This document shows, piece after piece, positions 1 to 64,000 of a DNA stretch of 64,000 nucleotides. Source of the stretch: Dakarella massiliensis. GTDB lineage: Bacteria; Pseudomonadota; Gammaproteobacteria; Burkholderiales; Burkholderiaceae_F. Location of the stretch: the NCBI RefSeq assembly GCF_001182045.1, contig NZ_CVTY01000006.1, forward strand, positions 186,001 through 250,000. Reading direction: 5' to 3'. The notes beneath the pieces are model-generated. The model had not been told where the DNA came from. It did not search any database and was given only the letters and a program-made list of their open reading frames with translations. Position 1 is the stretch's first letter. Each line of letters opens with the position of its first letter. A program made the translations under genes and the position numbers.

Positions 1-194
1 AGTTCGTAGTGATGGCACTCAAAGGGATCAAACGCTTCCTTCACGCGGTCAAGAGTCAGTTCGTCTGCCCAGGCATGCGCGAAATTTCCAATGGCTTTCT
101 TTCCGAAAAACGGCGTATTGAAACGCGCTTTCGCTTCGGGCGGCAGCGCCTGCCCCTGAGCCGCGGGATTTGTACGTGTGTAGTGTGATCTCAT
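1..194 (-). CDS. Partial hypothetical protein, paralogue of the N-terminal domain of the Sel1 protein at 3237-5603
   Basis: The start codon is the ATG at 194-192 on the minus strand, and the gene runs off the left edge after about 64 codons. The readable part contains NTPFFGKKAIGNFAHAW. This lines up with HTPFFGKPPCDSFAQAW near the start of the large Sel1 protein on the same strand 5 kb away, and weaker similarity continues to the window edge. The two genes are therefore tandem paralogues sharing an N-terminal domain I do not recognise. Whether this copy also carries Sel1 repeats cannot be seen. Function is unknown. Confidence 0.7.
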   Translation of the reverse strand, partial: MRSHYTRTNPAAQGQALPPEAKARFNTPFFGKKAIGNFAHAWADELTLDRVKEAFDPFECHHYE

Positions 195-463
195 GATGTC
201 GTTCTCCGTTACTCCAGCCTCTGAATAAAAGTGCGTCAGAGCCGCTTTTTAAAAGAGATTTCAGAGAAAAGCCCGAAAGCTTCCCCCTGCGGTTTCGTCA
301 TTGATCTTCGTATTTTGCGTTATCTAAATAAGGACTTTATTCCATGAAATATTTTGTTACAATTAGAGCAGATGTAACTTTTCACGTATCGACGATGCAG
401 CTTACGGATGATCCGATAAAACAAAACCCCGAGGAACCTAATCCACGGGGTTTGATGCGGAAA
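195..463. other. Intergenic region left of the insertion sequence
   Basis: This is the upstream region of the partial minus-strand gene, followed by a hairpin that ends next to the IS target site. Both flanking genes are on the minus strand. No convincing coding sequence is present: a short plus-strand open frame at 344-535 runs across two hairpins and the IS end. Confidence 0.5.
421..456 (-). terminator. Rho-independent terminator on the minus strand, separated from its gene by the IS
   Basis: The arms AAACCCCG (424-431) and CGGGGTTT (446-453) form a perfect 8-bp stem. Read on the minus strand, the second arm is followed by a U-rich tract (TTTTGTTTTA). The first gene upstream on that strand is the oxidoreductase at 2510-3043. 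Without the IS, the terminator would lie about 110 bp after that gene's stop codon. Confidence 0.6.
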
Positions 464-470
464 CCCAAAC

Positions 471-497
471 TCCCGGAACATAGCTCCGGGATTTTTT
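471..497 (+). terminator. IS-internal terminator ahead of the transposase gene
   Basis: The stem TCCCGGA (471-477) / TCCGGGA (485-491) is followed by TTTTTTC. It overlaps the left inverted end of the IS. Insertion sequences often place a terminator here to block transcription entering from outside. Confidence 0.65.
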
Positions 498-593
498 CAT
501 TCTGGAAAAAATTCCTAGTAAATTTAAATAGTTGAGATTGACATTAAGGGTAATTCTTGATATTATAGTCTATAAATATTGATAAAGACTATT

Positions 594-2390
594 ATGGCTC
601 GACCAAGAACTCTACCAGACAACCATTTCCGTTTCTCCACCTTCAGAAAAGGAGATTCCACCTATGTTTATGGCTATAGAAATGAGTGGGATCCGGTGAA
701 GAAACAGTCAAGAATTGCCAAAAGGATTTATGTCGGCACGCTCAATGAAGCAACCGGAAGACTTAGACTGGGCAAAAAGTACTTATCCAATCATCCTGAG
801 TATGAAGGCAAGACGCTTTACTTTGAAAATCGTACCCTCGTTGAAAGATCCGAGCAGGATGCTGCAGAAGAAGTTCAACAGCGCGAGCAGTCATGGGCTT
901 CAAACAACCTTTCTTACGCTGCCACCTGGGCCCTTTGGCAGTTCGCCTCCAAGAACCGAATTCTGCAAAACCTGCAGGCGGCGTTCGGAAAACAATTAGG
1001 AACCGGCCTTCTGGCTTTGGCCGTCTATCAGCTCTTAGACGGGGGCGCCATGAACGGCTATGAAGACTGGCTTCCCGACAACTGGCTTCCTGTAAGCGCT
1101 CCTTTAAGCTCTCAGCGCATCAGCGAACTGCTTGCTCAAGTCGACCATGAGGACATGGTTAATTATTTCCGTTTACGATTTGACCGATCCAAGCAGAATT
1201 ATCAGAAATGGCTTGAGGAAATAAAACAAAAGGCTCAGAAGCAGGGCTCGGCCATGCCGCCTTCAACTCTGCAAAAGATGTATATGGCGCTGGACTCCAC
1301 GGCAATAAGTACCTTCTCTATGACAATCGAGGATGCGGCTTACGGGCACGCCAAACAGAATCCTGAACTCAAACAGATAAACCTTACGCTTGCCGTGGAT
1401 TTCTTGAACGGAGACGTCTGCTATGCCAGAGAAGACGAAGGCTCGATAACCGATAAGTCGGTCTACAAATCCATCCTGGCTCAGATGAAAAGCTACGGCT
1501 TTGATCTTGACGAGACAGTCCTGGTGACCGACCGGGGTTACTCTTCCCTAATGAATCTTCAGAATCTTTTTAATACCGATGTCAGCTTCGTCGCCGGCGT
1601 TCCTATCGTGGAAAAGGGTTTAAAAGATAAATTTACAAAGTTCCGTGAAGCACTTTGCGACCTCGCTTTTTACAACAGTGAGTATGAAGTTTATTGCCGA
1701 ACCATAAAAGAAGACTGGAAGCAAAACACAGAGGCCGGCTCAGTAAATCGTGACTGCTTCGTGCATCTGTATCGGTTCCCGGAAATTGCGCTCTCTCAGC
1801 AGAAGCAGCTACTAAAGAAAATAGATAAGGTCTTAGATAAAAAACGCGATGGAAAAGTCGTAGATCGAGATGACTGGAACTTCGCTGCCCGCTTCATAAC
1901 TGAGTGCAAAGAAGAGCAAGACGGCAAGGAAAGGAAAATATGGGAGAAAAACCTCGAGGCTCTCAGACTCTGGGAACGCACTGCCGGCTGCTTTGTTATC
2001 CGCAGCGACTGGCTCGAAGATCCGATCGAGGCTCTAAGAATTTACAGGCGCAGGAATATCGTTGAGGTGGCTTTCCGACAGTTTAAAGTCCTTAACGGAG
2101 GAGACCGACTGCAGGCAACCCAAACCTCTTACATGGGCAAATTGATGGTACACATAATCGCTCAGTCTCTGAGGATGGCTATAACAGTGCAGGCTAAAAA
2201 AAGAGAAACTCAGGAATTAAAACTCCCCGATAACTCGGTGGAAAAGTTACTGGCCGCATTGAAGAGGATCAGAGCGGTGAGGGCACCAACGAGAGCTACA
2301 TGGGTTGTGGAGCCTCTGACGAAAAAAGCCCAAGACATGCTTGAGCTTTTAAACCTGCCTAAACCTCCCATGACGTTTAAGTCAATATAG
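594..2390 (+). CDS. IS1634-family (IS4-like) DDE transposase
   Basis: The 598-residue transposase catalyses cut-and-paste movement of the surrounding element. The N-terminus (MARPRTLPDNHFRFSTF, then a K-R-YVG motif) and the overall size fit the IS1634 group. The catalytic triad can be proposed as the first Asp in MALDSTAIS (about residue 235), the second Asp in VTDRGY (about 311) and the Glu in NIVEVAFRQFK (about 487), the last within the Y..R..E signature. I chose the ATG at 594 because the in-frame TTG at 579 adds only five residues and has no ribosome-binding site. The gene is intact and ends at the right inverted end, so the element may still be active. Confidence 0.9.
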   Translation: MARPRTLPDNHFRFSTFRKGDSTYVYGYRNEWDPVKKQSRIAKRIYVGTLNEATGRLRLGKKYLSNHPEYEGKTLYFENRTLVERSEQDAAEEVQQREQSWASNNLSYAATWALWQFASKNRILQNLQAAFGKQLGTGLLALAVYQLLDGGAMNGYEDWLPDNWLPVSAPLSSQRISELLAQVDHEDMVNYFRLRFDRSKQNYQKWLEEIKQKAQKQGSAMPPSTLQKMYMALDSTAISTFSMTIEDAAYGHAKQNPELKQINLTLAVDFLNGDVCYAREDEGSITDKSVYKSILAQMKSYGFDLDETVLVTDRGYSSLMNLQNLFNTDVSFVAGVPIVEKGLKDKFTKFREALCDLAFYNSEYEVYCRTIKEDWKQNTEAGSVNRDCFVHLYRFPEIALSQQKQLLKKIDKVLDKKRDGKVVDRDDWNFAARFITECKEEQDGKERKIWEKNLEALRLWERTAGCFVIRSDWLEDPIEALRIYRRRNIVEVAFRQFKVLNGGDRLQATQTSYMGKLMVHIIAQSLRMAITVQAKKRETQELKLPDNSVEKLLAALKRIRAVRAPTRATWVVEPLTKKAQDMLELLNLPKPPMTFKSI

Positions 2391-2509
2391 AACTATGTCA
2401 CGGGAGTTCAGGCGGAAAGATCAGCTTTAGCGCTCAGTTCAGGAACCTGTCCGATTCTCTGATCCGCTCGTTCAGAGCTGGTTTCCGAGGCAGACGAGCT
2501 GTCGCCAGC

Positions 2510-3043
2510 TTAGGCGAAGTACTTCTGCAGATGGGCGAGGTAGTCCTCACTGCTCTTCTTCAGGGTTTCGGGCGTCTGGCTGAGAGCGCCGAAAAGGAGG
2601 AAGGGCGGCTGCCACTCAGTCTGAACGAAATTCGCCATGAGCTTGAAGGGAAGGAGAATTTCCGGAACTTCAGCGCCAACGGAACCAGTCTTCGTGTAGA
2701 CCTCAGCGGGGGAGCCCACCGACACGGCGACGCCTAGCTTCTTACCCTTCAGCGCGTTGCCCTTGGAACCATAGGCCCAGCCGTAAGCAAGCACGTCATC
2801 CTGCCACTGCTTTAGGAGAGCCGGAGAACTGTACCAGTACATCGGGAACTGCAGGACGATGTTGTCATAGGACTCCAGCAGTTTCTGTTCGGCGGCAACG
2901 TCAATCTTTCCGTCCGGATAGAGCTTGTAGATTTCATGAACGGTGTAGAGATCAGGATGCGCTTTCAGGGCTTCAACCCAGCTCTTATTGACGTGAGACT
3001 GTTCGATATTCGGATGCGTGACGATAACTAGAGTCTTGCTCAT
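2510..3043 (-). CDS. NAD(P)H-dependent oxidoreductase, flavodoxin fold (Flavodoxin_2, MdaB/KefF/YwrO type)
   Basis: The 177-residue cytosolic flavoprotein probably reduces quinones or other electrophiles in two-electron steps. It opens with the beta-strand and FMN phosphate loop SKTLVIVTHPNIEQSHVNK. The middle carries FPMYWYSSPALLKQWQDDV, the flavin-contacting loop typical of the Flavodoxin_2 family, followed by a Gly-rich loop near AVSVGSPAEVY. Length is normal for the family. The start is preceded by AGGAAAG. A perfect dyad lies about 75 bp upstream, and the likely terminator has been displaced to 421-456 by the IS. True substrate and physiological role are not visible. Confidence 0.85.
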   Translation of the reverse strand: MSKTLVIVTHPNIEQSHVNKSWVEALKAHPDLYTVHEIYKLYPDGKIDVAAEQKLLESYDNIVLQFPMYWYSSPALLKQWQDDVLAYGWAYGSKGNALKGKKLGVAVSVGSPAEVYTKTGSVGAEVPEILLPFKLMANFVQTEWQPPFLLFGALSQTPETLKKSSEDYLAHLQKYFA

Positions 3044-3117
3044 TATTCTTTCCTATCGGGGGTTAAAAGGTATGTGTAATTAGTTTTATCAGATTTCAAA
3101 ATTTGCGATGTATTTTT

Positions 3118-3136
3118 TGTAACCGGAGTGGTTACA
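3118..3136. promoter_or_regulatory. Perfect dyad TGTAACC-N5-GGTTACA upstream of the oxidoreductase
   Basis: The 7-bp arms at 3118-3124 and 3130-3136 are exact inverted repeats in the 190-bp gap between the oxidoreductase start (3043) and the Sel1 gene's stop (3237). The geometry fits a dimeric winged-helix repressor such as a HxlR or MarR type. No such regulator lies next to it, so the binding protein is unknown. Confidence 0.5.
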
Positions 3137-3236
3137 TCAAAAAAATTAAGCGCCTTCCCCTCGTCTTGCAAGACCATTTTTTTGATTTTTTTGAGACGCC
3201 TGTCAGCGGCGGTCCCTAATATCAATCATCAATCCG

Positions 3237-5603
3237 TCACTTCAGAAACTTCTTCAGATTCTCAATCCGTTCCTCGGCTTCCTTATTCCCGAGAGAGGCG
3301 GCTTCCCGGTAGTACCGGAAGGCTTCGTCGTGATCCTCTTTGAATCCGTGGAAACCAAGCATGTAGTAGTCGCCGACCGCCACCATCGCTTCCGGAACAC
3401 CGGCGTCCGCGGCTTTCTCAACGACTCTCGCGAGTTCCGCCATCTGCTTCTCGGACGCCTTATCGAAACAGGCGCCCATGAAGTTCAGAACATCTTCCGC
3501 GGCGTTCTCGGGCGGTATCGCGGCGTAGTAGCGGAGACGCCAGGAGATGGCCTGCGAAATGCTCTGCTTAAAGACGTCCCCATAAAAGTAGCCGTCTGAG
3601 AGATAGAGGAGCGCCACCGGAAGGTTCTGTTCCGCGGCGCGTCTGATCCACTGCTCACCGTCCTTCCGGTTCTTACGTACGAAGCGCCCATCCATCCGCA
3701 TCTGGCCATACTCGAAACACGCCTTTGCGGAGCCTTCGTAACGGGCTTTCCTCAGCCACCGGAGGCCAAGCTCAATATCCTGTTTGCTTCCATAGCCATT
3801 CACGAGGCAGTAGCCGTATGCCCCCGCGCCGTCGGGGCTTCCCATCCTGGCCGACGCTTCAAAAAGCTGGCACGCGGCCCTCGTATCCTTACGGTAGCCG
3901 TCATCTCCATTCAGAAGTATCTGCGCCGCCTCGAACTTCTGACGCGCGTCGCCCGCCTCCCCAAACGCCTTCAGATGCTGGGCTGCCTTCCGCGGATCCG
4001 GATCCCGTCCGACTCCATGGGCGTAGTAAGTAGCGAGTATGAAAAGCGCGGCTGCCTCACCGCTTTCCGCCGCTTTTTCAGCGAGATCGGCCGCGGGCTT
4101 CAAGAGCCGCGGATCCTGAACCACGGTGAAGAGATGCGAAATCATGAGGAGCGTCGTGGGATCGGTTTCCGCTTTCATCGCTTCCGCCGTGTACTTCAGG
4201 GCGAGAGGCACCGGATCCTTTTGCTTTCTCCGGAAGTCCTTCGTGAAGCATTCGATGACGAGAGACGCGTAGGCTTCTGTCGCGCCGAGCTTCACCGCCT
4301 TTTGGTAGGCTTCATGCGCCTGCTTTTCATCTTCAGACGAATGGCTCTCCTCGTGAATCAGATCTCCGAGTTCCTTAAACGCCTCTCCGCTGCCGGCTGA
4401 CCCGGCCCGAAGAAGCAGCGCCTTCGCGGCCTCAGAATCTTTTTCCGTGCCGCGACCTTCCTTATAGCAGTCCGCGAGCCCGATAAGACCATCGATGCTT
4501 CCCGATTCAGCCGCTGCCTTATACCAGCGGAACGCCTCGGCATCATCCTTTCCGACCCGGAAACCTTCGGTGTAGATATCCGCGAGCTCAATCATCGCCT
4601 GCACGTCACCGGATTCGGCCCGGGTGATCGCGTCAGCGAGGAGATCCGCCCGGGATAGGAGCGGCTCGAGCGGTCCCTCAGGGAGGAACCGCGCCGCAAT
4701 CCAGATAAAGCCCGCAAAACGCATACCGACAGCCGGCGGCACCTCACCCTGCCAGATCAATTCCGGGCAGAAAATCGGGAGCACGGTGTCAACCGCGGCA
4801 GGATCCTTCTCATCCACCGCGGCTTCGATCTTCCAGTACTTTTCGCCAAGCAGCGTCATTTCCTCGACAGACCGGATCACGGAGTGCAGCGCGTACGTGC
4901 AGGCGTTCCCGTTCACATAATCCTTAAGCGCCTTATCGCGCCCGTCCTTGAAAAACGACACCGGCATCACCGGGATCAGGGCGCAGCTCGGCTCCTCCGG
5001 CTTAAACGCGTCTTTATCTCCCATCCGGAAATGGTTCCAGGCGGCGTCCGCGAGCACTTCCTGCGCGCTTTCGGTTTCGGGCGCCGATGCCGGGAACGCG
5101 AAGAGCGCCCAGGCATTGAAGGAAAAGCGGTGGACGCCCGGTCTCGCGAGTGTCTTTTCGAAAACCCGGAGCCCGGGCACCGTGGCGGCGAGATTCATGA
5201 GGCTCCCCGCGGGCTGCACGAACACCTCGCCGTCATACCCATTGATATAGCGGCGGGTCGCCCGGACGTCACATGGGATTTCGGCTCCTGGCATCACGGG
5301 GCAGAGCGCCGGGGGCATCAGCGGAACGCCCGGCGCGCCGTGCGAACCGTAGATCGCGGGACCCTCGCGGCGGCTTCCATAAAGCCCCACGCCCCAGCCG
5401 TATTCCTTATCGGCGTATTCCGCGAGTTCATGGAACTCAGCATGCTGGTCACGGACGAATTCAAGCGCTTTCGCCCGGATCTCGTCAGTCGCCCAGGCCT
5501 GAGCAAATGAATCGCACGGGGGCTTCCCGAAAAACGGCGTATGGAGGAGATGCTCAATCTTGGAGGCCGCGTCAAGCGCTTCCTCCGACGTGAATTCATC
5601 CAT
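3237..5603 (-). CDS. Large Sel1-repeat (SLR/TPR-like) protein with an unknown N-terminal domain
   Basis: The protein has about 788 residues. Residues 1 to about 300 form a domain I do not recognise; it begins with HTPFFGK..DSFAQAW, which is shared with the truncated paralogue at the left edge. From about residue 330 onward there is a run of Sel1-like repeats with the A..W...AA..G...A...LA..Y..G signature, for example AFRWYKAAAESGSIDGLIGL, AAQHLKAFGEAGDA and the last unit AFRYYREAASLGNKEAEE. Such repeats form alpha-solenoids that bind other proteins. No signal peptide or membrane segment is apparent. The start could be the ATG at 5603 or the in-frame GTG at 5627; neither has a strong ribosome-binding site. 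Partner and function are unknown. Confidence 0.8.
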   Translation of the reverse strand: MDEFTSEEALDAASKIEHLLHTPFFGKPPCDSFAQAWATDEIRAKALEFVRDQHAEFHELAEYADKEYGWGVGLYGSRREGPAIYGSHGAPGVPLMPPALCPVMPGAEIPCDVRATRRYINGYDGEVFVQPAGSLMNLAATVPGLRVFEKTLARPGVHRFSFNAWALFAFPASAPETESAQEVLADAAWNHFRMGDKDAFKPEEPSCALIPVMPVSFFKDGRDKALKDYVNGNACTYALHSVIRSVEEMTLLGEKYWKIEAAVDEKDPAAVDTVLPIFCPELIWQGEVPPAVGMRFAGFIWIAARFLPEGPLEPLLSRADLLADAITRAESGDVQAMIELADIYTEGFRVGKDDAEAFRWYKAAAESGSIDGLIGLADCYKEGRGTEKDSEAAKALLLRAGSAGSGEAFKELGDLIHEESHSSEDEKQAHEAYQKAVKLGATEAYASLVIECFTKDFRRKQKDPVPLALKYTAEAMKAETDPTTLLMISHLFTVVQDPRLLKPAADLAEKAAESGEAAALFILATYYAHGVGRDPDPRKAAQHLKAFGEAGDARQKFEAAQILLNGDDGYRKDTRAACQLFEASARMGSPDGAGAYGYCLVNGYGSKQDIELGLRWLRKARYEGSAKACFEYGQMRMDGRFVRKNRKDGEQWIRRAAEQNLPVALLYLSDGYFYGDVFKQSISQAISWRLRYYAAIPPENAAEDVLNFMGACFDKASEKQMAELARVVEKAADAGVPEAMVAVGDYYMLGFHGFKEDHDEAFRYYREAASLGNKEAEERIENLKKFLK

Positions 5604-5896
5604 CACAACCGTTTTCTTTTTAGTCACAGCCTGGCACCGTCACCCATCAGGCCGCAGCCTGGGTGAAAAATCAATCGTTATGCCGTTATTATTTTGGATC
5701 TACCGGGGAATTTCAATCGCAACTGACGGTTTTCCTGTCTCACACGGATCGTTTCATCGCTTCTTTACGGCAAAGGGCGGTTTCAGGCACCCCGAGGCTG
5801 GATCCCGGTTTCAGGAATCAGCAGATCCTCTTCCGCGCAGACCGCCTATCCGCAGAGCCTCTCAAAAAAACACACCCATACATGGGATACAAGGCG

Positions 5897-5924
5897 TTGA
5901 CGCTCTCGGCTTTACAGATATAAT
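5897..5924 (+). promoter_or_regulatory. Probable sigma-70 promoter of the marR gene
   Basis: TTGACG (5897-5902) and TATAAT (5919-5924) are separated by 16 bp. The -10 box overlaps the first bases of the dyad at 5921-5938, the classical layout for autorepression. The start codon follows at 5960. Confidence 0.65.
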
Positions 5925-5938
5925 TAGCTACCTAATTA
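5921..5938. promoter_or_regulatory. MarR operator, TAATTAG-N4-CTAATTA
   Basis: This perfect 18-bp dyad with 7-bp arms overlaps the -10 box of the marR promoter. Its core TTAG-N4-CTAA recurs upstream of the HlyD gene at 6555-6566. Confidence 0.65.
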
Positions 5939-5959
5939 TTAGCCACGAAAACTATTTTC

Positions 5960-6472
5960 ATGAATTACAAAGTCCGGGTTCTCCCTACACGTGATGTTCT
6001 CATGAAGACCGCTGAGGCCGCGCCGATTCCGTTTTCACCGGAAGCCCCCGCGCTCGTCCTCAATCTGATCAACGCGGGCTATCTGATCAATCAGGAAATC
6101 ATCTCCTATATGGAGAATGAGTTCGGGATCAGCGAGGGGAAGTTCGTGCTTCTCATGGCGCTGAAGACGATTCCGAAGGGCTGCAGCATCAAGGAACTCG
6201 CCGCGCGGGTCGGTGTTTCGGTACCCACGATCTCCGTGATGCTTTCCCGCATGAGAGCTCAGACGCACCCGCTGATCGCTGTCCGCCGCATGAAGGGAGA
6301 CGCTCGCGAAAAGCTGGTCACGATCACGAAGGACGGACTCGCGCTGCTCGATCAGCTCCTCCCGGGGCACTTCAAGCGCGTGATGGACTTCGCCGGACGC
6401 CTGACGCCAGACGAACAGAAAGAGCTTCTCGCGCTGCTCGATAAGCTCCTTCCGAAACCCGAGGCTAAATAA
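5960..6472 (+). CDS. MarR-family transcriptional regulator
   Basis: This 170-residue winged-helix repressor probably controls itself and the export genes that follow. The helix-turn-helix is visible in CSIKELAARVGVSVPTISVML (about residues 74-94), followed by the wing with RRMKGDAREKLVTITKDG, which is the family signature. The C-terminal helix (LTPDEQKELLALLDKLLP) is the dimerisation arm. An alternative start at the ATG at 6002 would remove 14 residues, and neither start has a clear ribosome-binding site. MarR proteins often answer phenolic or lipophilic ligands; the ligand here is unknown. Confidence 0.88.
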   Translation: MNYKVRVLPTRDVLMKTAEAAPIPFSPEAPALVLNLINAGYLINQEIISYMENEFGISEGKFVLLMALKTIPKGCSIKELAARVGVSVPTISVMLSRMRAQTHPLIAVRRMKGDAREKLVTITKDGLALLDQLLPGHFKRVMDFAGRLTPDEQKELLALLDKLLPKPEAK

Positions 6473-6554
6473 TCCCCTCCCACTCTCTCAACCGACCGAA
6501 GCGCTGAGGCGCGTTTTGCCCCCCGCTGCCGGCCGGTTTGGTCTGTGAAAATAG

Positions 6555-6566
6555 TTAGTCAGCTAA
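6555..6566. promoter_or_regulatory. Second MarR-type operator TTAG-N4-CTAA before the HlyD gene
   Basis: The half-sites TTAG (6555-6558) and CTAA (6563-6566) repeat the core of the marR operator, 43 bp before the HlyD start codon. This links the regulator to the export pair. Confidence 0.55.
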
Positions 6567-6608
6567 ACAATTGATTTGTTGGTTTATTGATTAAAAAAGT
6601 GATTCATC

Positions 6609-7829
6609 ATGAGTGAAGAAGAAAAGAAGAACGCAGCCTCTGCCCCCGCGGCCGAGGCAGAATCCGGAGCGGCGGCTGCTCCCACCCCGCAGTCGCTCGG
6701 GAAGGGCCCCGGGAAGAAAGCGCTCCTGAAACCCCTCATTGTCTTTGCCGTGCTGATCGCGGTCGGCACGACCTTCATGGTGCTCGGGCCCCGCCGCGAC
6801 GCGGATACGCTCGCGCAGAGCCAGAAGTACGGGACGCTCACCGCGGAGGACGTCAACACCGCCTTTGAAAAGGTGTCCGGGAAGCTTGTCTCCCGCCCCG
6901 CGGTTGAAGGCCGCATGGTGAAAGCGGGTGACGTCCTGATGGAGCTCGATTCCACCGATACCGATATCTCGATTGCGAAGACAAAGGCTCAGATCGCGGA
7001 AAACGCGGCCGCCGTTGAAGAGGCAAAGCGCACGATTGAGACGAGCCTCACCGCGTCCGGCACCACGGAAAAGAACTCCTGGCGGACGATTGAAGGCGCG
7101 AAAGCGAATCTCGACTCCGCCATAGCGACTGAGAAGCGCGCGAAGGCGGATTATGACCGCGCGAAGAACCTGATCACGTCGCACGCGATTTCGCAGGCGT
7201 CGTTTGACTCCGCGAGAAACACCTGGGAAAGCGCCGCGTCCGCGGTGACCACCGCCCGGAAGCAGCTCGACGCGTCGACGGTCGGAGCGTCGAAGTCAGA
7301 TCTCGCGCGTCTCGCCAAAACCGGCTCCGCTCAGGGGATGAGGCTTGCCGCGATCGCGGATACGCGCGCGAGCATCGAAACGCAGAAACTCAAGGTGAAG
7401 CAGCTGGAAGCCGCGGGCGAACAGCTGAAGCAGGCGCTCGCCGCGCTCGAGGTCGAGAAGTCCCGCCTCACGATCAAGGCGCCTGAGGACGGCAAGATCC
7501 TCAAAGTCATGTACCAGGTGGGTGAAATCGTTCCCGCGGGGAGCCCCGCCGTGCTGCTCGAGTCGAACCGTCAGTATTACGAAATCTACGTGAGCGAAAA
7601 GGACGCCGCGAAGTTCGCGGAAGGAAAGACCGTGAAGGGTGAAACGGCGACCGGGAAGACCGTCACCGGGACGGTGCGAGTGCTGCACGAAGCGCCCGCC
7701 TTCGCCGACCTCCGTGGCACGCGTGAACGCGGCCAGGCGGATCTGAAATCGCTTGTCGCCCGGATCTATGTGACCCCGCAGCCCGGTGTCATCCCCGGGA
7801 TGTCGATCGGAGTGAAGATCAATGACTAA
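6609..7829 (+). CDS. HlyD-family periplasmic adaptor (membrane fusion) protein
   Basis: The 406-residue adaptor is anchored in the inner membrane and spans the periplasm of an efflux or export complex. The layout is a cytosolic N-terminus rich in Ala/Glu, one membrane segment (about residues 35-57, KPLIVFAVLIAVG), a split lipoyl/barrel domain (KLVSRPAVEGRMVKAGDVLMELDSTD and the matching LTIKAPEDGKILKVMYQVGE half), and a long alpha-helical hairpin between them (about 115-290). It overlaps the next gene by 8 bp, so the two are translationally coupled. A MarR-type operator precedes it. No outer-membrane channel gene is nearby. Confidence 0.85.
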   Translation: MSEEEKKNAASAPAAEAESGAAAAPTPQSLGKGPGKKALLKPLIVFAVLIAVGTTFMVLGPRRDADTLAQSQKYGTLTAEDVNTAFEKVSGKLVSRPAVEGRMVKAGDVLMELDSTDTDISIAKTKAQIAENAAAVEEAKRTIETSLTASGTTEKNSWRTIEGAKANLDSAIATEKRAKADYDRAKNLITSHAISQASFDSARNTWESAASAVTTARKQLDASTVGASKSDLARLAKTGSAQGMRLAAIADTRASIETQKLKVKQLEAAGEQLKQALAALEVEKSRLTIKAPEDGKILKVMYQVGEIVPAGSPAVLLESNRQYYEIYVSEKDAAKFAEGKTVKGETATGKTVTGTVRVLHEAPAFADLRGTRERGQADLKSLVARIYVTPQPGVIPGMSIGVKIND

Positions 7830-9066
7830 GGAAGCGTCACTCTCGGGATTCGCGAAGTGGCGGCGCGACATCGCGGACTCGATCTATGAAGAGATCAGCG
7901 CGATGATGAGCGGTCACTTCATCCCGTACCACAAGCTCTGCTTCATGGCCGCGTTTCTCACGGCTCTCATATTCAGCATCCTCTTCACCCAGATGGGCGT
8001 GATTGAGGCGCCGGTCGCCGTGGTCGATCTTGACCACTCGGCCCGCAGCGCGAAGTTCATCCAGGCGGTGGACTCATCCCGCGATATCCGTATCGCCTCG
8101 GTGTTCCATACGCCCGTGGACCCGGTTTACCTGACGCGTCACGACAACGTGGTCGGCGTCATGGTGATTCCGAAGGGGTTTGAGAAGGGACTGCTGAACG
8201 GCACAACGCCCTACAACATCGGCTACGAAGCCGACATGGGGAACCCGGCTCAGAACGGTGAGGTCTTTGAGTCACTGAACCAGATCGCGGCGCAGGAAGG
8301 GATCCCGGTGAACGCCGAGAACCTCCAGGCGCTCGGTCCCGCGAGCGCTCAGAGTTCCGGTTCCTCGGGGCTCACGGTCTCGATCCGCCGGCTCTTTAAC
8401 CCGACGAATTCGCTCGTCCCCGTGACGATCGCAGGGTTCCTTTACTTCTTCTCCGGGATCTTTTTCGGCATTACGACCCTGATGCTCACGGGCCGCGTCC
8501 ACGTGATGGGGCAGTGGGAAAACGCGATTCTGAACCGGGGGCCGTCCGCAATGATCGCGCGGCTGATCCCCTACGCCCTTGGGTACACGGCGGCCGTCAC
8601 GATCATGACGGCGGGTCTTGTGCTCTTCAACTGCATGCCGTTTAAGGGGAACTACCTCGCGTACCTCCCGAGTCTCTTCATGCTGCCGTTTTCGATCGGT
8701 CTCATCGCGATGCTGATCACCTGGAGCTTCAAGACACCGGCAAACGGCGCATCCTTCATGATCTTCGTGGTGCCGCCCGGCTTCATCATGGGCGGCATGA
8801 CGATGGCGATGGGGGAACTCACGGGCTGGGGCGGGTACTTCGCGCACCTTTTCCCGCTCACGTGGCAGTACTCGATATACCGCGACTTCGCGTTCCGCGG
8901 CATGACGCTTTCGCAGATGATCGGGCCTTACGGCGAATACATCCTCTACGTCACGGCGCTCATGATGCTCGTGACACTCCGGTTCTACCTTGAGCGCCGC
9001 AGGCTTCTCAGGATCCGTGACCGGCAGGTCGCGGCTCTCGCTCAGGTGCCGGGCGAAGCGGCGTAA
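7822..9066 (+). CDS. ABC-2-type transporter permease
   Basis: The 414-residue inner-membrane protein has the topology of the YhhJ/YbhR class: one N-terminal membrane segment (about residues 35-55, FMAAFLTALIFSILFTQMGV), a large periplasmic domain beginning with APVAVVDLDHSARSAKF, then five or six membrane segments from about residue 205. The phrase VPPGFIMGGMTMAMGE sits in the ABC-2 signature region. Its start overlaps the HlyD gene. No ATP-binding subunit is encoded in the window, which is unusual: either the ATPase is elsewhere or the pair works differently. The substrate is unknown. Confidence 0.8.
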   Translation: MTKEASLSGFAKWRRDIADSIYEEISAMMSGHFIPYHKLCFMAAFLTALIFSILFTQMGVIEAPVAVVDLDHSARSAKFIQAVDSSRDIRIASVFHTPVDPVYLTRHDNVVGVMVIPKGFEKGLLNGTTPYNIGYEADMGNPAQNGEVFESLNQIAAQEGIPVNAENLQALGPASAQSSGSSGLTVSIRRLFNPTNSLVPVTIAGFLYFFSGIFFGITTLMLTGRVHVMGQWENAILNRGPSAMIARLIPYALGYTAAVTIMTAGLVLFNCMPFKGNYLAYLPSLFMLPFSIGLIAMLITWSFKTPANGASFMIFVVPPGFIMGGMTMAMGELTGWGGYFAHLFPLTWQYSIYRDFAFRGMTLSQMIGPYGEYILYVTALMMLVTLRFYLERRRLLRIRDRQVAALAQVPGEAA

Positions 9067-9205
9067 CGCCGCAGGCTTCCCACAGGTTCGCTTTTTGGTA
9101 ACATAAGAAGCGTCACCGCGGGAGCTTAGGCTTCCGCTGGCTAAGTCCTGCCTCAAAAAACAGGCCTCTGCGGAGCCGGGAATCAAACCCCGCCCGCAGC
9201 GACAG

Positions 9206-9248
9206 AAAACCCCGAAAGATTCACGTCTTCCGGGGTTTCGTTTTTTCT
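9206..9248. terminator. Terminator between the ABC permease and azlD (probably bidirectional)
   Basis: AAACCCCGAAAG (9207-9218) pairs with CTTCCGGGGTTT with one mismatch and is followed by CGTTTTTTC. It ends plus-strand transcription. The A-rich 5' side may also serve azlDC on the other strand. Confidence 0.7.
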
Positions 9249-9269
9249 GGATGTCCGTTCCGCTCTGCT

Positions 9270-9605
9270 TCAGACAAACACCATCTGCACGAGGAACATG
9301 TAGACCGCGGTGCCGCCCGCCATCGAGATCATCATGTTCCGCTTCCAGAGGTGAAGGAAGACGGTCGCCGCGATCGCGATGAATTCCGGGAGGCCGTGCG
9401 TACCCGAGAAGAGATCAACGCCCTTCAGGCAGTAAACCACGAGCATCGCGAAAAGCGCGGCCGGCAGCGTCGCCCCGAGGTACTGGATATAGCGAGGGGT
9501 CGGCCGGCGGGATGAAAAGAGAATAAAGGGAAGAAAGCGGGAAAGCATCGTCGCCGCGATGCAGAGCGCGACCGTGATCACTTGTTCCCAAAGCGGCATC
9601 GTCAT
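9270..9605 (-). CDS. azlD: AzlD-type small subunit of a branched-chain amino acid exporter
   Basis: The 111-residue, highly hydrophobic protein has about four membrane helices. The N-terminal ITVALCIAATMLSRFLPFILF and the Pro-rich loop RRPTPRYIQYLGATLPAALF are typical of AzlD. With the large subunit AzlC it forms an exporter for branched-chain amino acids, as established for B. subtilis AzlCD and E. coli YgaZH. Its start codon overlaps the azlC stop (9602-9605), the usual azlCD arrangement. Confidence 0.88.
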   Translation of the reverse strand: MTMPLWEQVITVALCIAATMLSRFLPFILFSSRRPTPRYIQYLGATLPAALFAMLVVYCLKGVDLFSGTHGLPEFIAIAATVFLHLWKRNMMISMAGGTAVYMFLVQMVFV

Positions 9606-10312
9606 TCCTCATACCCTCCTTTCTCTTCAATCGGCTTCCGGAAAACGGTGAGGAGCAACAGAATCACCACCATGGTGGGGATCATGAAGAAGTCGCGCCC
9701 AAAGATCGCGAGGCACCCGAGCGACGCCCCGAACCCGATCCACGCGGTCCAGTGATGCTTTTCTTTGAGGAACTGCTCGAGGAAAATCACGACAAACATC
9801 GCGGTCATCACGAAAGACAGCCCCTTCGTGTCAAAGGTGAGGAAACTGCCGAGCGTCGCCCCAAGCACCGCGCCGCCGAGCCAATACATGCGGTCGAGGA
9901 ACGTGATCCACATCATGTACCAGCTGGAGTCGACTCCTTCCGGAGCCTTGGTCGCAAATTCGAGCGCAAACGATTCATCGCTCATCCCGAAGATGAGATA
10001 GAGCTTCTTCCAGCCGAGTCCCTTGAAGCGATCGAGCATCGCGAGACCGTAGAAGAGGTGCCGCGCCTGGATCATGAAGGCGACAAAGAACGTCGTCACC
10101 GGAGCGAAGGGGGAGAGCAGCATCGAAGCCGCGACGAACTCTAGCGACCCCCCGTAAATCAGCCACGCCATCAGAGCCGGGTACCAGACGGAGAACCCGT
10201 TCACGTGCATATAGATACCGTACGCCGCGCCGAGGAACAGGTACCCCGTTCCGACGGGCAGCGTCACTTTCGCGGCCGGCGCGAAGGCTCTGAGGATTGA
10301 ATTCACTGCCAT
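9602..10312 (-). CDS. azlC: AzlC-type large subunit of a branched-chain amino acid exporter
   Basis: The inner-membrane protein has about 236 residues. AzlC-type features are the N-terminal TLPVGTGYLFLGAAYGIYMH, the GGSLEFVAASML loop after helix 2, and the FMIQARHLFYGLAMLDRF stretch (in many AzlC proteins N.RH..Y...L). I chose the ATG at 10312 because it gives the usual family length; an upstream in-frame ATG at 10360 would add 16 charged residues. It is co-transcribed with azlD. Regulation is not visible: no Lrp-type gene is nearby. Confidence 0.85.
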   Translation of the reverse strand: MAVNSILRAFAPAAKVTLPVGTGYLFLGAAYGIYMHVNGFSVWYPALMAWLIYGGSLEFVAASMLLSPFAPVTTFFVAFMIQARHLFYGLAMLDRFKGLGWKKLYLIFGMSDESFALEFATKAPEGVDSSWYMMWITFLDRMYWLGGAVLGATLGSFLTFDTKGLSFVMTAMFVVIFLEQFLKEKHHWTAWIGFGASLGCLAIFGRDFFMIPTMVVILLLLTVFRKPIEEKGGYEE

Positions 10313-10488
10313 GACTGTGTGTATTAAGCGTTCGAGCCGCTTTTTCCCGCCGCGGCCCATAAGATGATCAAAGCCGCCTCTTTATACCCGGCGGCCCGTG
10401 CGGTTCAGTATAAAAGAAGTAAATCGAGGTGACCCCGAAACGGGCTTCCGAATTGGCACCTTAGGCGTAATACCGCAAAAAGACCGGC

Positions 10489-12111
10489 TCAGAGGAGCGG
10501 AGACAGCACCTTCAGCACCGCGCCGCACCCGCGTTCGAAGAGACTCACGCGGTGCAGCCGATCCTCCGTAAATTCCACGCAGTCCTGGAACGTGGCCTCA
10601 AAGTCCCGCTCGATCTCCTCAATGCAGGGCGTGCGGTAGCAGTAAACGCCGCATTCAAAGTGGTGATAGAGGCTGCGGTAATCGAAATTGATGCTTCCCA
10701 CGATCGCTTTTTCAGAGTCCGACACCATGACTTTCGAGTGCACGAACCCAGGCTGCCACTCAAACACCCGGACACCGGCGTGAATGAGCTGCCGGAAGGT
10801 GTTGCGGGCGAGCGCGTGGATGAGATATTTGTCCGAATGCGATGGGCACACGATCCTGACATCCACGCCCCGGTCCGCCGCGAATTCAAGCGCCGCCTCA
10901 AGCTCCCCATCGAGAATCAGGTACGGCGTCATCACCCAGACATAGCGGTCAGCGCGCGAAATCATGTCGATATAGAGGTTCTCCGCTACCTTCTCCTCAT
11001 CCATCGGGTTGTCGCCGAACGGAATGACGAAGCCCCCTTCGATGAGATTCACGCGGGCGTCTTCGCCTTTCAGAAGGTCTCCGATAAAGATGTCTCCGTC
11101 ATCCGCGTGCCACATCTGAAGGAAGAGGAGCGTAAGCGACTTCACGGACCGCCCCCGCAGCCTGATCGCCGCGTCTTTCCATCGCCCATAGGGGTGGATC
11201 CGGTTGATATATTCATCCGCCAGGTTCGCGCCGCCCGTGAACCCGGTTTCCCCGTCGATCACGACGATCTTCCGGTGATCGCGGTAGTTGTACTTTGTGG
11301 AGACAAAGGGGTAGATCGGGGAAAAGACCTTGCACTGGATCCCAAGCGACCGGAGGTAATCGGGGTAGCCGCTCGGGAGCCGCGCGAACTCACACGTCCC
11401 GTCGTACAGCACCCGCACCTCAACCCCAGCCTTCACTTTCTCAGCGAGGATCTTCAGCACCTGCCCCCACATGAGTCCCTCATCGATGATGAAGAATTCA
11501 AGAAAAATGAAGCGCCGGGCTTTTGAGAGGTCATCAAGAAGAGACCTGAAAAACGCTTCGCCGGACGGCAGATAATCCGCCCCCTCGTTCCGGTACACCG
11601 GGTAGCACCCGGTCTCATTCATATAGGACACAAGCCCTGAGATATCGGAACCGGCGCGCGAGAGCGCGTCGAGATCCCGCGGATCCTGAGGGATCGAGTG
11701 TTTCGTTTCCCCGATGATCTTCGCTGCTCGCCGCTTCAGCCTCCGGTGGCCGATATCGGTCTGCGTATAGATATAGAGCGCGATACCGAAGAGCGGCATC
11801 AGAAGAATGAGAAAGAGCCAGGTGATCTTCGCGGTGGAGTCCGAGCGGCTGTTGATGATGTAAAGCACCACGAGTCCGCCGATCGTCCCCGAAATCATGA
11901 AGTATTTCGAGGCGTAGGGCTGGATCCAGAGCGACAGCGCGACAAAGAGGATGAGCTGTGCGAGGAGCATCACCCCGATCAGCCCCGAGCGGCTGAAAAG
12001 AATGGAAAAAAAGCCTCGTTTCCCGCGGCTCGCGATGCGTTTCCCCCGTCTCAGGGTCTCACGCTTCACGCGGTTAAATCGGCGTCTCGCTCGTTCGGTG
12101 TCCGTTTCCAT
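10489..12111 (-). CDS. cls: Cardiolipin synthase (phospholipase D superfamily)
   Basis: The 540-residue membrane enzyme condenses two phosphatidylglycerol molecules, or a related pair, into cardiolipin. Two N-terminal membrane segments (about residues 44-66 and 95-116) are followed by two phospholipase D domains, each with an HKD motif: HRKIVVID starting at His279 and HSKVMVSD starting at His458, with GGANLADEY and GSINFDYRS after them. This is the full ClsA-type layout. A basic N-terminal extension of about 40 residues precedes the first membrane segment. The gene stands alone, and no convincing terminator was found just after it. Confidence 0.92.
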   Translation of the reverse strand: METDTERARRRFNRVKRETLRRGKRIASRGKRGFFSILFSRSGLIGVMLLAQLILFVALSLWIQPYASKYFMISGTIGGLVVLYIINSRSDSTAKITWLFLILLMPLFGIALYIYTQTDIGHRRLKRRAAKIIGETKHSIPQDPRDLDALSRAGSDISGLVSYMNETGCYPVYRNEGADYLPSGEAFFRSLLDDLSKARRFIFLEFFIIDEGLMWGQVLKILAEKVKAGVEVRVLYDGTCEFARLPSGYPDYLRSLGIQCKVFSPIYPFVSTKYNYRDHRKIVVIDGETGFTGGANLADEYINRIHPYGRWKDAAIRLRGRSVKSLTLLFLQMWHADDGDIFIGDLLKGEDARVNLIEGGFVIPFGDNPMDEEKVAENLYIDMISRADRYVWVMTPYLILDGELEAALEFAADRGVDVRIVCPSHSDKYLIHALARNTFRQLIHAGVRVFEWQPGFVHSKVMVSDSEKAIVGSINFDYRSLYHHFECGVYCYRTPCIEEIERDFEATFQDCVEFTEDRLHRVSLFERGCGAVLKVLSPLL

Positions 12112-12714
12112 TCTCAGTCCGGTCTTTTTCTGTAATGCATCTCTATTAAGAATAACCGTTCCATGAGTACCTGTTTACGTTCTCGGAAGCGAAGAGTGCG
12201 TGCGGTCTCTTTTTCCTAACAGGCGCTGAAGTTGGAGAGGGAGCCGGCACCCTTGGGTGGGGAATTGCGGGGCGCGGAAAACGCCCGGCTGAGGCGCGGA
12301 AACCGGATTTCCGGTGGACTCAAAAACCGGAAAAAAAGCAGGCGGACGGATGCGGTCGCTTTTTCCGGAAAGACCGAAACAGAGGCGCGGTGCGGCCCGG
12401 CATTTCAGAACCAATTGTGGTTTTTCTCCTCAATTGTTGCGTTTTTGCAACAGATGCAAGCACTGCACGCTCGGGTTCCTGAAACTGTTTCCCGGGATAC
12501 GAGGCTCTATATAAGTGACTGTTTATTTTCCATTAATAACTATAAGATGATTACCCTAATCCTCTCAGGGAGGCCGATAACCCGCTTTACAGAGGAGAAA
12601 TCTTTCTTTTCATCCGCTTTTTCTCATGCTTTAATTACCCCGTGGTTAAAAATTCAATCCCGGGAGAACTAGTTTCTGGTACTCCTAAGGGATGACAATC
12701 AAAGGTTAGAAAAG
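12112..12714. other. Long untranslated or regulatory region upstream of the porin
   Basis: This 600-bp gap separates the divergent cls and porin genes. It contains the dyad at 12435-12452. Around 12505-12546 it is AT-rich, with TATATA and TATAAG as -10-like sequences, so the porin mRNA probably has a leader of about 150 bases or more. I see no credible gene: an open frame at 12232-12672 has no family signature. Confidence 0.5.
12435..12452. promoter_or_regulatory. Dyad TGTTG-N8-CAACA upstream of the porin
   Basis: The 18-bp element TGTTGCGTTTTTGCAACA is an inverted repeat whose arms extend to 6 bp. A second element with the same arms and spacing lies after the porin at 13952-13969. Confidence 0.35.
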
Positions 12715-13842
12715 ATGAAAAAGACTCTTCTCGCTGCTGCTCTGCTCGGCTCCTTTGCCGCTTCCGCTTTTGCCGCTCCGTCCGTGACGCTGTACGGCGT
12801 TATCGATACCGGCCTCAACTACACCCACTATCGCGCTGATGACGGCAAGACCGCTTCGACCGATACGTTCTCCATGGCGTCCAGCCAGACCGCTGGCTCC
12901 CGCTGGGGTCTGCGCGGCAATGAAAAGATCGGTTCCGTGACGGTTGGCTTCAACCTCGAGAACGGTTTCAATTCCGATGACGGCACCGAAACGATGTCCC
13001 GCCTCTTCGGTCGTGAAGCTTCCGTGCATATCGCTGGCAAGTACGGTACCCTGTACGCCGGCCGTGAAGGCAAGCTGATCAGCACCGCTGGCGCGGCTGC
13101 TATGGGCGGCATCTTCTCGCCGTTCTCCGTCCTCTGGGGCGACGCCGGCATCAAGGCTCAGACCGGTACCGACTGGGGCCGTATTGACAACTCCCTCACC
13201 TATGTTTCCCCGTCCTTCTCGGGCCTCGAAATCCGCGCCCAGTACTCCTTCAAGAACGACGGCACGAAGACCGGTGACGAGAACTCCTCTGACGTCGATC
13301 GTTACGCCGCTCTCGGTGTGAGCTACAAGAACGGCCCCGCGCAGTTCGGCCTGATCGGTGACTACACGATGTGGAAGAACGTTGCCAAGGCTACCGAGAA
13401 CGTCGATAACGGCTTCAGCGTCATCGCCGGCGGCAACTACGACTTCAAGGCTGTCCGCGTTTACGGTCAGGTGAACTATTTCGACAACCAGTCTACCCTC
13501 GTGAACAGCGTAGGCGGTCTTGATAAATTCACGGCCACTACCAGCACCATCGACAAGAAGGGCAACCTCGGCTACGAAGGCTGGGGCATTTCCCTCGGCG
13601 CCACGGCTCCGGCTTTCGGCGGCACGGTTATCGCCGGTGTCTCTTACCGCGATGCTGAAGAAGTCCAGGGTGACAACGAGTACAAGCGCTGGGAAGCCGC
13701 TCTCGGCTACACCTACGCTTTCTCGAAGCGCACGAACGCCTACGCTGGCGTGACCTACGCTCAGCAGAAGGCTGAAATGAAGGATAAGGATCAGACCCCG
13801 TCCGCCGTCGGCGTGATGGCTGGCCTCGTCCACAAGTTCTAA
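12715..13842 (+). CDS. Gram-negative porin (Burkholderiales general porin type)
   Basis: The 375-residue outer-membrane protein forms trimeric diffusion channels. A clean signal peptide (MKKTLLAAALLGSFAASAFA, cleaved after residue 20) is followed by the porin start APSVTLYGVIDTGLNY. SSRWGLRG-like and GVIDTG motifs and the last residues VGVMAGLVHKF, ending in Phe, are typical of the Porin_4/OmpC-like family in betaproteobacteria. Codon choice is strongly biased (AAG, GGC, CGT, GCT) and unlike most neighbours, so this is probably one of the most highly expressed genes here. A strong terminator follows. Which solutes pass cannot be read from the sequence. Confidence 0.93.
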   Translation: MKKTLLAAALLGSFAASAFAAPSVTLYGVIDTGLNYTHYRADDGKTASTDTFSMASSQTAGSRWGLRGNEKIGSVTVGFNLENGFNSDDGTETMSRLFGREASVHIAGKYGTLYAGREGKLISTAGAAAMGGIFSPFSVLWGDAGIKAQTGTDWGRIDNSLTYVSPSFSGLEIRAQYSFKNDGTKTGDENSSDVDRYAALGVSYKNGPAQFGLIGDYTMWKNVAKATENVDNGFSVIAGGNYDFKAVRVYGQVNYFDNQSTLVNSVGGLDKFTATTSTIDKKGNLGYEGWGISLGATAPAFGGTVIAGVSYRDAEEVQGDNEYKRWEAALGYTYAFSKRTNAYAGVTYAQQKAEMKDKDQTPSAVGVMAGLVHKF

Positions 13843-13883
13843 TCTGATATTCAGATTAAAGCCTGCACTGATTTGATTCAGTG

Positions 13884-13920
13884 AAGCCCCCGGAAGCGAA
13901 AGCCTCCGGGGGCTTTGTTT
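13884..13920 (+). terminator. Porin terminator
   Basis: AAGCCCCCGGA (13884-13894) pairs with TCCGGGGGCTT (13905-13915) and is followed by TGTTTTGT. A smaller CACTGA/TCAGTG hairpin lies immediately before it. Confidence 0.85.
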
Positions 13921-14282
13921 TGTCTCTGAAGAATCCGGGAGCTGGTTTTTTTGTTGTTTTTCCGCAACACAAAAACCCGTGACATTTTTTCAACTGCCGC
14001 CGCTTTCCGCGGCTTAAAAATCACCCGGAAAAGACTGATTTCCCAGGGCTGGCAGGAGTGGAGCGGATTCTCTGTGAATAGCCATAAAAAGAACGAATTA
14101 GGCGGTTTATCGGTTTTATTTCCGATCACATTCCGCTTTTCAGCCGGAACCCCTCATGCTCTAATAAGAGTGAAGAGGAAACCGCGGTCGCATTCCGCGA
14201 TTCCCGTATCACAAAAGACGCGTACTGAATCAGCAGCAAAAAGCAAAGAAACTGCGACTTCACCCATCGCCGTTCTGAGGCC
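13921..14282. other. Gene-free region between the convergent porin and CYTH genes
   Basis: Apart from the dyad at 13952-13969 and the hairpin at its far end, I see no supported feature. Short open frames on both strands have no recognisable content. Confidence 0.4.
13952..13969. promoter_or_regulatory. Second TGTTG-N8-CAACA element, downstream of the porin
   Basis: TGTTGTTTTTCCGCAACA has the same arms and the same 8-bp spacing as the element upstream of the porin at 12435. Its role is unknown. Confidence 0.3.
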
Positions 14283-14320
14283 CCCCGGAGGAACCGCGTT
14301 CTTCCGGGGTTCTTCTATTT
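14283..14320 (+). terminator. Strong hairpin with U-rich tail, plus strand
   Basis: CCCCGGAGGAAC (14283-14294) pairs with GTTCTTCCGGGG (14298-14309) with one G-U type mismatch and a 3-base loop. On the plus strand it is followed by TTCTTCTATTT. It lies just after the minus-strand CYTH gene and may act in both directions. Confidence 0.5.
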
Positions 14321-14332
14321 AGAGAGGCCGCT

Positions 14333-14800
14333 TCACTTCCACTCGGAATACGGGTGGGCGACGAGGTTTGAGTTGTAGTAGCGGGGGTCGCCTGAGACCT
14401 CATCTCCAATCCACTCCGGTTTCTCAAACGGCTCATCGACACTTCCAAGCTCAATCTCCGCGACGACGAGCCCCGCGTTCTCCCCGAGAAACTCATCCAC
14501 TTCCCAGACGTGCTTCCCCCGAAGAATCCGATAGCGGTTCTTTTCAATGAGAGGCTTCTCAGCGAGCTCTGTCAGCATCTCGTTCGCGTCATCTGCCGGG
14601 ATAACGTACTCAAACTCGAGCCTCGCGATCCCGTTATTCGGTCCCTTCACCGTGATGAAGCCCTGATCCCCGATCGTGCGGACTCGCACCGTGCGGTCGA
14701 TGCTGCTATTCAGGTACCCCTGGCGGTAACGGATCCCAGGAGCGAGCGCTTTCCACGCGTCCCCCTTCACGAGAAACTTCCGTTCAATCTCTTTTCCCAC
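14333..14800 (-). CDS. CYTH domain (triphosphate tunnel) protein
   Basis: The 155-residue protein is a single CYTH domain. The metal- and triphosphate-binding ExExK motif is at residues 4-8 (EIERK), followed by the alternating charged strands of the tunnel (TVRVRTIGDQGFITVKG, ARLEFEYVIP, HVWEVDEFLG, GLVVAEIELG). The family hydrolyses tripolyphosphate or thiamine triphosphate, or acts as class IV adenylate cyclase. The short single-domain form most resembles the small bacterial tripolyphosphatase-like group (NE1496 type), but the substrate cannot be fixed from sequence. It stands alone, without an operon partner. Confidence 0.88.
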   Translation of the reverse strand: MGKEIERKFLVKGDAWKALAPGIRYRQGYLNSSIDRTVRVRTIGDQGFITVKGPNNGIARLEFEYVIPADDANEMLTELAEKPLIEKNRYRILRGKHVWEVDEFLGENAGLVVAEIELGSVDEPFEKPEWIGDEVSGDPRYYNSNLVAHPYSEWK

Positions 14801-15003
14801 AGCGGACTCCTATTTTTTCCGCGGTTCCTCGGAACCGGTTCAATTCTGTCGTTCGCTAACTATCGCACTTTTTACCGCGGTAAGCCGCCGGGACCGTCGA
14901 TCACCGCTATCACAATAATTTATCTGTGATTCTTAAAACCTGATTTTGTGAGAGTTTTTGGTACCGATTCACCGAGATAGGGAACCCGCGCGACCCGAAT
15001 CTG

Positions 15004-15020
15004 TGCACCGGTTTGGAGCG
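15004..15020 (+). promoter_or_regulatory. NtrC-like binding site
   Basis: TGCACC-N5-GGAGCG agrees closely with the NtrC consensus TGCACC-N5-GGTGCA. It lies about 50 bp before the sigma-54 promoter, a normal enhancer distance. Confidence 0.45.
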
Positions 15021-15070
15021 CCTGAGGTGACCCGCCAATAAAAACAGGCGTTTTCGGGATTTTGAAAATC

Positions 15071-15086
15071 TGGCACAGATTATGCG
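15071..15086 (+). promoter_or_regulatory. Sigma-54 (-24/-12) promoter of glnK-amtB
   Basis: TGGCACAGATTATGCG carries the invariant GG and GC dinucleotides at the required spacing of the consensus TGGCACR-N4-TTGCW. Two of the less conserved positions differ. It precedes glnK by 74 bp. Nitrogen-limitation control through NtrC is established for glnK-amtB in many proteobacteria. Confidence 0.65.
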
Positions 15087-15099
15087 AGATCGAGGATAA

Positions 15100-16778
<1,679 letters not shown>

Positions 16779-16814
16779 CAGAAAGTTTTTTTTGGAATCA
16801 CTTGCCGTCAAGTT

Positions 16815-16862
16815 AGGGGGAGGAAGTCTGGCTCACGCCAGACGCACCTCCCCTCTTTTTTA
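16815..16862 (+). terminator. glnK-amtB terminator
   Basis: A long two-part stem (GGGGAGG with CCTCCCC outside, GTCTGGC with its complement inside) is followed by TCTTTTTTAC. Confidence 0.9.
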
Positions 16863-17007
16863 CGTCGGTTCAGGGATTTTTCTCTGGTTTTTAAAGCAGA
16901 ACGAGACAGATAAGAAAAAATTAAATAGCCAAGCTATTAAAACCGGTAGCGATAATAATGACATCAGAGAGCCAGTCAAGGCTCCGCACAAAAACCTCGT
17001 TCCCGGC

Positions 17008-17694
17008 ATGCCGATCCAAAAATTCCGTCGCTCGGCGCTCAGTCTCGCGCTCAGCCTTACGCTTCTCGCTCCGGCTTCAGCCTTTGCGCTGACTACCGCT
17101 CAGGCTCACTCGGCTTCAGGCGACCCGCTCCTCACGATCGACTTTTATGACGAGGGGGATGTTTTCACGCCTCCGGATCCGGTGAAAGGAGACCAGGCGA
17201 CAGAGCCAGTGACCTCGAAAGGGACGCTTTCGAGCGATCAGAAAAACTCGGTCGAGATGGCGCTTAACTACGCGCTCGGATACGTGACGCAGGGAAAGAC
17301 GTACGCTTCAGAAGGCCGGATGGCGGTTTATGTGGAACACGATGACAACGCGTCATCCTCCTATATCAAAGGCTCCGAAAACGCCGATGGCACCTATAAC
17401 ACGCCGATCTTCGATCTTGTCTCGAAGGATCAGCTGACGCGCGGCGTGCAGATACTCTTTGAAGCTGACAATGCGTCGGACATTGCCACCCCGACTCCTT
17501 ACCTCTACCCGATTCTCGAGGAAGCGGGCACCGTGTTCGCGCTGGTGATCGTGCATGAGCTCGGACACTCGCTCGGCATCATTGCGCCAAATGAAGGAAT
17601 CACGACAGCGGAGACGCTCTCAACAGATCTGATCTGGTTCGATAAGAGCAATCTGACGCCGTTCGCGTCCCACCTATACTCCTGCATGGTCTAG
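17008..17694 (+). CDS. N-terminal fragment: signal peptide plus metalloprotease-like passenger
   Basis: This 228-residue piece ends at the amber codon. The start is the ATG at 17008; no earlier ATG is in frame and the ribosome-binding site is poor. Residues 1-27 form a signal peptide (FRRSALSLALSLTLLAPASA). HELGHSLGI at about 183-191 looks like a zinc-protease helix, but the third His expected of a metzincin (HExxHxxGxxH) is absent, so a different third ligand or loss of activity is likely. The substrate is unknown. Confidence 0.6.
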   Translation: MPIQKFRRSALSLALSLTLLAPASAFALTTAQAHSASGDPLLTIDFYDEGDVFTPPDPVKGDQATEPVTSKGTLSSDQKNSVEMALNYALGYVTQGKTYASEGRMAVYVEHDDNASSSYIKGSENADGTYNTPIFDLVSKDQLTRGVQILFEADNASDIATPTPYLYPILEEAGTVFALVIVHELGHSLGIIAPNEGITTAETLSTDLIWFDKSNLTPFASHLYSCMV

Positions 17695-17730
17695 GACGAG
17701 GCGGCCCAGCTCTTCAGACCCGATCCCACC

Positions 17731-20475
17731 GTGCCCGGTGTCAGGGCGACGGCAAGCACCCTCATCACGCTGACTCCCTCCCCGTACCGCACGGATGAAC
17801 TGCGAGAGACCGTCACTCCCACCCCGGCGGACAGCGGGAAATTTCTCGTCTCCGCCTACAACACTTCCGGGGTGTACTTTCGGGGGCCCCACGTGAGCGA
17901 AGTGCTGAACGGCGCCTTCAGCAACTCCATTCCGGTGAACGGTTACCAGGACTACTTCTACGAAGACTACGGAATAACGCTGTTCTACGCGGAGCTTTCT
18001 CACCTCGAACTCGAACGCAGTCTCATGAGCCATCAGAGGTACCGGAACTACACGATGCTCCTCGAAGCGGAGCTCGCGGTGCTGCAGGACATCGGTTATG
18101 AGATCGATCGGAGCCTCTTCTACGGCCACTCAATCTATAACGACGGTCTCACGGTCACGAATCAATACGGCTACAGCCACGGGACGACGCTTGGGGTCGG
18201 TCTTCACGTGTTCGGAAGCGGGAACACCGTGACGCAGGCAGCGCCGATCGCCGCTTCAGGCGATGCCGCGGTCGGAATCCGGAACGACGGCTCGGGGAAC
18301 ACGATCATCGTCCCCGCGGGAACGACTGTGTCGTCCTCCGGCGTTCACGGCATCGGCCTTCTTTTCGCCTACGGGAAGGAGAACCGCCTGATCCAGTCGG
18401 GGACGGTTTCCGCGCCTGGCGAGGGCGGTATCGGGATCCGGTTTGATTTCGGCCACAACGCGATCGCGGATTTCTATGGGTATCGGGGTTCCTTTATCCA
18501 TTTCGCCTACGGAGAAAACCAGCCTGTCACGGAGCTCTGGGAAGGATTTCAGCTGAACCTCGATGGGCCGCTCGTCAGTTCGTACGACCTCTCGGGGAGT
18601 CTCTCGGGGTCGGACGCCGCGATCTATATCGGCGAAAACGCGCTCGTTTCCGCGATCAATATCCTGCGGGGAGCTTCAATCACCGGAGACATCATCTCAG
18701 ACTGGGACCCCGACCTCGCGATCGAAACAGACGAAGGTGAAACCCTTTCCGTCGTGAATAAAGAGGCGGCCGCGGAAGCCGATGTCCCGCTTTACACGGA
18801 TCTCAATTTCGGATACCGGACCGCGGCGGACGGAAGCGCTGACACGTCATCCGCCGACCCCGATTTCAGCCTCACCTACAGCGGCTCGATTTCTGGACCT
18901 GAGACGATCAGACTGAACGTCATCGGCGGAAACCTGACGCTGACAGGGGAGTCTAACGTCTATTCGATCCGGAACGACGCGACACTCACACTTGGAACCC
19001 AGGCGTCAGTCGCCGCCACAGCCGCCTTCACGAATCGCGAAAACGCGACGCTCGCGACGCCGATCCTGTCGGACGGAACGCTCGGCGAAATCGCCACGGG
19101 GGAATCAGGGAGCAGCCTTCAGGGGACGTGGCTCCTCTCGCCGCCCGAAACCTACTACCGCACCGGCACCGCCATCACCGCGCGGCACTCGGCGGTCACG
19201 CTGAACGGCGGCAATCTCGAGTGGGAGGGCACGATCAAGGCCTCGACCCGCTCCCCCACGCTGACACTCCGGGTGTCCGGGAGCCGCGCGACCCCCACAA
19301 TCACGGTGGAGCGGCCGAGCAACGCTTATAGCCAGTACGGGACATCGCCCGCTGCCCGCGGCGCGGGATCCGGGGTGCTCGGGCTTGCCTCGGCCGCGGA
19401 AGGTGACGCCCAGACTCTTATCCGCACGATCGACTACCTTCCGAACGGCGCGGCGGTGGACGCGGCGCTTTCGCAGATTTCCGCCGAAACCTATAACGCC
19501 GCCGCGGACGCGGAGCTCCGAGGCATGAGCGCCGCGAACACTGCGCTCTTCTCCCGGGTCCATGCGTCGAAACTCGAAGCGGAGGCGGATCCCGCGGCAC
19601 CGGACGGCGCTGCCGCGTCTGGCTTCCCCATTTCACAGTGGACCGGCTATGCGATACCGTTCGCCTCGAGAACGCTGCGGCACGGGCTCTCGGGGCACGC
19701 GGACTACCGGGGGTCGGCCGCTGGCATTCTCGCAGGCGTCGAACGGAACGCGAGCGACGGTCTGACCTTCGGGCTCGATGCCGGGCTTATCGGGCGTCAC
19801 ACGTCACTCCATCAGAATCACAATGACCGCGTGAATTCCGCTGGGTTCTCCGTCGGAACCCACGCCTTCTATTCGCCGGACGCGTGGAACGGCTTCTATA
19901 TCGCCGGGGCCGTCCGAGTCGGGTTTGATGAGAACCACTCAAAGCGCCGTATCGCGATCAGTGACTATCGCCGTACGGCGAAAGGCCACTATACGAGTGT
20001 CGGAGCGTCGGGCCTCGCCACGCTTGGAAAAGACTTCTACGCCGGGAATGTGTCATTCGGCCCGATCGTTACCGCGGAGTACGGCGTGACACACCGCGAA
20101 GGCTTTACGGAGCGGGGCGGTGACGGCGTGAATCTCCGTATCAAAGGCGGGAGCGAAGACACCTTCGCCACAACTGTCGGAGGTCACCTCTCAGGCTTCT
20201 CCCGAACCGAAACCGGGCTGCGGCTCGCCGCGAACCTTACGGCGGGCTGGAAGCATGAATTCACGGGAAGCAGCTACACGACCACGGCGTCGTTCGCTGG
20301 GTACCCCGGCACCTCGTTTGAAACCCGGACAGAGCGCGGCGCTCGGGACGGCTTTGTGATCCAGGGCACCGCGTCGCTCCAAAGCCCCGGACGACGGGTC
20401 TTCGCGAACCTCACTTCCGGTTACGCGCACGACACGGGGTTCAATGTCGGATTTGAAGCGGGGTTCCGCTTCTGA
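17731..20475 (+). CDS. C-terminal part: autotransporter passenger and beta-barrel
   Basis: The frame continues after the amber codon. The first usable start is a GTG at 17731, giving 914 residues with no signal peptide, so this part alone could not be exported. It contains Gly/Ser/Thr-rich strands typical of a beta-helical passenger (for example NTVTQAAPIAASGDAAVGI and the repeated SGNTI/ENRLIQSG turns). From about residue 635 the 12-strand autotransporter barrel (WTGYAIPFASRTLRHGLSG onward) ends in VGFEAGFRF with the terminal Phe used by the Bam complex. A strong terminator follows. Confidence 0.8.
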   Translation: MPGVRATASTLITLTPSPYRTDELRETVTPTPADSGKFLVSAYNTSGVYFRGPHVSEVLNGAFSNSIPVNGYQDYFYEDYGITLFYAELSHLELERSLMSHQRYRNYTMLLEAELAVLQDIGYEIDRSLFYGHSIYNDGLTVTNQYGYSHGTTLGVGLHVFGSGNTVTQAAPIAASGDAAVGIRNDGSGNTIIVPAGTTVSSSGVHGIGLLFAYGKENRLIQSGTVSAPGEGGIGIRFDFGHNAIADFYGYRGSFIHFAYGENQPVTELWEGFQLNLDGPLVSSYDLSGSLSGSDAAIYIGENALVSAINILRGASITGDIISDWDPDLAIETDEGETLSVVNKEAAAEADVPLYTDLNFGYRTAADGSADTSSADPDFSLTYSGSISGPETIRLNVIGGNLTLTGESNVYSIRNDATLTLGTQASVAATAAFTNRENATLATPILSDGTLGEIATGESGSSLQGTWLLSPPETYYRTGTAITARHSAVTLNGGNLEWEGTIKASTRSPTLTLRVSGSRATPTITVERPSNAYSQYGTSPAARGAGSGVLGLASAAEGDAQTLIRTIDYLPNGAAVDAALSQISAETYNAAADAELRGMSAANTALFSRVHASKLEAEADPAAPDGAAASGFPISQWTGYAIPFASRTLRHGLSGHADYRGSAAGILAGVERNASDGLTFGLDAGLIGRHTSLHQNHNDRVNSAGFSVGTHAFYSPDAWNGFYIAGAVRVGFDENHSKRRIAISDYRRTAKGHYTSVGASGLATLGKDFYAGNVSFGPIVTAEYGVTHREGFTERGGDGVNLRIKGGSEDTFATTVGGHLSGFSRTETGLRLAANLTAGWKHEFTGSSYTTTASFAGYPGTSFETRTERGARDGFVIQGTASLQSPGRRVFANLTSGYAHDTGFNVGFEAGFRF

Positions 20476-20506
20476 TTAAAGCCGAATCTCCTGAGCTCAA
20501 AAAAAC

Positions 20507-20545
20507 AGGAGGGCAGTCTTTTGCGGACTGCCCTCCTCTCTTTTT
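20507..20545. terminator. Bidirectional terminator after the autotransporter
   Basis: AGGAGGGCAGTC (20507-20518) pairs perfectly with GACTGCCCTCCT (20526-20537). A T-run follows, and an A-run precedes it, serving the convergent AraC gene too. Confidence 0.9.
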
Positions 20546-20559
20546 GAATCTAATCGGCG

Positions 20560-21498
20560 TCAGATCACACGGACAATGCCCGGACCATCCTGCGTCTCCA
20601 GCCGCTTCACGTCCTTCATCGGGGGCTCTCCGAAAAGGCGCTTGTACTCGCGGATAAACTGCGGCGCGCTTTCGTACCCCACCGCGGACGCCGTGTCCGT
20701 GACGTTCCAGCCCAGCCGGACCATGAGCCGCTGGGCCTCGTAAAGCCTCAGCATTTTCACGAACTTCAGCGGCGGAAATCCCGTCACGGTTTTGAAAACG
20801 CGGTGGAAAGCGGATGTCGACATATGGACGCGGTCCGAAAGCTCATCCACCCGGATCGGTTCCCGGTAGTGAGACCGGATCCACTGCACGGCCTCCGTGA
20901 TCGCGTGGCAGCGGGTCCCCGGCATCATGAGCTGCCGGATGGTTTTCCCGGCGGGCGACTTCAGGATCCAGTAGTGGATTTCGCGGGACACGAGGGGCTG
21001 CAGCACCTGAGCGTCCTCGGGGTGTTCAAGAAGCCGCGAGAGCCTGTCAAAGGCGTCCGCGAGCGGCTCCGGAGCCTGGAACACAAACCCAAGCTCATCC
21101 GGGATCCAGTCGGGGTGGGGGATCGGGTCACGCTTCGTGAGTTCCGCGATGATCTCGGGCTCGAACTGCAGGCCGACCGAAATATAGGGCTTTTCGTGCG
21201 ACGCGCCGACCGAGTGGAAGAACGCCGGGACGCAGAGCGAGGACACGAAACACTCCCCCTCCGTGTAGACATACTTCCGGCCGCCGATATGATTTTCTTT
21301 CGTGCCGGAGACAACAAAGCACGCCATCTCTTTTCCGCCATTGCAGTCGATCACGTCGTCGCTCTCCCGCCGATAAACGGAAACGCCTGTGATGTCGGAG
21401 TAGAGAATTTCGGGGGTGGGACAGATCCCGTCCAGCCGCTCAAACATCTGGCGGCGCCGTCGGACCTGATCCGGGGACTCCAATGCTGCATTCTTCAT
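20560..21498 (-). CDS. AraC-family regulator (AraC_N / YqhC-like)
   Basis: The 312-residue regulator has an N-terminal AraC_N type ligand domain (about residues 20-190) and a C-terminal double helix-turn-helix. The latter has IRVDELSDRVHMSTSAFHRV for the first helix pair and the signature GYESAPQFIREYKRLFGEPP near the end. It is divergent from an exported flavodoxin gene, with a 27-bp perfect dyad in between. YqhC-type regulators commonly control neighbouring aldehyde or quinone reductases, so control of the flavodoxin gene is likely but inferred. Confidence 0.88.
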   Translation of the reverse strand: MKNAALESPDQVRRRRQMFERLDGICPTPEILYSDITGVSVYRRESDDVIDCNGGKEMACFVVSGTKENHIGGRKYVYTEGECFVSSLCVPAFFHSVGASHEKPYISVGLQFEPEIIAELTKRDPIPHPDWIPDELGFVFQAPEPLADAFDRLSRLLEHPEDAQVLQPLVSREIHYWILKSPAGKTIRQLMMPGTRCHAITEAVQWIRSHYREPIRVDELSDRVHMSTSAFHRVFKTVTGFPPLKFVKMLRLYEAQRLMVRLGWNVTDTASAVGYESAPQFIREYKRLFGEPPMKDVKRLETQDGPGIVRVI

Positions 21499-21823
21499 AG
21501 GAAAAAGCTCTCCATCTTTTTCTATTGCTGCCGGGATTTTTTTGTGGTTTCGCCTTTTAGATTAACGCGAAAAAGGCGCGGATTATGAGACCGCGAAGCC
21601 CCATTTTCTTGACGGATATTCTCAAATACTTAACTGATATTTTTGAGGAATTCCTTTATATTTTAAGGGGTTGAAGTAATTTTTACTTCAACCCATCAGA
21701 AAAAAGTTGTAAACGCCTGAGGCAAAGCTGTAAGCCCCGATGGAAGCCTCTTCTATGAATCAGAGTGCGGCCTGTCCTCAGACGCAAGCAGCGAAGAAAA
21801 CAATAAAGCAAGAGCTATACGCA
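21499..21823. other. Divergent promoter region with long dyad
   Basis: The region is AT-rich, contains the 27-bp dyad at 21668-21694 and an imperfect CTCAAATA/TATTTTTGAG pair near 21613-21643. No gene is supported; upstream in-frame extension of the flavodoxin to 21740 is unlikely. Confidence 0.5.
21668..21694. promoter_or_regulatory. 27-bp perfect inverted repeat between araC and flavodoxin genes
   Basis: Arms of 12 bp (21668-21679, GGGTTGAAGTAA, and its exact complement at 21683-21694) flank TTT. There is no U-run on either side, so it is more likely an operator or mRNA hairpin than a terminator. Confidence 0.55.
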
Positions 21824-22402
21824 ATGAACCAAACAAAATTTATCTCGCGCCGGACGTTCCTCACCGGTGTCTCAGCCGCGGCGATCGCCGCCGCCTCTCC
21901 CGCGCTTTTCGCCGCCCCAAAGCCGAAAGCGAAGGCGCTCATCATCCTCTTCTCCCGCTCCGGGAACACCGCGTACCTCGCGGAGCGGATCCACGCCGAA
22001 ACCGGCGCCCCGATTCTCAGGATTGAGCCGAAGGTTCCCTACGCCCCCCGCTACAGCGATATGACGGACGGCGCCCGGGAAGAAATCCGGAAGTGGAGCC
22101 GCCGTGAAATCAAGACGAAGATTCCGGATCTCTCGGGCTACGACACGATCTTTATCTGCGCCCCGCTCTGGTGGGGGCACCTTGATACCCCGATGCGGAC
22201 GTTCCTCATGGATCATCCGCTCGCCGGAAAGACCGTCTTCCCGGTAACGACCTCGGGGAGCTCGTCCCCGGCGGGTGTCGTCGCGGATATTCATAAGCTT
22301 TGCCCGGAGGCCACAATCAAGCCTGAATTCTGGGTGCCGGGAGATGAAGCTCGGAAATCCGACGCGGAACTGAAGGCGTGGCTTAAGAAGAGCGGCTTCT
22401 GA
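21824..22402 (+). CDS. Exported flavodoxin-like protein
   Basis: The protein has about 192 residues. The start at 21824 places a twin-arginine-like signal at the N-terminus (ISRRTFLTGVSAAAIAAAS, cleavage near ALFAA). The flavodoxin fold begins KALIILFSRSGNTAYLAE, where SRSGNT is the FMN phosphate loop, and continues with YDTIFICAPLWWGHLDTPM and PVTTSGSSSPAGV. A folded FMN protein fits Tat export. It is probably a periplasmic electron carrier or reductase of unknown partner. It is divergent from an AraC regulator and related in design to the frameshifted gene at 53278-53870. Confidence 0.82.
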   Translation: MNQTKFISRRTFLTGVSAAAIAAASPALFAAPKPKAKALIILFSRSGNTAYLAERIHAETGAPILRIEPKVPYAPRYSDMTDGAREEIRKWSRREIKTKIPDLSGYDTIFICAPLWWGHLDTPMRTFLMDHPLAGKTVFPVTTSGSSSPAGVVADIHKLCPEATIKPEFWVPGDEARKSDAELKAWLKKSGF

Positions 22403-22457
22403 CCGTAGACTCGTCGCCCCGGCGCGGTTTGCCCGGGGCTCACGCCTGTAGGAGAAT

Positions 22458-22490
22458 GGGGAAGACTTTTTAATGCCTTCCCCTTTTTCT
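22458..22490 (+). terminator. Terminator between the flavodoxin and the next araC gene
   Basis: GGGGAAG (22458-22464) pairs with CTTCCCC (22477-22483) and is followed by TTTTTCTTT. It ends only a few bases before the next start codon, leaving no room for a ribosome-binding site there. Confidence 0.75.
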
Positions 22491-22492
22491 TT

Positions 22493-23464
22493 ATGCCGAT
22501 CACGTCTGACCTGACACCGCGTCCTGATTTCAACGCTGACGAGAACCTCGCGCATCTCACGGAAGCGCTCGCCCCCTTTGGGTTCACGGCGGGGAGCGGG
22601 AAAGCGGCGGAATCGGGACTCAGCTTCCGCGTGAGTGTCCGGGAGGCCGGGGGAATCGCGGCCGCCCGAGCCGAAGGTCCGGGGCTTGTCTTCAAACGGA
22701 AAGCGAAACCCGTCGCCGCGTCAGACGACGCCCGGCTACTCCTTCTCTTCGCCGCGGCGGGAACATCTGAAATCGCTGAAGGAAAGACAAGGCTCCAGGT
22801 GACCCCAGGATCCTTTGTTCCGATTCTGGATGGCGAAGACCTCAGGATCACTACCCCTGCGGGAAGCCAGATTTTTCTGCTTTCGCTCCCGCTTGCGGCG
22901 GTGCCGAAGTCAGACGAAATCCCCCGACGCCAGATCCCGAAAACCGGGATCCAGGGGAGCGGCTGGGCCTCTGACGCCTTTATCCGGATTCTCGAAAGTT
23001 TCTTCCGCGCGGCGTTCCTCTATGGGGATGAGGATTTCGCGCGGGCCGCTTCCGCTCTCCCCGCTTTTCTCCCGCCCGTGATTGAGGCGCTCCCGATGCG
23101 CCGGGCAAAGCACCCGAGCGCGGCGCTCGGCACCCTCCGGACCACCGTCCTCGGGATCATGACGCGCCGCCGAGCGGAAAAGGGGCTGTCGCTTGAGGAG
23201 ATCGCCTCCGACGCCGGGGTCACGACCCGCTACATCACCGAGGCATTCCGGGACGCTGGGACCACCGCGATGAATGAACTCGTAAGGATCCGGGTGGAGG
23301 CGGCCGCCGCCGACCTCCGGGACCCCGAACTCTCACGCCTCCCCCTCCGCACGATTTCTGACCGGAACGGGTTCGCGACGCAGCAGCATTTTTCCCGAGC
23401 GTTCCGGCTCCGATTCGGCGTCACGCCGAATCACTGGAAGAAGGGCGAAGGGGGCGCGGTGTAA
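22493..23464 (+). CDS. AraC-family transcriptional regulator
   Basis: The protein has 323 residues. A poorly conserved N-terminal half (probable cupin-like or AraC_binding domain) is followed by the DNA-binding half with LSLEEIASDAGVTTRYITEAF and the signature ISDRNGFATQQHFSRAFRLR. The ATG at 22493 directly follows the terminator of the previous gene, so this mRNA may be leaderless or the true start may lie downstream at a non-ATG codon. The target is unknown; the neighbouring racemase-like and U32 genes are candidates. Confidence 0.82.
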   Translation: MPITSDLTPRPDFNADENLAHLTEALAPFGFTAGSGKAAESGLSFRVSVREAGGIAAARAEGPGLVFKRKAKPVAASDDARLLLLFAAAGTSEIAEGKTRLQVTPGSFVPILDGEDLRITTPAGSQIFLLSLPLAAVPKSDEIPRRQIPKTGIQGSGWASDAFIRILESFFRAAFLYGDEDFARAASALPAFLPPVIEALPMRRAKHPSAALGTLRTTVLGIMTRRRAEKGLSLEEIASDAGVTTRYITEAFRDAGTTAMNELVRIRVEAAAADLRDPELSRLPLRTISDRNGFATQQHFSRAFRLRFGVTPNHWKKGEGGAV

Positions 23465-23564
23465 CCCCGCAGCGCACCGGGCGCTCTGATTCCGGCTATC
23501 CTTGAAGTCACTCAAGAGTCACCAACTCCCGTAACTCAAAAAATTCCAAAAAGGATAGAAAGCC

Positions 23565-24185
23565 ATGGCTCAGATTCTTGGCATTGTCCAGACGTCAAGC
23601 GGTTCCTCCGCTCTCCTCCGGTCGCTCTGCGAACAGTACCTTCCGGGTATCGAAGTGCGTCAGTTTATCGGTGAAGGGCTCCTCAACCCCACCTTCTCCG
23701 AATCCGGTCCTACCCCTGCTGATAACCGGGCGCTCTTTCACCTCTACGAAGCGGCTGAAAATGTCGGCTGCGACGCGATCCTGAATGAATGCGTGGTGTA
23801 CGGCAACACCGCGACCGCGCTCGCGAGCTTCTTCAACCCCCGCATCGTCCGTATCGATGAAGGGATGATCCTCGACGCGCTGAAGATCGGGAAGCGCTTC
23901 GCGATTTTCGGCACCGCGAAGGCCGCGCTTCACCCGAGCGAAACGCTGCTTCTTAACCTCGCCTACCGCCGCGGGCTTGATGTCACGGTGGAAACGCATC
24001 ATGTGACGCGGGAAGCTCTCGCCGCCGAAGCCGCGAAGGTGGATGGCACGGTGGACGCGATTCTCCTCGCGCAGCCCTCGATGGCAGCGCTCGCCCCGCA
24101 GATGAAGGGCTTCAAGACCCCGGTGCTCTCGGTGCTCGACTCCGGTTTCAGGCTCCTGCGTGACGTGATGGCGTCGCTCGCCTGA
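23565..24185 (+). CDS. Aspartate/glutamate racemase-superfamily protein
   Basis: The 206-residue protein has the two-lobed architecture of the Asp/Glu/hydantoin racemase family. The first lobe carries a possible catalytic Cys in DAILNECVVYGNTATAL. In the second lobe, where the partner Cys usually sits, the sequence is AILLAQPSMAAL, with Ser and no Cys. It may therefore be a decarboxylase- or isomerase-like relative rather than a true two-base racemase. No signal peptide is seen. It is a single gene with a good terminator. The substrate is unknown. Confidence 0.65.
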   Translation: MAQILGIVQTSSGSSALLRSLCEQYLPGIEVRQFIGEGLLNPTFSESGPTPADNRALFHLYEAAENVGCDAILNECVVYGNTATALASFFNPRIVRIDEGMILDALKIGKRFAIFGTAKAALHPSETLLLNLAYRRGLDVTVETHHVTREALAAEAAKVDGTVDAILLAQPSMAALAPQMKGFKTPVLSVLDSGFRLLRDVMASLA

Positions 24186-24207
24186 TACAAGCTCAGCGGC
24201 TCAACAG

Positions 24208-24250
24208 AAGAAGCTCTTTCGCCTAGAATGCGGGAGCTTCTTATTTTTTT
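24208..24250 (+). terminator. Terminator after the racemase-like gene
   Basis: AAGAAGCTC (24208-24216) pairs with GAGCTTCTT (24234-24242), followed by ATTTTTTT. Confidence 0.8.
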
Positions 24251-24279
24251 CGCTTTTTTCCGTTTGTGGTTCTCCCTTT

Positions 24280-25524
24280 ATGCTCCGCTCTGACTTTGAA
24301 ATCATGGCTCCTGTCGGTTCCCGCGAGTCGCTCTACGCGGCGTTCCAGGCCGGGGCTGACGCCGTGTACTTCGGGGTCGGAAAGCTCAATATGCGGGCGC
24401 ACTCCGCGAACGCCTTCACGATTGATGACCTTCGGGAGATCGCGGAACTCTGCCGCGATAAGGGCGTGAAAAGCTACCTCACCGTGAACACGATCGTGTA
24501 CGACGAGGAACTCGACGAAATGCGGCGAATCGTGGACGCCGCGAAAGCGGCCGGCATTTCCGCGATCATCGCGTCTGACGCCGCGGTGCTCGGCTACGCG
24601 AAGAAAGCGGGCGTGGAAGTGCATCTCTCGACGCAAATGAACATCTCGAACACGGAGGCGCTCCGGTTCTACTCGGCGTACGCCGATGTCGCGGTGCTCG
24701 CGCGGGAGCTGAATCTCAAACAGGTCAAGCGGATCCACGACGCGATCGTCTCGGAACCGATCCTCGGACCCTCCGGGCAGCCGATGCGGATCGAGATGTT
24801 CTGCCACGGGGCGCTCTGCCTCGCCGTTTCCGGAAAATGCTTCATGAGTCTCGGGACACGGGGCGAAAGCGCGAACCGCGGCCAGTGCCTGCAGACCTGC
24901 CGCCGCTCCTACCTTGTGAAAGATAAGACGCGGGATATCGAGCTCGAGGTCGATAACGAATACATCATGAGCCCGAAGGACCTGAAGACGATCGGGTTCC
25001 TGGATCGGATGATTGACGCCGGTGTGCGCGTGTTCAAAATCGAAGGCCGCGCCCGCGGTCCTGAATACGTCCGCACGGTGGTGGAGTGCTACGACGAAGC
25101 GATCCGGACCTATATCGCGGGTGAATGGGACGAGTCCTGCCGCACGAAGTGGGACGCGAAACTCGCTGCCGTCTTTAACCGCGGGTTCTGGGAGGGGTAC
25201 TACCTCGGAGCCCCGGTCGCGGATATCACGAACGGCTACGGGACCAAGGCGACGGAAAAGAAGTTCTACGTCGGAAAGTGCGTGAATTTCTTCGTGAAGC
25301 CTTCGATCGCCGAATTCGTGCTTGAAGCGGGCGGGTTCAAAAAGGGCGAAAAGCTCCTCATCACCGGCCCCACGACGGGCGCGGCGTACGCGGAGCCCAC
25401 TGAAATCTTCGCGGACGAAAAGCCCGCCGACTCGTTTGAGAAGAAGGACGACATCACGTTCAAGGTCCCCGAGCGCGTCCGCCCGGGCGACAAGCTCTAC
25501 GTGATCCGGACGCGCGAAGCGTAA
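24280..25524 (+). CDS. U32-family peptidase / tRNA hydroxylation protein (TrhP/YegQ type)
   Basis: The 414-residue cytosolic protein carries the U32 signature EMFCHGALCLAVSGKCFMS (about residues 165-183) and the N-terminal EIMAPVGSRESLYAAFQAGADAVYFG. The two further Cys in NRGQCLQTCRRSY complete the probable iron-sulphur cluster ligands. In E. coli, YegQ (TrhP) is needed for 5-hydroxyuridine formation in tRNA, and RlhA is a related 23S rRNA hydroxylase. This length fits the TrhP group. It is a single gene with a terminator of its own. Confidence 0.88.
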   Translation: MLRSDFEIMAPVGSRESLYAAFQAGADAVYFGVGKLNMRAHSANAFTIDDLREIAELCRDKGVKSYLTVNTIVYDEELDEMRRIVDAAKAAGISAIIASDAAVLGYAKKAGVEVHLSTQMNISNTEALRFYSAYADVAVLARELNLKQVKRIHDAIVSEPILGPSGQPMRIEMFCHGALCLAVSGKCFMSLGTRGESANRGQCLQTCRRSYLVKDKTRDIELEVDNEYIMSPKDLKTIGFLDRMIDAGVRVFKIEGRARGPEYVRTVVECYDEAIRTYIAGEWDESCRTKWDAKLAAVFNRGFWEGYYLGAPVADITNGYGTKATEKKFYVGKCVNFFVKPSIAEFVLEAGGFKKGEKLLITGPTTGAAYAEPTEIFADEKPADSFEKKDDITFKVPERVRPGDKLYVIRTREA

Positions 25525-25548
25525 GAAAAGCGCTCGGTAAAGCGCCAG

Positions 25549-25587
25549 AGCGGCAGCGTCCCCGGGGAGGGACCTGCCGCTTTTTTT
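25549..25587 (+). terminator. Terminator after the U32 gene
   Basis: AGCGGCAG (25549-25556) pairs with CTGCCGCT (25574-25581), followed by TTTTTT. Confidence 0.88.
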
Positions 25588-25673
25588 GACGTTCCGAAAA
25601 ACCGATCTCTGGGACACGCCAGGTACCGGAAAACCGTCTTACATCAATTCAGGGCCACGGTTACCTCCTGATA

Positions 25674-25725
25674 GGTATACCGCTTTGATTATCAAAGTGT
25701 TAGATTTATTGGTATACTGGTATAC
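25674..25725. promoter_or_regulatory. Operator cluster before the DASS transporter
   Basis: GGTATACC at 25674-25681 is palindromic. GGTATAC recurs at 25711-25717 and 25719-25725. Between them is a perfect 15-bp dyad, CTTTGAT-T-ATCAAAG (25683-25697). TNGTATACNA-type palindromes are typical of GntR/FCD repressors; no GntR gene lies in the window. Confidence 0.5.
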
Positions 25726-25775
25726 AGCAACTCACGGTAGATTGTTCCGGTGCTTTCTGCTGATGGAGTGTTTCC

Positions 25776-27188
25776 ATGAAAAAGTCGCAGATCATCAAAA
25801 TCCTTGTGTGCTTCCTGCCGCTTCTCCTCCTTCTGCTTCCGGCTCCCGCCGGAATGAACCCCAAGGCATGGGAGCTCTTCCCCTTCTACGCGGGCGCGAT
25901 TCTCGGAATCATGCTGCATCCGTTTTCTGAAGCCGCCATTCTTCTCATCTTCCTCGGGTTCTATTCCGTCACGATGAAAGGCCAGGCCGTGGCGCTCTCA
26001 GGCTACGCGCTCGCGATGACCTGGCTCGTCGTCGGCGCCTTCGTGATCGCGCAGGCGTTCCGTGACACCCAGCTCGGGAAACGGATCGCCTATCACCTGA
26101 TCCGGATCTTTGGGCGATCCGCGATCGGGCTCGGCTACGCCGCGGCGTTTTCTGACTTCATCATCGCGCCGATGACCCCTTCGAACGCCGCTCGAACCGG
26201 CGGCATCATTTTCCCGATCTTCCGCTCGGTCGCGGAGACGCTCGGTTCCACCCCGGATCACAACCCGGAAAAGATCGGCGCCTATCTCTCGCAGCTCCTC
26301 TACATCATCACGATGGCGACCGGGATCACGTTCCTCACGAGTTACGCCGCAAACGGGGTCGCCTGGGCGATGACGGATCAGATCCTCGGGCTTCAGATCT
26401 CCTGGATCCAGTGGACGATCTCCTTTATCGTGCCGGCCGGTGTCGTGCTCCTCCTCGCGCCGCTCATCATTTATAAGATCTATAAACCCACAATCGGAAA
26501 GATCGATAACAAGCGGATCGCGGCGGAGGGTCTGAAGGACCTCGGCCCGATCTCAAGAAACGAAAAGATCCTTCTCGTTCTCTTCCTCCTCGCGATCATT
26601 CTGTGGTCAACTTCGTCCTACACCAAGATCAACTCCACCGCGGTGGTGCTCGCCTTCATCGCGCTCACGCTGCTCACCGGCGTCCTCAAGTGGAAGGACA
26701 TCGCGGTGAACGGTCAGATCTGGTCAACGCTCATCTGGTACGGCGGCATTCTCGGTATGGCCGGCGCACTCAATAAATTCCAGTTCTTTAACTGGCTCGC
26801 CGGGTGGCTCGAGACCTATATCGACTTCTCGTCCTTCAGCCACATCGGGCTTCTGATTACCCTTGTCTTCGCCGGCACCGCCTGCCGCTACCTCTTCGTC
26901 TCCTGCGGCGCGTATATGGCATCCGTCATTCCGGTGCAGTACACGATCGGTCTCGCGGCGGGGCTCCCCAAGATGGACATGTTCCTTGTCTTCGTGATGT
27001 GCGGCGTGATGGGTGCGTACGTCACCCACTACGCGAACGCCGCGGGCCCGGTGCTTTTCGGCGCTGGCTACGTCCCGCTTAAGAAGTGGTGGGCCACAGG
27101 GCTCTTCATGACACTCGTGAGCTACGTGATCTTCGCGCTCATCGGTGTGCCGTACTGGAAGATCCTCGGACTCTTCTCGTCCCTCTGA
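25776..27188 (+). CDS. DASS-family anion (di/tricarboxylate) transporter
   Basis: The 470-residue inner-membrane protein has about twelve helices. The first helix-hairpin signature APMTPSNAARTGGIIFPIF (about residues 131-149) corresponds to the SNT sodium/substrate motif of the DASS/CitT family. The second repeat ends with MGAYVTHYANAAGPVLFGAG. CitT-like members exchange citrate, succinate or tartrate. Exact substrate cannot be read, but a carboxylate fits the respiratory genes nearby. GGAG precedes the start. The upstream region carries an unusual operator cluster. Confidence 0.85.
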   Translation: MKKSQIIKILVCFLPLLLLLLPAPAGMNPKAWELFPFYAGAILGIMLHPFSEAAILLIFLGFYSVTMKGQAVALSGYALAMTWLVVGAFVIAQAFRDTQLGKRIAYHLIRIFGRSAIGLGYAAAFSDFIIAPMTPSNAARTGGIIFPIFRSVAETLGSTPDHNPEKIGAYLSQLLYIITMATGITFLTSYAANGVAWAMTDQILGLQISWIQWTISFIVPAGVVLLLAPLIIYKIYKPTIGKIDNKRIAAEGLKDLGPISRNEKILLVLFLLAIILWSTSSYTKINSTAVVLAFIALTLLTGVLKWKDIAVNGQIWSTLIWYGGILGMAGALNKFQFFNWLAGWLETYIDFSSFSHIGLLITLVFAGTACRYLFVSCGAYMASVIPVQYTIGLAAGLPKMDMFLVFVMCGVMGAYVTHYANAAGPVLFGAGYVPLKKWWATGLFMTLVSYVIFALIGVPYWKILGLFSSL

Positions 27189-27216
27189 GCCTTGAGCTTC
27201 CCTTAAACCGTACGTA

Positions 27217-27256
27217 AGAGCGGGATGCCGTTTTCATGGCACCCCGCTCTTTTCTT
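27217..27256 (+). terminator. Terminator after the DASS transporter
   Basis: AAGAGCGGG-TGCC pairs with GGCA-CCCCGCTCTT across a bulge, followed by TTCTTCTTT. Confidence 0.8.
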
Positions 27257-27882
27257 CTTTGCCCTTTTTGAACCCTCAAGCGGGCTGTTCAGGAGACTGG
27301 GGGCACTGATTTCGCCCCCGAATATTTTTCCACGTTATTCGTTATTGGAATAGCGACACTGAATAAAAAATACCGCGTCTTTTTTCACCAAAATGAGAAA
27401 TTCACCTTATAATTGGATTTTTGCCTATTTCTGCACCCAAAGTCGGCATCTGTCCTTAACAGTTTCTTAAATCCGGAAACCCGTACGACAAAAACCGCCA
27501 TAAGAATCGGATTAGTAGTGTTTTACTTCACCCAATAAAATACCTGTAACCCCCACAGCCTCTCAAAAATCTGTCACACGGCGTACCTACTTGTGAGATC
27601 AGATAAAAGTCGCATAAGTTCTTAAAAACGCTGTAATATCGGGCTATTGCGGAGAGGTAATCCCGTATTTGATCTATGCCAAAGATTATTGACATGAATC
27701 AGCAAATACCTATTTGGTGATAGTGGCCAAAGTTGATTTCTGGAATCACAAGTGATACATTGTAAATCGTTCAATTACCGAGAGAAATCACGGGCGTTGA
27801 ACATGGTTTTTACTCTGTGTGTCGGTCTAGGTCACTCTCATCCTGATTCTGCGTCGGTGAAGTGTAGACAAGATCAAATTTA
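27257..27882. other. Gene-free AT-rich region between convergent genes
   Basis: About 630 bp lies between the DASS terminator and the orphan terminator at 27884-27918, on a strand with no gene upstream. Its base composition is markedly more AT-rich than the neighbours. TTGACA at 27689-27694 is a full -35 consensus, but the -10 after it (TATTTG, 16 bp on) is weak. The longest plus-strand frame that ends here is 26 codons (27803-27883). A non-coding RNA, a very small protein or decayed mobile DNA are all possible. Confidence 0.4.
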
Positions 27883-27883
27883 G

Positions 27884-27918
27884 TGGAAGGCAGTTACATA
27901 ATTGCCTTCCATTTTTTT
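27884..27918 (+). terminator. Orphan strong terminator
   Basis: TGGAAGGCA (27884-27892) pairs perfectly with TGCCTTCCA (27903-27911) and is followed by seven T. No annotated gene precedes it on this strand for over 600 bp. In the opposite direction it would follow the response-regulator gene, but there its tail (CTAAATTT) is weaker. Confidence 0.85.
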
Positions 27919-27996
27919 ATCTGTGAAATTTCGGGTGAACAACCATTCAGCAAGGGTCCCGGCGCGTTCGGCGGCGGGAAACTCACCCCGACTCAA

Positions 27997-28632
27997 TTAC
28001 GCGTTCAGATAGCGCTCGATTTCGTCCGGATTCCGGACGCCAAGCTTCCGGATAATCGCCGCGCGGTGCACTTCGACGGTCCGCACCGTGATCCCAGTGC
28101 GCTCACTGATCTGGCGGTTCGTGAGCTTCTTCCCGATCAGTTCCGCGATTTCGCGCTCGCGGTCCGTGAGCTCCTGAACCTTCGCCCGGATCGCGCCTTC
28201 GGTTTCTACCGCCCCTGTCTCACTCACGCTCCGCGTCACGGCGCGCGCGATCGCTTTGAGAAGCCGTTCCTGACGCACGGGTTTCTGCACGAAATCCACC
28301 GCGCCGTCCCGCATCGCGCCCACCGCCATATCGATGTCACCGTTCCCGGTGAGGAAGATCACAGGGAGCGCGTACCCTCGGACATTCATTTCTTGCTGCA
28401 GCTCAAGCCCGCTCATCCCGGGCATCCGGACGTCGAGAATCGCGCAGCCAGGGGTGGACGGGGCGTCGTCTGTCAGAAACGCGCGGCCGTTTTCGTAGGT
28501 CTTCACATGCCACCCTTCCGCGGTCAGCATGAATTCCAGCGCTTCCCGCATCGCGGGGTTATCGTCCACGGTCCGGATGAGACACTTCGCCTTGATGTCA
28601 TCCGTGATTTCCGGGATCTCCGTATTCGCCAT
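27997..28632 (-). CDS. Response regulator, FixJ/TtrR type (REC plus LuxR HTH)
   Basis: The 211-residue protein has a receiver domain with the acidic pocket in TVDDNPAMREAL and the phosphoacceptor Asp in CAILDVRMPGMSGLEL (about residue 66). The conserved Thr/Ser and Lys are in VIFLTGNGDIDMAVGAM and DFVQKPV. A LuxR-type helix-turn-helix (about 145-205) carries LTDREREIAELIGKKLTNRQ and TGITVRTVEVHRAAII. This is the TtrR/FixJ subfamily. It pairs with the histidine kinase gene upstream on the same strand. A GGGCGCTC/GAGCGCCC hairpin (28681-28730) lies in the 166-bp gap between them. Confidence 0.92.
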   Translation of the reverse strand: MANTEIPEITDDIKAKCLIRTVDDNPAMREALEFMLTAEGWHVKTYENGRAFLTDDAPSTPGCAILDVRMPGMSGLELQQEMNVRGYALPVIFLTGNGDIDMAVGAMRDGAVDFVQKPVRQERLLKAIARAVTRSVSETGAVETEGAIRAKVQELTDREREIAELIGKKLTNRQISERTGITVRTVEVHRAAIIRKLGVRNPDEIERYLNA

Positions 28633-28798
28633 TTTTTCTCTCTCCTTATTTAGGCATCAGGCAGCGACCGCTTCCCCAAGGGGCGCTCCCCGGCGTTTTT
28701 CAGTTCAGGGAGCTCTCCCCTTGAGCGCCCGATTCTTTCTTTGAATCCGCGGCGGTTTCAGCTTTCACAAAACCTGCCGCCCGATCCGCCGGCTCTTT

Positions 28799-30643
28799 TT
28801 AATTTGGCTCGGCGGCATCGTCCCGCGGCTTCTTGTCATTTGAGTCCGCGGCTGGGAGGTGCACGTAGATCGTCACTCCCCGGACGCTCCCGTTCTCGAT
28901 CGAAAGCCGCCCGCCGTTCCGCTCCACGATCGACTTCACGATGAGGAGCCCAAGTCCGATCCCCTCGTGCTTCGAGCTCTTCAGGGCTCCCGACGGGTTC
29001 TCGATTTCGGCAAGCTGCTCCGGGGTCAGCGCCGGCCCGTTATCCGACACCGCGAGCAATGCTTTACCGGGGTTCGACGCGATGATAATCTCAACCACCC
29101 CGTCCGGCTGATCTTTTACGGCTTCCGCCGCGTTTTTAATGAGATTATAGGCGACGAGCTCCATTTCGAGCTGATCCGCGATAAGCGTCACCGCATTCGC
29201 GTCAGTGCGCTTAAACCGCACGCGGGATCCGGACGCGGAGCGGTACCCGGCAAGCGACCGGGTGACGACGTCGTTGAGTGATATCGGTTTCCGGTCGATA
29301 TCCTTTGCCCGGGCGTAGGCCCGCACGCGTTCCACGATGTCGCTCGCCCGCTCGGCCTGCGTTTCGAGTTTCCCAAGCGCCATCTCCATTTGGGATTCAG
29401 AGGCTTTCCCCCGCTTGATAAGCGACTTCATCCCCTGGGCGTAGAGCGAAATTGCGCCGAGCGGCTGCCGCATCTCATGCGCGAACACCGAGCAGAGCTG
29501 CCCGATGATCCCCATCTTCTCCATAAAGCTGATCTTCGCCGCGTCTTCGCGGGACTTCTCCTCGTACTCCTTCTGAATCCGGAGCGACTCCTGGAGCTGC
29601 GCCGTGCGGCGCTTCACGAGCACCTCGGTTCGGACACTGTGAAGGATGAGACCGAGGATCAGGAGGATCCCGATCAGGATCGCGCTCCAGTAGGTCATGA
29701 TGAAGCGACTGAGCGACCACTCTCTTAAATAGCGGTAGGGACCGATCTTGAGACCCTTGAAGAGCGCGTCAACGGACCGGAAGTCCGTCGCGATGCTCCA
29801 GTAGAAGCCGTCTTTCGTCGGCGGCATCTCGAGCACCGCGGATGTCACAATCTTTGAGATCTCGGGCGGCGTATTCGCGCTCGTGCCGATGGTCCACGTG
29901 GGATAGAGGTCGGTTGAACGCTGGCAGGGCTCGTTCGCGTCCCGCTGATCGATCACACGGAACAGCCCCTTATCCTCCGGATGCTTCTTCAGCCACCCCT
30001 CAAGCCAACAGATGCGGAGCGTGATGATGTCGACATCCTTCCGCCTCAGTGCGTCAAGGATCGAGACAGCGCCGGGGCCCCCGCCATAGAAGTTTGTTTT
30101 CTTGAAAAACGCTTCCGGGTCAAACCCCTGCCGCAGCACTTCGCCAAGCGCCAGCTGATACCCCGTGAACGCGGTGGGGGAGGAGGCCCCAAGGACCGAG
30201 CCCTTCGCGTCGTAAAGCGTCCGGATCCCGGAGTCATTCCGCACAATCAGCGCGGCGCCGTCACTGTGATTCGGGTCCGGGTAGTTTTTGGAGGCGACGG
30301 TCGCGAGCGAACTCGCGCCGTACTGCACCATGCGGCGGTAGAAGCCGCTTGACGCGAGGAACACATCCACGTCCCCGTTCTTGATCGCGTCCCGCAGCTG
30401 CTCCAGCGTGTACTCCTTGATCCGCAGATGCTGTTTCCCGATCCGCTTCTCAAGCGCCCGGATCGTGTCCGGAATGATCTCTTCGTTAGGGGACGGGCTT
30501 GTGTAATAGACGATCCCGAGCGTCACGTCCGGAATTGCTTCTCCGGCCACAGCGGCGCCCGCCGTTCCGGCCGCGAGGACCTGAAAAGCCGCTGAAATAA
30601 GGATCGCAGCAAAGGCTGTCCTGAGTTTGTGGGAACGTTTCAT
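28799..30643 (-). CDS. Sensor histidine kinase with PhnD-like periplasmic domain (TtrS type)
   Basis: The kinase has about 614 residues. A signal-anchor (FAAILISAAFQVLAAGTAGA) is followed by a periplasmic-binding-protein-like domain, about residues 35-300, with VTLGIVYYTSPSPNEEIIPD and DVDVFLASSGFYRRM, as in TtrS. One membrane helix (about 310-332, WSAILIGILLILGLILHS) leads to a coiled stretch, the H-box FAHEMRQPLGAISLYAQG with the phosphorylated His, the N-box NLIKNAAEAV, and the G-boxes VSDNGPALT and EGIGLGLLIVKSIV. I chose the ATG at 30643 over an in-frame TTG at 30679. The gene is divergent from the Tat aconitase gene, so its ligand may be a carboxylate handled there; tetrathionate remains possible. 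Confidence 0.9.
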   Translation of the reverse strand: MKRSHKLRTAFAAILISAAFQVLAAGTAGAAVAGEAIPDVTLGIVYYTSPSPNEEIIPDTIRALEKRIGKQHLRIKEYTLEQLRDAIKNGDVDVFLASSGFYRRMVQYGASSLATVASKNYPDPNHSDGAALIVRNDSGIRTLYDAKGSVLGASSPTAFTGYQLALGEVLRQGFDPEAFFKKTNFYGGGPGAVSILDALRRKDVDIITLRICWLEGWLKKHPEDKGLFRVIDQRDANEPCQRSTDLYPTWTIGTSANTPPEISKIVTSAVLEMPPTKDGFYWSIATDFRSVDALFKGLKIGPYRYLREWSLSRFIMTYWSAILIGILLILGLILHSVRTEVLVKRRTAQLQESLRIQKEYEEKSREDAAKISFMEKMGIIGQLCSVFAHEMRQPLGAISLYAQGMKSLIKRGKASESQMEMALGKLETQAERASDIVERVRAYARAKDIDRKPISLNDVVTRSLAGYRSASGSRVRFKRTDANAVTLIADQLEMELVAYNLIKNAAEAVKDQPDGVVEIIIASNPGKALLAVSDNGPALTPEQLAEIENPSGALKSSKHEGIGLGLLIVKSIVERNGGRLSIENGSVRGVTIYVHLPAADSNDKKPRDDAAEPN

Positions 30644-30679
30644 GGCATCAGTGTCAGATTGCTTACCCAGAAAGGACAA

Positions 30680-30731
30680 CCGCCGAATAGTCTTTTGACT
30701 GAAAACACACTACGTAGTGGTAGGTCGGCGG
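30680..30731. promoter_or_regulatory. Divergent promoter region with palindromes between kinase and aconitase
   Basis: CACTACGTAGTG (30708-30719) is a perfect 12-bp palindrome. It lies between CCGCCGA (30680-30686) and its inverted copy TCGGCGG (30725-30731). These are candidate sites for the TtrR-like regulator. Confidence 0.45.
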
Positions 30732-30855
30732 AACAATGTTCACCGTACTGAAGAGGTCTCAGAAACTTCTTCGGGCCTAGAAAACCAGAATCAAACCTGA
30801 AACCAACGTCCGGATTCCGAACTGCCATTCGAATTCCGGCCGAGGAGAGAACAAC

Positions 30856-33261
30856 ATGGAATCTCAGAATAAATTCCAGGTGTCCCGCCGTACCCTGCTC
30901 AAGGATACCGCGATCGGCGCCGCCGGTGTGTCGACGATGGGCATTGCGGATATCGCATCCGCTGCCACGAAGCAGTCTGCCAAGAAGGCTCACAAGGCTC
31001 CGACCGCCCAGATCCGCAACTTCGACATGATCGAAGCGTTCTACGCGAACTATCCGAAGAAGCTCGCCGCGGTCCGTTCGAAGCTGAACCGCCCGCTCAC
31101 CCTCTCTGAAAAGATCCTCTACACCCACCTCTACGATCCGGAAGCGGTGAAGGAATATAAGCGCGGCGCGTCTTACGCCGAATTCCGTCCGGACCGCGCC
31201 GGTACGCACGACATCGGCGGCCCGATGGCGATTCTCCAGTTCATGGTCTCCGGCAAGAAGAAGATTGCCCTCCCGGCCGCTATGGTCTGCGATCACCTCG
31301 TGACCGCGAACGCCGGCGCCCGTAAGGACATCGCCTTCGCTGACCACTACAACAAGGAAACGTACGACTTCCTGCGCACCGTGTCCCGCCGCTACGGCTT
31401 CGACTTCTGGCCCGCGGGTTCCGGCATCTGCCATCAGGTGTTCCTTGAGAACTACGATTTCCCGGGCGGCATGATGCTCGTCACCGACTCCCACACCCCG
31501 ACCGCCTGCGGTCTCGGCATGCTCGCGATCGGTGTCGGCGGCGCTGACCTCGTGGACGCTCTGATGGGTTCCGAGTGGGAACTCAAGATGCCGAAGCTGA
31601 TCGGTGTGAAGCTCACCGGTAAGCTCCAGGGCTGGGCCTCTCCTAAGGACGTCATCCTCCGCGTCGCTCAGATCCTGACGACGAAGGGCGGCACGAACTG
31701 CATTATTGAATACTTCGGTGACGGCGCGAACACCATCTCCGCGACCGGCAAGGCGACGATCGGCAACATGGGCGCTGAAGTCGGCTCCACGACCTCCGTC
31801 TTCCCGTATGACTCCCACATGAAGGCTTACCTGAAGGCCACGAACCGCGAAGCGGTGGCGGACCTCGCTGACGGTGTCGCGAAGGACCTGCAGGCGGACC
31901 CCGAAGTCTATGCTCACCCGGAGAAGTACTTTGACCGCGTGATTGAACTGAACCTCTCGGAACTTAAGCCCCTCATCAACGGCCCGCTCTCTCCGGATGC
32001 CGCGATGGAACTTGACCAGGTCGGTGACACGCTCGCGAAGAAGAACATTCCGGAAAATATCGAAGTCGCTCTCGTCGGCTCCTGCACGAACTCTTCCTAC
32101 GAAGACTTCACCCGCGCCGCTTCGATCGTGAAGCAGTGCCTCGATAAGGGCGTGAAGATCAAGACGCCGCTGATCGTCGTTCCGGGCTCTGTCCGCATTC
32201 GTGAGACCCTGAAGCGTGACGGCATTCTGCAGCAGTTTGAGAAGCTGAACGCCACCGTGATGACCACCGCCTGCGGCCCCTGCATCGGCCAGTGGGATCG
32301 TCACATCGGCGATAAGACGAAGGTGAACACGATCATCGAGTCCTTCAACCGCAACTTCGCCGGCCGTAACGACGGCAGCAAGAAGACCCAGGCTTTCCTC
32401 GCGTCTCCTGAAATCGTGGTCGCGATGGCAATCAACGGCGATATGCGCTTCAACCCGCTGAAGAGCACGGTGACCGGCGCGAACGGCATTTCCTTCAAGC
32501 TCGCGACTCCGGTCGGTGAGGAACTCCCGGCTAAGGGCTTTGCCACGAACGTCGGCGGCTGCATCATCCCGGACTTCAAGCAGGTCCCGGTTGTGGTGGC
32601 TCCGAACGCCGAGCGTATCCGCCTCCTCACCCCGTTCCCGGCCTGGAACGGCAAGGATTACGTCGATCTCCCGCTGCTGATTAAGGCGAAGGGTAAGTGC
32701 ACGACGGACCACATCTCCCCCGGGGGCAAGTGGCTTCCGTACCGCGGCAACATCGACCGGATTTCCGATAACCTCCTCGAACGCGCGACGAACGCCTTTA
32801 ACGGCAAGAGCCAGAGCGTCTGGAACGTGGTGAACAAGGACTACGAGTCCCCCGCGAAGACCGCCCGCCTCTATAAGAACAAGGGCATCCAGTCGATCAT
32901 CGTCGGCGACGATAACTACGGTGAAGGTTCTTCCCGTGAACACGCCGCCATGGAACCGCGTTACCTCGGCGTCGTGGTGGTGCTCGCGAAGAGCCTCGCC
33001 CGAATCCACGAGTCCAACCTGAAGAAGCAGGGCGTCCTCGCGCTCACCTTCGTGGACCCGAAGGATTACGACAAGATCCGTGAGAAGGACCGCATCTCGG
33101 TCCTCGGCCTCTCCCAGATCGCTCCGGGGAAGACGGTGACGATCGTCTGCAAGCATGAGGACGGCACCGAAGACCGCTTCCAGGCTCAGCATTCGTATAA
33201 CGCGAAGCAGCTCACCTGGTTCCGCGCCGGTTCCGCGATGAACGCTCTCGGCAAGGCCTAA
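30856..33261 (+). CDS. acn: Aconitate hydratase with a twin-arginine (Tat) signal peptide
   Basis: The 801-residue aconitase interconverts citrate, cis-aconitate and isocitrate. Residues 1-38 form a Tat signal: VSRRTLLKDTAIGAAGVSTM, then a cleavage site after ASA. The start is certain because GAGGAGAG lies six bases before the ATG. The mature part is a full mitochondrial-type aconitase. The [4Fe-4S] ligands are Cys410 (GSCTNS), Cys473 and Cys476 (ACGPC), with the 63- and 3-residue spacing of the bovine enzyme. DHL, DSHTPT, GSVRIRETLKRDG and the catalytic GEGSSREHAA are all intact. Tat export of the folded cluster enzyme to the periplasm is implied. Codon use resembles the porin, suggesting high expression. 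It is divergent from a TtrS-like kinase and followed by a strong terminator. Confidence 0.93.
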   Translation: MESQNKFQVSRRTLLKDTAIGAAGVSTMGIADIASAATKQSAKKAHKAPTAQIRNFDMIEAFYANYPKKLAAVRSKLNRPLTLSEKILYTHLYDPEAVKEYKRGASYAEFRPDRAGTHDIGGPMAILQFMVSGKKKIALPAAMVCDHLVTANAGARKDIAFADHYNKETYDFLRTVSRRYGFDFWPAGSGICHQVFLENYDFPGGMMLVTDSHTPTACGLGMLAIGVGGADLVDALMGSEWELKMPKLIGVKLTGKLQGWASPKDVILRVAQILTTKGGTNCIIEYFGDGANTISATGKATIGNMGAEVGSTTSVFPYDSHMKAYLKATNREAVADLADGVAKDLQADPEVYAHPEKYFDRVIELNLSELKPLINGPLSPDAAMELDQVGDTLAKKNIPENIEVALVGSCTNSSYEDFTRAASIVKQCLDKGVKIKTPLIVVPGSVRIRETLKRDGILQQFEKLNATVMTTACGPCIGQWDRHIGDKTKVNTIIESFNRNFAGRNDGSKKTQAFLASPEIVVAMAINGDMRFNPLKSTVTGANGISFKLATPVGEELPAKGFATNVGGCIIPDFKQVPVVVAPNAERIRLLTPFPAWNGKDYVDLPLLIKAKGKCTTDHISPGGKWLPYRGNIDRISDNLLERATNAFNGKSQSVWNVVNKDYESPAKTARLYKNKGIQSIIVGDDNYGEGSSREHAAMEPRYLGVVVVLAKSLARIHESNLKKQGVLALTFVDPKDYDKIREKDRISVLGLSQIAPGKTVTIVCKHEDGTEDRFQAQHSYNAKQLTWFRAGSAMNALGKA

Positions 33262-33726
33262 GCCACCTGCCGAAAGCCTTGAGACCGCCCCTCCTTCTCT
33301 CCCTCTGAGAGGCGGTCTCGTAAATCTCCCATAACGGCTTGTTGGATGGATCCGAGGAGTTCTCTCCTGCCCCGGTTCCATCCATTTTTTTGTCTTCACA
33401 TTCCGGAATCCCGAATAAAGCAAAAGGCCTGCGGTATGAATCGCGAGCCTTCTTTTTGCCGGATGGGTGTCATACCACCGTCCCTTGCCTTCACGGATGG
33501 GTAAGCCCCCGTCCGTTCCTTAAACATACCGAATCGCCCATCCAAAATCAATCCGAGCTGACGATCCACGTCTCCCGGGATTCGGGCCGCGCGGGCAAAA
33601 AAAAGGAGCTTATCGAAATTGCTCTGATAAGACTCCTTCGGACGGTGCCTGGAAGGCTGTAGGAGAGGTCCTCCAGGTCGCCGGTCGTTCCCAAACTCTG
33701 GATCCGGAACCCCGGATCGGAATGCT
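33262..33726. other. Intergenic region after the aconitase gene
   Basis: It contains a hairpin GAGACCGCC/GGCGGTCTC (33281-33319) without U-tract and the terminator at 33343-33391. Nothing is supported in the remaining 330 bp. Confidence 0.5.
33343..33391 (+). terminator. Aconitase terminator
   Basis: TGGATGGA (33343-33350) pairs with TCCATCCA (33377-33384) and is followed by seven T. Confidence 0.85.
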
Positions 33727-34203
33727 TTACACGCCGTACACGCGGGTTTCTTCCGTCACCGTTTCGATGACGGGTTCCGGAGTCCCCGGCTTCACCACAC
33801 GCTCACTGATCTGCTCTTCCGTAATAATGAGACGGCGGCGGTCGCAGATCACGCGGGCTTCTTCACGGAGAAGCGAAATGAGGTGCTTCATTTCGCCTTC
33901 GCTCCGGGCGCGAGCCTCAATCTTCACTTCGACGCGGGTCGGGCCGCAGCTGAGCGGCACCCCGGTGTCACCAAGCGACACCACGTGCGCCTCAGCGCCC
34001 CAGATCGCCTGGGCGGCGGTTTCGACCCGGAGAATGAGCTCCGCCGCGCCGCTGATCGCGGCACCCGCCTCGGGCGCTTTCCCCTGAGTCTCAGTATTCG
34101 GTTCAATCACAAAAGCCACCCGGCGCGTCACGGGGGCGTCCGACCGGGGGTCGAACGTCAGCACGGATTTCACGCGCGATAGCACTTTCTGTCCAAATGC
34201 CAT
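33727..34203 (-). CDS. Hypothetical protein
   Basis: The 158-residue protein matches no family I recognise. It starts MAFGQKVLSRVKSVLTFD and is soluble, without signal peptide or membrane segment. The middle is Ala-rich (about residues 40-65), and a charged helix near 105-125 (SEGEMKHLISLLREEARVI) precedes a terminal strand region rich in Val/Thr/Glu (VIETVTEETRVYGV). GGAGGAG just before the start codon supports real translation. It stands alone between the aconitase and a hydrolase on the other strand. Confidence 0.6.
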   Translation of the reverse strand: MAFGQKVLSRVKSVLTFDPRSDAPVTRRVAFVIEPNTETQGKAPEAGAAISGAAELILRVETAAQAIWGAEAHVVSLGDTGVPLSCGPTRVEVKIEARARSEGEMKHLISLLREEARVICDRRRLIITEEQISERVVKPGTPEPVIETVTEETRVYGV

Positions 34204-34629
34204 TTCAGTTCTCCTCCAGAATTCAGCTTTTTCGCCGCGCGGAGAAAGCCCCTAAGTGCTTTCTTCAGCGCTAATTTCGATTCTAACTGCCGGAATCTTT
34301 TTGCCAATAAGGCATTGTGATTAAAAGGAATTGCTTAGAAAAAAGAAGCATTTCTGCGTACCTGAGGCGACAGAAACGTTCCCATCTTGGGACTCCGATC
34401 CGGCGCACTGAAAAAGGTGTTCTCCCCGCACTTTGGGATCCTTCCCCCTGTTGCTGTCAAAACCGCGCGGAAGCCCGGCCGCTTTCTTTCCCTTTTTCCC
34501 CTGACTTACAATTAAGAGCGAACAGCGAATCTGGCACCGAAGTAATCAAACGCATATCTACAGGAGAGCCTGGCCGTGAGGATCAGACTCCCGCCGAACG
34601 CGGTACCCGAATCAAAGGACGGATCCTCA
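34204..34629. other. Intergenic region between divergent genes
   Basis: 425 bp with no supported gene or clear promoter. A short plus-strand open frame (34317-34715) overlaps the start of the next gene and has no family content. Confidence 0.4.
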
Positions 34630-35610
34630 ATGAGAACAATGAAAATGGTGGGAAAGGACTGGGTATTTCCGGAGTTTGTCCTCTGGCAGAGTCAGCTTCT
34701 GAAGATCCGGCGTGATTTCCACGCGCATCCCGAACTCGGTTTCCGGACACACCGGACAGCGAAACGGATCGCGGACACCCTGCTCCGGTTCGGTGTCCGT
34801 CACATTGATCTGAAATCCGTCCCAGGGGGTGTCATCGCGGTTATCAATCGCCGCCGACCTGTCATGTTCCCCGACGACAAGTGGGAAAGCATGCAGCCCG
34901 TTATCGCGCTTCGAGCCCGGATTGACGCGTCTCCGGTGACGGAACGAAACGACATCTTTTACCGCAGCCGGAATCCGGGAGCCGCTCACACCCAGGGGCA
35001 CGACGGCGAAATAGCCTGGCTTCTCGGGGTCGCCCGGAATTTCGCGCACGACACAAAGCTTGGAAATTCGACCCTCGTTCTGATTTTCGAACCCGGTTCT
35101 GAAACCGGCGGCGGGGCGGACGCGGTAATCAATTCGGGAATTTTTGAGAAATACGGAATTGAGACGATTTTCGGGGTCTGCGCGGATCCGACGCTCCCCA
35201 TGGGGACCTATGGGTTTACAGCCCCGGAACCGGGTGCAACGCCGGGTTCAGCTTCCGGCGGCAATGATCCGGAACGGGTCGGATACGCGCGCGATCTGAT
35301 TAACGATCTATTCACCGATGCCGCAAGGACAGATCTTCTGCCGCTCCCCGTGCCGGACGATTTCTCCCGGTATCAGAGTATCGTGCCCGGCATCATGCTT
35401 CGGTTCGGTGTCCGCGGCCCCAAACATCAGACATCGCTCGGGAGCCCGGAATTCGACTTCAATGATTCCGTTCTTCCGATTGTCTGTTCACTCACCGGCG
35501 GCTACGTCATGACCCTCCGGCAGGGCTGGTACGAAAGTCCGGCGTTGTATGAAATTTACTATACGGTGGTGTGGTACGACTGCCAGCAGTTTTACCCATT
35601 CAGAAGATAG
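34630..35610 (+). CDS. M20-family amidohydrolase relative, degenerate and shortened
   Basis: The protein has about 326 residues. Its start matches M20D amidohydrolases of the HipO/IAA-amino-acid hydrolase type: RRDFHAHPELGFRTHRTAKRIADTL is nearly canonical over its length. The metal-site motif is altered: where HACGHDGHT is expected it reads HTQGHDGEI, so the Cys and last His ligands are gone. The catalytic Glu-Glu region reads EPGSETGGGA, and the following His is missing (FGVCAD). The dimerisation lid domain is largely absent. It is probably not an active hydrolase. Start at 34630 has AAAGGACGG before it; GTG at 34576 is an alternative. Confidence 0.65.
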   Translation: MRTMKMVGKDWVFPEFVLWQSQLLKIRRDFHAHPELGFRTHRTAKRIADTLLRFGVRHIDLKSVPGGVIAVINRRRPVMFPDDKWESMQPVIALRARIDASPVTERNDIFYRSRNPGAAHTQGHDGEIAWLLGVARNFAHDTKLGNSTLVLIFEPGSETGGGADAVINSGIFEKYGIETIFGVCADPTLPMGTYGFTAPEPGATPGSASGGNDPERVGYARDLINDLFTDAARTDLLPLPVPDDFSRYQSIVPGIMLRFGVRGPKHQTSLGSPEFDFNDSVLPIVCSLTGGYVMTLRQGWYESPALYEIYYTVVWYDCQQFYPFRR

Positions 35611-35667
35611 AAAGCCCGGAGAAAAAGGCACGGTTCATCGCAAGCCGCGCCTTTTCCTTCAGATCGA

Positions 35668-36465
35668 TCAAAAGACGAGAACTTCGCCGTCCGCCGGGAT
35701 CAGCGCGCGGCGCGGATCCATCCCGAGGCGCTGCGTGAGGAGCCGGAGCTCCGGACGATGGAGCACGCAGTGGTTGAAGCCATCCATGTGAACCGCGACG
35801 ATCGCGGCGTCCGGCGCCTCACGGTAGGCGCGGATAAAGTCGGGACCGCCCATGATGATCGAGCTGCTCCACTCAGCCATCATCGCGTTTCCGGTGTTGA
35901 GAACGATGACACCGGGCTTAAATTTCTTAATGCGCTCGGACACCTCAGGAATCCAGACCGTGTCCCCCACCACGTAAACCGTCTTGCAGCCTTCGCGCTC
36001 AAAAATCACGCCCATCGGATGACCGAGGAAATCTCCCATGTAGCTATTCAGGATCTCTTCCGACCCGTGGTTGCCGTTCGCGCGGAAAAGCGTGACGCCC
36101 TTAAACACCTCACCATCCTGCATCACGCGGACATTCGTAAAGCCATCCGCCTCAACCTGGCCGCGCTCTTCTTCGTTATTCACGAAGATCAGGTGATCCT
36201 TCGGCACCACCCGGCGGGCTTCATCATCCCAGTGATCAACGTGCGTGTGGGTGAGAATGATCGCGTCGCACTTCAGCACTTCCTCAACCGGGAACGGCAG
36301 CTCCACCATCGGGTTCCGCTGAGACATGTTCATCGATTCCGGAAAACCGGAAAAGGCCCCCTTCTCAGCCAGCATCGGGTCGATCAGAAACGTTGTGCCG
36401 CCAAGCGACACCTTGATCGTGGCGCTGCGGATCAGCTGCACCGTGCTGCATTCATGAATGGCTTT
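35668..36465 (-). CDS. Metallo-beta-lactamase-fold hydrolase, copy 1
   Basis: The protein has about 265 residues and the fold of UlaG/YtkL-like metal-dependent hydrolases. The metal-binding HxHxDH is visible as THTHVDHWDD (about residues 74-83), and further ligands are likely in RANGNHGSEE and VVGDTVW. The start at 36465 has AAGGAG before it; extension to 36543 lacks support. It is about 85% identical by eye to the gene at 37705-38514, and the two flank a regulator gene. The substrate is unknown; cytosolic. Confidence 0.85.
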   Translation of the reverse strand, partial: KAIHECSTVQLIRSATIKVSLGGTTFLIDPMLAEKGAFSGFPESMNMSQRNPMVELPFPVEEVLKCDAIILTHTHVDHWDDEARRVVPKDHLIFVNNEEERGQVEADGFTNVRVMQDGEVFKGVTLFRANGNHGSEEILNSYMGDFLGHPMGVIFEREGCKTVYVVGDTVWIPEVSERIKKFKPGVIVLNTGNAMMAEWSSSIIMGGPDFIRAYREAPDAAIVAVHMDGFNHCVLHRPELRLLTQRLGMDPRRALIPADGEVLVF

Positions 36466-36570
36466 CATTGTCGTTAATCTCCTTGATAGTTTTTTAATTC
36501 CCGCGGAGCGGTTTTCTCCGCCTCCGCTTTCCATGAAAACCATCCTACGGACGCGCGGCTGTGACCGTGA

Positions 36571-36608
36571 TAAGGTAAATTGACAGCTAACGATGGATTT
36601 CTGCCATT
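36571..36608. promoter_or_regulatory. Duplicated promoter/operator block, copy 1
   Basis: This block, centred on GACAGCTAACGATGGATTTC, lies between MBL copy 1 and the divergent GlxA-type regulator. It recurs almost unchanged at 38618-38653 upstream of MBL copy 2. TTGACA at 36580-36585 could be a -35 box. Confidence 0.55.
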
Positions 36609-36623
36609 TTGGATTTCTGACTC

Positions 36624-37649
36624 ATGACGCCTTATGACCTTCCGCTTCCGGATGTGGATCCGCTGCCGCCGGCTCACCCCGCGCGCCGCGCCGCGGTCAT
36701 TGTGACCCCCGGAACCATCACGTATCTCCTGTCGATCCCGTGGCTTGTCATGCAGACGCTGCCGCCTGAGAAGCACCGGCGGCTTGTCACGCTCTGCGCT
36801 GAGGAGCCCGGGAACATCCGGGCGCTCGGCGGCTTTGATGTGCCGGTGTCAGCCGGGCTTGAAGCGCTGGATGACGCGGATACCGTCCTGATGCCGCACT
36901 GGACGGATCCCGGGAAGGTACCCTCCCCCGCGCTGATCGGGGCGCTTCAGAAAGCGGCGGATGACGGAAAGGAAGTGGCGGGACTGTGTCTCGGCGCATA
37001 CCCGCTCGCCTACGCCGGCATTCTTGACGGCCACCGGGCTGTCACCCACTGGCGTTTCGCGCGGGACTTCCGGGCACGGTTCCCCCGCGTGAAGCTCGAT
37101 CCCAAGGCGCTTTATATCGATGACCGGATCCGAATTACGTCTGGCGGCATCGCGGCCGGCAACGACTGCTGTCTTTACCTCTTCCGAAAGCATGAGGGCG
37201 CGGCCGCGGCGAACGACGTCTCCCGCAATATGCTGATTCCGCCGGTGCGGGACGGAGGCCAGGCGCAGTATATCGATGAGCCGCTCGCCCGTACCACACC
37301 GTCCGCGCGCCTCAACCTCGCGATGCGATACGCCGAGGAGCATCTAAGAGAAGAAATATCCGTGGAGACTCTCGCGCGTGTCGCCTCGATGTCCCCGCGG
37401 AACTTCGCGCGGAGCTTCAGGAAGTTCGCGGGCGAGACCCCCGCCGCCTGGCTCCGCATCCTGAGACTCCGGAAAGCGGAGGAGCTCCTGGAAACCACCG
37501 ATCTTCCGATCGCCGTGATCGCGGAGGACACCGGGTTCCAGTCCCCGGTCACCTTCCGGCAGGCCTTTCAGGCCGCGAAGGCAGTGTCGCCGCAAAGCTA
37601 CCGGAAGACCTTCCAGGCAGAGGAAACAGGGGCTGAGAGCGAAGCATAA
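36624..37649 (+). CDS. GlxA-type regulator (DJ-1/PfpI domain plus AraC HTH)
   Basis: The 341-residue protein has an N-terminal DJ-1/PfpI-like domain (about residues 25-200). The nucleophile-elbow region reads VAGLCLGAYPLAYAG, with Cys in the expected place, and is followed by AVTHWRFARDFRARFP, as in GlxA/FtrA. The C-terminal double helix-turn-helix contains ISVETLARVASMSPRNFARSF and the signature IAEDTGFQSPVTFRQAF. It sits between two copies of a metallo-hydrolase gene whose promoters share a 36-bp block, so it probably regulates both. No ribosome-binding site is evident. Confidence 0.88.
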   Translation: MTPYDLPLPDVDPLPPAHPARRAAVIVTPGTITYLLSIPWLVMQTLPPEKHRRLVTLCAEEPGNIRALGGFDVPVSAGLEALDDADTVLMPHWTDPGKVPSPALIGALQKAADDGKEVAGLCLGAYPLAYAGILDGHRAVTHWRFARDFRARFPRVKLDPKALYIDDRIRITSGGIAAGNDCCLYLFRKHEGAAAANDVSRNMLIPPVRDGGQAQYIDEPLARTTPSARLNLAMRYAEEHLREEISVETLARVASMSPRNFARSFRKFAGETPAAWLRILRLRKAEELLETTDLPIAVIAEDTGFQSPVTFRQAFQAAKAVSPQSYRKTFQAEETGAESEA

Positions 37650-37704
37650 AAATTCCCGGGCATCGCGGGAGGATGTCCGGGAACGTTCTTTTCTCTTCAG
37701 GAGA

Positions 37705-38514
37705 TCAGAAGACCAGCACTTCGCCGTCCGCCGGAATCAGCGCGCGGCGCGGATCCATCCCAAGGCGCTGCGTAAGCATGCGGAGCTCCGGACGGTGGAG
37801 CACGCAGTGATTCACGGCATCCATGTGAACCGCAACGATCGCGGCGTCCGGCGCCTCACGGTAAGCGCGGATAAAGTCGGGGCCGCCCATGATGATTGAC
37901 GTCGCCCAGTCAGACATCATGGCGTTACCGGTGTTAAGCACGATGACACCCGGCTTGTACTTCTGAATGCGTTCGGAAACTTCCGGAATCCAGACCGTGT
38001 CTCCCACCACGTAAACCGTCTTGCAGCCTTCACGCTCAAAAATCACGCCCATCGGGTGACCGAGCAGATCGCCCCAGACACCGTCACTCAGGATCTCGTC
38101 AGACCCATGATTGCCATTCGCGCGGATGAGGGTTACGCCCTTAAAGACTTCACCATCCTGCATCACGCGGACATTCGTGAAGCCCGCGTCCTGGACCTGA
38201 CCAAGTTCAGCGTCGTTATTCACGAAGATCAGCTTATCCTTCGGCACCACGCGGCGGGCATGCGCGTCCCAATGGTCTTCATGCGTGTGGGTCAGAATGA
38301 TCGCGTCGCACTTCAGAATCTCTTCAACCGGAAGCGGCAGCTCAACGGTCGGATTGCGCTGCATCATGTTCATCGATTCCGGGAACCCCGGAAACTCGCC
38401 CTTGTCGGACAGCATCGGGTCAATCAGGAACGTCGTCCCGCCAAGCGACACCTTGATCGTGGCGCTGCGGATCAGCTGAACCGTGCTGCATTCGTTGATG
38501 GCTTTCATCGTCAT
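37705..38514 (-). CDS. Metallo-beta-lactamase-fold hydrolase, copy 2
   Basis: The 269-residue close paralogue of the gene at 35668-36465 has THTHEDHWDA as the metal motif and the same C-terminus (DPRRALIPADGEVLVF). GAGGAG seven bases before the first ATG (38514) supports that start. Differences cluster on the surface (for example VWGDLLGHP against MGDFLGHP), and the metal residues are intact in both. A duplicated upstream block at 38618-38653 indicates that the promoter was copied with the gene. Confidence 0.85.
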   Translation of the reverse strand: MTMKAINECSTVQLIRSATIKVSLGGTTFLIDPMLSDKGEFPGFPESMNMMQRNPTVELPLPVEEILKCDAIILTHTHEDHWDAHARRVVPKDKLIFVNNDAELGQVQDAGFTNVRVMQDGEVFKGVTLIRANGNHGSDEILSDGVWGDLLGHPMGVIFEREGCKTVYVVGDTVWIPEVSERIQKYKPGVIVLNTGNAMMSDWATSIIMGGPDFIRAYREAPDAAIVAVHMDAVNHCVLHRPELRMLTQRLGMDPRRALIPADGEVLVF

Positions 38515-38617
38515 TTTTATTCTCCTCAGTCTCTGTTTTTAACGGCTCACGAGGGAAACACTTCTCCCCGTCGGCACCGTGAAAGCCATACTAAGGACGC
38601 GCCAAAAGAGGCATGAC

Positions 38618-38653
38618 AAGGTAAATGACAGCTAACGATGGATTTCTGCCATT
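38618..38653. promoter_or_regulatory. Duplicated promoter/operator block, copy 2
   Basis: Near-identical to 36571-36608 apart from one missing T (GTAAATGACAG against GTAAATTGACAG). It lies upstream of MBL copy 2. The gene that follows copy 1, the regulator, is absent here. Confidence 0.55.
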
Positions 38654-38738
38654 CTGAATTTTGACTCTAAGTCCGTTTTGAATCAGAAAAGGAAAGCGCC
38701 TTCCCTGGGCCTAACTGAGACGCCCGGAGATCCGGCGT

Positions 38739-39920
38739 TCAGGACGCAGCCGCGCGGGCCGCGGCAAAGAACCTCACCGCTTCCGCCGCGGTACGGCGGA
38801 GGTTATCTTTCGCGGTTTCGGGGTCCATCGCGGAGGCCTCAGTCGCGGGAGTCCCGATAATCGGGAAGAAGGCGTCAATCCCAAGCGCGTGGATCGTTTC
38901 AGGGCGCTCTCCGATCGAGCCGCAGAGTTCCACCGCGACGCACTTTGGATTCAGCCGCTTCAGGAACCGGGCAGCGCCCGCGGGCGCTTTCCCCCGCGCG
39001 GTCTGGGAGTCGAGCCGTCCTTCGCCCGTAATGAAGAGATCGGCGTCCGTGAGGTTTTTGGAGGCTCCGATCGTTTGGAGCACAAGATCCGTGCCGGACA
39101 CGAGTTCCGCGCCAAGCGCCGTTCGGAACGCGAACCCGAGGCCGCCTGCCGCGCCGGCCCCTGGCGCTTCCGCGGCATTTTCTGTCCCCATCTGAGTCTC
39201 AATCAATCGCGAAAAACGGCCGATCGCCTCATCCATTTCGGCAAGCATATCAGGCGTCCCGCCTTTCTGAGGACCGAAGACAAAAGAGCAGCCGTTTTCG
39301 CCGCAGAGCGGATTCGTGACATCGCACGCGACGCGAAAGTGGCACCCGCGGGTGAGCTTTAATAGCTCACCGAGATCCGCCTCCGTAACCCGCTTCACAT
39401 CGTCCCCGGTTCCGCCGACAAGTTCCCCGTTTTCATCAAAAAAGCGCGCTCCGAGTGACTCCATCATCCCAAGCCCGCAGTCGTTTGTCGCGCTCCCGCC
39501 GATCCCGATCACAAAGTCCTTGATCCCCCGCGTGATCGCGTGCCGGATCAGGTCACCGAGCCCGGCCGTCGTGGTCTTCCGGGGGTTCCGGAAATACGCC
39601 GGCACCTGCGTGAGACCCGCGGCGTCCGCGGCTTCAATCAGCGCGGTAACGCGGGGCGTACCCGATTCATCCGCGACACAGACCATCCCGTACGAGCTTT
39701 CAACGGGGGTCCCAAGCGGCCCCCGGACCACCACAGGCACCATTTCGCCGCCCAGCGCGTTCACGATAGCGGATACCGTACCTTCGCCGCCGTCCGCGAG
39801 CGGCATCAGGATGAGGTCAGCGTCAGGGAGGGCGTCCGTCGCCCCTTTCGCCGCGGCCTCTCCCGCCTCCAGAGAAGTAAGCGACCCTTTAAACGAATCC
39901 ATCGCGATCACGATTTTCAT
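38739..39920 (-). CDS. garK: Glycerate 2-kinase (GarK/GlxK family)
   Basis: The 393-residue enzyme phosphorylates D-glycerate with ATP to 2-phosphoglycerate. The family start MKIVIAMDSFKGSLTSLEAG and LMPLADGGEGTVSAI are diagnostic, and GIGGSATNDCGLGMMESLGA (about residues 139-158) is the conserved glycine-rich block. Length is normal. It lies 38 bases after the SGNH-like gene on the same strand, so the two may be co-transcribed. The GlxA-type name of the nearby regulator is only a domain label, not proof of a glyoxylate pathway. Confidence 0.92.
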   Translation of the reverse strand: MKIVIAMDSFKGSLTSLEAGEAAAKGATDALPDADLILMPLADGGEGTVSAIVNALGGEMVPVVVRGPLGTPVESSYGMVCVADESGTPRVTALIEAADAAGLTQVPAYFRNPRKTTTAGLGDLIRHAITRGIKDFVIGIGGSATNDCGLGMMESLGARFFDENGELVGGTGDDVKRVTEADLGELLKLTRGCHFRVACDVTNPLCGENGCSFVFGPQKGGTPDMLAEMDEAIGRFSRLIETQMGTENAAEAPGAGAAGGLGFAFRTALGAELVSGTDLVLQTIGASKNLTDADLFITGEGRLDSQTARGKAPAGAARFLKRLNPKCVAVELCGSIGERPETIHALGIDAFFPIIGTPATEASAMDPETAKDNLRRTAAEAVRFFAAARAAAS

Positions 39921-39958
39921 AGTCCAGCAACTCCTTCTCTTATTTTTTCAGGCGGAGA

Positions 39959-40795
39959 TCAGGCTTTGGTGCCTGTTGACCCTTTGCGGCTCGGGGACTG
40001 AAGCGGGCGGTCAAAGAACCGGACCGCCGTTTTATGCGCGATCTCGCGGAGAATCATCGCGGTCTCGGGGGTGAGATCGCAGTCCTCACTCACGCGCCGC
40101 ACGTTGACCCCGAAAACGGATTCGAGGATCACGGCGGCGAGGAGATAGCTCCCTTCCCGCGTCGGGTGACGCTTATCCTCGATCGTCAGCGGAATCGTCG
40201 GCGCGAATTTCTCCGCCTCGGCGAACGCGAGACCGGCGGGGACCGCCATCGCGTGATTCGCGTTCGCGACGGTCAGCACCGCGTCCGCGATCTGCTCCGT
40301 CATCTCAGGGCGGTCGGCGTACGCCCAAGTGATCATGAAGATCGGCTCAGTCCCGTGAGAGCGCGCGATCGCGGCGTCCCGCGCCGCGGTTTCGATAAAA
40401 CGGTCCCGCAGATCCGGATGAATCGGTCCCTGGGTGCTGTCGCAGAAAATCACGGCGTCCCAGAGCTTTTTCTGCGGCTCACGCCAGACAAGGCGGTTCG
40501 TGCCGTCGTTCTTGATCGCGTAGGACGCGACCGCGTCAGTCCGGAAATAGCTTTCGAGATCGTGCCAGTAGAGGCTCGCCCCGCCGATCGCGATGAGGTT
40601 CGTGCGGCAGGCAACCTTCGGGTCCGCTCCGGCAAGGAGCTTCCGCACAAAGCGGTGAACGCCGTTATTGAAAAAGAAAAGCGAATTCCCGACAAACAGC
40701 AGTGACTCAGGCGCCGGGATCTTCGTGATCTCAGGCTGTACGTGATGCGGCAGACCGGTTTCGGGGTTCCGGTACGGAACGAAAGTGGTTGTCAT
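39959..40795 (-). CDS. SGNH/GDSL-like hydrolase-fold protein
   Basis: The protein has about 278 residues. The block-I like LLFVGNSLFFFNNGVHRFV gives G-N-S where GDSL enzymes have the nucleophile Ser. AIGGASLYWHDLESYF supplies the block II Gly, and the C-terminal KRHPTREGSYLLAA supplies the His of block V. This resembles the DUF4886/SGNH group. There is no signal peptide, so it is probably cytosolic. I chose the ATG at 40795; an in-frame GTG at 40825 is less likely. Substrate is unknown. It is probably an operon partner of glycerate kinase. Confidence 0.65.
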   Translation of the reverse strand: MTTTFVPYRNPETGLPHHVQPEITKIPAPESLLFVGNSLFFFNNGVHRFVRKLLAGADPKVACRTNLIAIGGASLYWHDLESYFRTDAVASYAIKNDGTNRLVWREPQKKLWDAVIFCDSTQGPIHPDLRDRFIETAARDAAIARSHGTEPIFMITWAYADRPEMTEQIADAVLTVANANHAMAVPAGLAFAEAEKFAPTIPLTIEDKRHPTREGSYLLAAVILESVFGVNVRRVSEDCDLTPETAMILREIAHKTAVRFFDRPLQSPSRKGSTGTKA

Positions 40796-41252
40796 CTTGG
40801 GGTCTCGGCCTCGGGGGCGCGGCACGGTTATATTTTTTCCAATATACCGCCGGAGATCTTCCTAACAACCTGATACCCCTAGGTAAAAAGACAGACTTGA
40901 AGCGGGGTCAGCGCAAAAGATGAGCGATTTTTGTCTGGTTTCCTCAAAGACGCCGCTGCTCGCAGCCTCAAACTGACGGCCGGTCGATTCGGTCTTTGCC
41001 TCCCCCTAAAACTCCACAATCGAGTCTCATTTCAGCGCCTTCTTCTTTTCAATTGGCAGAAAAACGCAATACAGAATAATAAAATTCAAAAGTTGACGGT
41101 ATTTCTTATCCTTGTTTTATCTTTATTGCTTGTTTTTAGGCATTTTTAAAAGATTCTGGTATTGCGACATAGCTAGTCAAAAGAACTAATCCTAAAGTTT
41201 GAACAGCTGTTAAATCAATAACTTCTGTTTTATCTGTATAGGAGAGAATGCT
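40796..41252. other. Promoter region of the flavoprotein-cytochrome genes
   Basis: The gap separates divergent genes and is AT-rich in its right half. TTGACG at 41093-41098 with TTTTAT at 41115-41120 is a possible promoter. A dyad lies at 41199-41214. No gene is supported. Confidence 0.45.
41199..41214. promoter_or_regulatory. Dyad TTNAACAGCTGTTNAA before the flavoprotein gene
   Basis: AACAGCTGTT (41202-41211) is a perfect 10-bp palindrome with TT and AA placed symmetrically outside. It lies about 40 bp before the start codon, a repressor-like position. Confidence 0.4.
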
Positions 41253-42743
41253 ATGCCTAGTCTTTCGCGTCGCTCGCTGCTTTCCGCGGCCAGTGTCATT
41301 GGCGCAACGGTTGCCGTTTCGGCCGCTGCCACCACCGCGTCTGCCGCTGAAACCGGCATGTCCGGCAAAGCCGGTCCCCGGGATGAAACCTACGACATCG
41401 TGATCGTCGGTTCCGGCTGCGCGGGGCTTTCCGCCGCCATTGAGGCGGGGGACCTCGGTGCCAAAGCGGTTGTCATTGAGAAGATGCCGCGCCCGATGGG
41501 GAACACCATCTACGCGGGCGGAAACTTCAACGCCACCTGCACCTGGGTCCAGAAGAAGGCTGGCGTCACGGATACGGTTGACGCTTTCTATAAGGACATG
41601 ATGATGGTGTCCCGCGGCCGCGGTGACCCGAAGCTCACCCGCATGTTCTGCGAGCAGTCCGCGGGGGTTGTGCAGTGGGTGACCGATCGCTGCCACATGA
41701 CGTGGAAGCCCCTCGATATTCAGATCGCCCCGATGCTCGCCCGCTGCCACGAAGTGGCCGGCAAGCTCCAGCCGGGCGGATCCCAGCTCACGCGCAACAT
41801 GATGGAAGAAGTGAAGAAGCTCGGCGTTCCGGTCCTCTTCAACACCAAGGTGATTGAGCTGCTCCATGACGACAAACTGAAGTGCACCGGTGTCCGTGTT
41901 CTCGATAAGAACGGCAGCCGCAACATCTACGCGAAGGGCGGTGTCATTCTCTGCACGGGCGGTTTCCACGCGAACAAAGGCATGGTGACGCAGTACATCA
42001 GCGGCTCAGCCGCCTGGATGCCGCTCCGCGGCTTCAACTGCTGCACGGGTGAGAATGTGACGCTCACCGCGCCCTTCTTCCCGCAGCTCCTCAATATGGA
42101 CCAGTTCCACGCGGGCCCGATTCACGGACCGACCCGCGCGAACCCGTCGAACATGGTGAATTTCGGTATCTGCGTGGATCCGCGCGCTCACCGCTACATC
42201 GATGAGGCGAGCACCTATGTCGCTGTCGCCCAGAACACGCCGAAGCGCGTTCCTGAGAACCAGGCTTACATCATTCTCGACAGCCAGGTGGTGGACGTTC
42301 CGATCGTGAAACTCCGCTTCCAGCGCTACCAGAAGGCGAACGCGAAGTACTTCCAGGCGAACACGATTGAGGAACTCGCGAAGCTCGCGGGACTTCCGCC
42401 CGCGGCGCTCGCTGAGACTGTGAACACCTACAACAAGGCGGTGCTCGCCGGAAACGGCGCTTCGCTCAAGGTGCCTGCCACGATGAAACCGAAGCCCCCG
42501 TTCTACGCCTTCCCCTTCATGGGCGGCATGACGGCGACTTTCGGCGGCCCGAAGATCAATGAGTTCGCTCAGATCATCAACACCGAAAATAAGCCGATTG
42601 ACGGTCTTTACGGCGCGGGGAACGCGGTCGGCGGCATCTTCTACGACAACTACCTCGACGGTTCGCAGCTCACCGCGGCCGTGATCTGGGGCCGCATCGC
42701 GGCGCAGCAGACCGCGAAGCGCGCTAAGGGAGCCGCCGCATGA
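41253..42743 (+). CDS. Tat-exported FAD reductase (flavocytochrome c / fumarate reductase flavoprotein family)
   Basis: The 496-residue protein has a Tat signal, residues 1-33 (LSRRSLLSAASVIGATVAVS). FAD binding follows: YDIVIVGSGCAGLSAAIEAG (about 48-67), the Glu of VVIEKMP, and the second Gly-rich end GLYGAGNAVGG. The C-terminal GIFYDNYLDGSQLTAAVIWGRIA differs from fumarate reductases (NRLGGNA) and recalls tricarballylate dehydrogenase TcuA, from memory. It is translationally coupled to a tetrahaem cytochrome, which supplies electrons in the periplasm. This is the split form of Shewanella-type flavocytochrome c. The substrate is an unsaturated acid, not fixed by sequence; aconitate is one candidate. 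AGGAGAG precedes the start. Confidence 0.88.
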   Translation: MPSLSRRSLLSAASVIGATVAVSAAATTASAAETGMSGKAGPRDETYDIVIVGSGCAGLSAAIEAGDLGAKAVVIEKMPRPMGNTIYAGGNFNATCTWVQKKAGVTDTVDAFYKDMMMVSRGRGDPKLTRMFCEQSAGVVQWVTDRCHMTWKPLDIQIAPMLARCHEVAGKLQPGGSQLTRNMMEEVKKLGVPVLFNTKVIELLHDDKLKCTGVRVLDKNGSRNIYAKGGVILCTGGFHANKGMVTQYISGSAAWMPLRGFNCCTGENVTLTAPFFPQLLNMDQFHAGPIHGPTRANPSNMVNFGICVDPRAHRYIDEASTYVAVAQNTPKRVPENQAYIILDSQVVDVPIVKLRFQRYQKANAKYFQANTIEELAKLAGLPPAALAETVNTYNKAVLAGNGASLKVPATMKPKPPFYAFPFMGGMTATFGGPKINEFAQIINTENKPIDGLYGAGNAVGGIFYDNYLDGSQLTAAVIWGRIAAQQTAKRAKGAAA

Positions 42744-43078
42744 AGAAAACCGCTCTCAGCATCGCGCTGATGGCAGGGCTCTTCCTCATCTCGCAGACCG
42801 CGGGCGCGACACTCGCGGACCTGCATCTGAAGGCGGGCGTCAAGTGCACGCAGTGCCACAAGACGAATCCGCCGAAGGATGTGCCGGATACCGCGGTCTG
42901 CGAGGGGTGTCATCCGCGGGATAAGCTCGTCGCTCAGACCGCGAAGATGAAGCCCACCAATCCGCACGATAACCATCTCGGTATCACGGACTGCAATGAG
43001 TGCCATTCGGTGCACGAGGATAAGAAGTCGATCCCGTGTGACGAGTGCCACAAGTTCAAGTTCGAGCGCGCGAAGTAA
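42740..43078 (+). CDS. Tetrahaem cytochrome c (cytochrome c3-like electron carrier)
   Basis: The 112-residue periplasmic protein has a signal peptide (MKKTALSIALMAGLFLISQT, cleaved near AGA). Four CxxCH haem sites follow: CTQCH, CEGCH, CNECH and CDECH. Extra His residues (HLKAGVK, NPHDNHLG, HSVHED) can serve as distal ligands. It matches the haem domain that is fused to the flavin domain in Shewanella Fcc3. It overlaps the flavoprotein gene by four bases (ATGA). Electrons probably arrive from a membrane quinol oxidase of the NrfH/CymA/TorC kind, not encoded in this window. Confidence 0.93.
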   Translation: MKKTALSIALMAGLFLISQTAGATLADLHLKAGVKCTQCHKTNPPKDVPDTAVCEGCHPRDKLVAQTAKMKPTNPHDNHLGITDCNECHSVHEDKKSIPCDECHKFKFERAK

Positions 43079-43087
43079 CCGCGCTCT

Positions 43088-43120
43088 GCCGCCCGGCCGA
43101 GAGTCCGGGCGGCGCTTTAC
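43088..43120 (+). terminator. Hairpin after the cytochrome gene
   Basis: GCCGCCCGG (43088-43096) pairs with CCGGGCGGC (43105-43113). The following GCTTTACTC is only weakly U-rich. Confidence 0.5.
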
Positions 43121-43235
43121 TCTCTCCCTCCCTGTCTTCCCGGGAGCGGACACGCTTCAGCTGCCCGGTCACTCTCCGCCGGCAGGTCCTGAAGCGGAGA
43201 AGCGCCTTAAGCGCTGGATGGCAGTCCAGACCGTC

Positions 43236-44075
43236 CTACCGCTCGCCGCGGGGCCTGACCGCAAAAAACTCCGCGAGTCTCAGCCTGAGGTACGTCACCG
43301 CAGGAGAGTCTCCGGAACCCGAAAAGAAGACCGGCATCCGCGCCCCTTCTTCAACCGGGACGAGGCTCATCTGTCCCGCCATGAGGTACGGCTTCGCGCT
43401 TCTCTTGTCCGCTCCCGGAAAGATCCCGCAGCCCTGCACGGCGAGATCCATTCCGGCATCCATATCATCCACAGTCAGAGCTGACACTCCGTCCGGCACT
43501 TCCCGCCCTGGGAACCGGCTTCCATGAAGCCTGATCTGCGCGTGGCGCGCGAGATCCGCGGGCCCCGCCGGCACAAAGCTGTCTGTCAGATACCGAGGAC
43601 TCGCGACAATCGTCTGCGGCACATAGCCAATCGGCTCCGTCCTTTTCTCCTCAGTATGAAGTGACTCGTAGGCGGTCAGCGCGGCGTCAGGCGCGGCGAC
43701 GGTCTGCTGCGTCACCCGGAGTCTCACCGGATGACGCCTCTGTGTGTCGGACACAATCGGAATGAGTGAGCGGAGACTGATTCTCGGATCCACGAAAAGC
43801 GTGAGCGGCAGCGCCTCGATCCGTTCCCCGGTGCTCTGGAGTACGGCAAACTCCTGGCTGACAGCCGCCGCGGCCCGGAGACCGGCTTCGGTGAGCCTGA
43901 CACCGGAGGGTGACTCAAGGAAAAGCGATGTTCCGACGTGTTCCTCAAGGGCTCGGAGCCTCCGCATCACGGTGGACGGCGCGAGATTCCGTTTTTTCGC
44001 AGCAGCTGTAAAACTCCCGAGCTCCTGGACATCAAGGAGCAACGCCCAGGCGGCGTAAAGCAGCGACGGTTTCAT
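43236..44075 (-). CDS. LysR-family regulator
   Basis: The 279-residue protein has an N-terminal helix-turn-helix visible in LLDVQELGSFTAAAKKRNLAPSTVMRRL-like sequence (about residues 12-40), followed by the linker and a substrate-binding domain from about 90. Start overlaps the stop of the next LysR gene upstream by four bases, so the two are translated together. It is convergent with the cytochrome gene, a position that suggests control of the flavoprotein operon, by inference only. Confidence 0.85.
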   Translation of the reverse strand: MKPSLLYAAWALLLDVQELGSFTAAAKKRNLAPSTVMRRLRALEEHVGTSLFLESPSGVRLTEAGLRAAAAVSQEFAVLQSTGERIEALPLTLFVDPRISLRSLIPIVSDTQRRHPVRLRVTQQTVAAPDAALTAYESLHTEEKRTEPIGYVPQTIVASPRYLTDSFVPAGPADLARHAQIRLHGSRFPGREVPDGVSALTVDDMDAGMDLAVQGCGIFPGADKRSAKPYLMAGQMSLVPVEEGARMPVFFSGSGDSPAVTYLRLRLAEFFAVRPRGER

Positions 44076-44983
44076 ACGGACGGCTCCAGATCAGGATTCT
44101 CACGGAAAAGTTCCTGCATCTTATCGATCAACCCTTCGAGATGCGGTGACACGGCCTCTTTCCCTGTAAAGGCGAGGAGCTGGAGAGAGGGCATCTTCCA
44201 CTCGGGGAGCAGCCGCTCGAGTCTCCCTGACTCGAGATACGGTCTCGCGAGGTACGCCGGGATCAGGAGTCCAACACCAAGCCCCGCGAGCGCGGCGGCA
44301 AGACTCGCCATGTGGTTCCGGACGATCACCTGGGGATCGAACTGCAGCGCCTCCCGCTTTCCTTCCCGGGTGAGAATCACTTCTTTCTTTTCCACCGCGT
44401 CCCGCGCGCCGAACACCGGATGATTCAGGAGATCCTTCGGGAAACGGATGCAGCCGTGTGTCTTCAGATAATCGGGAGAGGCGACCGCGATACGGCGGAC
44501 GGCCCCGAGCCGATAGGTTTTCACGTCTTCAAGCCAGTATTCGCCGTGCCCTACCCGAAGATCCACGCCGTCCCAGAGCGGATGGAAGGAGCCGTGCGTA
44601 AACCGCACATCAATCTGCAGCTCGGGATGCGCCTCGGCATAGCGGCCGATCACCGGCATCAGAAGCGTGGTGCCGGTTGTGGTCGGGAGAGACACTTTGA
44701 TCCGAGCGCGTTCCGAGGTTCCCGCCGCTTCGGCGGCGTTTTCAAGCGCCGCGACCGCGGGGCTCCAGAGGCTGTAGAGACGCTTTCCCGCGGCTGTGGG
44801 CTTCACGCCTGCCGTAGACCGGGTGAGGAGCGATTCTCCCACTTCACTCTCCAGGCTCCGGATCAGATTCCGGACGGACCCCCGGTCAACGCCCAGCACG
44901 CGCGCCGCCTCGGAGAGACTCCCCGAATGCGCGGCGTGGCAGAAAAGCGCCCGGGCGAGGATCTGCTGCTCATTCTGATTCAT
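44072..44983 (-). CDS. LysR-family regulator, first gene of a LysR pair
   Basis: The protein has about 303 residues. The helix-turn-helix is SGSLSEAARVLGVDRGSVRNL (about residues 19-39), and the effector domain starts near ARIKVSLPTTTGTTLLMPVI. I chose the ATG at 44983, which gives the normal LysR length; the frame is open 129 bases further upstream but without family content there. It overlaps the second LysR gene. Two overlapping LysR genes are unusual, and the pair may form hetero-oligomers or be a diverged duplication. Confidence 0.83.
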   Translation of the reverse strand: MNQNEQQILARALFCHAAHSGSLSEAARVLGVDRGSVRNLIRSLESEVGESLLTRSTAGVKPTAAGKRLYSLWSPAVAALENAAEAAGTSERARIKVSLPTTTGTTLLMPVIGRYAEAHPELQIDVRFTHGSFHPLWDGVDLRVGHGEYWLEDVKTYRLGAVRRIAVASPDYLKTHGCIRFPKDLLNHPVFGARDAVEKKEVILTREGKREALQFDPQVIVRNHMASLAAALAGLGVGLLIPAYLARPYLESGRLERLLPEWKMPSLQLLAFTGKEAVSPHLEGLIDKMQELFRENPDLEPSV

Positions 44984-45139
44984 GACTGGAAGGAATATAG
45001 AAAACCTATCGGAAATCTTCTTATAGCACCGGTTGCCGTTCAGGCAATAAAAAACCGCGCCGATGGTTTGACCCAGCGGCACGGCCGACTCTTCAGAGAA
45101 TCCGCGGTGCACTCACGCCGCGGATTCTTTCCTTCTGAA

Positions 45140-46540
45140 TTACATCTCGAACTTCGGAGCGATCAGGTTCTGGAAGGAGTACACTTCGTTCCACTTGTCT
45201 TCCGTCATCAGCTTGCGTTCTTCAACGACGATCTGATGGAGGGACTTGCCTTCGGTGTAGCCTTCCTTGGCCATTTCAGCGCAGAGCATGTAGCCGAAGT
45301 GGGGCTTCAGGAGCGTCACGATGCCGAGGGAGTTCATCACGAGGTCCTTCGTGTGTTCGGCGTTCGCGGTGATGCCGTCAACGCACTTCTCACGGAGGGC
45401 GATCATGGCGTTCGTCAGAACCTTCATCTGGGTGAAGACAGCGAACGAGATCACCGGTTCCATCACGTTCAGTTCAAGCTGGCCAGCGGAGGCAGCGAGC
45501 ATCACCGTGGTGTCGAGACCGATCGCGAGGAAGGAGGCCTGGTTCGTCACTTCCGGGATCACCGGATTCACCTTGCCCGGCATAATGGAAGAGCCCGGCT
45601 GGCGCATCGGCAGGTTGATTTCGGAAAGACCCGTGCGGGGACCGGAGGCGAGCAGACGCATATCGTTGCAGACCTTTGTGAGCTTAACGGCGAGGCTCTT
45701 GGCGGCGGACGAGATCGCGACATAGGCGCCGCAGTCGCTCGTCGCGGCGATCAGATCGTCGCTGTTATGGAAGTCGATGCCGGTCTGTTCAGCGAGGTAC
45801 TTCACAGCCTTCGCCGGATAATCCGGGTGGCAGGTCACGGTCGTGCCGATAGCGGTGCCGCCGAGGTTGATCACGCGGAGGTGCTTCTGCGCGTCCTTGA
45901 TCACTTCGATTTCGTCTTCAATCGTGCGGCCCCAGCCGTGGAATTCCTGGCCCATGGTCATCGGGACAGCGTCCTGCAGATGGGTACGGCCCATCTTCAG
46001 AACGTTCTTGAATTCGTCAGCCTTCTTGTAGTAGGCCTGAACGAGCTGCTGCAGAGCCTTCAGGAGGTCTTCAGAGCGGTAATACATCGCGAGGTGCAGA
46101 GCGGTCGGGTACGTATCGTTCGTGGACTGGCCGAAGTTCGCGTGGTCGTTCGGCGACACCTGCTTCTGGGAGCCCTTCGGGAGACCCAGCTTCTCGCAGG
46201 CAATGCTGCAGATCACTTCGTTCGTGTTCATGTTGGTCGAAGTGCCGGCACCGCCCTGGAGCCAGTCGGTAACGAACTGGTCGCGGTACTTGCCTTCGAG
46301 CAGCTGATCGCAGGCGTAGATCAGGGCATCAGCGACGTTCGCCGGAATCGTGCCGAGTTCCTTGTTCGTCCGGGCAGCAGCCTTCTTCACCTGAGCGAAA
46401 GCCTTGATGAAGTACTCGTCTTCGTTCATCGAGTGCTCAGTGATGTGGAAGTTCTCCTTGCCGCGCAGGGACTGAACGCCGTAGTACACGTCATCAGGAA
46501 TCTCGAGGTCGCCAAGGAAATCATGCTCAATACGGGACAT
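45140..46540 (-). CDS. aspA: Aspartate ammonia-lyase
   Basis: The 466-residue cytosolic tetramer cleaves L-aspartate to fumarate and ammonia. The signature GSSIMPGKVNPVIPE, the substrate loop GRTHLQDAVPM, GAGTSTNMNTNE and QSTNDTYPTA are all intact. Codon use is strongly optimised, so it is highly expressed. AGGAG precedes the start. Fumarate from this reaction would feed fumarate respiration. The divergent gene upstream is a LysR regulator, with a palindrome at 46630-46642 between them. Confidence 0.94.
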   Translation of the reverse strand: MSRIEHDFLGDLEIPDDVYYGVQSLRGKENFHITEHSMNEDEYFIKAFAQVKKAAARTNKELGTIPANVADALIYACDQLLEGKYRDQFVTDWLQGGAGTSTNMNTNEVICSIACEKLGLPKGSQKQVSPNDHANFGQSTNDTYPTALHLAMYYRSEDLLKALQQLVQAYYKKADEFKNVLKMGRTHLQDAVPMTMGQEFHGWGRTIEDEIEVIKDAQKHLRVINLGGTAIGTTVTCHPDYPAKAVKYLAEQTGIDFHNSDDLIAATSDCGAYVAISSAAKSLAVKLTKVCNDMRLLASGPRTGLSEINLPMRQPGSSIMPGKVNPVIPEVTNQASFLAIGLDTTVMLAASAGQLELNVMEPVISFAVFTQMKVLTNAMIALREKCVDGITANAEHTKDLVMNSLGIVTLLKPHFGYMLCAEMAKEGYTEGKSLHQIVVEERKLMTEDKWNEVYSFQNLIAPKFEM

Positions 46541-46629
46541 TGATCTAACACTCCTAAAAAGTTCCGCGTCTGTTTATGTGTGGAAGCGCGGATTTGAGGA
46601 AAATGTAACAAGATAATTCAGATTGTCTA

Positions 46630-46642
46630 AGCACTTAGTGCT
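46630..46642. promoter_or_regulatory. Palindrome AGCACT-T-AGTGCT between aspA and lysR
   Basis: A perfect 13-bp dyad lies in the 205-bp gap between the divergent genes, 90 bp before the aspA start. It is a candidate site for the adjacent LysR protein. Confidence 0.5.
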
Positions 46643-46745
46643 GGTCCACCTGATTCATCCTAGGCAAAATTATGTATATCAAATTCGATTCCGTAAAGGT
46701 TTATTATGTTCATTAATGAATCAAATATAATCACAAGACACCCTT

Positions 46746-47702
46746 ATGAAGAAAACGCAGAATCTTGAAAACCTTCACGTATTCTGTGAAATCGTCCGCA
46801 CCGGAAGCGTTAAGGCGGCGAGCGACGCGCTGAATACGGAGACAAGCAACGCTTTCCGGACCGTCCGGCAGCTCGAGGACGAGCTCGGGGTCGCCCTCTT
46901 TGACCGCGAGAAGCGCCCGATGCAGCTCACGGCCTACGGGACGCAGTTCTATCGCTACTCCTCCAAAATCCTGAAGCTCCATCATCAGATGCTTGAGGAG
47001 CTGAAGGACGATACGGAGGCGATGGCGGGCCGCATCACGGTCTGCTCCACCGCGGGATTCCGGCAGCAGTTCTTCACGCCGTCCCTCGTTAAATTCCAGA
47101 TGGATCACCCGAATATCGTGATTGATCTTCGGGAAATGAATTCCGGGGTGTCCGATGTCCTCAATAACGCGACGGAAAGCGGAAACGACGTCGTCCTCAT
47201 GTATAAGCCGCAGGACGCGCTGCCGCCCGGAATGGAAGTGCGGGAGTGCGGCGTGATGCCCTTTATCGCCTGCGCTTCACCGCTTTATATCAAGCGTTTC
47301 GGGGAACCGACGCGCCCCGCGGAGTGCAAGAACCACCGCGGCGTTCTTCTCAATCTCCCGAACCGGAAGTCGGTCACCTACCTTACGAAGGATGGCGTGC
47401 AGGAGCGGATCACGTGGCGCCGCACGATGACCTTTAACAGCCAGATCAACGGCCGCGACGCGATGCTGATGGGAGCGGGGATCATTCCGGATCTCGCGTT
47501 TTACTTCGCGATCCAGGGTATCAAAGAGGGGCAGATCGTCCCGGTGATGCCGGGCTGGACCCGGCCGCCTCGGATCAGCTGCCTCTTCGCGACTGAAAAC
47601 GCCTATCGGAAAAAGCGGGTCCGGTATTTCCTTGACTGGCTCGAGGTGCGGTTCCGGAAGATGCTGGAACACACAAACCGCGAGTATCAGTGGGTCGCGT
47701 AG
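46746..47702 (+). CDS. LysR-family regulator divergent from aspA
   Basis: The 318-residue protein has the helix-turn-helix TGSVKAASDALNTETSNAFRTVRQLEDELG (about residues 19-48; quoted in two overlapping parts in the family style) and the wing FDREKRPMQLTAYGTQF. The effector domain begins near GRITVCSTAGFRQQFFTP. Divergent placement with a shared palindrome makes it the probable aspA regulator. Confidence 0.88.
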   Translation: MKKTQNLENLHVFCEIVRTGSVKAASDALNTETSNAFRTVRQLEDELGVALFDREKRPMQLTAYGTQFYRYSSKILKLHHQMLEELKDDTEAMAGRITVCSTAGFRQQFFTPSLVKFQMDHPNIVIDLREMNSGVSDVLNNATESGNDVVLMYKPQDALPPGMEVRECGVMPFIACASPLYIKRFGEPTRPAECKNHRGVLLNLPNRKSVTYLTKDGVQERITWRRTMTFNSQINGRDAMLMGAGIIPDLAFYFAIQGIKEGQIVPVMPGWTRPPRISCLFATENAYRKKRVRYFLDWLEVRFRKMLEHTNREYQWVA

Positions 47703-47716
47703 CACCCAAAAAAGAA

Positions 47717-47742
47717 CCCGGAAGCGTATTGAGTCTTCCGGG
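47717..47742. terminator. Hairpin between the convergent lysR and eutH genes
   Basis: CCCGGAAG pairs with CTTCCGGG with a loop of about ten bases. There is no U-run on either strand, so its termination strength is doubtful. Confidence 0.35.
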
Positions 47743-47966
47743 CGGAGCAGAGTAGAGGTCCTGCTTTCATTAAAAAACAGAGAGAAGCAGAGATCGGAAC
47801 ACCACACACAGAGTTCTATTGATCCTGCACGATCCAGTCTACGGATCGCGCCGTCTCCCGCCCCCTACATTCAGTGAAACTAATACCTGAGGCCCGGCGG
47901 AACTTAAAAAACGGGGGCTGTCTTTTCGTAAATCCCGGCTGTTCGCGTCTTTTCGGGCGAAATGCG

Positions 47967-49052
47967 TCAGACTTCCCGCTTCTCCGCGCGGCAGAGCAGA
48001 ACCGCGAGGAGGAGCGCCGCGATCGCCGCCGCGATTTTCCCCGCCATCATGGGAACGGTCCCTTCCGGATACGCCGCGGTAATGAACCCCAGATAATCCC
48101 CGAGAAGGCAAAGGATCGGCGCTGAAAACGCGGAGCAGATCACTTTTCCGCGATCCGACATACGGTCGAGCATCATGTACATCGGAATCGGGTTCGCGAT
48201 CGACACGACCATCCCGAGCGCCGCGTGATCATCGATCGCGAAAAGTCGGGCGAGCCGCCTGTGCGCCCCGCCGAAATGCCGCTCCGCGAACTTCACCAGC
48301 GGGAAAGCGCCTGACAGCATCACCGCCATCTCGCCCACAATCTCCAATTGCCTCCCGATCGGATCCATTCCGGGGATCAGGGTCACCGGGAACCAGTGCT
48401 CGATCGCCGCGGCCGCGAGAAGGAGCACAAAGGCCGCCATCATCAGTTTTCCGAAGAGCACGCAGCCCCGGACCGCCGCGTCCTGGCGCGCGATCAGAAG
48501 AAAAGCCATGAGACCGCCGATGAGAAAAGCGGGGATCCCGGTGACAAAGGCGTCCGCGAGGCTGTAACCCGATACCGCGGCGACCCCGAAGAGGCTCACG
48601 GGAGCCGCGGCAATGCCGGCGGCGAGGCCCTTCGCCACCGCCGGGCGGCTTTCGGGCGAGCACATAGAAAGTGATACGGGGAGCGCGTAAGTGATGATGC
48701 AGCCCATGGAGGCGGCAAGCCCGAGCCCCGAGAGCATCGCGGCTTCCTGCGTCGCTGCGAGCGCGATGGAAAGCGTGAGACCGCCTGAATCAATTCCAAA
48801 AATCATGCCGGCCGCGACCGAAGGGTCTGACCCGATCGCCGTGAACAGAGGACTTAACGCCGGCGCGACCGCCCGGCCGACCGCAGGCGCGGCGCACATG
48901 ATGCCGACGAGACACATCGCGAGCGGCCCCATCGCGGCGAGTCCCCGCTCAAACTCTTCCCCGTACCCGAAGCGATTATTGAAGAGCGCTTTGTCGGCCG
49001 CCCCGATCACCATGAAGATCGCCATGCAGGCGACCACGATTCCGCTGATCAT
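47967..49052 (-). CDS. eutH: EutH-type ethanolamine permease
   Basis: The inner-membrane protein has about 361 residues and some ten to eleven helices. The family pattern includes IVVACMAIFMVIGAADK at the start, APAVGRAVAPALSPLF, GIDSGGLTLSIALA and VVSIANPIPMYMMLDRMSDRGK, all typical of EutH. The start at 49052 is preceded by GAGG; the upstream in-frame ATG at 49121 adds a charged stretch not found in the family. No ethanolamine ammonia-lyase or microcompartment genes are nearby, so it is an orphan transporter. Ethanolamine or a related amine is the likely substrate. Confidence 0.85.
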   Translation of the reverse strand: MISGIVVACMAIFMVIGAADKALFNNRFGYGEEFERGLAAMGPLAMCLVGIMCAAPAVGRAVAPALSPLFTAIGSDPSVAAGMIFGIDSGGLTLSIALAATQEAAMLSGLGLAASMGCIITYALPVSLSMCSPESRPAVAKGLAAGIAAAPVSLFGVAAVSGYSLADAFVTGIPAFLIGGLMAFLLIARQDAAVRGCVLFGKLMMAAFVLLLAAAAIEHWFPVTLIPGMDPIGRQLEIVGEMAVMLSGAFPLVKFAERHFGGAHRRLARLFAIDDHAALGMVVSIANPIPMYMMLDRMSDRGKVICSAFSAPILCLLGDYLGFITAAYPEGTVPMMAGKIAAAIAALLLAVLLCRAEKREV

Positions 49053-49183
49053 TTCTGACCTCTGAGACTTTTCGTATCGTCCCGGCGGACAAAAATGTGG
49101 GCGAAGCAATCGCCGCTTCACCCGTGCCTACCGATCCGCGGCCGGCGTCTCATCCGGTCCCGGGGATCTGACCGCCATTTTAT

Positions 49184-49222
49184 AAAAATCAAGCCTCCGG
49201 CAGGAAAATGCCGGAGGCCTTG
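49184..49222 (-). terminator. Terminator after the lipoprotein gene
   Basis: On the minus strand GCCTCCGGCA pairs with TGCCGGAGGC, followed by TTGATTTTTAT. Confidence 0.75.
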
Positions 49223-49248
49223 ATGGGATCCCTGAAACCGACCCGCGG

Positions 49249-50130
49249 TTACTTGGTGCCAAGCACGGTGAATTCCATCTCGTGAGTCTCCTCGCCCGCT
49301 TTGATTGAGATATTGAGTTTCACAGGCTCATCCTTATCCACCTTTGGCATCGCGAAGTCAATCTGCCCCGCGCACATCTTCCCCGGCTCCACGGTGTTCC
49401 GCTTCAGGAGATGAGTCTGCAGTTCAGAGATCACCGCGTCATACTGCGCGTCAGACGCCGCGAACTGTCTCTCACTCTCGTCACGCGCTTCCTGCTGGGC
49501 TTTCTGCGCGATGTACGGGTTATAGGTGGTTTCGGAGTACGTCCCGGAATAAGTTCCGTCGAAAGACCTCACTGGACTCAGAGTACTGCCTGAAAAACTT
49601 CCTGACATCACGCCGTTTGTGTAACTGGTGCCGGCGTTTGCCGCGTTACCCATATTCACGCCGGCTGATAACCCAAGCGCGATCTGCTGCCACATCCGGG
49701 CTTTATTCGCGGAAGCGACCAGCTCGTCATAGGTGAAGACGCGGCATTTTATTTCCCGGCCCCGGAGCGGGTAGAAGGCCTTGATCTGAATATCAGCGGG
49801 AGAAAAATCAAACGGTTCTTTACCGCGATTTACCGCGGCGACCGTAAACCGGACCCGTTTCCTCGTACGGATACGGCTGGGAAAAACGACAGCCGCAAGG
49901 TTCGTTTTGGAAGAAATCATCCGGGGGCTGCCATCCACGTAACCCGACTTCTGATCCGCTTTCGGCGCGGGGCTCACGTTCGCCATATAGGCGCAGCCTG
50001 TCGCCTGCAGAATTCCGGCAATCGCCGCGATCATCCCAAGAGCCTTCAGGCCTCGGAAAAAACGATTCACACTCTTCGGTTTGGTCTCACACCGTTCTGC
50101 GGACGGCAGCACTCGACACACGCCTTGCAT
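49249..50130 (-). CDS. Putative lipoprotein of unknown function
   Basis: The protein has 293 residues. A hydrophobic segment ends in LQATGCAYM (about residues 41-49), a lipobox-like site with Cys, so the mature protein would be a lipoprotein. A 28-residue extension before the hydrophobic stretch is unusually long; a downstream ATG (MIAAIAGIL) may be the true start, though AAAGG lies before the first ATG. Central repeats of Ser/Gly/Tyr/Thr (SGSFSGSTLSP, GTYSGTYSETTYNPY) suggest a flexible stretch. A C-terminal beta domain (about 230-293) follows. I do not recognise the family. Array A of heptamer repeats lies 220 bp upstream. Confidence 0.65.
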   Translation of the reverse strand: MQGVCRVLPSAERCETKPKSVNRFFRGLKALGMIAAIAGILQATGCAYMANVSPAPKADQKSGYVDGSPRMISSKTNLAAVVFPSRIRTRKRVRFTVAAVNRGKEPFDFSPADIQIKAFYPLRGREIKCRVFTYDELVASANKARMWQQIALGLSAGVNMGNAANAGTSYTNGVMSGSFSGSTLSPVRSFDGTYSGTYSETTYNPYIAQKAQQEARDESERQFAASDAQYDAVISELQTHLLKRNTVEPGKMCAGQIDFAMPKVDKDEPVKLNISIKAGEETHEMEFTVLGTK

Positions 50131-50348
50131 CTTTCAACCTTTCTCGTCAAACGCTGCCAGGGCGGCAGCCTGAGTCTCTTTTTCAGCCGTCTTTTCCGGC
50201 TGGACGCGCCATCTTACGCTGAGTGACTTTTTCTGAGTGATAAACGTTACTAGGGCTTTCGAGGATAGCGTTGATCGATAGTCTGTTTAAGGTAACGGTG
50301 TGACCGGTTTCATCATGGCTGTTCTCTTTCGGCGCCGCCGGTTTCCAC

Positions 50349-50415
50349 CTAATAGAAATTAATAGTTCCTATACGTATCTATCAGTTTCTATCAGAATCT
50401 ATTAAATATTGATAG
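50349..50415. repeat. Heptamer array A, seven units, exact 10-bp period
   Basis: Heptamers begin at 50349 (CTAATAG), 50359 (TTAATAG), 50369 (CTATACG), 50379 (CTATCAG), 50389 (CTATCAG), 50399 (CTATTAA) and 50409 (TTGATAG). Each is followed by a variable trinucleotide. The consensus is YTNATAG or its complement CTATNAG. Related arrays are at 55926 and 58295. Confidence 0.75.
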
Positions 50416-50433
50416 CTCGCGCCCTCTTCTTCC

Positions 50434-50476
50434 CAAAACAAAACCGCCGCCTGAAGCTTTCTCAGACGGCGGCGCA
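50434..50476 (-). terminator. Terminator of the aspA-like gene
   Basis: On the minus strand CCGCCGTCTGA pairs with TTCAGGCGGCGG across a small loop and is followed by TTTTGTTTT. Confidence 0.85.
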
Positions 50477-50500
50477 TGAAGGCGGAGATGGACTAACCAG

Positions 50501-51943
50501 TCAGGCTTTCTTCGCGTGACGGCGCTTGAATTCGGCGGCCGCGGCGTCGATTCGCTCCGGATCCGTCATCAGGATGGGGTTCACGAGGGTATCCGCTTCT
50601 TCCTTTGTCATAAGCCCAAGCTCCACCACCGCGTCCTGTACCTTGCAGCCATGGTCCGTCGCGTACTGGGCGACTTTGACGCCGGTCGGGTACCCGTAGC
50701 AGGTCGCGACAATCGTGGAGAGCGCGATCGACTCCGCCGCCTCATCCATGCAGCGGGAGCGGTTCGCGGTGATGCTTTCCACGCAGTCACGGCGGAAGAT
50801 CGTCACCTCCCGCTCCACAAGCGAGAAGGACTCAACGAGGCACTTATAGAACGTCGCGTCCCAGACATTGAGATCGAGTTCCCCGTCGTAGAGGGCGACC
50901 GACATCGCGACATCGTTCCCGATCACCTGATGCGCGATCTGCACCACCATCTCGGGAACCGTCGGGTTGATCTTCCCCGGCATGATGGAGGATCCGGGGG
51001 AAAGCGCCGGAAGCTCGATCTCCATAAAGCCCGCGCGGGGACCCGAACTCATCATCCGGAGATCCTTCGCGAATTTCGCGAGCGTGCAGGCGATTTCTTT
51101 CACGACACCCGAGACCGTCACCGCGGTGTCACTGTTCTGGAACCCGTCAAAGAGGTTCTCCATCGGCTGGATCTCTTCGCCGTAATCCTCCGAAATAAAC
51201 CGGTAGAACGCTTCCTGGTACCCCGGCGCGGTGGAGAGTCCGGTTCCGACCGCGGTGCCGCCCATCACGATCTGAAGGCACTCGGGGCGGACGTGTTCCA
51301 GCTTCCGGATAAGACGCCGGAGCGCGGAGGCGTAGCCTGAGAATTCCTGCCCGAGGGTAAGCGGGAGCGCGTCCTGCCAGCAGGTGCGCCCCACTTTCAC
51401 GACTTCCTTAAACTGTTCCGCTTTCTTCTCGAACGCGGCCTCGAGGTCGCAGAGCTCGCTTCTCAGAGCGTCAATCCTCGGAATCATCGCGAGGTGCGTC
51501 GCGGACGGAATCGTGTCGTTCGTCGACTGACCCATGTTCACATGCGTATTCGGGTGCACGCGGTCCTGCCCCTTGTGACCGGTGAGGATTTCGTTCGCGA
51601 GATTCCCGATCACCTCGTTCACGTTCATATTGAGGCAGGTGTAGCCGCCGCCCTGCCACATATCAAGCGGAAACTCTTTATCGAACGAGCCGTCGAGCGT
51701 CCGGTCTGCTGCCTTCACGATCGCGTCCGCGATCTCGGGGTCGAGCGCTCCGACCTCAGCGTTCGGGCGGGCCGCGGCTTTCTTGATCCGCGCCATCGCG
51801 CGGAAGATATCCGGATAGAAAACGATGGGAAGCCCCTCGGCTCCCGACACACCTAGCATCCGCGTGGTCTGTATGCCGTAATAACGGTCATTTGGAATTT
51901 CCATTTCACCAAGACAGTCACGCTCAATCCGGGAATCCGCCAT
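50501..51943 (-). CDS. Aspartase/fumarase-superfamily lyase, diverged paralogue of AspA
   Basis: The 480-residue protein has the superfamily signature GSSIMPGKINPTVPE and MGQSTNDTIPSATH. The substrate loops differ from true AspA: GRTCWQDALPL replaces GRTHLQDAVPM, and GGGYTCLNMNVNE replaces GAGTSTNMNTNE. The second change puts Cys and Leu into the fumarate-binding segment. The substrate may therefore not be aspartate; another amino acid or carboxylate lyase is likely. AGGAGAAAG supports the start. The terminator is strong. It is located 4 kb from aspA on the same strand. Confidence 0.82.
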   Translation of the reverse strand: MADSRIERDCLGEMEIPNDRYYGIQTTRMLGVSGAEGLPIVFYPDIFRAMARIKKAAARPNAEVGALDPEIADAIVKAADRTLDGSFDKEFPLDMWQGGGYTCLNMNVNEVIGNLANEILTGHKGQDRVHPNTHVNMGQSTNDTIPSATHLAMIPRIDALRSELCDLEAAFEKKAEQFKEVVKVGRTCWQDALPLTLGQEFSGYASALRRLIRKLEHVRPECLQIVMGGTAVGTGLSTAPGYQEAFYRFISEDYGEEIQPMENLFDGFQNSDTAVTVSGVVKEIACTLAKFAKDLRMMSSGPRAGFMEIELPALSPGSSIMPGKINPTVPEMVVQIAHQVIGNDVAMSVALYDGELDLNVWDATFYKCLVESFSLVEREVTIFRRDCVESITANRSRCMDEAAESIALSTIVATCYGYPTGVKVAQYATDHGCKVQDAVVELGLMTKEEADTLVNPILMTDPERIDAAAAEFKRRHAKKA

Positions 51944-52376
51944 CGCTTTCTCCTAAGTGAACTCTGCTGAATACATAACAGCTCTATTCTCGTCCAATTC
52001 CGGCATACCGGCGAAAAAGGTTTTTCTGTCGGCACTTGGTCAGGGAGCGATGCTGAAAAGCCGAGGCTCCCGAAAAAAGAAATGCGCTGAAGGAGAAACG
52101 GTATCGCGGAGACTGAAACGGCTTATGCCAACGCCTGCTTCTTCGTGATAACGAAATGCTGAATCCGCTCCGCGATCCGCCGCTCTCCGCCCTGACGGAC
52201 CAGCGTATCGCGGTACCGGATATAGTTGTCAGACACGATGCCGCGGCCAGACTCTTCCATGACGGGCGCGGCGCGGCAATAGTGGTCGTCTGCTGCGGTG
52301 TCATCGTTACTCGGCCTCTGAGCAATCCATTGTTAAGGCGCAGATTTATTCAGAGAGTCAGTAACGGCTCTCTTAC
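51944..52376. other. Intergenic region containing a gene remnant
   Basis: Left of 52123 nothing is supported. 52123-52332 is a truncated NTF2-like coding remnant. Confidence 0.5.
52123..52332 (-). pseudogene. C-terminal fragment of an NTF2/SnoaL-like protein
   Basis: The open frame begins directly after a TAA (52333-52335) without a start codon. It reads CRAAPVMEESGRGIVSDNYI, then YRDTLVRQGGERRIAERIQH, and ends with a short tail at the TAA at 52123. The pattern of strand, Y.D.LVR..G.WRIAERI, is the usual C-terminus of nuclear transport factor 2-like proteins. The N-terminal half is missing, so this is a decayed gene. An ATG inside it at the VMEE position could start a peptide of about 46 residues, which is unlikely to fold. 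Confidence 0.6.
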
Positions 52377-53264
52377 TTATGACCTTCTGGCCCGGGTCAC
52401 AATCCAGGCCCCGCTGATGACCAGAGCGGCCGCGAGAGGCTTGTCCCAGCTGAACGAGTCCTGCCCCGCCGCGATGGCCGCGACGGATGCCACAATGGGC
52501 TGCAGGTTGTAGTACACGCTCACCGTCGTCGCCTGAAGCTTTCTGAGCGCCACGGGCAATAGGAAATAGCCGATCGCGGTAGAGAAAATGACGATATAGG
52601 CAAAAAGAAGCGCGCCCTGCGTAAAGAAGCCACCGTTCAGCAGCGGTTCTTCCGGGATGGCCTTAAAGCCGAATGGCAGAAGCATGAGTGACGTAAAGAG
52701 AAAGAGCCACTTCATGATGGTTGCCGCACGATACTTCTGCGCGACAGCGCCCGAAATCATGAGATAAACGGCATATCCCGCCACGCTTAAAAAGGCATAG
52801 AGAAGACCGAGCAGATTATTTCGCCCGCCCGTGCCGAAACCGGCGCCAAGCACCACCACGAGAGCCCCGGCCACACCCAGCGTCACGCCGAGCCCCTTTT
52901 TTGCCGTGATTTTTTCACGGTGAAGCGCGGCAGACATCAAAAGCACGATCACCGGACTCAGCGCGACCACCATCGCGTAGTTAACGGGCGAAGTCTCCTC
53001 CATGCTCAGGGCAAAGAGGAACTGGCTCGCGATAAAACCGAGAAAGGCACCCGCCGCGATAATGGCAAGATCGCGGCCAGCCACTTTTTCACGCGGCAGA
53101 AAGAAACTGGCTGTCCAGAAAATCACCGCAACCGACAAAGCTCTGAGCAGCGTGTATCCAATGGGATCCAGCCAGGAGCTCAGGAGTTCCTTCGTCACCG
53201 GGATACTCAGTCCGAAAAAGAGATTGGAAAGAAAGGCCGCTATATGACCGATAAGGGCACTCAT
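52377..53264 (-). CDS. DMT/EamA-family transporter
   Basis: The membrane protein has about 295 residues and ten helices in two EamA repeats (about residues 5-135 and 150-290). Typical phrases are PVTKELLSSWLDPIGYTLLR after helix 1, MEETSPVNYAMVVALSPVIV, and the second repeat end LQATTVSVYYNLQPIVASVA. GGAGG lies four bases before the ATG at 53264. It follows the flavodoxin gene by 13 bases on the same strand and is probably co-transcribed under the LysR operator at 53954-53968. The exported solute is unknown. Confidence 0.88.
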   Translation of the reverse strand: MSALIGHIAAFLSNLFFGLSIPVTKELLSSWLDPIGYTLLRALSVAVIFWTASFFLPREKVAGRDLAIIAAGAFLGFIASQFLFALSMEETSPVNYAMVVALSPVIVLLMSAALHREKITAKKGLGVTLGVAGALVVVLGAGFGTGGRNNLLGLLYAFLSVAGYAVYLMISGAVAQKYRAATIMKWLFLFTSLMLLPFGFKAIPEEPLLNGGFFTQGALLFAYIVIFSTAIGYFLLPVALRKLQATTVSVYYNLQPIVASVAAIAAGQDSFSWDKPLAAALVISGAWIVTRARRS

Positions 53265-53277
53265 GACGCCTCCGACC

Positions 53278-53870
53278 TCAGAGCCTGAGAGACCTGGCCC
53301 AGCGGAAAATTTCATCCGTTGACTCATCAACAGCCGTGCCGCGCACAGCAAGCCCCGCGGTAACTGAAGCCCTGGGCTGGGCACGCGCGCAGTCCTGCGC
53401 GCTGCTCCCCAGGCCGCTTCCGCCGTGCGTCGCGAACATCACGACCTTTTTGCCGGCAAGGTCAGCCTGCTCGATGAAATCCATCACGACCGCGGCATCT
53501 TTCCCCACCAGATCGGGTGACCGATCAGAACCGCGCAGTAAGCCGAGAAGTCCGGCAGCGGATTTTTGATCGCGGAACGAGCCTCCTTCGCGAGCTCAGC
53601 CCGAGCCACTTTCGTAGTTTCGCGGTAGTCAGCCGGGTACGGCTTCACGGTTTCTATTTCGTAGAGATCGCCGCCGATGGTCCTTTGGATCACGCGGGCC
53701 ATACGCGCCGTGTTGCCCGTCTGAAGCACACGGGTCGTGCCGTCCCACCAGTTTTCTCCCTTGCGGGAGTAATAAACGATCAGAATTTTTCCCTTGGGCG
53801 CCTCCTTCGCCTTGACCGCGGAGATGGCTGCAAGCGAAGAAAGCGAAAGGATCAGTTGACGGCGCTGCAT
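53278..53870 (-). pseudogene. Exported flavodoxin-like gene with a -1 frameshift
   Basis: The gene starts at 53870 (MQRRQLILSLSSLAAISAVK, a signal peptide) and carries flavodoxin sequence up to IGHPIWWGK, then stops at once as MPRS. In the -1 frame the protein continues without gap as GKDAAVVMDFIEQADLAGKK and VVMFATHGGSGLGSS to the stop at 53278. Together they make a complete flavodoxin of about 197 residues. The frames cross exactly at GGGAAAG (plus strand 53499-53505), a slippery heptamer. It is either an indel mutation, a sequencing error, or frameshifting. The product would resemble the intact gene at 21824. Confidence 0.75.
53499..53505 (-). other. Slippery heptamer G-GGA-AAG at the frameshift
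   Basis: In the upstream reading frame the codons are GGA AAG preceded by G, which is the X XXY YYZ pattern. Slipping back one base gives GGG AAA and joins the two halves of the flavodoxin. The same heptamer serves the phage lambda G-T tail frameshift. Confidence 0.55.
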
Positions 53871-53953
53871 GGAAAATTCCCCCTGTGAATTAATGCAGGG
53901 GGAATCTTACGAAGGGGCCGTTTATGCACCAATCTCAAAAATTAGCAATTCGA

Positions 53954-53968
53954 ATAAGCGAATCTTAT
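53954..53968. promoter_or_regulatory. LysR-type operator ATAAG-N5-CTTAT before the flavodoxin gene
   Basis: The dyad ATAAG (53954-53958) / CTTAT (53964-53968) lies 84 bp before the flavodoxin start, at the 3' end of the lysR gene. It is the same as the site at 54887-54901. Confidence 0.6.
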
Positions 53969-54867
53969 TAATCGCTCTTTACGTCTTCAGAAAACAGGTC
54001 AGCCAAAATGGCGGAAAAGTCCGTGATGACCTGGCTCGTATTGTTCTTCAGCCAAAACGCGCAGAAATTGCGCTTCACCGGCTTGTCGTCCTTAAAAAAC
54101 GGGATCCGTTTCAAAAACGACGCCGCTACGGGTTCCGGTTCTCCTTCCGCGGGGAAAAATCCCTGCCCGGCGGCCGCCATCAGGCGGGCTTCCTCCGCGT
54201 TATCCGCGAAGAGGAAACTCCCTGAGAAACCGAGCAGCTCCCGGTAAAAGCTCTTTTCCGAGTCGCGCTGGCCGACACCGGCAACCAGGATGCAGGGCTT
54301 ATCAGGCAGAGTCGCCGCGCGGAAGCTCGACGCTTCCCCGGGACTGTATTGCGGCGCGCACTCGATATACACCGCGGGAGAAGAAAGCACGAGATTCTCA
54401 TACTCGTCAGAAAAGGCTCTGCGCTGATCGCTCAATGCAAAGTCGATCTTGCCCGACTTCAGCATCTCGTAGATTTCCTCATGGCTCCCGCTCGCGATAT
54501 CAAACTCAACCCCCGGGTTCATTTTCGCGTATCGGGTTATCGCTTCATAAAGCTCACTCCCGCGGTAGGAAAGCAGAAACCCCAAACGGATCACGCGTTT
54601 TTTGCTGTGGGATATACGAACGGTTTCACGCCGCAGGGCCTCGGTTTCCGTGATGAGCTGCCTCGCCCGCACGGCCAGATACTCTCCCGCGCGGGTTAAG
54701 GTAAAGGTACGGTTATTGCGGATGATGAGCTGAACCGAGAGGTCTTCTTCCAGCGCCTTGATCTGCTGCGATACAGCCGACTGCGATATGCCGAGCGTAT
54801 AAGCCGCTTCGGTAAAACTTCCGAGTTCGGCCACCGTCGCGAAATAATTGAGCTGCTTCAGCAGCAT
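53968..54867 (-). CDS. LysR-family regulator of the SDR and flavodoxin genes
   Basis: The 299-residue protein has the helix-turn-helix GSFTEAAYTLGISQSAVSQQ (about residues 16-35), followed by IKALEEDLSVQLIIRNNRTF. The effector domain begins near KRVIRLGFLLSYRGSELYE. GGAGG precedes the start. It is divergent from the SDR gene and upstream of the flavodoxin and DMT genes. Identical dyads at 53954 and 54887 suggest that it controls both flanks as well as itself. Confidence 0.9.
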   Translation of the reverse strand: MLLKQLNYFATVAELGSFTEAAYTLGISQSAVSQQIKALEEDLSVQLIIRNNRTFTLTRAGEYLAVRARQLITETEALRRETVRISHSKKRVIRLGFLLSYRGSELYEAITRYAKMNPGVEFDIASGSHEEIYEMLKSGKIDFALSDQRRAFSDEYENLVLSSPAVYIECAPQYSPGEASSFRAATLPDKPCILVAGVGQRDSEKSFYRELLGFSGSFLFADNAEEARLMAAAGQGFFPAEGEPEPVAASFLKRIPFFKDDKPVKRNFCAFWLKNNTSQVITDFSAILADLFSEDVKSD

Positions 54868-54886
54868 AAATGTTCCTCCAGGCTCG

Positions 54887-54901
54887 ATAAGAATTACTTA
54901 T
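54887..54901. promoter_or_regulatory. LysR-type operator ATAAG-N5-CTTAT between lysR and SDR
   Basis: The 15-bp dyad contains the T-N11-A core of LysR sites. It lies 20 bp before the lysR start and 100 bp before the SDR start, the standard position for activation of one gene and autorepression of the other. Confidence 0.65.
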
Positions 54902-55000
54902 TCGAAATAATAATAAATAAAATTGTTCCTGCCGTCCCGCCTTTTTAGAATTCTTCCTATCGAATACAGGCGCTCAGCGCGCCGCTATTAGGAAGAGGAA

Positions 55001-55834
55001 ATGGCTAAAACCTGGATGATTACCGGTGTTTCAAGCGGCTTTGGCCGTGAAATGACTGAACAGCTTCTTTCGGCAGGTGACCGTGTCATCGGCACCGTCC
55101 GCTCCACGGAGAAGGTTGCCGACCTGATTCAAAAGTACCCGGACACATTTGACTGCGTGATTCTGGATGTCACGGACGCCGTCAAGGTGACTGAAAAAGT
55201 GAACGAAGCCGCCGCGAAGCACGGCCGCATCGATGTTTATGTGAGCAACGCCGGCTACGGCCTCTTTGGGGCAGCTGAAGAACTGTCCCTTGATGAAATC
55301 GACCGCATCCTCAACACGAATCTGCGTGGTTCGATCGCCTTCATCCGCGCCGCGATCCCGCATCTGCGCAAACAGGGCGGCGGACGAATCATCCAGATAT
55401 CGTCCTACGGCGGACAGGTCGCCTACCCCGGAAATTCTCTCTACCACGCCACCAAGTTCGGCATTGAAGGTTTCTGTGAATCCGTTGCCCAGGAGGTCGC
55501 CCCCTTCGGGATTGACGTTACCATCGTCGAACCGGGCGGAGCGCGCACGGAATTCCGTTACGGTTCGGCCCGCGTTGCCAAACTGATGCCGGAGTATGAC
55601 GGCTCCGCGACGCATGCGTTCCTGAAGATGCTGGATCCGAAAAACGGACTGGCTCCGGGAGACCCCGCCAAGATGGCCGCACGCATCATTGAATCCGCGG
55701 AAACCGAGAAACCCCTTTTGCACATGGTGCTCGGGTCTCAGGCTCTGAAGGCTACGATCGCTACGCTCCAAAAGCGCCTTGCCGAATACGAAACGGAGAC
55801 GGAACTGGCGGCTTCTACGGACATCGTCGAGTAA
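55001..55834 (+). CDS. Short-chain dehydrogenase/reductase (classical SDR)
   Basis: The 277-residue NAD(P)-dependent oxidoreductase has the nucleotide motif MITGVSSGFGREM (TGxxxGxG, about residues 6-18), NAG in VYVSNAGYGLFG, catalytic Ser in IIQISSYGGQ, and YxxxK in LYHATKFGIEG. A basic residue after the first strand (TVRSTEK) favours NADPH. The substrate is unknown. GAAGAGG precedes the start. It is controlled by the divergent LysR gene. The heptamer array B and a terminator follow. Confidence 0.92.
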   Translation: MAKTWMITGVSSGFGREMTEQLLSAGDRVIGTVRSTEKVADLIQKYPDTFDCVILDVTDAVKVTEKVNEAAAKHGRIDVYVSNAGYGLFGAAEELSLDEIDRILNTNLRGSIAFIRAAIPHLRKQGGGRIIQISSYGGQVAYPGNSLYHATKFGIEGFCESVAQEVAPFGIDVTIVEPGGARTEFRYGSARVAKLMPEYDGSATHAFLKMLDPKNGLAPGDPAKMAARIIESAETEKPLLHMVLGSQALKATIATLQKRLAEYETETELAASTDIVE

Positions 55835-55925
55835 TCCAGGACCCTGGTTTCACAATTGCCAGGGGAAACCGGCTCTGACCTCTGCGGGGGCCTTAAACGC
55901 GGAACTTCTTTCCGGACCTCCTATG

Positions 55926-55983
55926 TTCATAGCTCCTCATAGGAAATATGGTTTTTCTGATAGCTGCTATCAGAATCTATTAA
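55926..55983. repeat. Heptamer array B, five units on a 10/21-bp register
   Basis: Units begin at 55926 (TTCATAG), 55936 (CTCATAG), 55957 (CTGATAG), 55967 (CTATCAG) and 55977 (CTATTAA). The middle gap is 21 bp, about two helical turns. The last two units with their spacer (CTATCAGAATCTATTAA) are identical to those of array A. Confidence 0.7.
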
Positions 55984-56005
55984 GAGCCGATCCAATACCG
56001 CGAAA

Positions 56006-56041
56006 AAAAGAAGCGCGCCTCGCAGGCGCGCTTCTTTTTCT
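56006..56041 (+). terminator. SDR terminator
   Basis: AAGAAGCGCGCC pairs perfectly with GGCGCGCTTCTT across a 5-base loop and is followed by TTTC. The upstream A-run makes it effective in both directions. Confidence 0.88.
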
Positions 56042-56247
56042 GTTACTGAAGGAAGGTCAAAGGGAGAGAAAAGCGCTGTCCTTCAGAGGAGGAACATCAG
56101 CCGGAAACTGATCCGGTTCCTCACGCGGCCTGGAATGACCAGACTCAAGAGGGTGCCGCGGGAGGAACCGGGAGAGAGATCTGAGCAGCTGCTGTTCTGG
56201 AATTGTGTTCTCAGCTGTCAGCGATCAGATCCTGGCTGAAGACCGGC

Positions 56248-56781
56248 TTACTTCTGAGCCGGACGGTTGTGGCCGAAGAAGCGGAGATAACCCAGATCCT
56301 TCGCCTTGCCGGTGAGGCGCTCGAGGATCTTACGCATGATCGCGGTCTTCTCACCCTTGTCCTTGATGATGCGGATGGGGCCTGAAGCGATAGCGGAGAC
56401 GAAGTCAACGGAAAGCTTCGGCTGATTCGTACGGTCCTGAGCGATCCAGCAGATCGAGCCGCGGGGGTTCTGCTGAATGTCGGCGTTCCGGCGGCCGTCG
56501 CCCATGCCAGCGCCGTGGAAGTAGATCTTCCCGTCCAGCAGAATCGGAGTGATCGGCACACCGTAGGGTTCACCGGTGCCGTCTGCGAGCGACAGCACAG
56601 CGTGATCCGTGCGGCGGATGACGTCGAGCGTCTCTTCACGCGTCAGAGCGAACTTCTGGTTCCGCATCGGCATGTCTTTCGTGTTCTTCGCGGGATCCAG
56701 GGCGAAAGCGGAATTGGCGGCAGGAGCGAGAACGGCAAGAGCGGCAATGCTCATCAGGCTGCGGCGGGAAAGATTGGTCAT
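56248..56781 (-). CDS. Tat-exported PNPOx-like FMN protein (NimA-type split barrel)
   Basis: The protein has about 177 residues. A twin-arginine signal (LSRRSLMSIAALAVLAPAA, cleavage near AFA) leads to a split-barrel flavin-binding domain: MRNQKFALTREETLDVIRR, AVLSLADGTGEPYGVPITP, KIYFHGAGMGDGRRNADI and NPRGSICWI. This pattern is that of NimA-like nitroimidazole reductase and related pyridoxamine 5'-phosphate oxidase-like proteins, which are normally cytosolic. GGAGAG precedes the start at 56781. The function in the periplasm is unknown. Confidence 0.82.
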   Translation of the reverse strand: MTNLSRRSLMSIAALAVLAPAANSAFALDPAKNTKDMPMRNQKFALTREETLDVIRRTDHAVLSLADGTGEPYGVPITPILLDGKIYFHGAGMGDGRRNADIQQNPRGSICWIAQDRTNQPKLSVDFVSAIASGPIRIIKDKGEKTAIMRKILERLTGKAKDLGYLRFFGHNRPAQK

Positions 56782-56944
56782 TTTTATTCTCTCCAAATGG
56801 TTTCAGGTATTTAGCGGAGGAGTGTTCTCCTTCCGCCTGAGTCCAATGTAGGAAAAACACTTCCGTTCCTCAAACCTGAGGCTTATGATAGAGTGCTGAA
56901 AAGATCGATATCAGTTCCTCTTTTATCGATAGGAGAAGAGTGCC

Positions 56945-57985
56945 ATGGCAGAGGACCGCAGACGCCCGCCGAAATTCAGCACGGAAACCCGGAAGAGTGA
57001 CCCGAGACGCACAAACGACGAGAATTTCGCGTCCTTCATGGGGTTTCTCGATGAGCGGTTTTATGACGTCGACCGTCACGCCTGCCGTGTGAAAAAGGGC
57101 GTCCGCTCGTACACCTACTCGCTTCACCTCGTGCGGTGCGGGGTGGCGCGCCTTGCCTCGTTCGAAACCGACGCGATGACGCTTCGCTACAGCATCCGGA
57201 AGAACCGCTACCACAGCTTCATTAAACTCATGATGCCGACATCCGGCACGTTCACGATCACGGTGAACGGCGTCCGGACCGTGAAGCTTGCGCCGGGCGA
57301 AGCCCTGCTCTTTGACCCCACGGAAGACATCACATACGCCGCGGTGAAGGATACGAAGGGGATCTCGCTTCTCGTCGCGAGCAACTACTTCCACGCGCGC
57401 ACCCGCTTTCAGGCGGCGCTTTTCAAGGTGCTCCCGATCCTCGGGAAAACGGCGCGCGAGCGCTGTTTCCTCACGGTGCTCCGGGCTGTGCACGATTACC
57501 TGGGCGAAATGACGCCGGAAGAAGCGGAAGACTACTGCGATACGCTCTCCGCTGCCCTTCGCCCTGTGCTTTCTGAAAGCTTCTCGGGGAACGACAAATC
57601 TTTCGCGACACACCAGGATTTCCTTCGAGCCTGCGCGGTCGACGCGATGTATAAGCACATCGCGGATCCCGAAGTCCGCGCGGACGACATCGCGCGCGAA
57701 GTCGGGGTCTCCTCCCGCTATCTCTCGGATCTCTTCCGGAAGACCGGGAATTCCGTCATGAACCGGCTTCTCGCGCTGCGGCTCGAACGCGCCTCAACGC
57801 AGCTCCGAGACGCGGCCTCCAAAGCTTTCACAATCGAAGAGATCGCGAAAAACAATGGCTTCGCGAGCCTCACGCACTTCGGACGGGTATTCAAAAAAAC
57901 GTACGGCGCGACACCAAGCGAATGGCGGAATGCCGAAACCGTCGATACCAGCTTCTCAAAAGATCGAAAGGATGGGGAGTCCTGA
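56945..57985 (+). CDS. AraC-family regulator
   Basis: The 346-residue protein has an N-terminal AraC_binding_2-like cupin half (about residues 40-200, with SFIKLMMPTSGTFTITVNG and LAPGEALLFDPTED) and a C-terminal DNA-binding half with VRADDIAREVGVSSRYLSDL and the signature IAKNNGFASLTHFGRVFKK. GAGAAGAG supports the start. It is divergent from the Tat PNPOx gene with a 160-bp gap, so this gene is the likely regulator of it. Confidence 0.88.
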   Translation: MAEDRRRPPKFSTETRKSDPRRTNDENFASFMGFLDERFYDVDRHACRVKKGVRSYTYSLHLVRCGVARLASFETDAMTLRYSIRKNRYHSFIKLMMPTSGTFTITVNGVRTVKLAPGEALLFDPTEDITYAAVKDTKGISLLVASNYFHARTRFQAALFKVLPILGKTARERCFLTVLRAVHDYLGEMTPEEAEDYCDTLSAALRPVLSESFSGNDKSFATHQDFLRACAVDAMYKHIADPEVRADDIAREVGVSSRYLSDLFRKTGNSVMNRLLALRLERASTQLRDAASKAFTIEEIAKNNGFASLTHFGRVFKKTYGATPSEWRNAETVDTSFSKDRKDGES

Positions 57986-58192
57986 AACGGACGCGCTTCT
58001 GGTGCAGCGGAAACCGTACCTCAAGCGATGGTTTCCGCTTGATTTTTATCGGTACGCTTTCCGTTATATCGGGATTGACCTCACAAAGACCCCCATATCT
58101 TGCGGTTTCCGGTGGATTTCCGTGATTTCTCGGATTCCGATTGTTCTCTCCTGCAGCAGCTGAGAGAGAAAGCCCCCCTCAGTTTCATGAAG

Positions 58193-58505
58193 ATCCCCGG
58201 TTCCCGGGCGTCTTCAGGAGTTTTCTGCCTTTTTTCGCTGTTATAACGTTTACCGTACCCAACGAGGGAAAACCGCTGTTTTCTTCCTCTTTTTCTGATA
58301 GCAGCTGATAGTTCCTCATAGGAACTCATAGGAACTATCAGAAACTCATAGAAAAAAGAGAATTTCAAAGATTTGAAGAGCAATGATCGCGGGATCGGCG
58401 GGGTTCCAGAGGCTCCGCCCCTCGGATTTCCGCTTTCCAGATATAACGGATACCGTACCTGAGACGCATCAACCCTTGAGGAGATCCCCGGCGGCCGGGC
58501 GTCTT
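58193..58505. repeat. Two paired copies of short REP-like motifs
   Basis: Motif 1, GATCCCCGG..CCGGGCGTCTT, is at 58193-58215 and 58483-58505, and it can fold as a hairpin. Motif 2, TATAACG..TACCGTACC, is at 58243-58260 and 58442-58459. Their order is reversed between the two halves, and array C lies between them. Confidence 0.5.
58295..58351. repeat. Heptamer array C, six units, exact 10-bp period
   Basis: Units begin at 58295 (CTGATAG), 58305 (CTGATAG), 58315 (CTCATAG), 58325 (CTCATAG), 58335 (CTATCAG) and 58345 (CTCATAG), with spacers CAG, TTC, GAA, GAA and AAA. This is the most regular of the three arrays. The larger inverted repeat CTGATAGTTCCT / AGGAACTATCAG runs across it. Confidence 0.8.
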
Positions 58506-58626
58506 AAAGCGGTCAGGTAAACGTTGGTCATGCGTCTGAAAGCGGGATCCGCAGGAGTGGAAACACCCCCAGGGCACGCGAGTCTCCCCGCCTTCCCTCT
58601 CTCCCTCCTCTCCGCTTTTCTCTAGG

Positions 58627-58671
58627 CATTAAAAAAGCGACCCGCTTTTTACACGGATCACTTTTCTCAGT
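58627..58671 (-). terminator. Terminator of the nar operon
   Basis: On the minus strand AAAAGTGATCCG pairs with CGGGTCGCTTTT using two G-U pairs and is followed by TTTTAATG. Confidence 0.75.
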
Positions 58672-58711
58672 TCTTCCCCGGCCTCCCCTTCAGGCCGGGA
58701 TCAGGCAGGTC

Positions 58712-59416
58712 TTAGAGGCTGCCGTTATTGATCACCTTATTCGGGCGGAAGAGGTACTGAAGCGGGGTCGCCACCATATGCATGAGCTTCGTGAACGGGA
58801 AGACGATCACGATCAGGAAGCCAAGCAGAATATGGATCTTGTGGATCAGCGAGGTATCGAGCAGGTGGATCCAGCTATCCGGCTTGAAGATGAAGAGACC
58901 CTGAGCCCAGTGGTCAATCGTCATGTAGGATTCAAGCGGGCTCTGGCTCGTCACGTAGGTGCCGAGAAGACCGGTGAGAATCTGCACGAAGATCAGCACA
59001 ACGATCGCCTTATCCGCGAAGCTGCTGCGGACAGAGACGCGCTCGTTCGTGAAGCGGCGGACCATCATGAGAGTGATGCCGGCCAAAGCGACGATGCCGG
59101 CTGCGCCGCCCATGATGATGGCGAGAAGCCGCTTCGTCTCGTTGCTCATGAGCCAGATGTACAGGGGCTCAGGAGCGAGCAGACCGAAGATGTGGCCGAA
59201 GAACACGCCGATCACGGCAAAGTGAAAGAGCGGGCTGCCCCACTTGATCATCTTGTCGTTCGACAGAAACTGAGTAGAAAGCGCCTGGATCGTCGGGTTC
59301 GCGTGGCGGATACGCCAGATGAGACCCGCGATGAAGATGCCGAACGCGACGTACGGCAGGTAAGCGAACAAGACGCTGTAGATCCACGCGGTGGTGGCTG
59401 AAATTTGCTGTTCCAT
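58712..59416 (-). CDS. narI: Respiratory nitrate reductase gamma subunit NarI
   Basis: The membrane cytochrome b has about 234 residues. It oxidises quinol and passes electrons to NarH. Five membrane helices carry the haem ligands: FGHIFGLL and FHFAVIG in the first half, and SLIHKIHILLGF and FTKLMHMV in the second. I chose the ATG at 59416, two bases before the narJ stop, over an ATG at 59443 inside narJ. It is the last gene of narGHJI and is followed by a terminator. Confidence 0.94.
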   Translation of the reverse strand: MEQQISATTAWIYSVLFAYLPYVAFGIFIAGLIWRIRHANPTIQALSTQFLSNDKMIKWGSPLFHFAVIGVFFGHIFGLLAPEPLYIWLMSNETKRLLAIIMGGAAGIVALAGITLMMVRRFTNERVSVRSSFADKAIVVLIFVQILTGLLGTYVTSQSPLESYMTIDHWAQGLFIFKPDSWIHLLDTSLIHKIHILLGFLIVIVFPFTKLMHMVATPLQYLFRPNKVINNGSL

Positions 59417-59417
59417 T

Positions 59418-59981
59418 TCAATTGTCCTCTGCTCGGATGGCAATCTTTTCCGTGGTCACCAGTCGGGGTGCCGCACCGGAAAGCGTCCGGAGAATAGTGA
59501 TGAGCGGTGCGTAAGGGTGCTTCCGGTCGATGAAGCGGCGTTCCATCATGCGAAGGACACCGCCCACCTCGGCGAGAACCCGCTTGGCGTCCTCTTCAGT
59601 CGGCTGCGCCGACACGAATTCGAGGAAGAGCGGGACGTAGTCCGGAAGCTCAGAGGCGCTGCAGTCCATGCCGCTTGCAGCGTAGCTCTCGCGAAGGTCC
59701 TCCATCGCCTGACCCCGGTCACGGTTCGTGCCGTAGACGAAGTCAAAGAGATAGAGGCTCTCGGCGGAGTTTGAGTCAAAGAGACTCGAATACTCCGCCT
59801 GCCATTCGCGAAGCGACTTAAAACCCCTGGCCCAGGAGAGGAAGGTGCCGAGCGGCGACTCGGGACCCGTTTCCGTGATCCCTTCCGCCTTAACGAGCGG
59901 CTCCACTTCTCCCAGGTTTTCCCACAGCTCCTGCTCGGGATAATCGAGAAGAGATGAGAGAATTCGGTAGGTTTTGATCAT
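59418..59981 (-). CDS. narJ: Nitrate reductase assembly chaperone NarJ
   Basis: The 187-residue cytosolic TorD-family chaperone helps insert the molybdenum cofactor into NarG and holds NarGH before membrane attachment. Typical phrases are ILSSLLDYPEQELWENL at the start, the acidic AEYSSLFDSNSAESLYLF and DYVPLFLEFVSAQP in the middle. It lies 12 bases after narH and directly before narI. Confidence 0.92.
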   Translation of the reverse strand: MIKTYRILSSLLDYPEQELWENLGEVEPLVKAEGITETGPESPLGTFLSWARGFKSLREWQAEYSSLFDSNSAESLYLFDFVYGTNRDRGQAMEDLRESYAASGMDCSASELPDYVPLFLEFVSAQPTEEDAKRVLAEVGGVLRMMERRFIDRKHPYAPLITILRTLSGAAPRLVTTEKIAIRAEDN

Positions 59982-59993
59982 ACGATCGCCTCT

Positions 59994-61448
59994 TTAGAGG
60001 CCTCCGAAGAGACCGTTTTCCTTTTCTTCACCTTCAAAACCGAGACCGGTGCGGAGAGCGAAGAGTTCCGCTTCCTCACGGACCGCGGGAGCCGTCGGGA
60101 TCACGAAGCGATCCTTGTAGTCGGCGATCGCGAGGAGCTTATACATCGCGGTGAGTTCCTCAGGCGTGACACCGGCCTTTTCGAGGATGTCCGGAGAGAT
60201 CTCGTCGCCGAGCGTCTTCCCGCGCATGTAGATACGGAGCGCGACGAGCTTCCCGAGGGCTTCACGGATCACCTTCTGGTCACCGGCGGTGAGGAGGCGG
60301 GCGAGGTACTCAAGCGGAATACGCATGTCGTCGATGCCGGCGAAGAACTGCTCCGGCACGTCCTGGTGGCCGAGCGGAGAGAGCGGCGGAACGTACCACA
60401 CCATCGGGAGCGTCCGGTATTCCGGATGCAGCGGGAAGGCGATCTTCCACTCCTTCATGAGCTTATAGGTCGGAGAGTTCTGGGCCGCGTCGATGAAGTT
60501 CTGCGACACACCGTCGCGGAGCGCGGCACGCTGCACTTCAGGATCGAACGGGTCGAGAATCAGGTCGAGCTGACGCTCATAGAGTTCGTTCTCGGGAGCG
60601 GCGGAGTAAGCCTCGATCTTCTCAGCGTCGAACAGCACGACACCGAGGTAGCGGACACGGCCGACGCAGGATTCGCTGCAGATCGTCGGTTCGCCGGACT
60701 CGATACGCGGGTAGCAGAAGATGCACTTCTCGGACTTGTTGCGGGCCGGGTTGAAGTTGATCTTCTTGTACGGGCAGGCGGAGATGCACTGACGCCAGCC
60801 GCGGCACTTATCCTGATCGATCAGCACCACGCCATCTTCGCTGCGCTTATAGATCGCGCCGCTCGGGCAGGAGGCCGCGCAGGACGGATGCAGGCAGTGC
60901 TCGCAGAGACGCGGCAGATAGAACATGAAGGAGGCTTCGAACTCTTCGTAGCCCACGGTGTCCGTGCCCTTGAGGTTCGGGTCAGCGGAACGGGCGGCGA
61001 AGGGGCCGGCGAGGTTATCTTCCCAGTTCGGGCCGTCTTCGACCTTGTCCATCCGCTTCCCGGTCGCGATCGAGTACGGACGCGCGGTCGGGGCGGTCTT
61101 GCGGCGGAGGCTCTGCTTCAGGGTGTCGAAGTCGAACGTGAAGGGTTCGTAGTAATCCTTCACTTCCGGCTGACGCGGGGAGCTGAAGAGCTTGCCAAGG
61201 ATCGTCGGACGGCTGCCGTGACGCAGCACCGCCTTCCCGTCCTTCACTTCCCAGCCGCCCTGCCACTTCTCCTGGTCTTCCCACTTCTTCGGGTAACCAA
61301 TGCCGGGCTTCGTTTCGACGTTATTGAACCAGGCGTATTCCATACCCTTGCGGCTGGTCCAGACGTTCTTGCAAGTGACCGAGCAGGTGAGGCAGCCGAT
61401 GCACTTGTCAAGGTTGATCACCATGCAGATCTGTGCTTGTACTTTCAT
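59994..61448 (-). CDS. narH: Respiratory nitrate reductase beta subunit NarH
   Basis: The 484-residue iron-sulphur subunit transfers electrons from NarI to NarG. Four Cys clusters are visible: CIGCLTCSVTCKNVW near the N-terminus, CEHCLHPSCAASCPSGAIY, CRGWRQCISACPYKK (Trp in place of one Cys, giving the [3Fe-4S] cluster as in E. coli), and CIFCYPR..CSESCVGR. Length is close to that of other NarH proteins. AAGGAC precedes the start. Confidence 0.95.
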   Translation of the reverse strand: MKVQAQICMVINLDKCIGCLTCSVTCKNVWTSRKGMEYAWFNNVETKPGIGYPKKWEDQEKWQGGWEVKDGKAVLRHGSRPTILGKLFSSPRQPEVKDYYEPFTFDFDTLKQSLRRKTAPTARPYSIATGKRMDKVEDGPNWEDNLAGPFAARSADPNLKGTDTVGYEEFEASFMFYLPRLCEHCLHPSCAASCPSGAIYKRSEDGVVLIDQDKCRGWRQCISACPYKKINFNPARNKSEKCIFCYPRIESGEPTICSESCVGRVRYLGVVLFDAEKIEAYSAAPENELYERQLDLILDPFDPEVQRAALRDGVSQNFIDAAQNSPTYKLMKEWKIAFPLHPEYRTLPMVWYVPPLSPLGHQDVPEQFFAGIDDMRIPLEYLARLLTAGDQKVIREALGKLVALRIYMRGKTLGDEISPDILEKAGVTPEELTAMYKLLAIADYKDRFVIPTAPAVREEAELFALRTGLGFEGEEKENGLFGGL

Positions 61449-61487
61449 GGTTTGTCCTTATTCTCTAAATGGTTCTCAGGTATCGGC

Positions 61488-64000
61488 TTACCACTCGACA
61501 TGGTCGAGACGGCGCAGCAGCACAAACTCATCGCGGTTCGCGCCGATCGTGCCCATGTAGTTCAGCGCGAAGGAGAACTGGGCATAGCCGCCGGCCATAT
61601 GGGTCGGCTTCGGGCAGATGCGCGAGATCGAGTTGTGGAGACCGCCGCGCTTGCCCGTCGTCGGGGAGAGCGGGACGTTCACGGTACGGCCCTGGTTGTG
61701 ATACATGTAGACCGCGCCTTCCGGGATACGCTGCGAAATGCAGGCACGGGCGATCGTCGAGCCATTCATGTTCACGGCTTCAATCCAGTCGTTGTCCTTC
61801 AGGTCGAGCTTCGCCGCGTCCGTTTCGCTGATCCAGATCACCGGGCCGCCTCGGCCGAGCGTCAGCATCACGAGGTTATCGGACCAGGTGGAGTGCGTCG
61901 TCCACTTGTTATGCGGGGTGAGGAGGTTCAGCGCGAGCGTCTTATCCTTGATGCCGAGCTTTTCCTTCATGCCGTCGATCTCGTGCTTCGCGAGCGGCGG
62001 CTTGTACCCCACAAAGCCTTCACCGAAGTCAAGCATCCAGGTGTGGTCGAGGTAGAAGCTCTGGCGGCCCGTAATGGTGCGCCACGGCATCAGGTTGTGG
62101 ACATTCACGTAGTTCGCCGTGTAAGCGACACCGCGGTCCGAAATACCCGTCCAGATCGGGGTATTGAGCGAACGGCGGGGCTGCTGCACGAGGTCGTCAT
62201 ACGTGTAGCGGGTGGAGCCCGTGCCCTTCATCATTTCTTCTTCGAACGGCATGCCGGTGAGCTTCTCAAGGCCCTTCCAGGCACGGCGTCCAGCGGCGCC
62301 GTTACCGGCCGGGTCAAACGCGAGAATCATGTTGACCGCGTTGATGTCGGTATCAAGCTTCGGAGCGCCCTTCGCGAAGCCCTCTTCCACGCGGCCATTC
62401 AGGTCGCCGAGGGTTTCGTAGTCTTCGCCCGTCTTCCAGGCGATCTGGTGCGGCGCGACGCCCTTATCGCGGAGCAGCGGGCCGACAGCCGTGAACATGT
62501 CGTAAAGGTGCGGATAGTCGCGCTTCACTACCGTGAGGTTACCCATGGTGACGCCCGGGATCGGGGTCTTGCCTTCGGTTCTCCAGTCAACCGGCTCCAT
62601 CGGAGCGGCGGGCGAGTCGTGGGCGAGCGGGGACATCATGATGTCTTCCTCAACGCCGAGGTGACCCACGCAGAGCTTCGAGAACGTACGGGCGAGATCC
62701 TTGAAGATGCGCCAGTCGGTGCGGGCTTCCCACGCCGGATCCACGGCCTTCGAGAACGGGTGGAGGAAGCAGTGCATGTCGGTCGAGCTCATGTCCGCCT
62801 TTTCGTACCAGGTGGCGGCCGGGAGCACGATATCCGAGTAGAGACCGGAGGTCGTCATGCGGAAGTCGATCGTCGTCACGAGATCGAGCTTCCCGACCGT
62901 GTCTTCGCTCTTCCACTTCGTGAAGAGCGGCAGCTCCTCACCCATCTGCTCAATGTTGTCACCGAGAACGCCGTTCTCGCTGCCGAGCAGATGCTTCATG
63001 AAGTATTCCATGCCCTTCGCGGAGCAGCCGATCAGGTTGGCGCGCCAGATGAAGAGGCACTTCGGGGAATTGCCTTCGCCGTCGATGTCTTCGCTCGCGA
63101 GGTGGAGGTTGCCGGAACCGAGCTGGTTCGCGACATAGTCACGCGGGGCGACGCCGGCCGCGTTCGCTTCGCGGACGAGGTCAAGCGGGTTGCGCTCGAA
63201 TTCCGGCTCCGTCGGCAGCCATCCCATACGCTGAGCGCGGATGTTGCAGTCGACGAGCGACATCTTGTTCCTGTCTTCCTTATGCTTCGCGAGCGGCGAG
63301 ACGAGGTCACCCGTCTTCACGCGTTCGTAACGCCACTGGTCGGCGTGCATATAGATGAAGCTCGTGGTGTTCATCTGACGGGACGGACGGATCCAGTCGA
63401 GACCGAAGGTGAGCTGAGCCCAGCCAACCTGCGGGCGGACCTTTTCCTGACCCACGTAGTGAGACCAGCCGCCGCCATTCACGCCGATCGTGCCGCAGAG
63501 CATGAGGAGGTTGATCGCCGCGCGGTACGTCATGTCGGTGTTGAACCACTGGTTCACGCCGGCGCCGATGATGATCATCGACTTGCCGCGGGTCTTCTCA
63601 GCGGTCTTCGCGAATTCGCGGGCCACATGCACGACGCGTTCGGAAGGCACACCCGTGATGATTTCCTGCCACTTCGGGGTGCAGGGGAGATCATCCGCGT
63701 AGCTGCGGGCGCAGTTCGGATCGTCGTAGCCGTTCTCAACGCCGTAGTTCGCGAGGAGCAGGTCAAACGTCGTCGCGACGAGGACCGTCTTGCCGTTCCC
63801 GAGGTCGATGCGGCGGACCGGGATCTTGTGCGAGATCAGGGAGTCGTGAGGCGTGGCAGCGAAGTTCGGGTTCTTGTACTCAGCGCCGCCGAAGTACGGG
63901 AAGAGGACTTCCACGACGTCGTCGTGATGATCCTTCTGCGAGAGCTCAGGCGTGAACTTGCGGCCGGTGCGGCAGTCTTCGTTCTTCAGGTTCCACTGAC
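61488..64000 (-). CDS. narG: Respiratory nitrate reductase alpha subunit NarG, partial
   Basis: The molybdenum catalytic subunit runs off the right edge. The frame stays open to 64000 and starts in this window with QWNLKNEDCRTGRKF, so an internal GTG at 63914 is not the true start. About 837 of some 1,240 residues are present, lacking the N-terminal iron-sulphur and first cofactor regions. IIGAGVNQWFN, GTIGVNGGGWSHYVGQEK and DIVLPAATWYEKADMSSTD are classic NarG cofactor-binding segments. It is the first gene in narGHJI order. Confidence 0.95.
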   Translation of the reverse strand, partial: QWNLKNEDCRTGRKFTPELSQKDHHDDVVEVLFPYFGGAEYKNPNFAATPHDSLISHKIPVRRIDLGNGKTVLVATTFDLLLANYGVENGYDDPNCARSYADDLPCTPKWQEIITGVPSERVVHVAREFAKTAEKTRGKSMIIIGAGVNQWFNTDMTYRAAINLLMLCGTIGVNGGGWSHYVGQEKVRPQVGWAQLTFGLDWIRPSRQMNTTSFIYMHADQWRYERVKTGDLVSPLAKHKEDRNKMSLVDCNIRAQRMGWLPTEPEFERNPLDLVREANAAGVAPRDYVANQLGSGNLHLASEDIDGEGNSPKCLFIWRANLIGCSAKGMEYFMKHLLGSENGVLGDNIEQMGEELPLFTKWKSEDTVGKLDLVTTIDFRMTTSGLYSDIVLPAATWYEKADMSSTDMHCFLHPFSKAVDPAWEARTDWRIFKDLARTFSKLCVGHLGVEEDIMMSPLAHDSPAAPMEPVDWRTEGKTPIPGVTMGNLTVVKRDYPHLYDMFTAVGPLLRDKGVAPHQIAWKTGEDYETLGDLNGRVEEGFAKGAPKLDTDINAVNMILAFDPAGNGAAGRRAWKGLEKLTGMPFEEEMMKGTGSTRYTYDDLVQQPRRSLNTPIWTGISDRGVAYTANYVNVHNLMPWRTITGRQSFYLDHTWMLDFGEGFVGYKPPLAKHEIDGMKEKLGIKDKTLALNLLTPHNKWTTHSTWSDNLVMLTLGRGGPVIWISETDAAKLDLKDNDWIEAVNMNGSTIARACISQRIPEGAVYMYHNQGRTVNVPLSPTTGKRGGLHNSISRICPKPTHMAGGYAQFSFALNYMGTIGANRDEFVLLRRLDHVEW

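Follow-up and report, generated by a model that had tools for sequence, protein, structure and literature searches.

A conserved twin-arginine leader on an aconitase-family hydro-lyase of Dakarella massiliensis points to a candidate periplasmic respiratory module

Gene organization around the aconitase gene

Aconitase is a cytosolic or mitochondrial enzyme. The window, i.e., the whole 64,000-nucleotide stretch of DNA analysed here, contains an aconitase-family gene with a putative twin-arginine (Tat) leader, together with the following features:

25776..27188, + strand: DASS-family (PF00939) anion transporter, 3.7 kb upstream of the aconitase gene
27997..28632, - strand: FixJ/TtrR-like response regulator
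28799..30679, - strand: TtrS-like sensor histidine kinase whose periplasmic domain is PF12974, transcribed divergently from the aconitase gene
30843..30848, + strand: Shine-Dalgarno sequence AGGAGA, ending 7 nt upstream of the start codon at 30856
30856..33261, + strand: predicted exported aconitase-family hydro-lyase of type 1, 801 aa (TIGR01340, PF00330, PF00694, phmmer match to pig aconitase 5acn)
30856..30963, + strand: Tat leader, residues 1-36, with an SRRTLLK motif and an ASA site, read by eye from motif and hydropathy
31207..31209, + strand: codon of His118, the equivalent of pig Gln72, changed in 12/12 type-1 proteins
32083..32283, + strand: Cys410-Cys476 span with the [4Fe-4S] ligands Cys410, Cys473 and Cys476
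41253..42743, + strand: Tat flavin reductase (FAD_binding_2), from a sister subclade to the aconitase-linked reductases
42740..43078, + strand: small cytochrome c with four CXXCH motifs, read from the sequence; the start codon overlaps the reductase stop codon

No structural RNA was found between positions 27000 and 45000, and no tRNA in the window. The sensor kinase and its regulator, neighbours that the original prediction did not mention, resemble the TtrS/TtrR tetrathionate pair in the PF12974 periplasmic sensor domain and in the FixJ/TtrR-like regulator; unlike that pair, they score far below the NCBIfam cut-offs (216.2 bits against 750 for TtrS and 169.4 against 290 for TtrR). Within the stretches fetched, the DASS-family transporter was found near the aconitase gene only in the window's own genome and in genome G045, where its frame is split; given this limited linkage, it is perhaps unrelated to the aconitase, and we rejected it as a fixed partner.

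Conservation of the Tat leader

The open reading frame starts with ATG, and the AGGAGA sequence in front of it matches AGGAGG at 5/6 positions; this is a good ribosome-binding site, although not the perfect one originally described. Among 15 homologues, the true ATG is preceded by AGGAGA in 12 and by a 4/6 match in three. In all of the genes checked (14/14), codons 20-110 lack an internal ATG or GTG with a Shine-Dalgarno match of at least 5, and a second, cytosolic product from an internal start was therefore rejected.

The window leader reads MESQNKFQVSRRTLLKDTAIGAAGVSTMGIADIASA-ATKQ, with the ASA site after residue 36. In motif and hydropathy, it shows the S/T-R-R-x-hydrophobic-hydrophobic sequence, the h-region and the A-x-A site of Tat substrates. 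The SRR.LL motif is invariant in 13 aligned relatives with 52-99% identity to the first sequence (the alignment omits L039, whose leader is partly unreadable, and L031, which is nearly identical to L030), so that its presence in the window is not a matter of chance. The genome also encodes TatC (PF00902, 226.9 bits). The original prediction of a twin-arginine leader on an aconitase-family enzyme was to be abandoned if relatives did not conserve the leader; they do. Tat export of the window aconitase is predicted, with good support, from these features.

Purifying selection acts on the gene (dN 0.109 vs dS 0.833, against an 85% relative), and the leader drifts around SRRxLL (for the first 50 aligned codons, dN is 0.315, vs 0.109 for the whole gene). 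With an effective number of codons of 32.1, the third lowest among the 23 window genes measured, the codon bias fits the strong expression proposed earlier but is not special to the aconitase gene.

Distribution and phylogeny of the exported aconitases

A search for other aconitases with Tat signals, as originally recommended, identified 15 such proteins in 12 of 67 family genomes, including those of Sutterella wadsworthensis and Duodenibacillus massiliensis; 12 are of type 1 and three of type 2. SRRxLL is present in 14 of the 15 leaders, and the fifteenth, which is partly unreadable, shows SRR. An N-terminal RR-x-hydrophobic-hydrophobic sequence was absent in 76/76 non-family relatives, mostly from Bacteroidota, among the matches listed (80 of 561), and no Tat-like leader was read in the eight class relatives found among 368 other genomes.

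In the tree, which includes 27 of the 76 non-family and five of the eight class relatives (one of them poorly trimmed) and omits L039, the exported proteins form one clade amid leaderless Bacteroidota aconitases, and the stem branches of types 1 and 2 are both long. The closest non-family relatives, again among the matches listed (80 of 561), are Bacteroidota aconitases with 54-59% identity; these presumably cytosolic proteins differ from the exported clade in having no RR leader and in keeping Gln72 and Arg580 (pig numbering).

Aconitase identity and the altered substrate pocket

The window protein scores 928.9 bits on TIGR01340 (aconitase_mito; cut-off, 825.35), matches PF00330 and PF00694, and reaches 834.8 bits against pig aconitase 5acn by phmmer. 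Its Cys410, Cys473 and Cys476 align with pig Cys358, Cys421 and Cys424, and the GEGSSREHAA sequence is present. All 15 exported proteins keep the [4Fe-4S] cysteines and the catalytic Asp100, His101, Asp165, His167 and Ser642; pig positions 100, 101, 147, 148, 165-167, 258, 262, 446, 447, 452 and 642-644 are likewise kept in 15/15. In its whole-length match, cluster cysteines and catalytic residues, the protein thus resembles mitochondrial-type aconitase, from which it differs in its Tat leader, in the replacement of Gln72 by His with a changed loop, and in belonging to a genome where no citrate synthase was found.

We take pig Gln72 and Arg580 to be substrate-pocket residues. Mitochondrial-type aconitase has both, and neither exported type does: Gln72 is replaced by His, within a rebuilt loop, in 12/12 type-1 proteins, which keep Arg580 (12/12), and Arg580 is replaced by Val in 3/3 type-2 proteins. 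Both residues are kept in 76/76 leaderless non-family relatives among the matches listed (80 of 561). These changes in types 1 and 2 were absent from the original prediction, whose intact mitochondrial-type aconitase holds for the cluster cysteines and the catalytic GEGSSREHAA but is too strong a term for a protein with His118 in place of Gln72. Because position 72 (type 1) or 580 (type 2) is altered, we class the proteins as aconitase-family hydro-lyases; that they have citrate aconitase activity, and hence that citrate is their substrate, is what we infer for a pocket that differs from that of ordinary aconitase.

The Q72H change in type 1 and the R580V change in type 2 may reflect a substrate other than citrate. 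An exported, reductase-coupled hydro-lyase of this family could act on another hydroxy-acid (e.g., a citramalate-, isopropylmalate- or alkylmalate-like compound), with different substrates for the two types. Such an enzyme would be consistent with pocket changes seen in every exported protein (Q72H and rebuilt loop, 12/12; R580V, 3/3) and in 0/76 of the relatives listed, with the long stem branches of both types, with a linked reductase clade that lacks the FccA residue set (see below), and with the His found at position 72 in 11 of 20 aligned LeuC-type proteins, the other nine, from a second LeuC-type group, having Asn. We nevertheless consider it rather unlikely, as type 1 keeps Arg447, Arg452, Arg580, Ser643 and Arg644 (pig numbering), presumably the tricarboxylate-binding residues. 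At the site of R580V, the LeuD of the window's genome has Thr, in an uncertain alignment. The accessible part of PMC8184944 mentions neither Gln72 nor Arg580.

Citrate synthase and other aconitases in the genomes

The genome of the window is 98.8% complete and has four PF00330 matches, i.e., two LeuC-type proteins and two Tat aconitases. The second, cytosolic aconitase for which a search had been proposed did not appear; the second copy also carries a Tat leader, and no third aconitase was found in the genome. Searches for citrate synthase and for an Iso_dh-family isocitrate dehydrogenase found neither of the two in it; the single PF00180 match is taken as LeuB given its place beside leuCD. 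Both the exported paralogue and the lack of citrate synthase are additions to the original prediction. Locus 2 of this genome looks decayed.

Citrate synthase gave no match in nine of the 12 Tat-aconitase genomes; these nine, one of which (G055) has a completeness of 79%, also yielded no long AcnA. AcnB (PF11791) was found in 0/67 family genomes, with E. coli as the only positive control. G014 and G017 (87-88% complete) do have citrate synthase, and no full aconitase other than the Tat enzyme was found in them. In Duodenibacillus massiliensis (G011), a leaderless AcnA exists alongside the Tat aconitase. A rule that citrate synthase implies a separate AcnA is only partly true: AcnA is present in four of nine citrate-synthase genomes (G011, G016, G018 and G019) and was not found in G013, G014, G017, G052 (a 144-aa fragment) and G053.

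The situation in G014 and G017 would fit a leader that does not export the protein, in which case the enzyme would be a normal aconitase of the cytosol with an unusual N-terminus. We consider this very improbable: SRRxLL is kept while the leader around it drifts (dN 0.315 vs 0.109), a Shine-Dalgarno sequence precedes the leader ATG (AGGAGA in 12/15) and no good one was found at an internal start in codons 20-110, no citrate synthase was found as a feeder in 9/12 genomes, and Duodenibacillus massiliensis (G011) has its separate AcnA. An exported enzyme could, in turn, serve citrate scavenging, isocitrate or cis-aconitate being made outside and imported for carbon by the DASS transporter encoded 3.7 kb upstream in the window. 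This is improbable as well, since that transporter accompanies the aconitase gene only in the window's genome and, with a split frame, in G045 within the fetched stretches, citrate synthase and Iso_dh-family isocitrate dehydrogenase were not found in the genome, and the reductase linkage described below would be left unexplained.

A linked flavin reductase and multihaem cytochrome

At all four type-1 loci of the Sutterella group (g16), the next same-strand frame downstream of the aconitase gene encodes a Tat flavin reductase, followed by a CXXCH multihaem cytochrome, neither of which featured in the original prediction. The gap between aconitase and reductase is ~0.2-0.4 kb at three of these loci and ~1.8 kb, with two opposite frames in between, at the fourth. 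The linked reductase of S. wadsworthensis DSM 14016 lies at L036:7602-9077. A reductase of the same clade lies near two of the three type-2 genes (G000 and G045), also with a cytochrome; at the third type-2 locus, the upstream side lacks a reductase, and just 1.4 kb of downstream sequence precedes the end of the contig. The clade of aconitase-linked reductases has a support of 100/98, and its other member in the window's genome (C4:54897-56384) has its own cytochrome. The reductase trees include 28 reductases of this genome and leave out incomplete frames and matches without a fetched locus.

The linkage is missing at eight of the 12 type-1 loci, that of the window included (genus g1, 5/5; genus g4, 3/3), and the reductase also occurs in 20 of 55 genomes without a Tat aconitase. 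The link to one reductase clade is not general: immediately upstream of its aconitase gene, on the same strand, Duodenibacillus massiliensis (G011) has a flavin reductase gene (L033:6855-8621) whose product belongs to a different clade and shows FccA-like residues. The window reductase at 41253..42743 groups in the tree with two other paralogues and was set aside as a direct partner; it represents a related module and is not likely to be the partner of the window aconitase.

For FccA, we take His365, Arg402, His504 and Arg544 to be the key residues, by name and role. In the linked clade, these positions are Gly, Tyr, Thr and Tyr, and the five members scanned score 240-252 bits on TIGR01813 (cut-off, 285); fumarate reductase as the aconitase partner was rejected for this clade because of these replacements. 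On the TcuA model NF006130, the same number of scanned members reach 218-233 bits, below the cut-off of 369. Thr504 and Tyr544 are common to the linked clade and a true TcuA, as they are to the whole ten-row clade. Scores of 225-234 bits, together with Thr/Tyr, also occur in three wider-clade members that are not linked to an aconitase gene, and a fumarate-reductase-like control reaches 195 bits; the likeness to TcuA is therefore not specific. In the tree, TcuA, with a row cut at its N-terminus, lies beside the ten-row clade on a long branch (support, 83/85). TcuA, the tricarballylate dehydrogenase of Salmonella TcuABC, performs the C=C bond chemistry proposed here for the linked reductases in the opposite direction, and unlike it these are predicted to be exported and are cytochrome-linked. 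The TcuA-model scores and the Thr504/Tyr544 pair lend weak support to the chemistry proposed below.

To our knowledge, periplasmic flavin reductases act on compounds that already bear a double bond. FccA, urocanate reductase and the Geobacter methacrylate reductase Mrd/Mcc resemble the linked enzymes as exported FAD_binding_2 flavoproteins with a cytochrome c donor, according to the accessible part of PMC4427408. They differ from the present case in that here a dehydratase precedes the reductase and the four FccA residues are replaced.

Proposed periplasmic respiratory module

Taking together the gene, the conservation of its leader, its catalytic residues, its pocket changes, the reductase clade and the linkage in some relatives, we propose a two-step periplasmic module in which a citrate-like acid is dehydrated and the product reduced, with a probability of roughly 0.56. 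The hydro-lyase would be folded and loaded with its [4Fe-4S] cluster in the cytoplasm and then exported by Tat. In the periplasm, its substrate would be a hydroxy-acid resembling citrate, most probably citrate itself or isocitrate, and the loss of water would give an unsaturated acid of the aconitate type. The double bond of this acid would then serve as a terminal electron acceptor, reduced by the Tat-exported flavin reductase with electrons from a small multihaem cytochrome c. With citrate as the substrate, the product would be tricarballylate. Acting one step ahead, the aconitase would thereby broaden the range of compounds open to a reductase that also occurs on its own in other family members. 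The aconitase gene is probably induced by the acid through the divergent TtrS/TtrR-like pair. Export, chemistry, coupling and regulation are all inferred steps of this proposal, and the identity of the substrate is the weakest of them.

Given the altered pocket, citrate as the substrate outside the cytoplasm, as first suggested, stands as a proposal; a respiratory role is likelier than plain scavenging, because a flavin reductase and a cytochrome adjoin the aconitase in some relatives. The unspecific likeness to TcuA, and the membership of the Duodenibacillus massiliensis neighbour in another clade, make the respiratory module and the reading given next slightly less likely, and a hydro-lyase acting on another hydroxy-acid slightly more likely, than they would otherwise be.

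A further, tentative reading, for which we would give somewhat less than an even chance, is that gut Sutterellaceae acquired a cytosolic aconitase from Bacteroidota, which gained a Tat leader and was duplicated, and that a respiratory pathway outside the cytoplasm arose from it, with dehydration of citrate or a related acid and reduction to tricarballylate both taking place in the periplasm. Hydroxy-acids without a double bond would then become acceptors, and types 1 and 2 would open two acids.

Among the literature matches listed (titles and abstract starts, with subscription literature thinly covered), none dealt with Tat export of an aconitase or with an aconitate reductase. AcnB of Acinetobacter baumannii has been placed outside the cytoplasm on the strength of an earlier publication (PMC6679007), and the same location for a Pseudomonas syringae aconitase is an in silico call (PMC6110883); unlike here, the accessible parts of both papers mention no Tat leader, citrate synthase loss or linked reductase. 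In a caecal proteome, Campylobacter alone was reported to show TCA enzymes, including aconitate hydratase, and Sutterella massiliensis was not, in the accessible part of PMC11204068. This absence would count against the module if that strain carries the gene.

If the respiratory module is correct, a TCA-cycle enzyme has been relocated outside to prepare electron acceptors, in bacteria mostly without a citrate synthase match, and a dehydratase ahead of the reductase would extend the acceptors to hydroxy-acids such as citrate, common in food. Tat would also have a cargo with a labile, substrate-exposed [4Fe-4S] cluster. The genes described here are named candidates for the formation of tricarballylate, which gut microbes are described as making from aconitate and, to a lesser extent, from citrate, and which was measured in human plasma (PMC3885560).

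A conserved leader ahead of the aconitase domain

The original prediction concerned a Tat signal peptide on the following gene:

30856-33261, + strand, aconitase-type frame of 801 residues, with AGGAGA seven bases 5′ of the ATG

The mitochondrial aconitase model covers residues 63-798 (928.9 bits; cut-off, 825.35), and pig aconitase matches the protein with 834.8 bits in phmmer. The approximately 60 residues preceding the domain start with MESQNKFQVSRRTLLKDTAIGAAGVSTMGIADIASAATKQ; a charged N-terminus is followed by SRRTLLK, then by a mildly hydrophobic stretch and finally by ASA. Based on motif, hydropathy and conservation, this segment is probably a Tat leader.

A genome search identified 15 full-length aconitases of this kind in 12 of the 67 family genomes. 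SRRxLL lies near the start of 14 of the 15 proteins, and in the fifteenth SRR is readable and the remainder unreadable; the leader is kept in relatives, and its absence there would have counted against the original prediction. In 13 aligned family proteins with 52-99% identity to the first, S10, R11, R12, L14 and L15 are invariant. Between the window gene and its homolog at locus L030, dN is 0.315 over the first 50 codons versus 0.109 over the whole gene, which indicates that the motif is retained as other leader positions diverge. Among the best 80 of 561 relatives in named genomes, the RR pattern is absent from all 76 non-family proteins, mostly of Bacteroidota; the other four are judged to be family proteins again, including the Duodenibacillus massiliensis protein and that of Sutterella wadsworthensis DSM 14016. 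Such an aconitase also occurs in 8 of 368 other genomes of the class (E up to 1e-150), and a Tat-like leader was read in none of these eight.

Among the matches listed from open-licence literature, neither a Tat-tagged aconitase nor a dehydratase ahead of a respiratory reductase appeared; the individual parts of the system are of already known kinds. AcnB had already been listed in a periplasm study of Acinetobacter baumannii (PMC6679007), and an in silico study of Pseudomonas syringae locates aconitase outside the cytoplasm (PMC6110883).

Metabolic setting

The Dakarella massiliensis genome (G000) encodes TatC and four PF00330 proteins, namely two of LeuC type, the window aconitase and a second aconitase:

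C6:555591-557948, second aconitase, with a Tat leader at its start, MPVSVSRRSLLKASGLTAAAVS

The original prediction called for a search for a second, cytosolic aconitase; the second one here is Tat-tagged. Citrate synthase had no match in this genome (the search control was positive in 13 of 14 genomes), and the sole Iso_dh match adjoins leuCD, a position from which we read it as LeuB. Across the 12 Tat-aconitase genomes, citrate synthase was matched in three (G011, G014 and G017) and not in the other nine, in which searches for long AcnA were also negative. Within the positive trio, AcnA was found in G011 and not in G014 or G017, both incomplete, and AcnB was found in none of the 67 family genomes. 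By these searches, no aconitase other than the Tat enzyme, and no citrate synthase to supply it, turned up in most of these bacteria.

Two Tat-tagged types with altered pockets

In a 47-protein tree, midpoint-rooted for drawing only, the Tat-tagged aconitases form one side of a branch (100/97), divided into type 1, the window type, and type 2, each with 100/100. They fall in a group (100/99) in which each of the 13 remaining rows is from Bacteroidota. One transfer, one leader gain and one duplication would explain this tree, the direction being deduced.

All 15 proteins retain, in pig heart numbering, positions 100, 101, 147, 148, 165-167, 258, 262, 358, 421, 424, 446, 447, 452 and 642-644. 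In type 1, His replaces Gln72 within a rebuilt loop (GTHDIGGP versus AMQDATAQ) and Thr replaces Asn170, both in 12/12. In type 2, Val replaces Arg580 in 3/3 and position 72 is Glu, Glu or Gln. Both Gln72 and Arg580, which contact substrate carboxylates, are present in all 76 non-family relatives from the best 80 of 561. These changes concern the choice of substrate acid, and they are our main reservation about naming the activity aconitase. In 20 LeuC-type proteins of these genomes, the Gln72-equivalent site is His (11) or Asn (9). The second LeuC-type protein of Dakarella massiliensis (L002; G000:C5:220027-221385), like similar ones among L208-L216, has Asn (HFANEYTSPQAF) versus the His of classical LeuC.

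Gene neighbourhood and the linked reductase

In 7 of the 12 type-1 loci, the next gene, divergently oriented, encodes a TtrS-like sensor kinase whose periplasmic domain is PF12974; this gene lies approximately 5 kb away in S. wadsworthensis and outside the fetched stretch in four. In all four type-1 loci of the Sutterella group, the next same-strand downstream frame encodes a Tat reductase of the FAD_binding_2 family, and after it comes a small protein carrying 3-4 CXXCH motifs; the aconitase-reductase gap is approximately 0.2-0.4 kb in three loci, whereas in the fourth it is approximately 1.8 kb and holds two opposite frames. The remaining 8 of 12 lack this downstream link. In Duodenibacillus massiliensis (G011), the gene just upstream of the Tat aconitase on the same strand encodes a 589-aa flavin reductase (L033:6855-8621) that belongs to another clade and has FccA-like residues; the sister of this reductase in G000 is L046. 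In the type-2 loci of G000 and G045, a reductase and a cytochrome lie near the aconitase, past the sensor kinase. On the third type-2 contig no reductase is seen upstream, and the downstream side ends too early.

G000 (2.48 Mb) contains 49 FAD_binding_2 matches, 36 above 100 bits; many of these proteins have an RR or Sec-like leader at the start, and an adjoining multihaem cytochrome was examined for three only. In a tree that included 28 G000 reductases, one clade (100/98) unites the type-1-linked and type-2-linked reductases with a G000 paralogue at C4:54897-56384 that is accompanied by a cytochrome of its own. That one small clade is linked to both aconitase types by chance seems unlikely. 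The window's own reductase belongs to the sister subclade and has a cytochrome next to it:

41253-42743, window reductase, sister subclade of the linked reductases
42740-43078, four-haem cytochrome beside it

The linked clade has Gly, Tyr, Thr and Tyr in place of FccA His365, Arg402, His504 and Arg544, which on that test rules out a fumarate reductase. TcuA converts tricarballylate to cis-aconitate, the reverse of the direction proposed here. With the TcuA model (cut-off, 369 bits) the linked clade stayed below the cut-off at 218-233 bits; scores were 225-234 for three unlinked wider-clade members and 195 for a control resembling fumarate reductase, which means that this score separates little. 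A true TcuA (725 bits), encoded in a family genome, has the same Thr and Tyr at two compared positions and branches beside the whole ten-row reductase clade (83/85, long branch).

The linked reductase has orthologues (E up to 1e-180) in every Tat-aconitase genome except G014 (11 of 12) and in 20 of the 55 others, a co-occurrence confounded by ancestry; the latter 20 indicate that the reductase is independent of the aconitase. It may use food aconitate directly, with the aconitase adding citrate.

Proposed pathway

The direct findings are the sequence, its conservation, the lack of TCA partners in the searches and, for some relatives, linkage of the genes, whereas Tat export, enzyme activity, the substrate and aconitase-reductase coupling are inferred. 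In the proposed pathway, citrate or isocitrate would enter the periplasm and lose water through the Tat aconitase, quinol electrons would pass via the cytochrome to the linked reductase, which would saturate the double bond, and tricarballylate would exit the cell. In the methacrylate system of Geobacter, a multihaem cytochrome is likewise the partner of a flavin reductase in the periplasm (PMC4427408). Gut microbes are described as producing tricarballylate from trans-aconitate, with less from cis-aconitate, citrate or isocitrate (PMC3885560). Against the pathway, a chicken-caecum proteome study reports no TCA-cycle aconitate hydratase for Sutterella massiliensis, a strain that may or may not carry the gene (PMC11204068).

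Other features of the loci

At the second aconitase locus (L005:5667-12958, G000:C6), the frame of the regulator is broken in two, an in-frame stop interrupts the sensor kinase, and approximately 26 residues are missing from the flavin reductase versus G045; the aconitase is intact and conserved (dN 0.002 versus dS 0.22). The damage is recent decay or assembly error. Three related proteins of approximately 350 aa with Sec-like starts flank the locus (L005:4070-5134, 13187-14218 and 14520-15581), and the two scanned had no Pfam match. The DASS transporter near the G045 aconitase (L029:14979-16388) is in two frames, and is whole in the window. The window also encodes two beta-lactamase-fold proteins, approximately 87% identical (35668-36543 and 37705-38514), with an AraC-type regulator carrying a DJ-1/PfpI domain between them, and a further respiratory module, a nitrate-reductase-beta-like iron-sulphur protein paired with a molybdopterin oxidoreductase (59994-63914).
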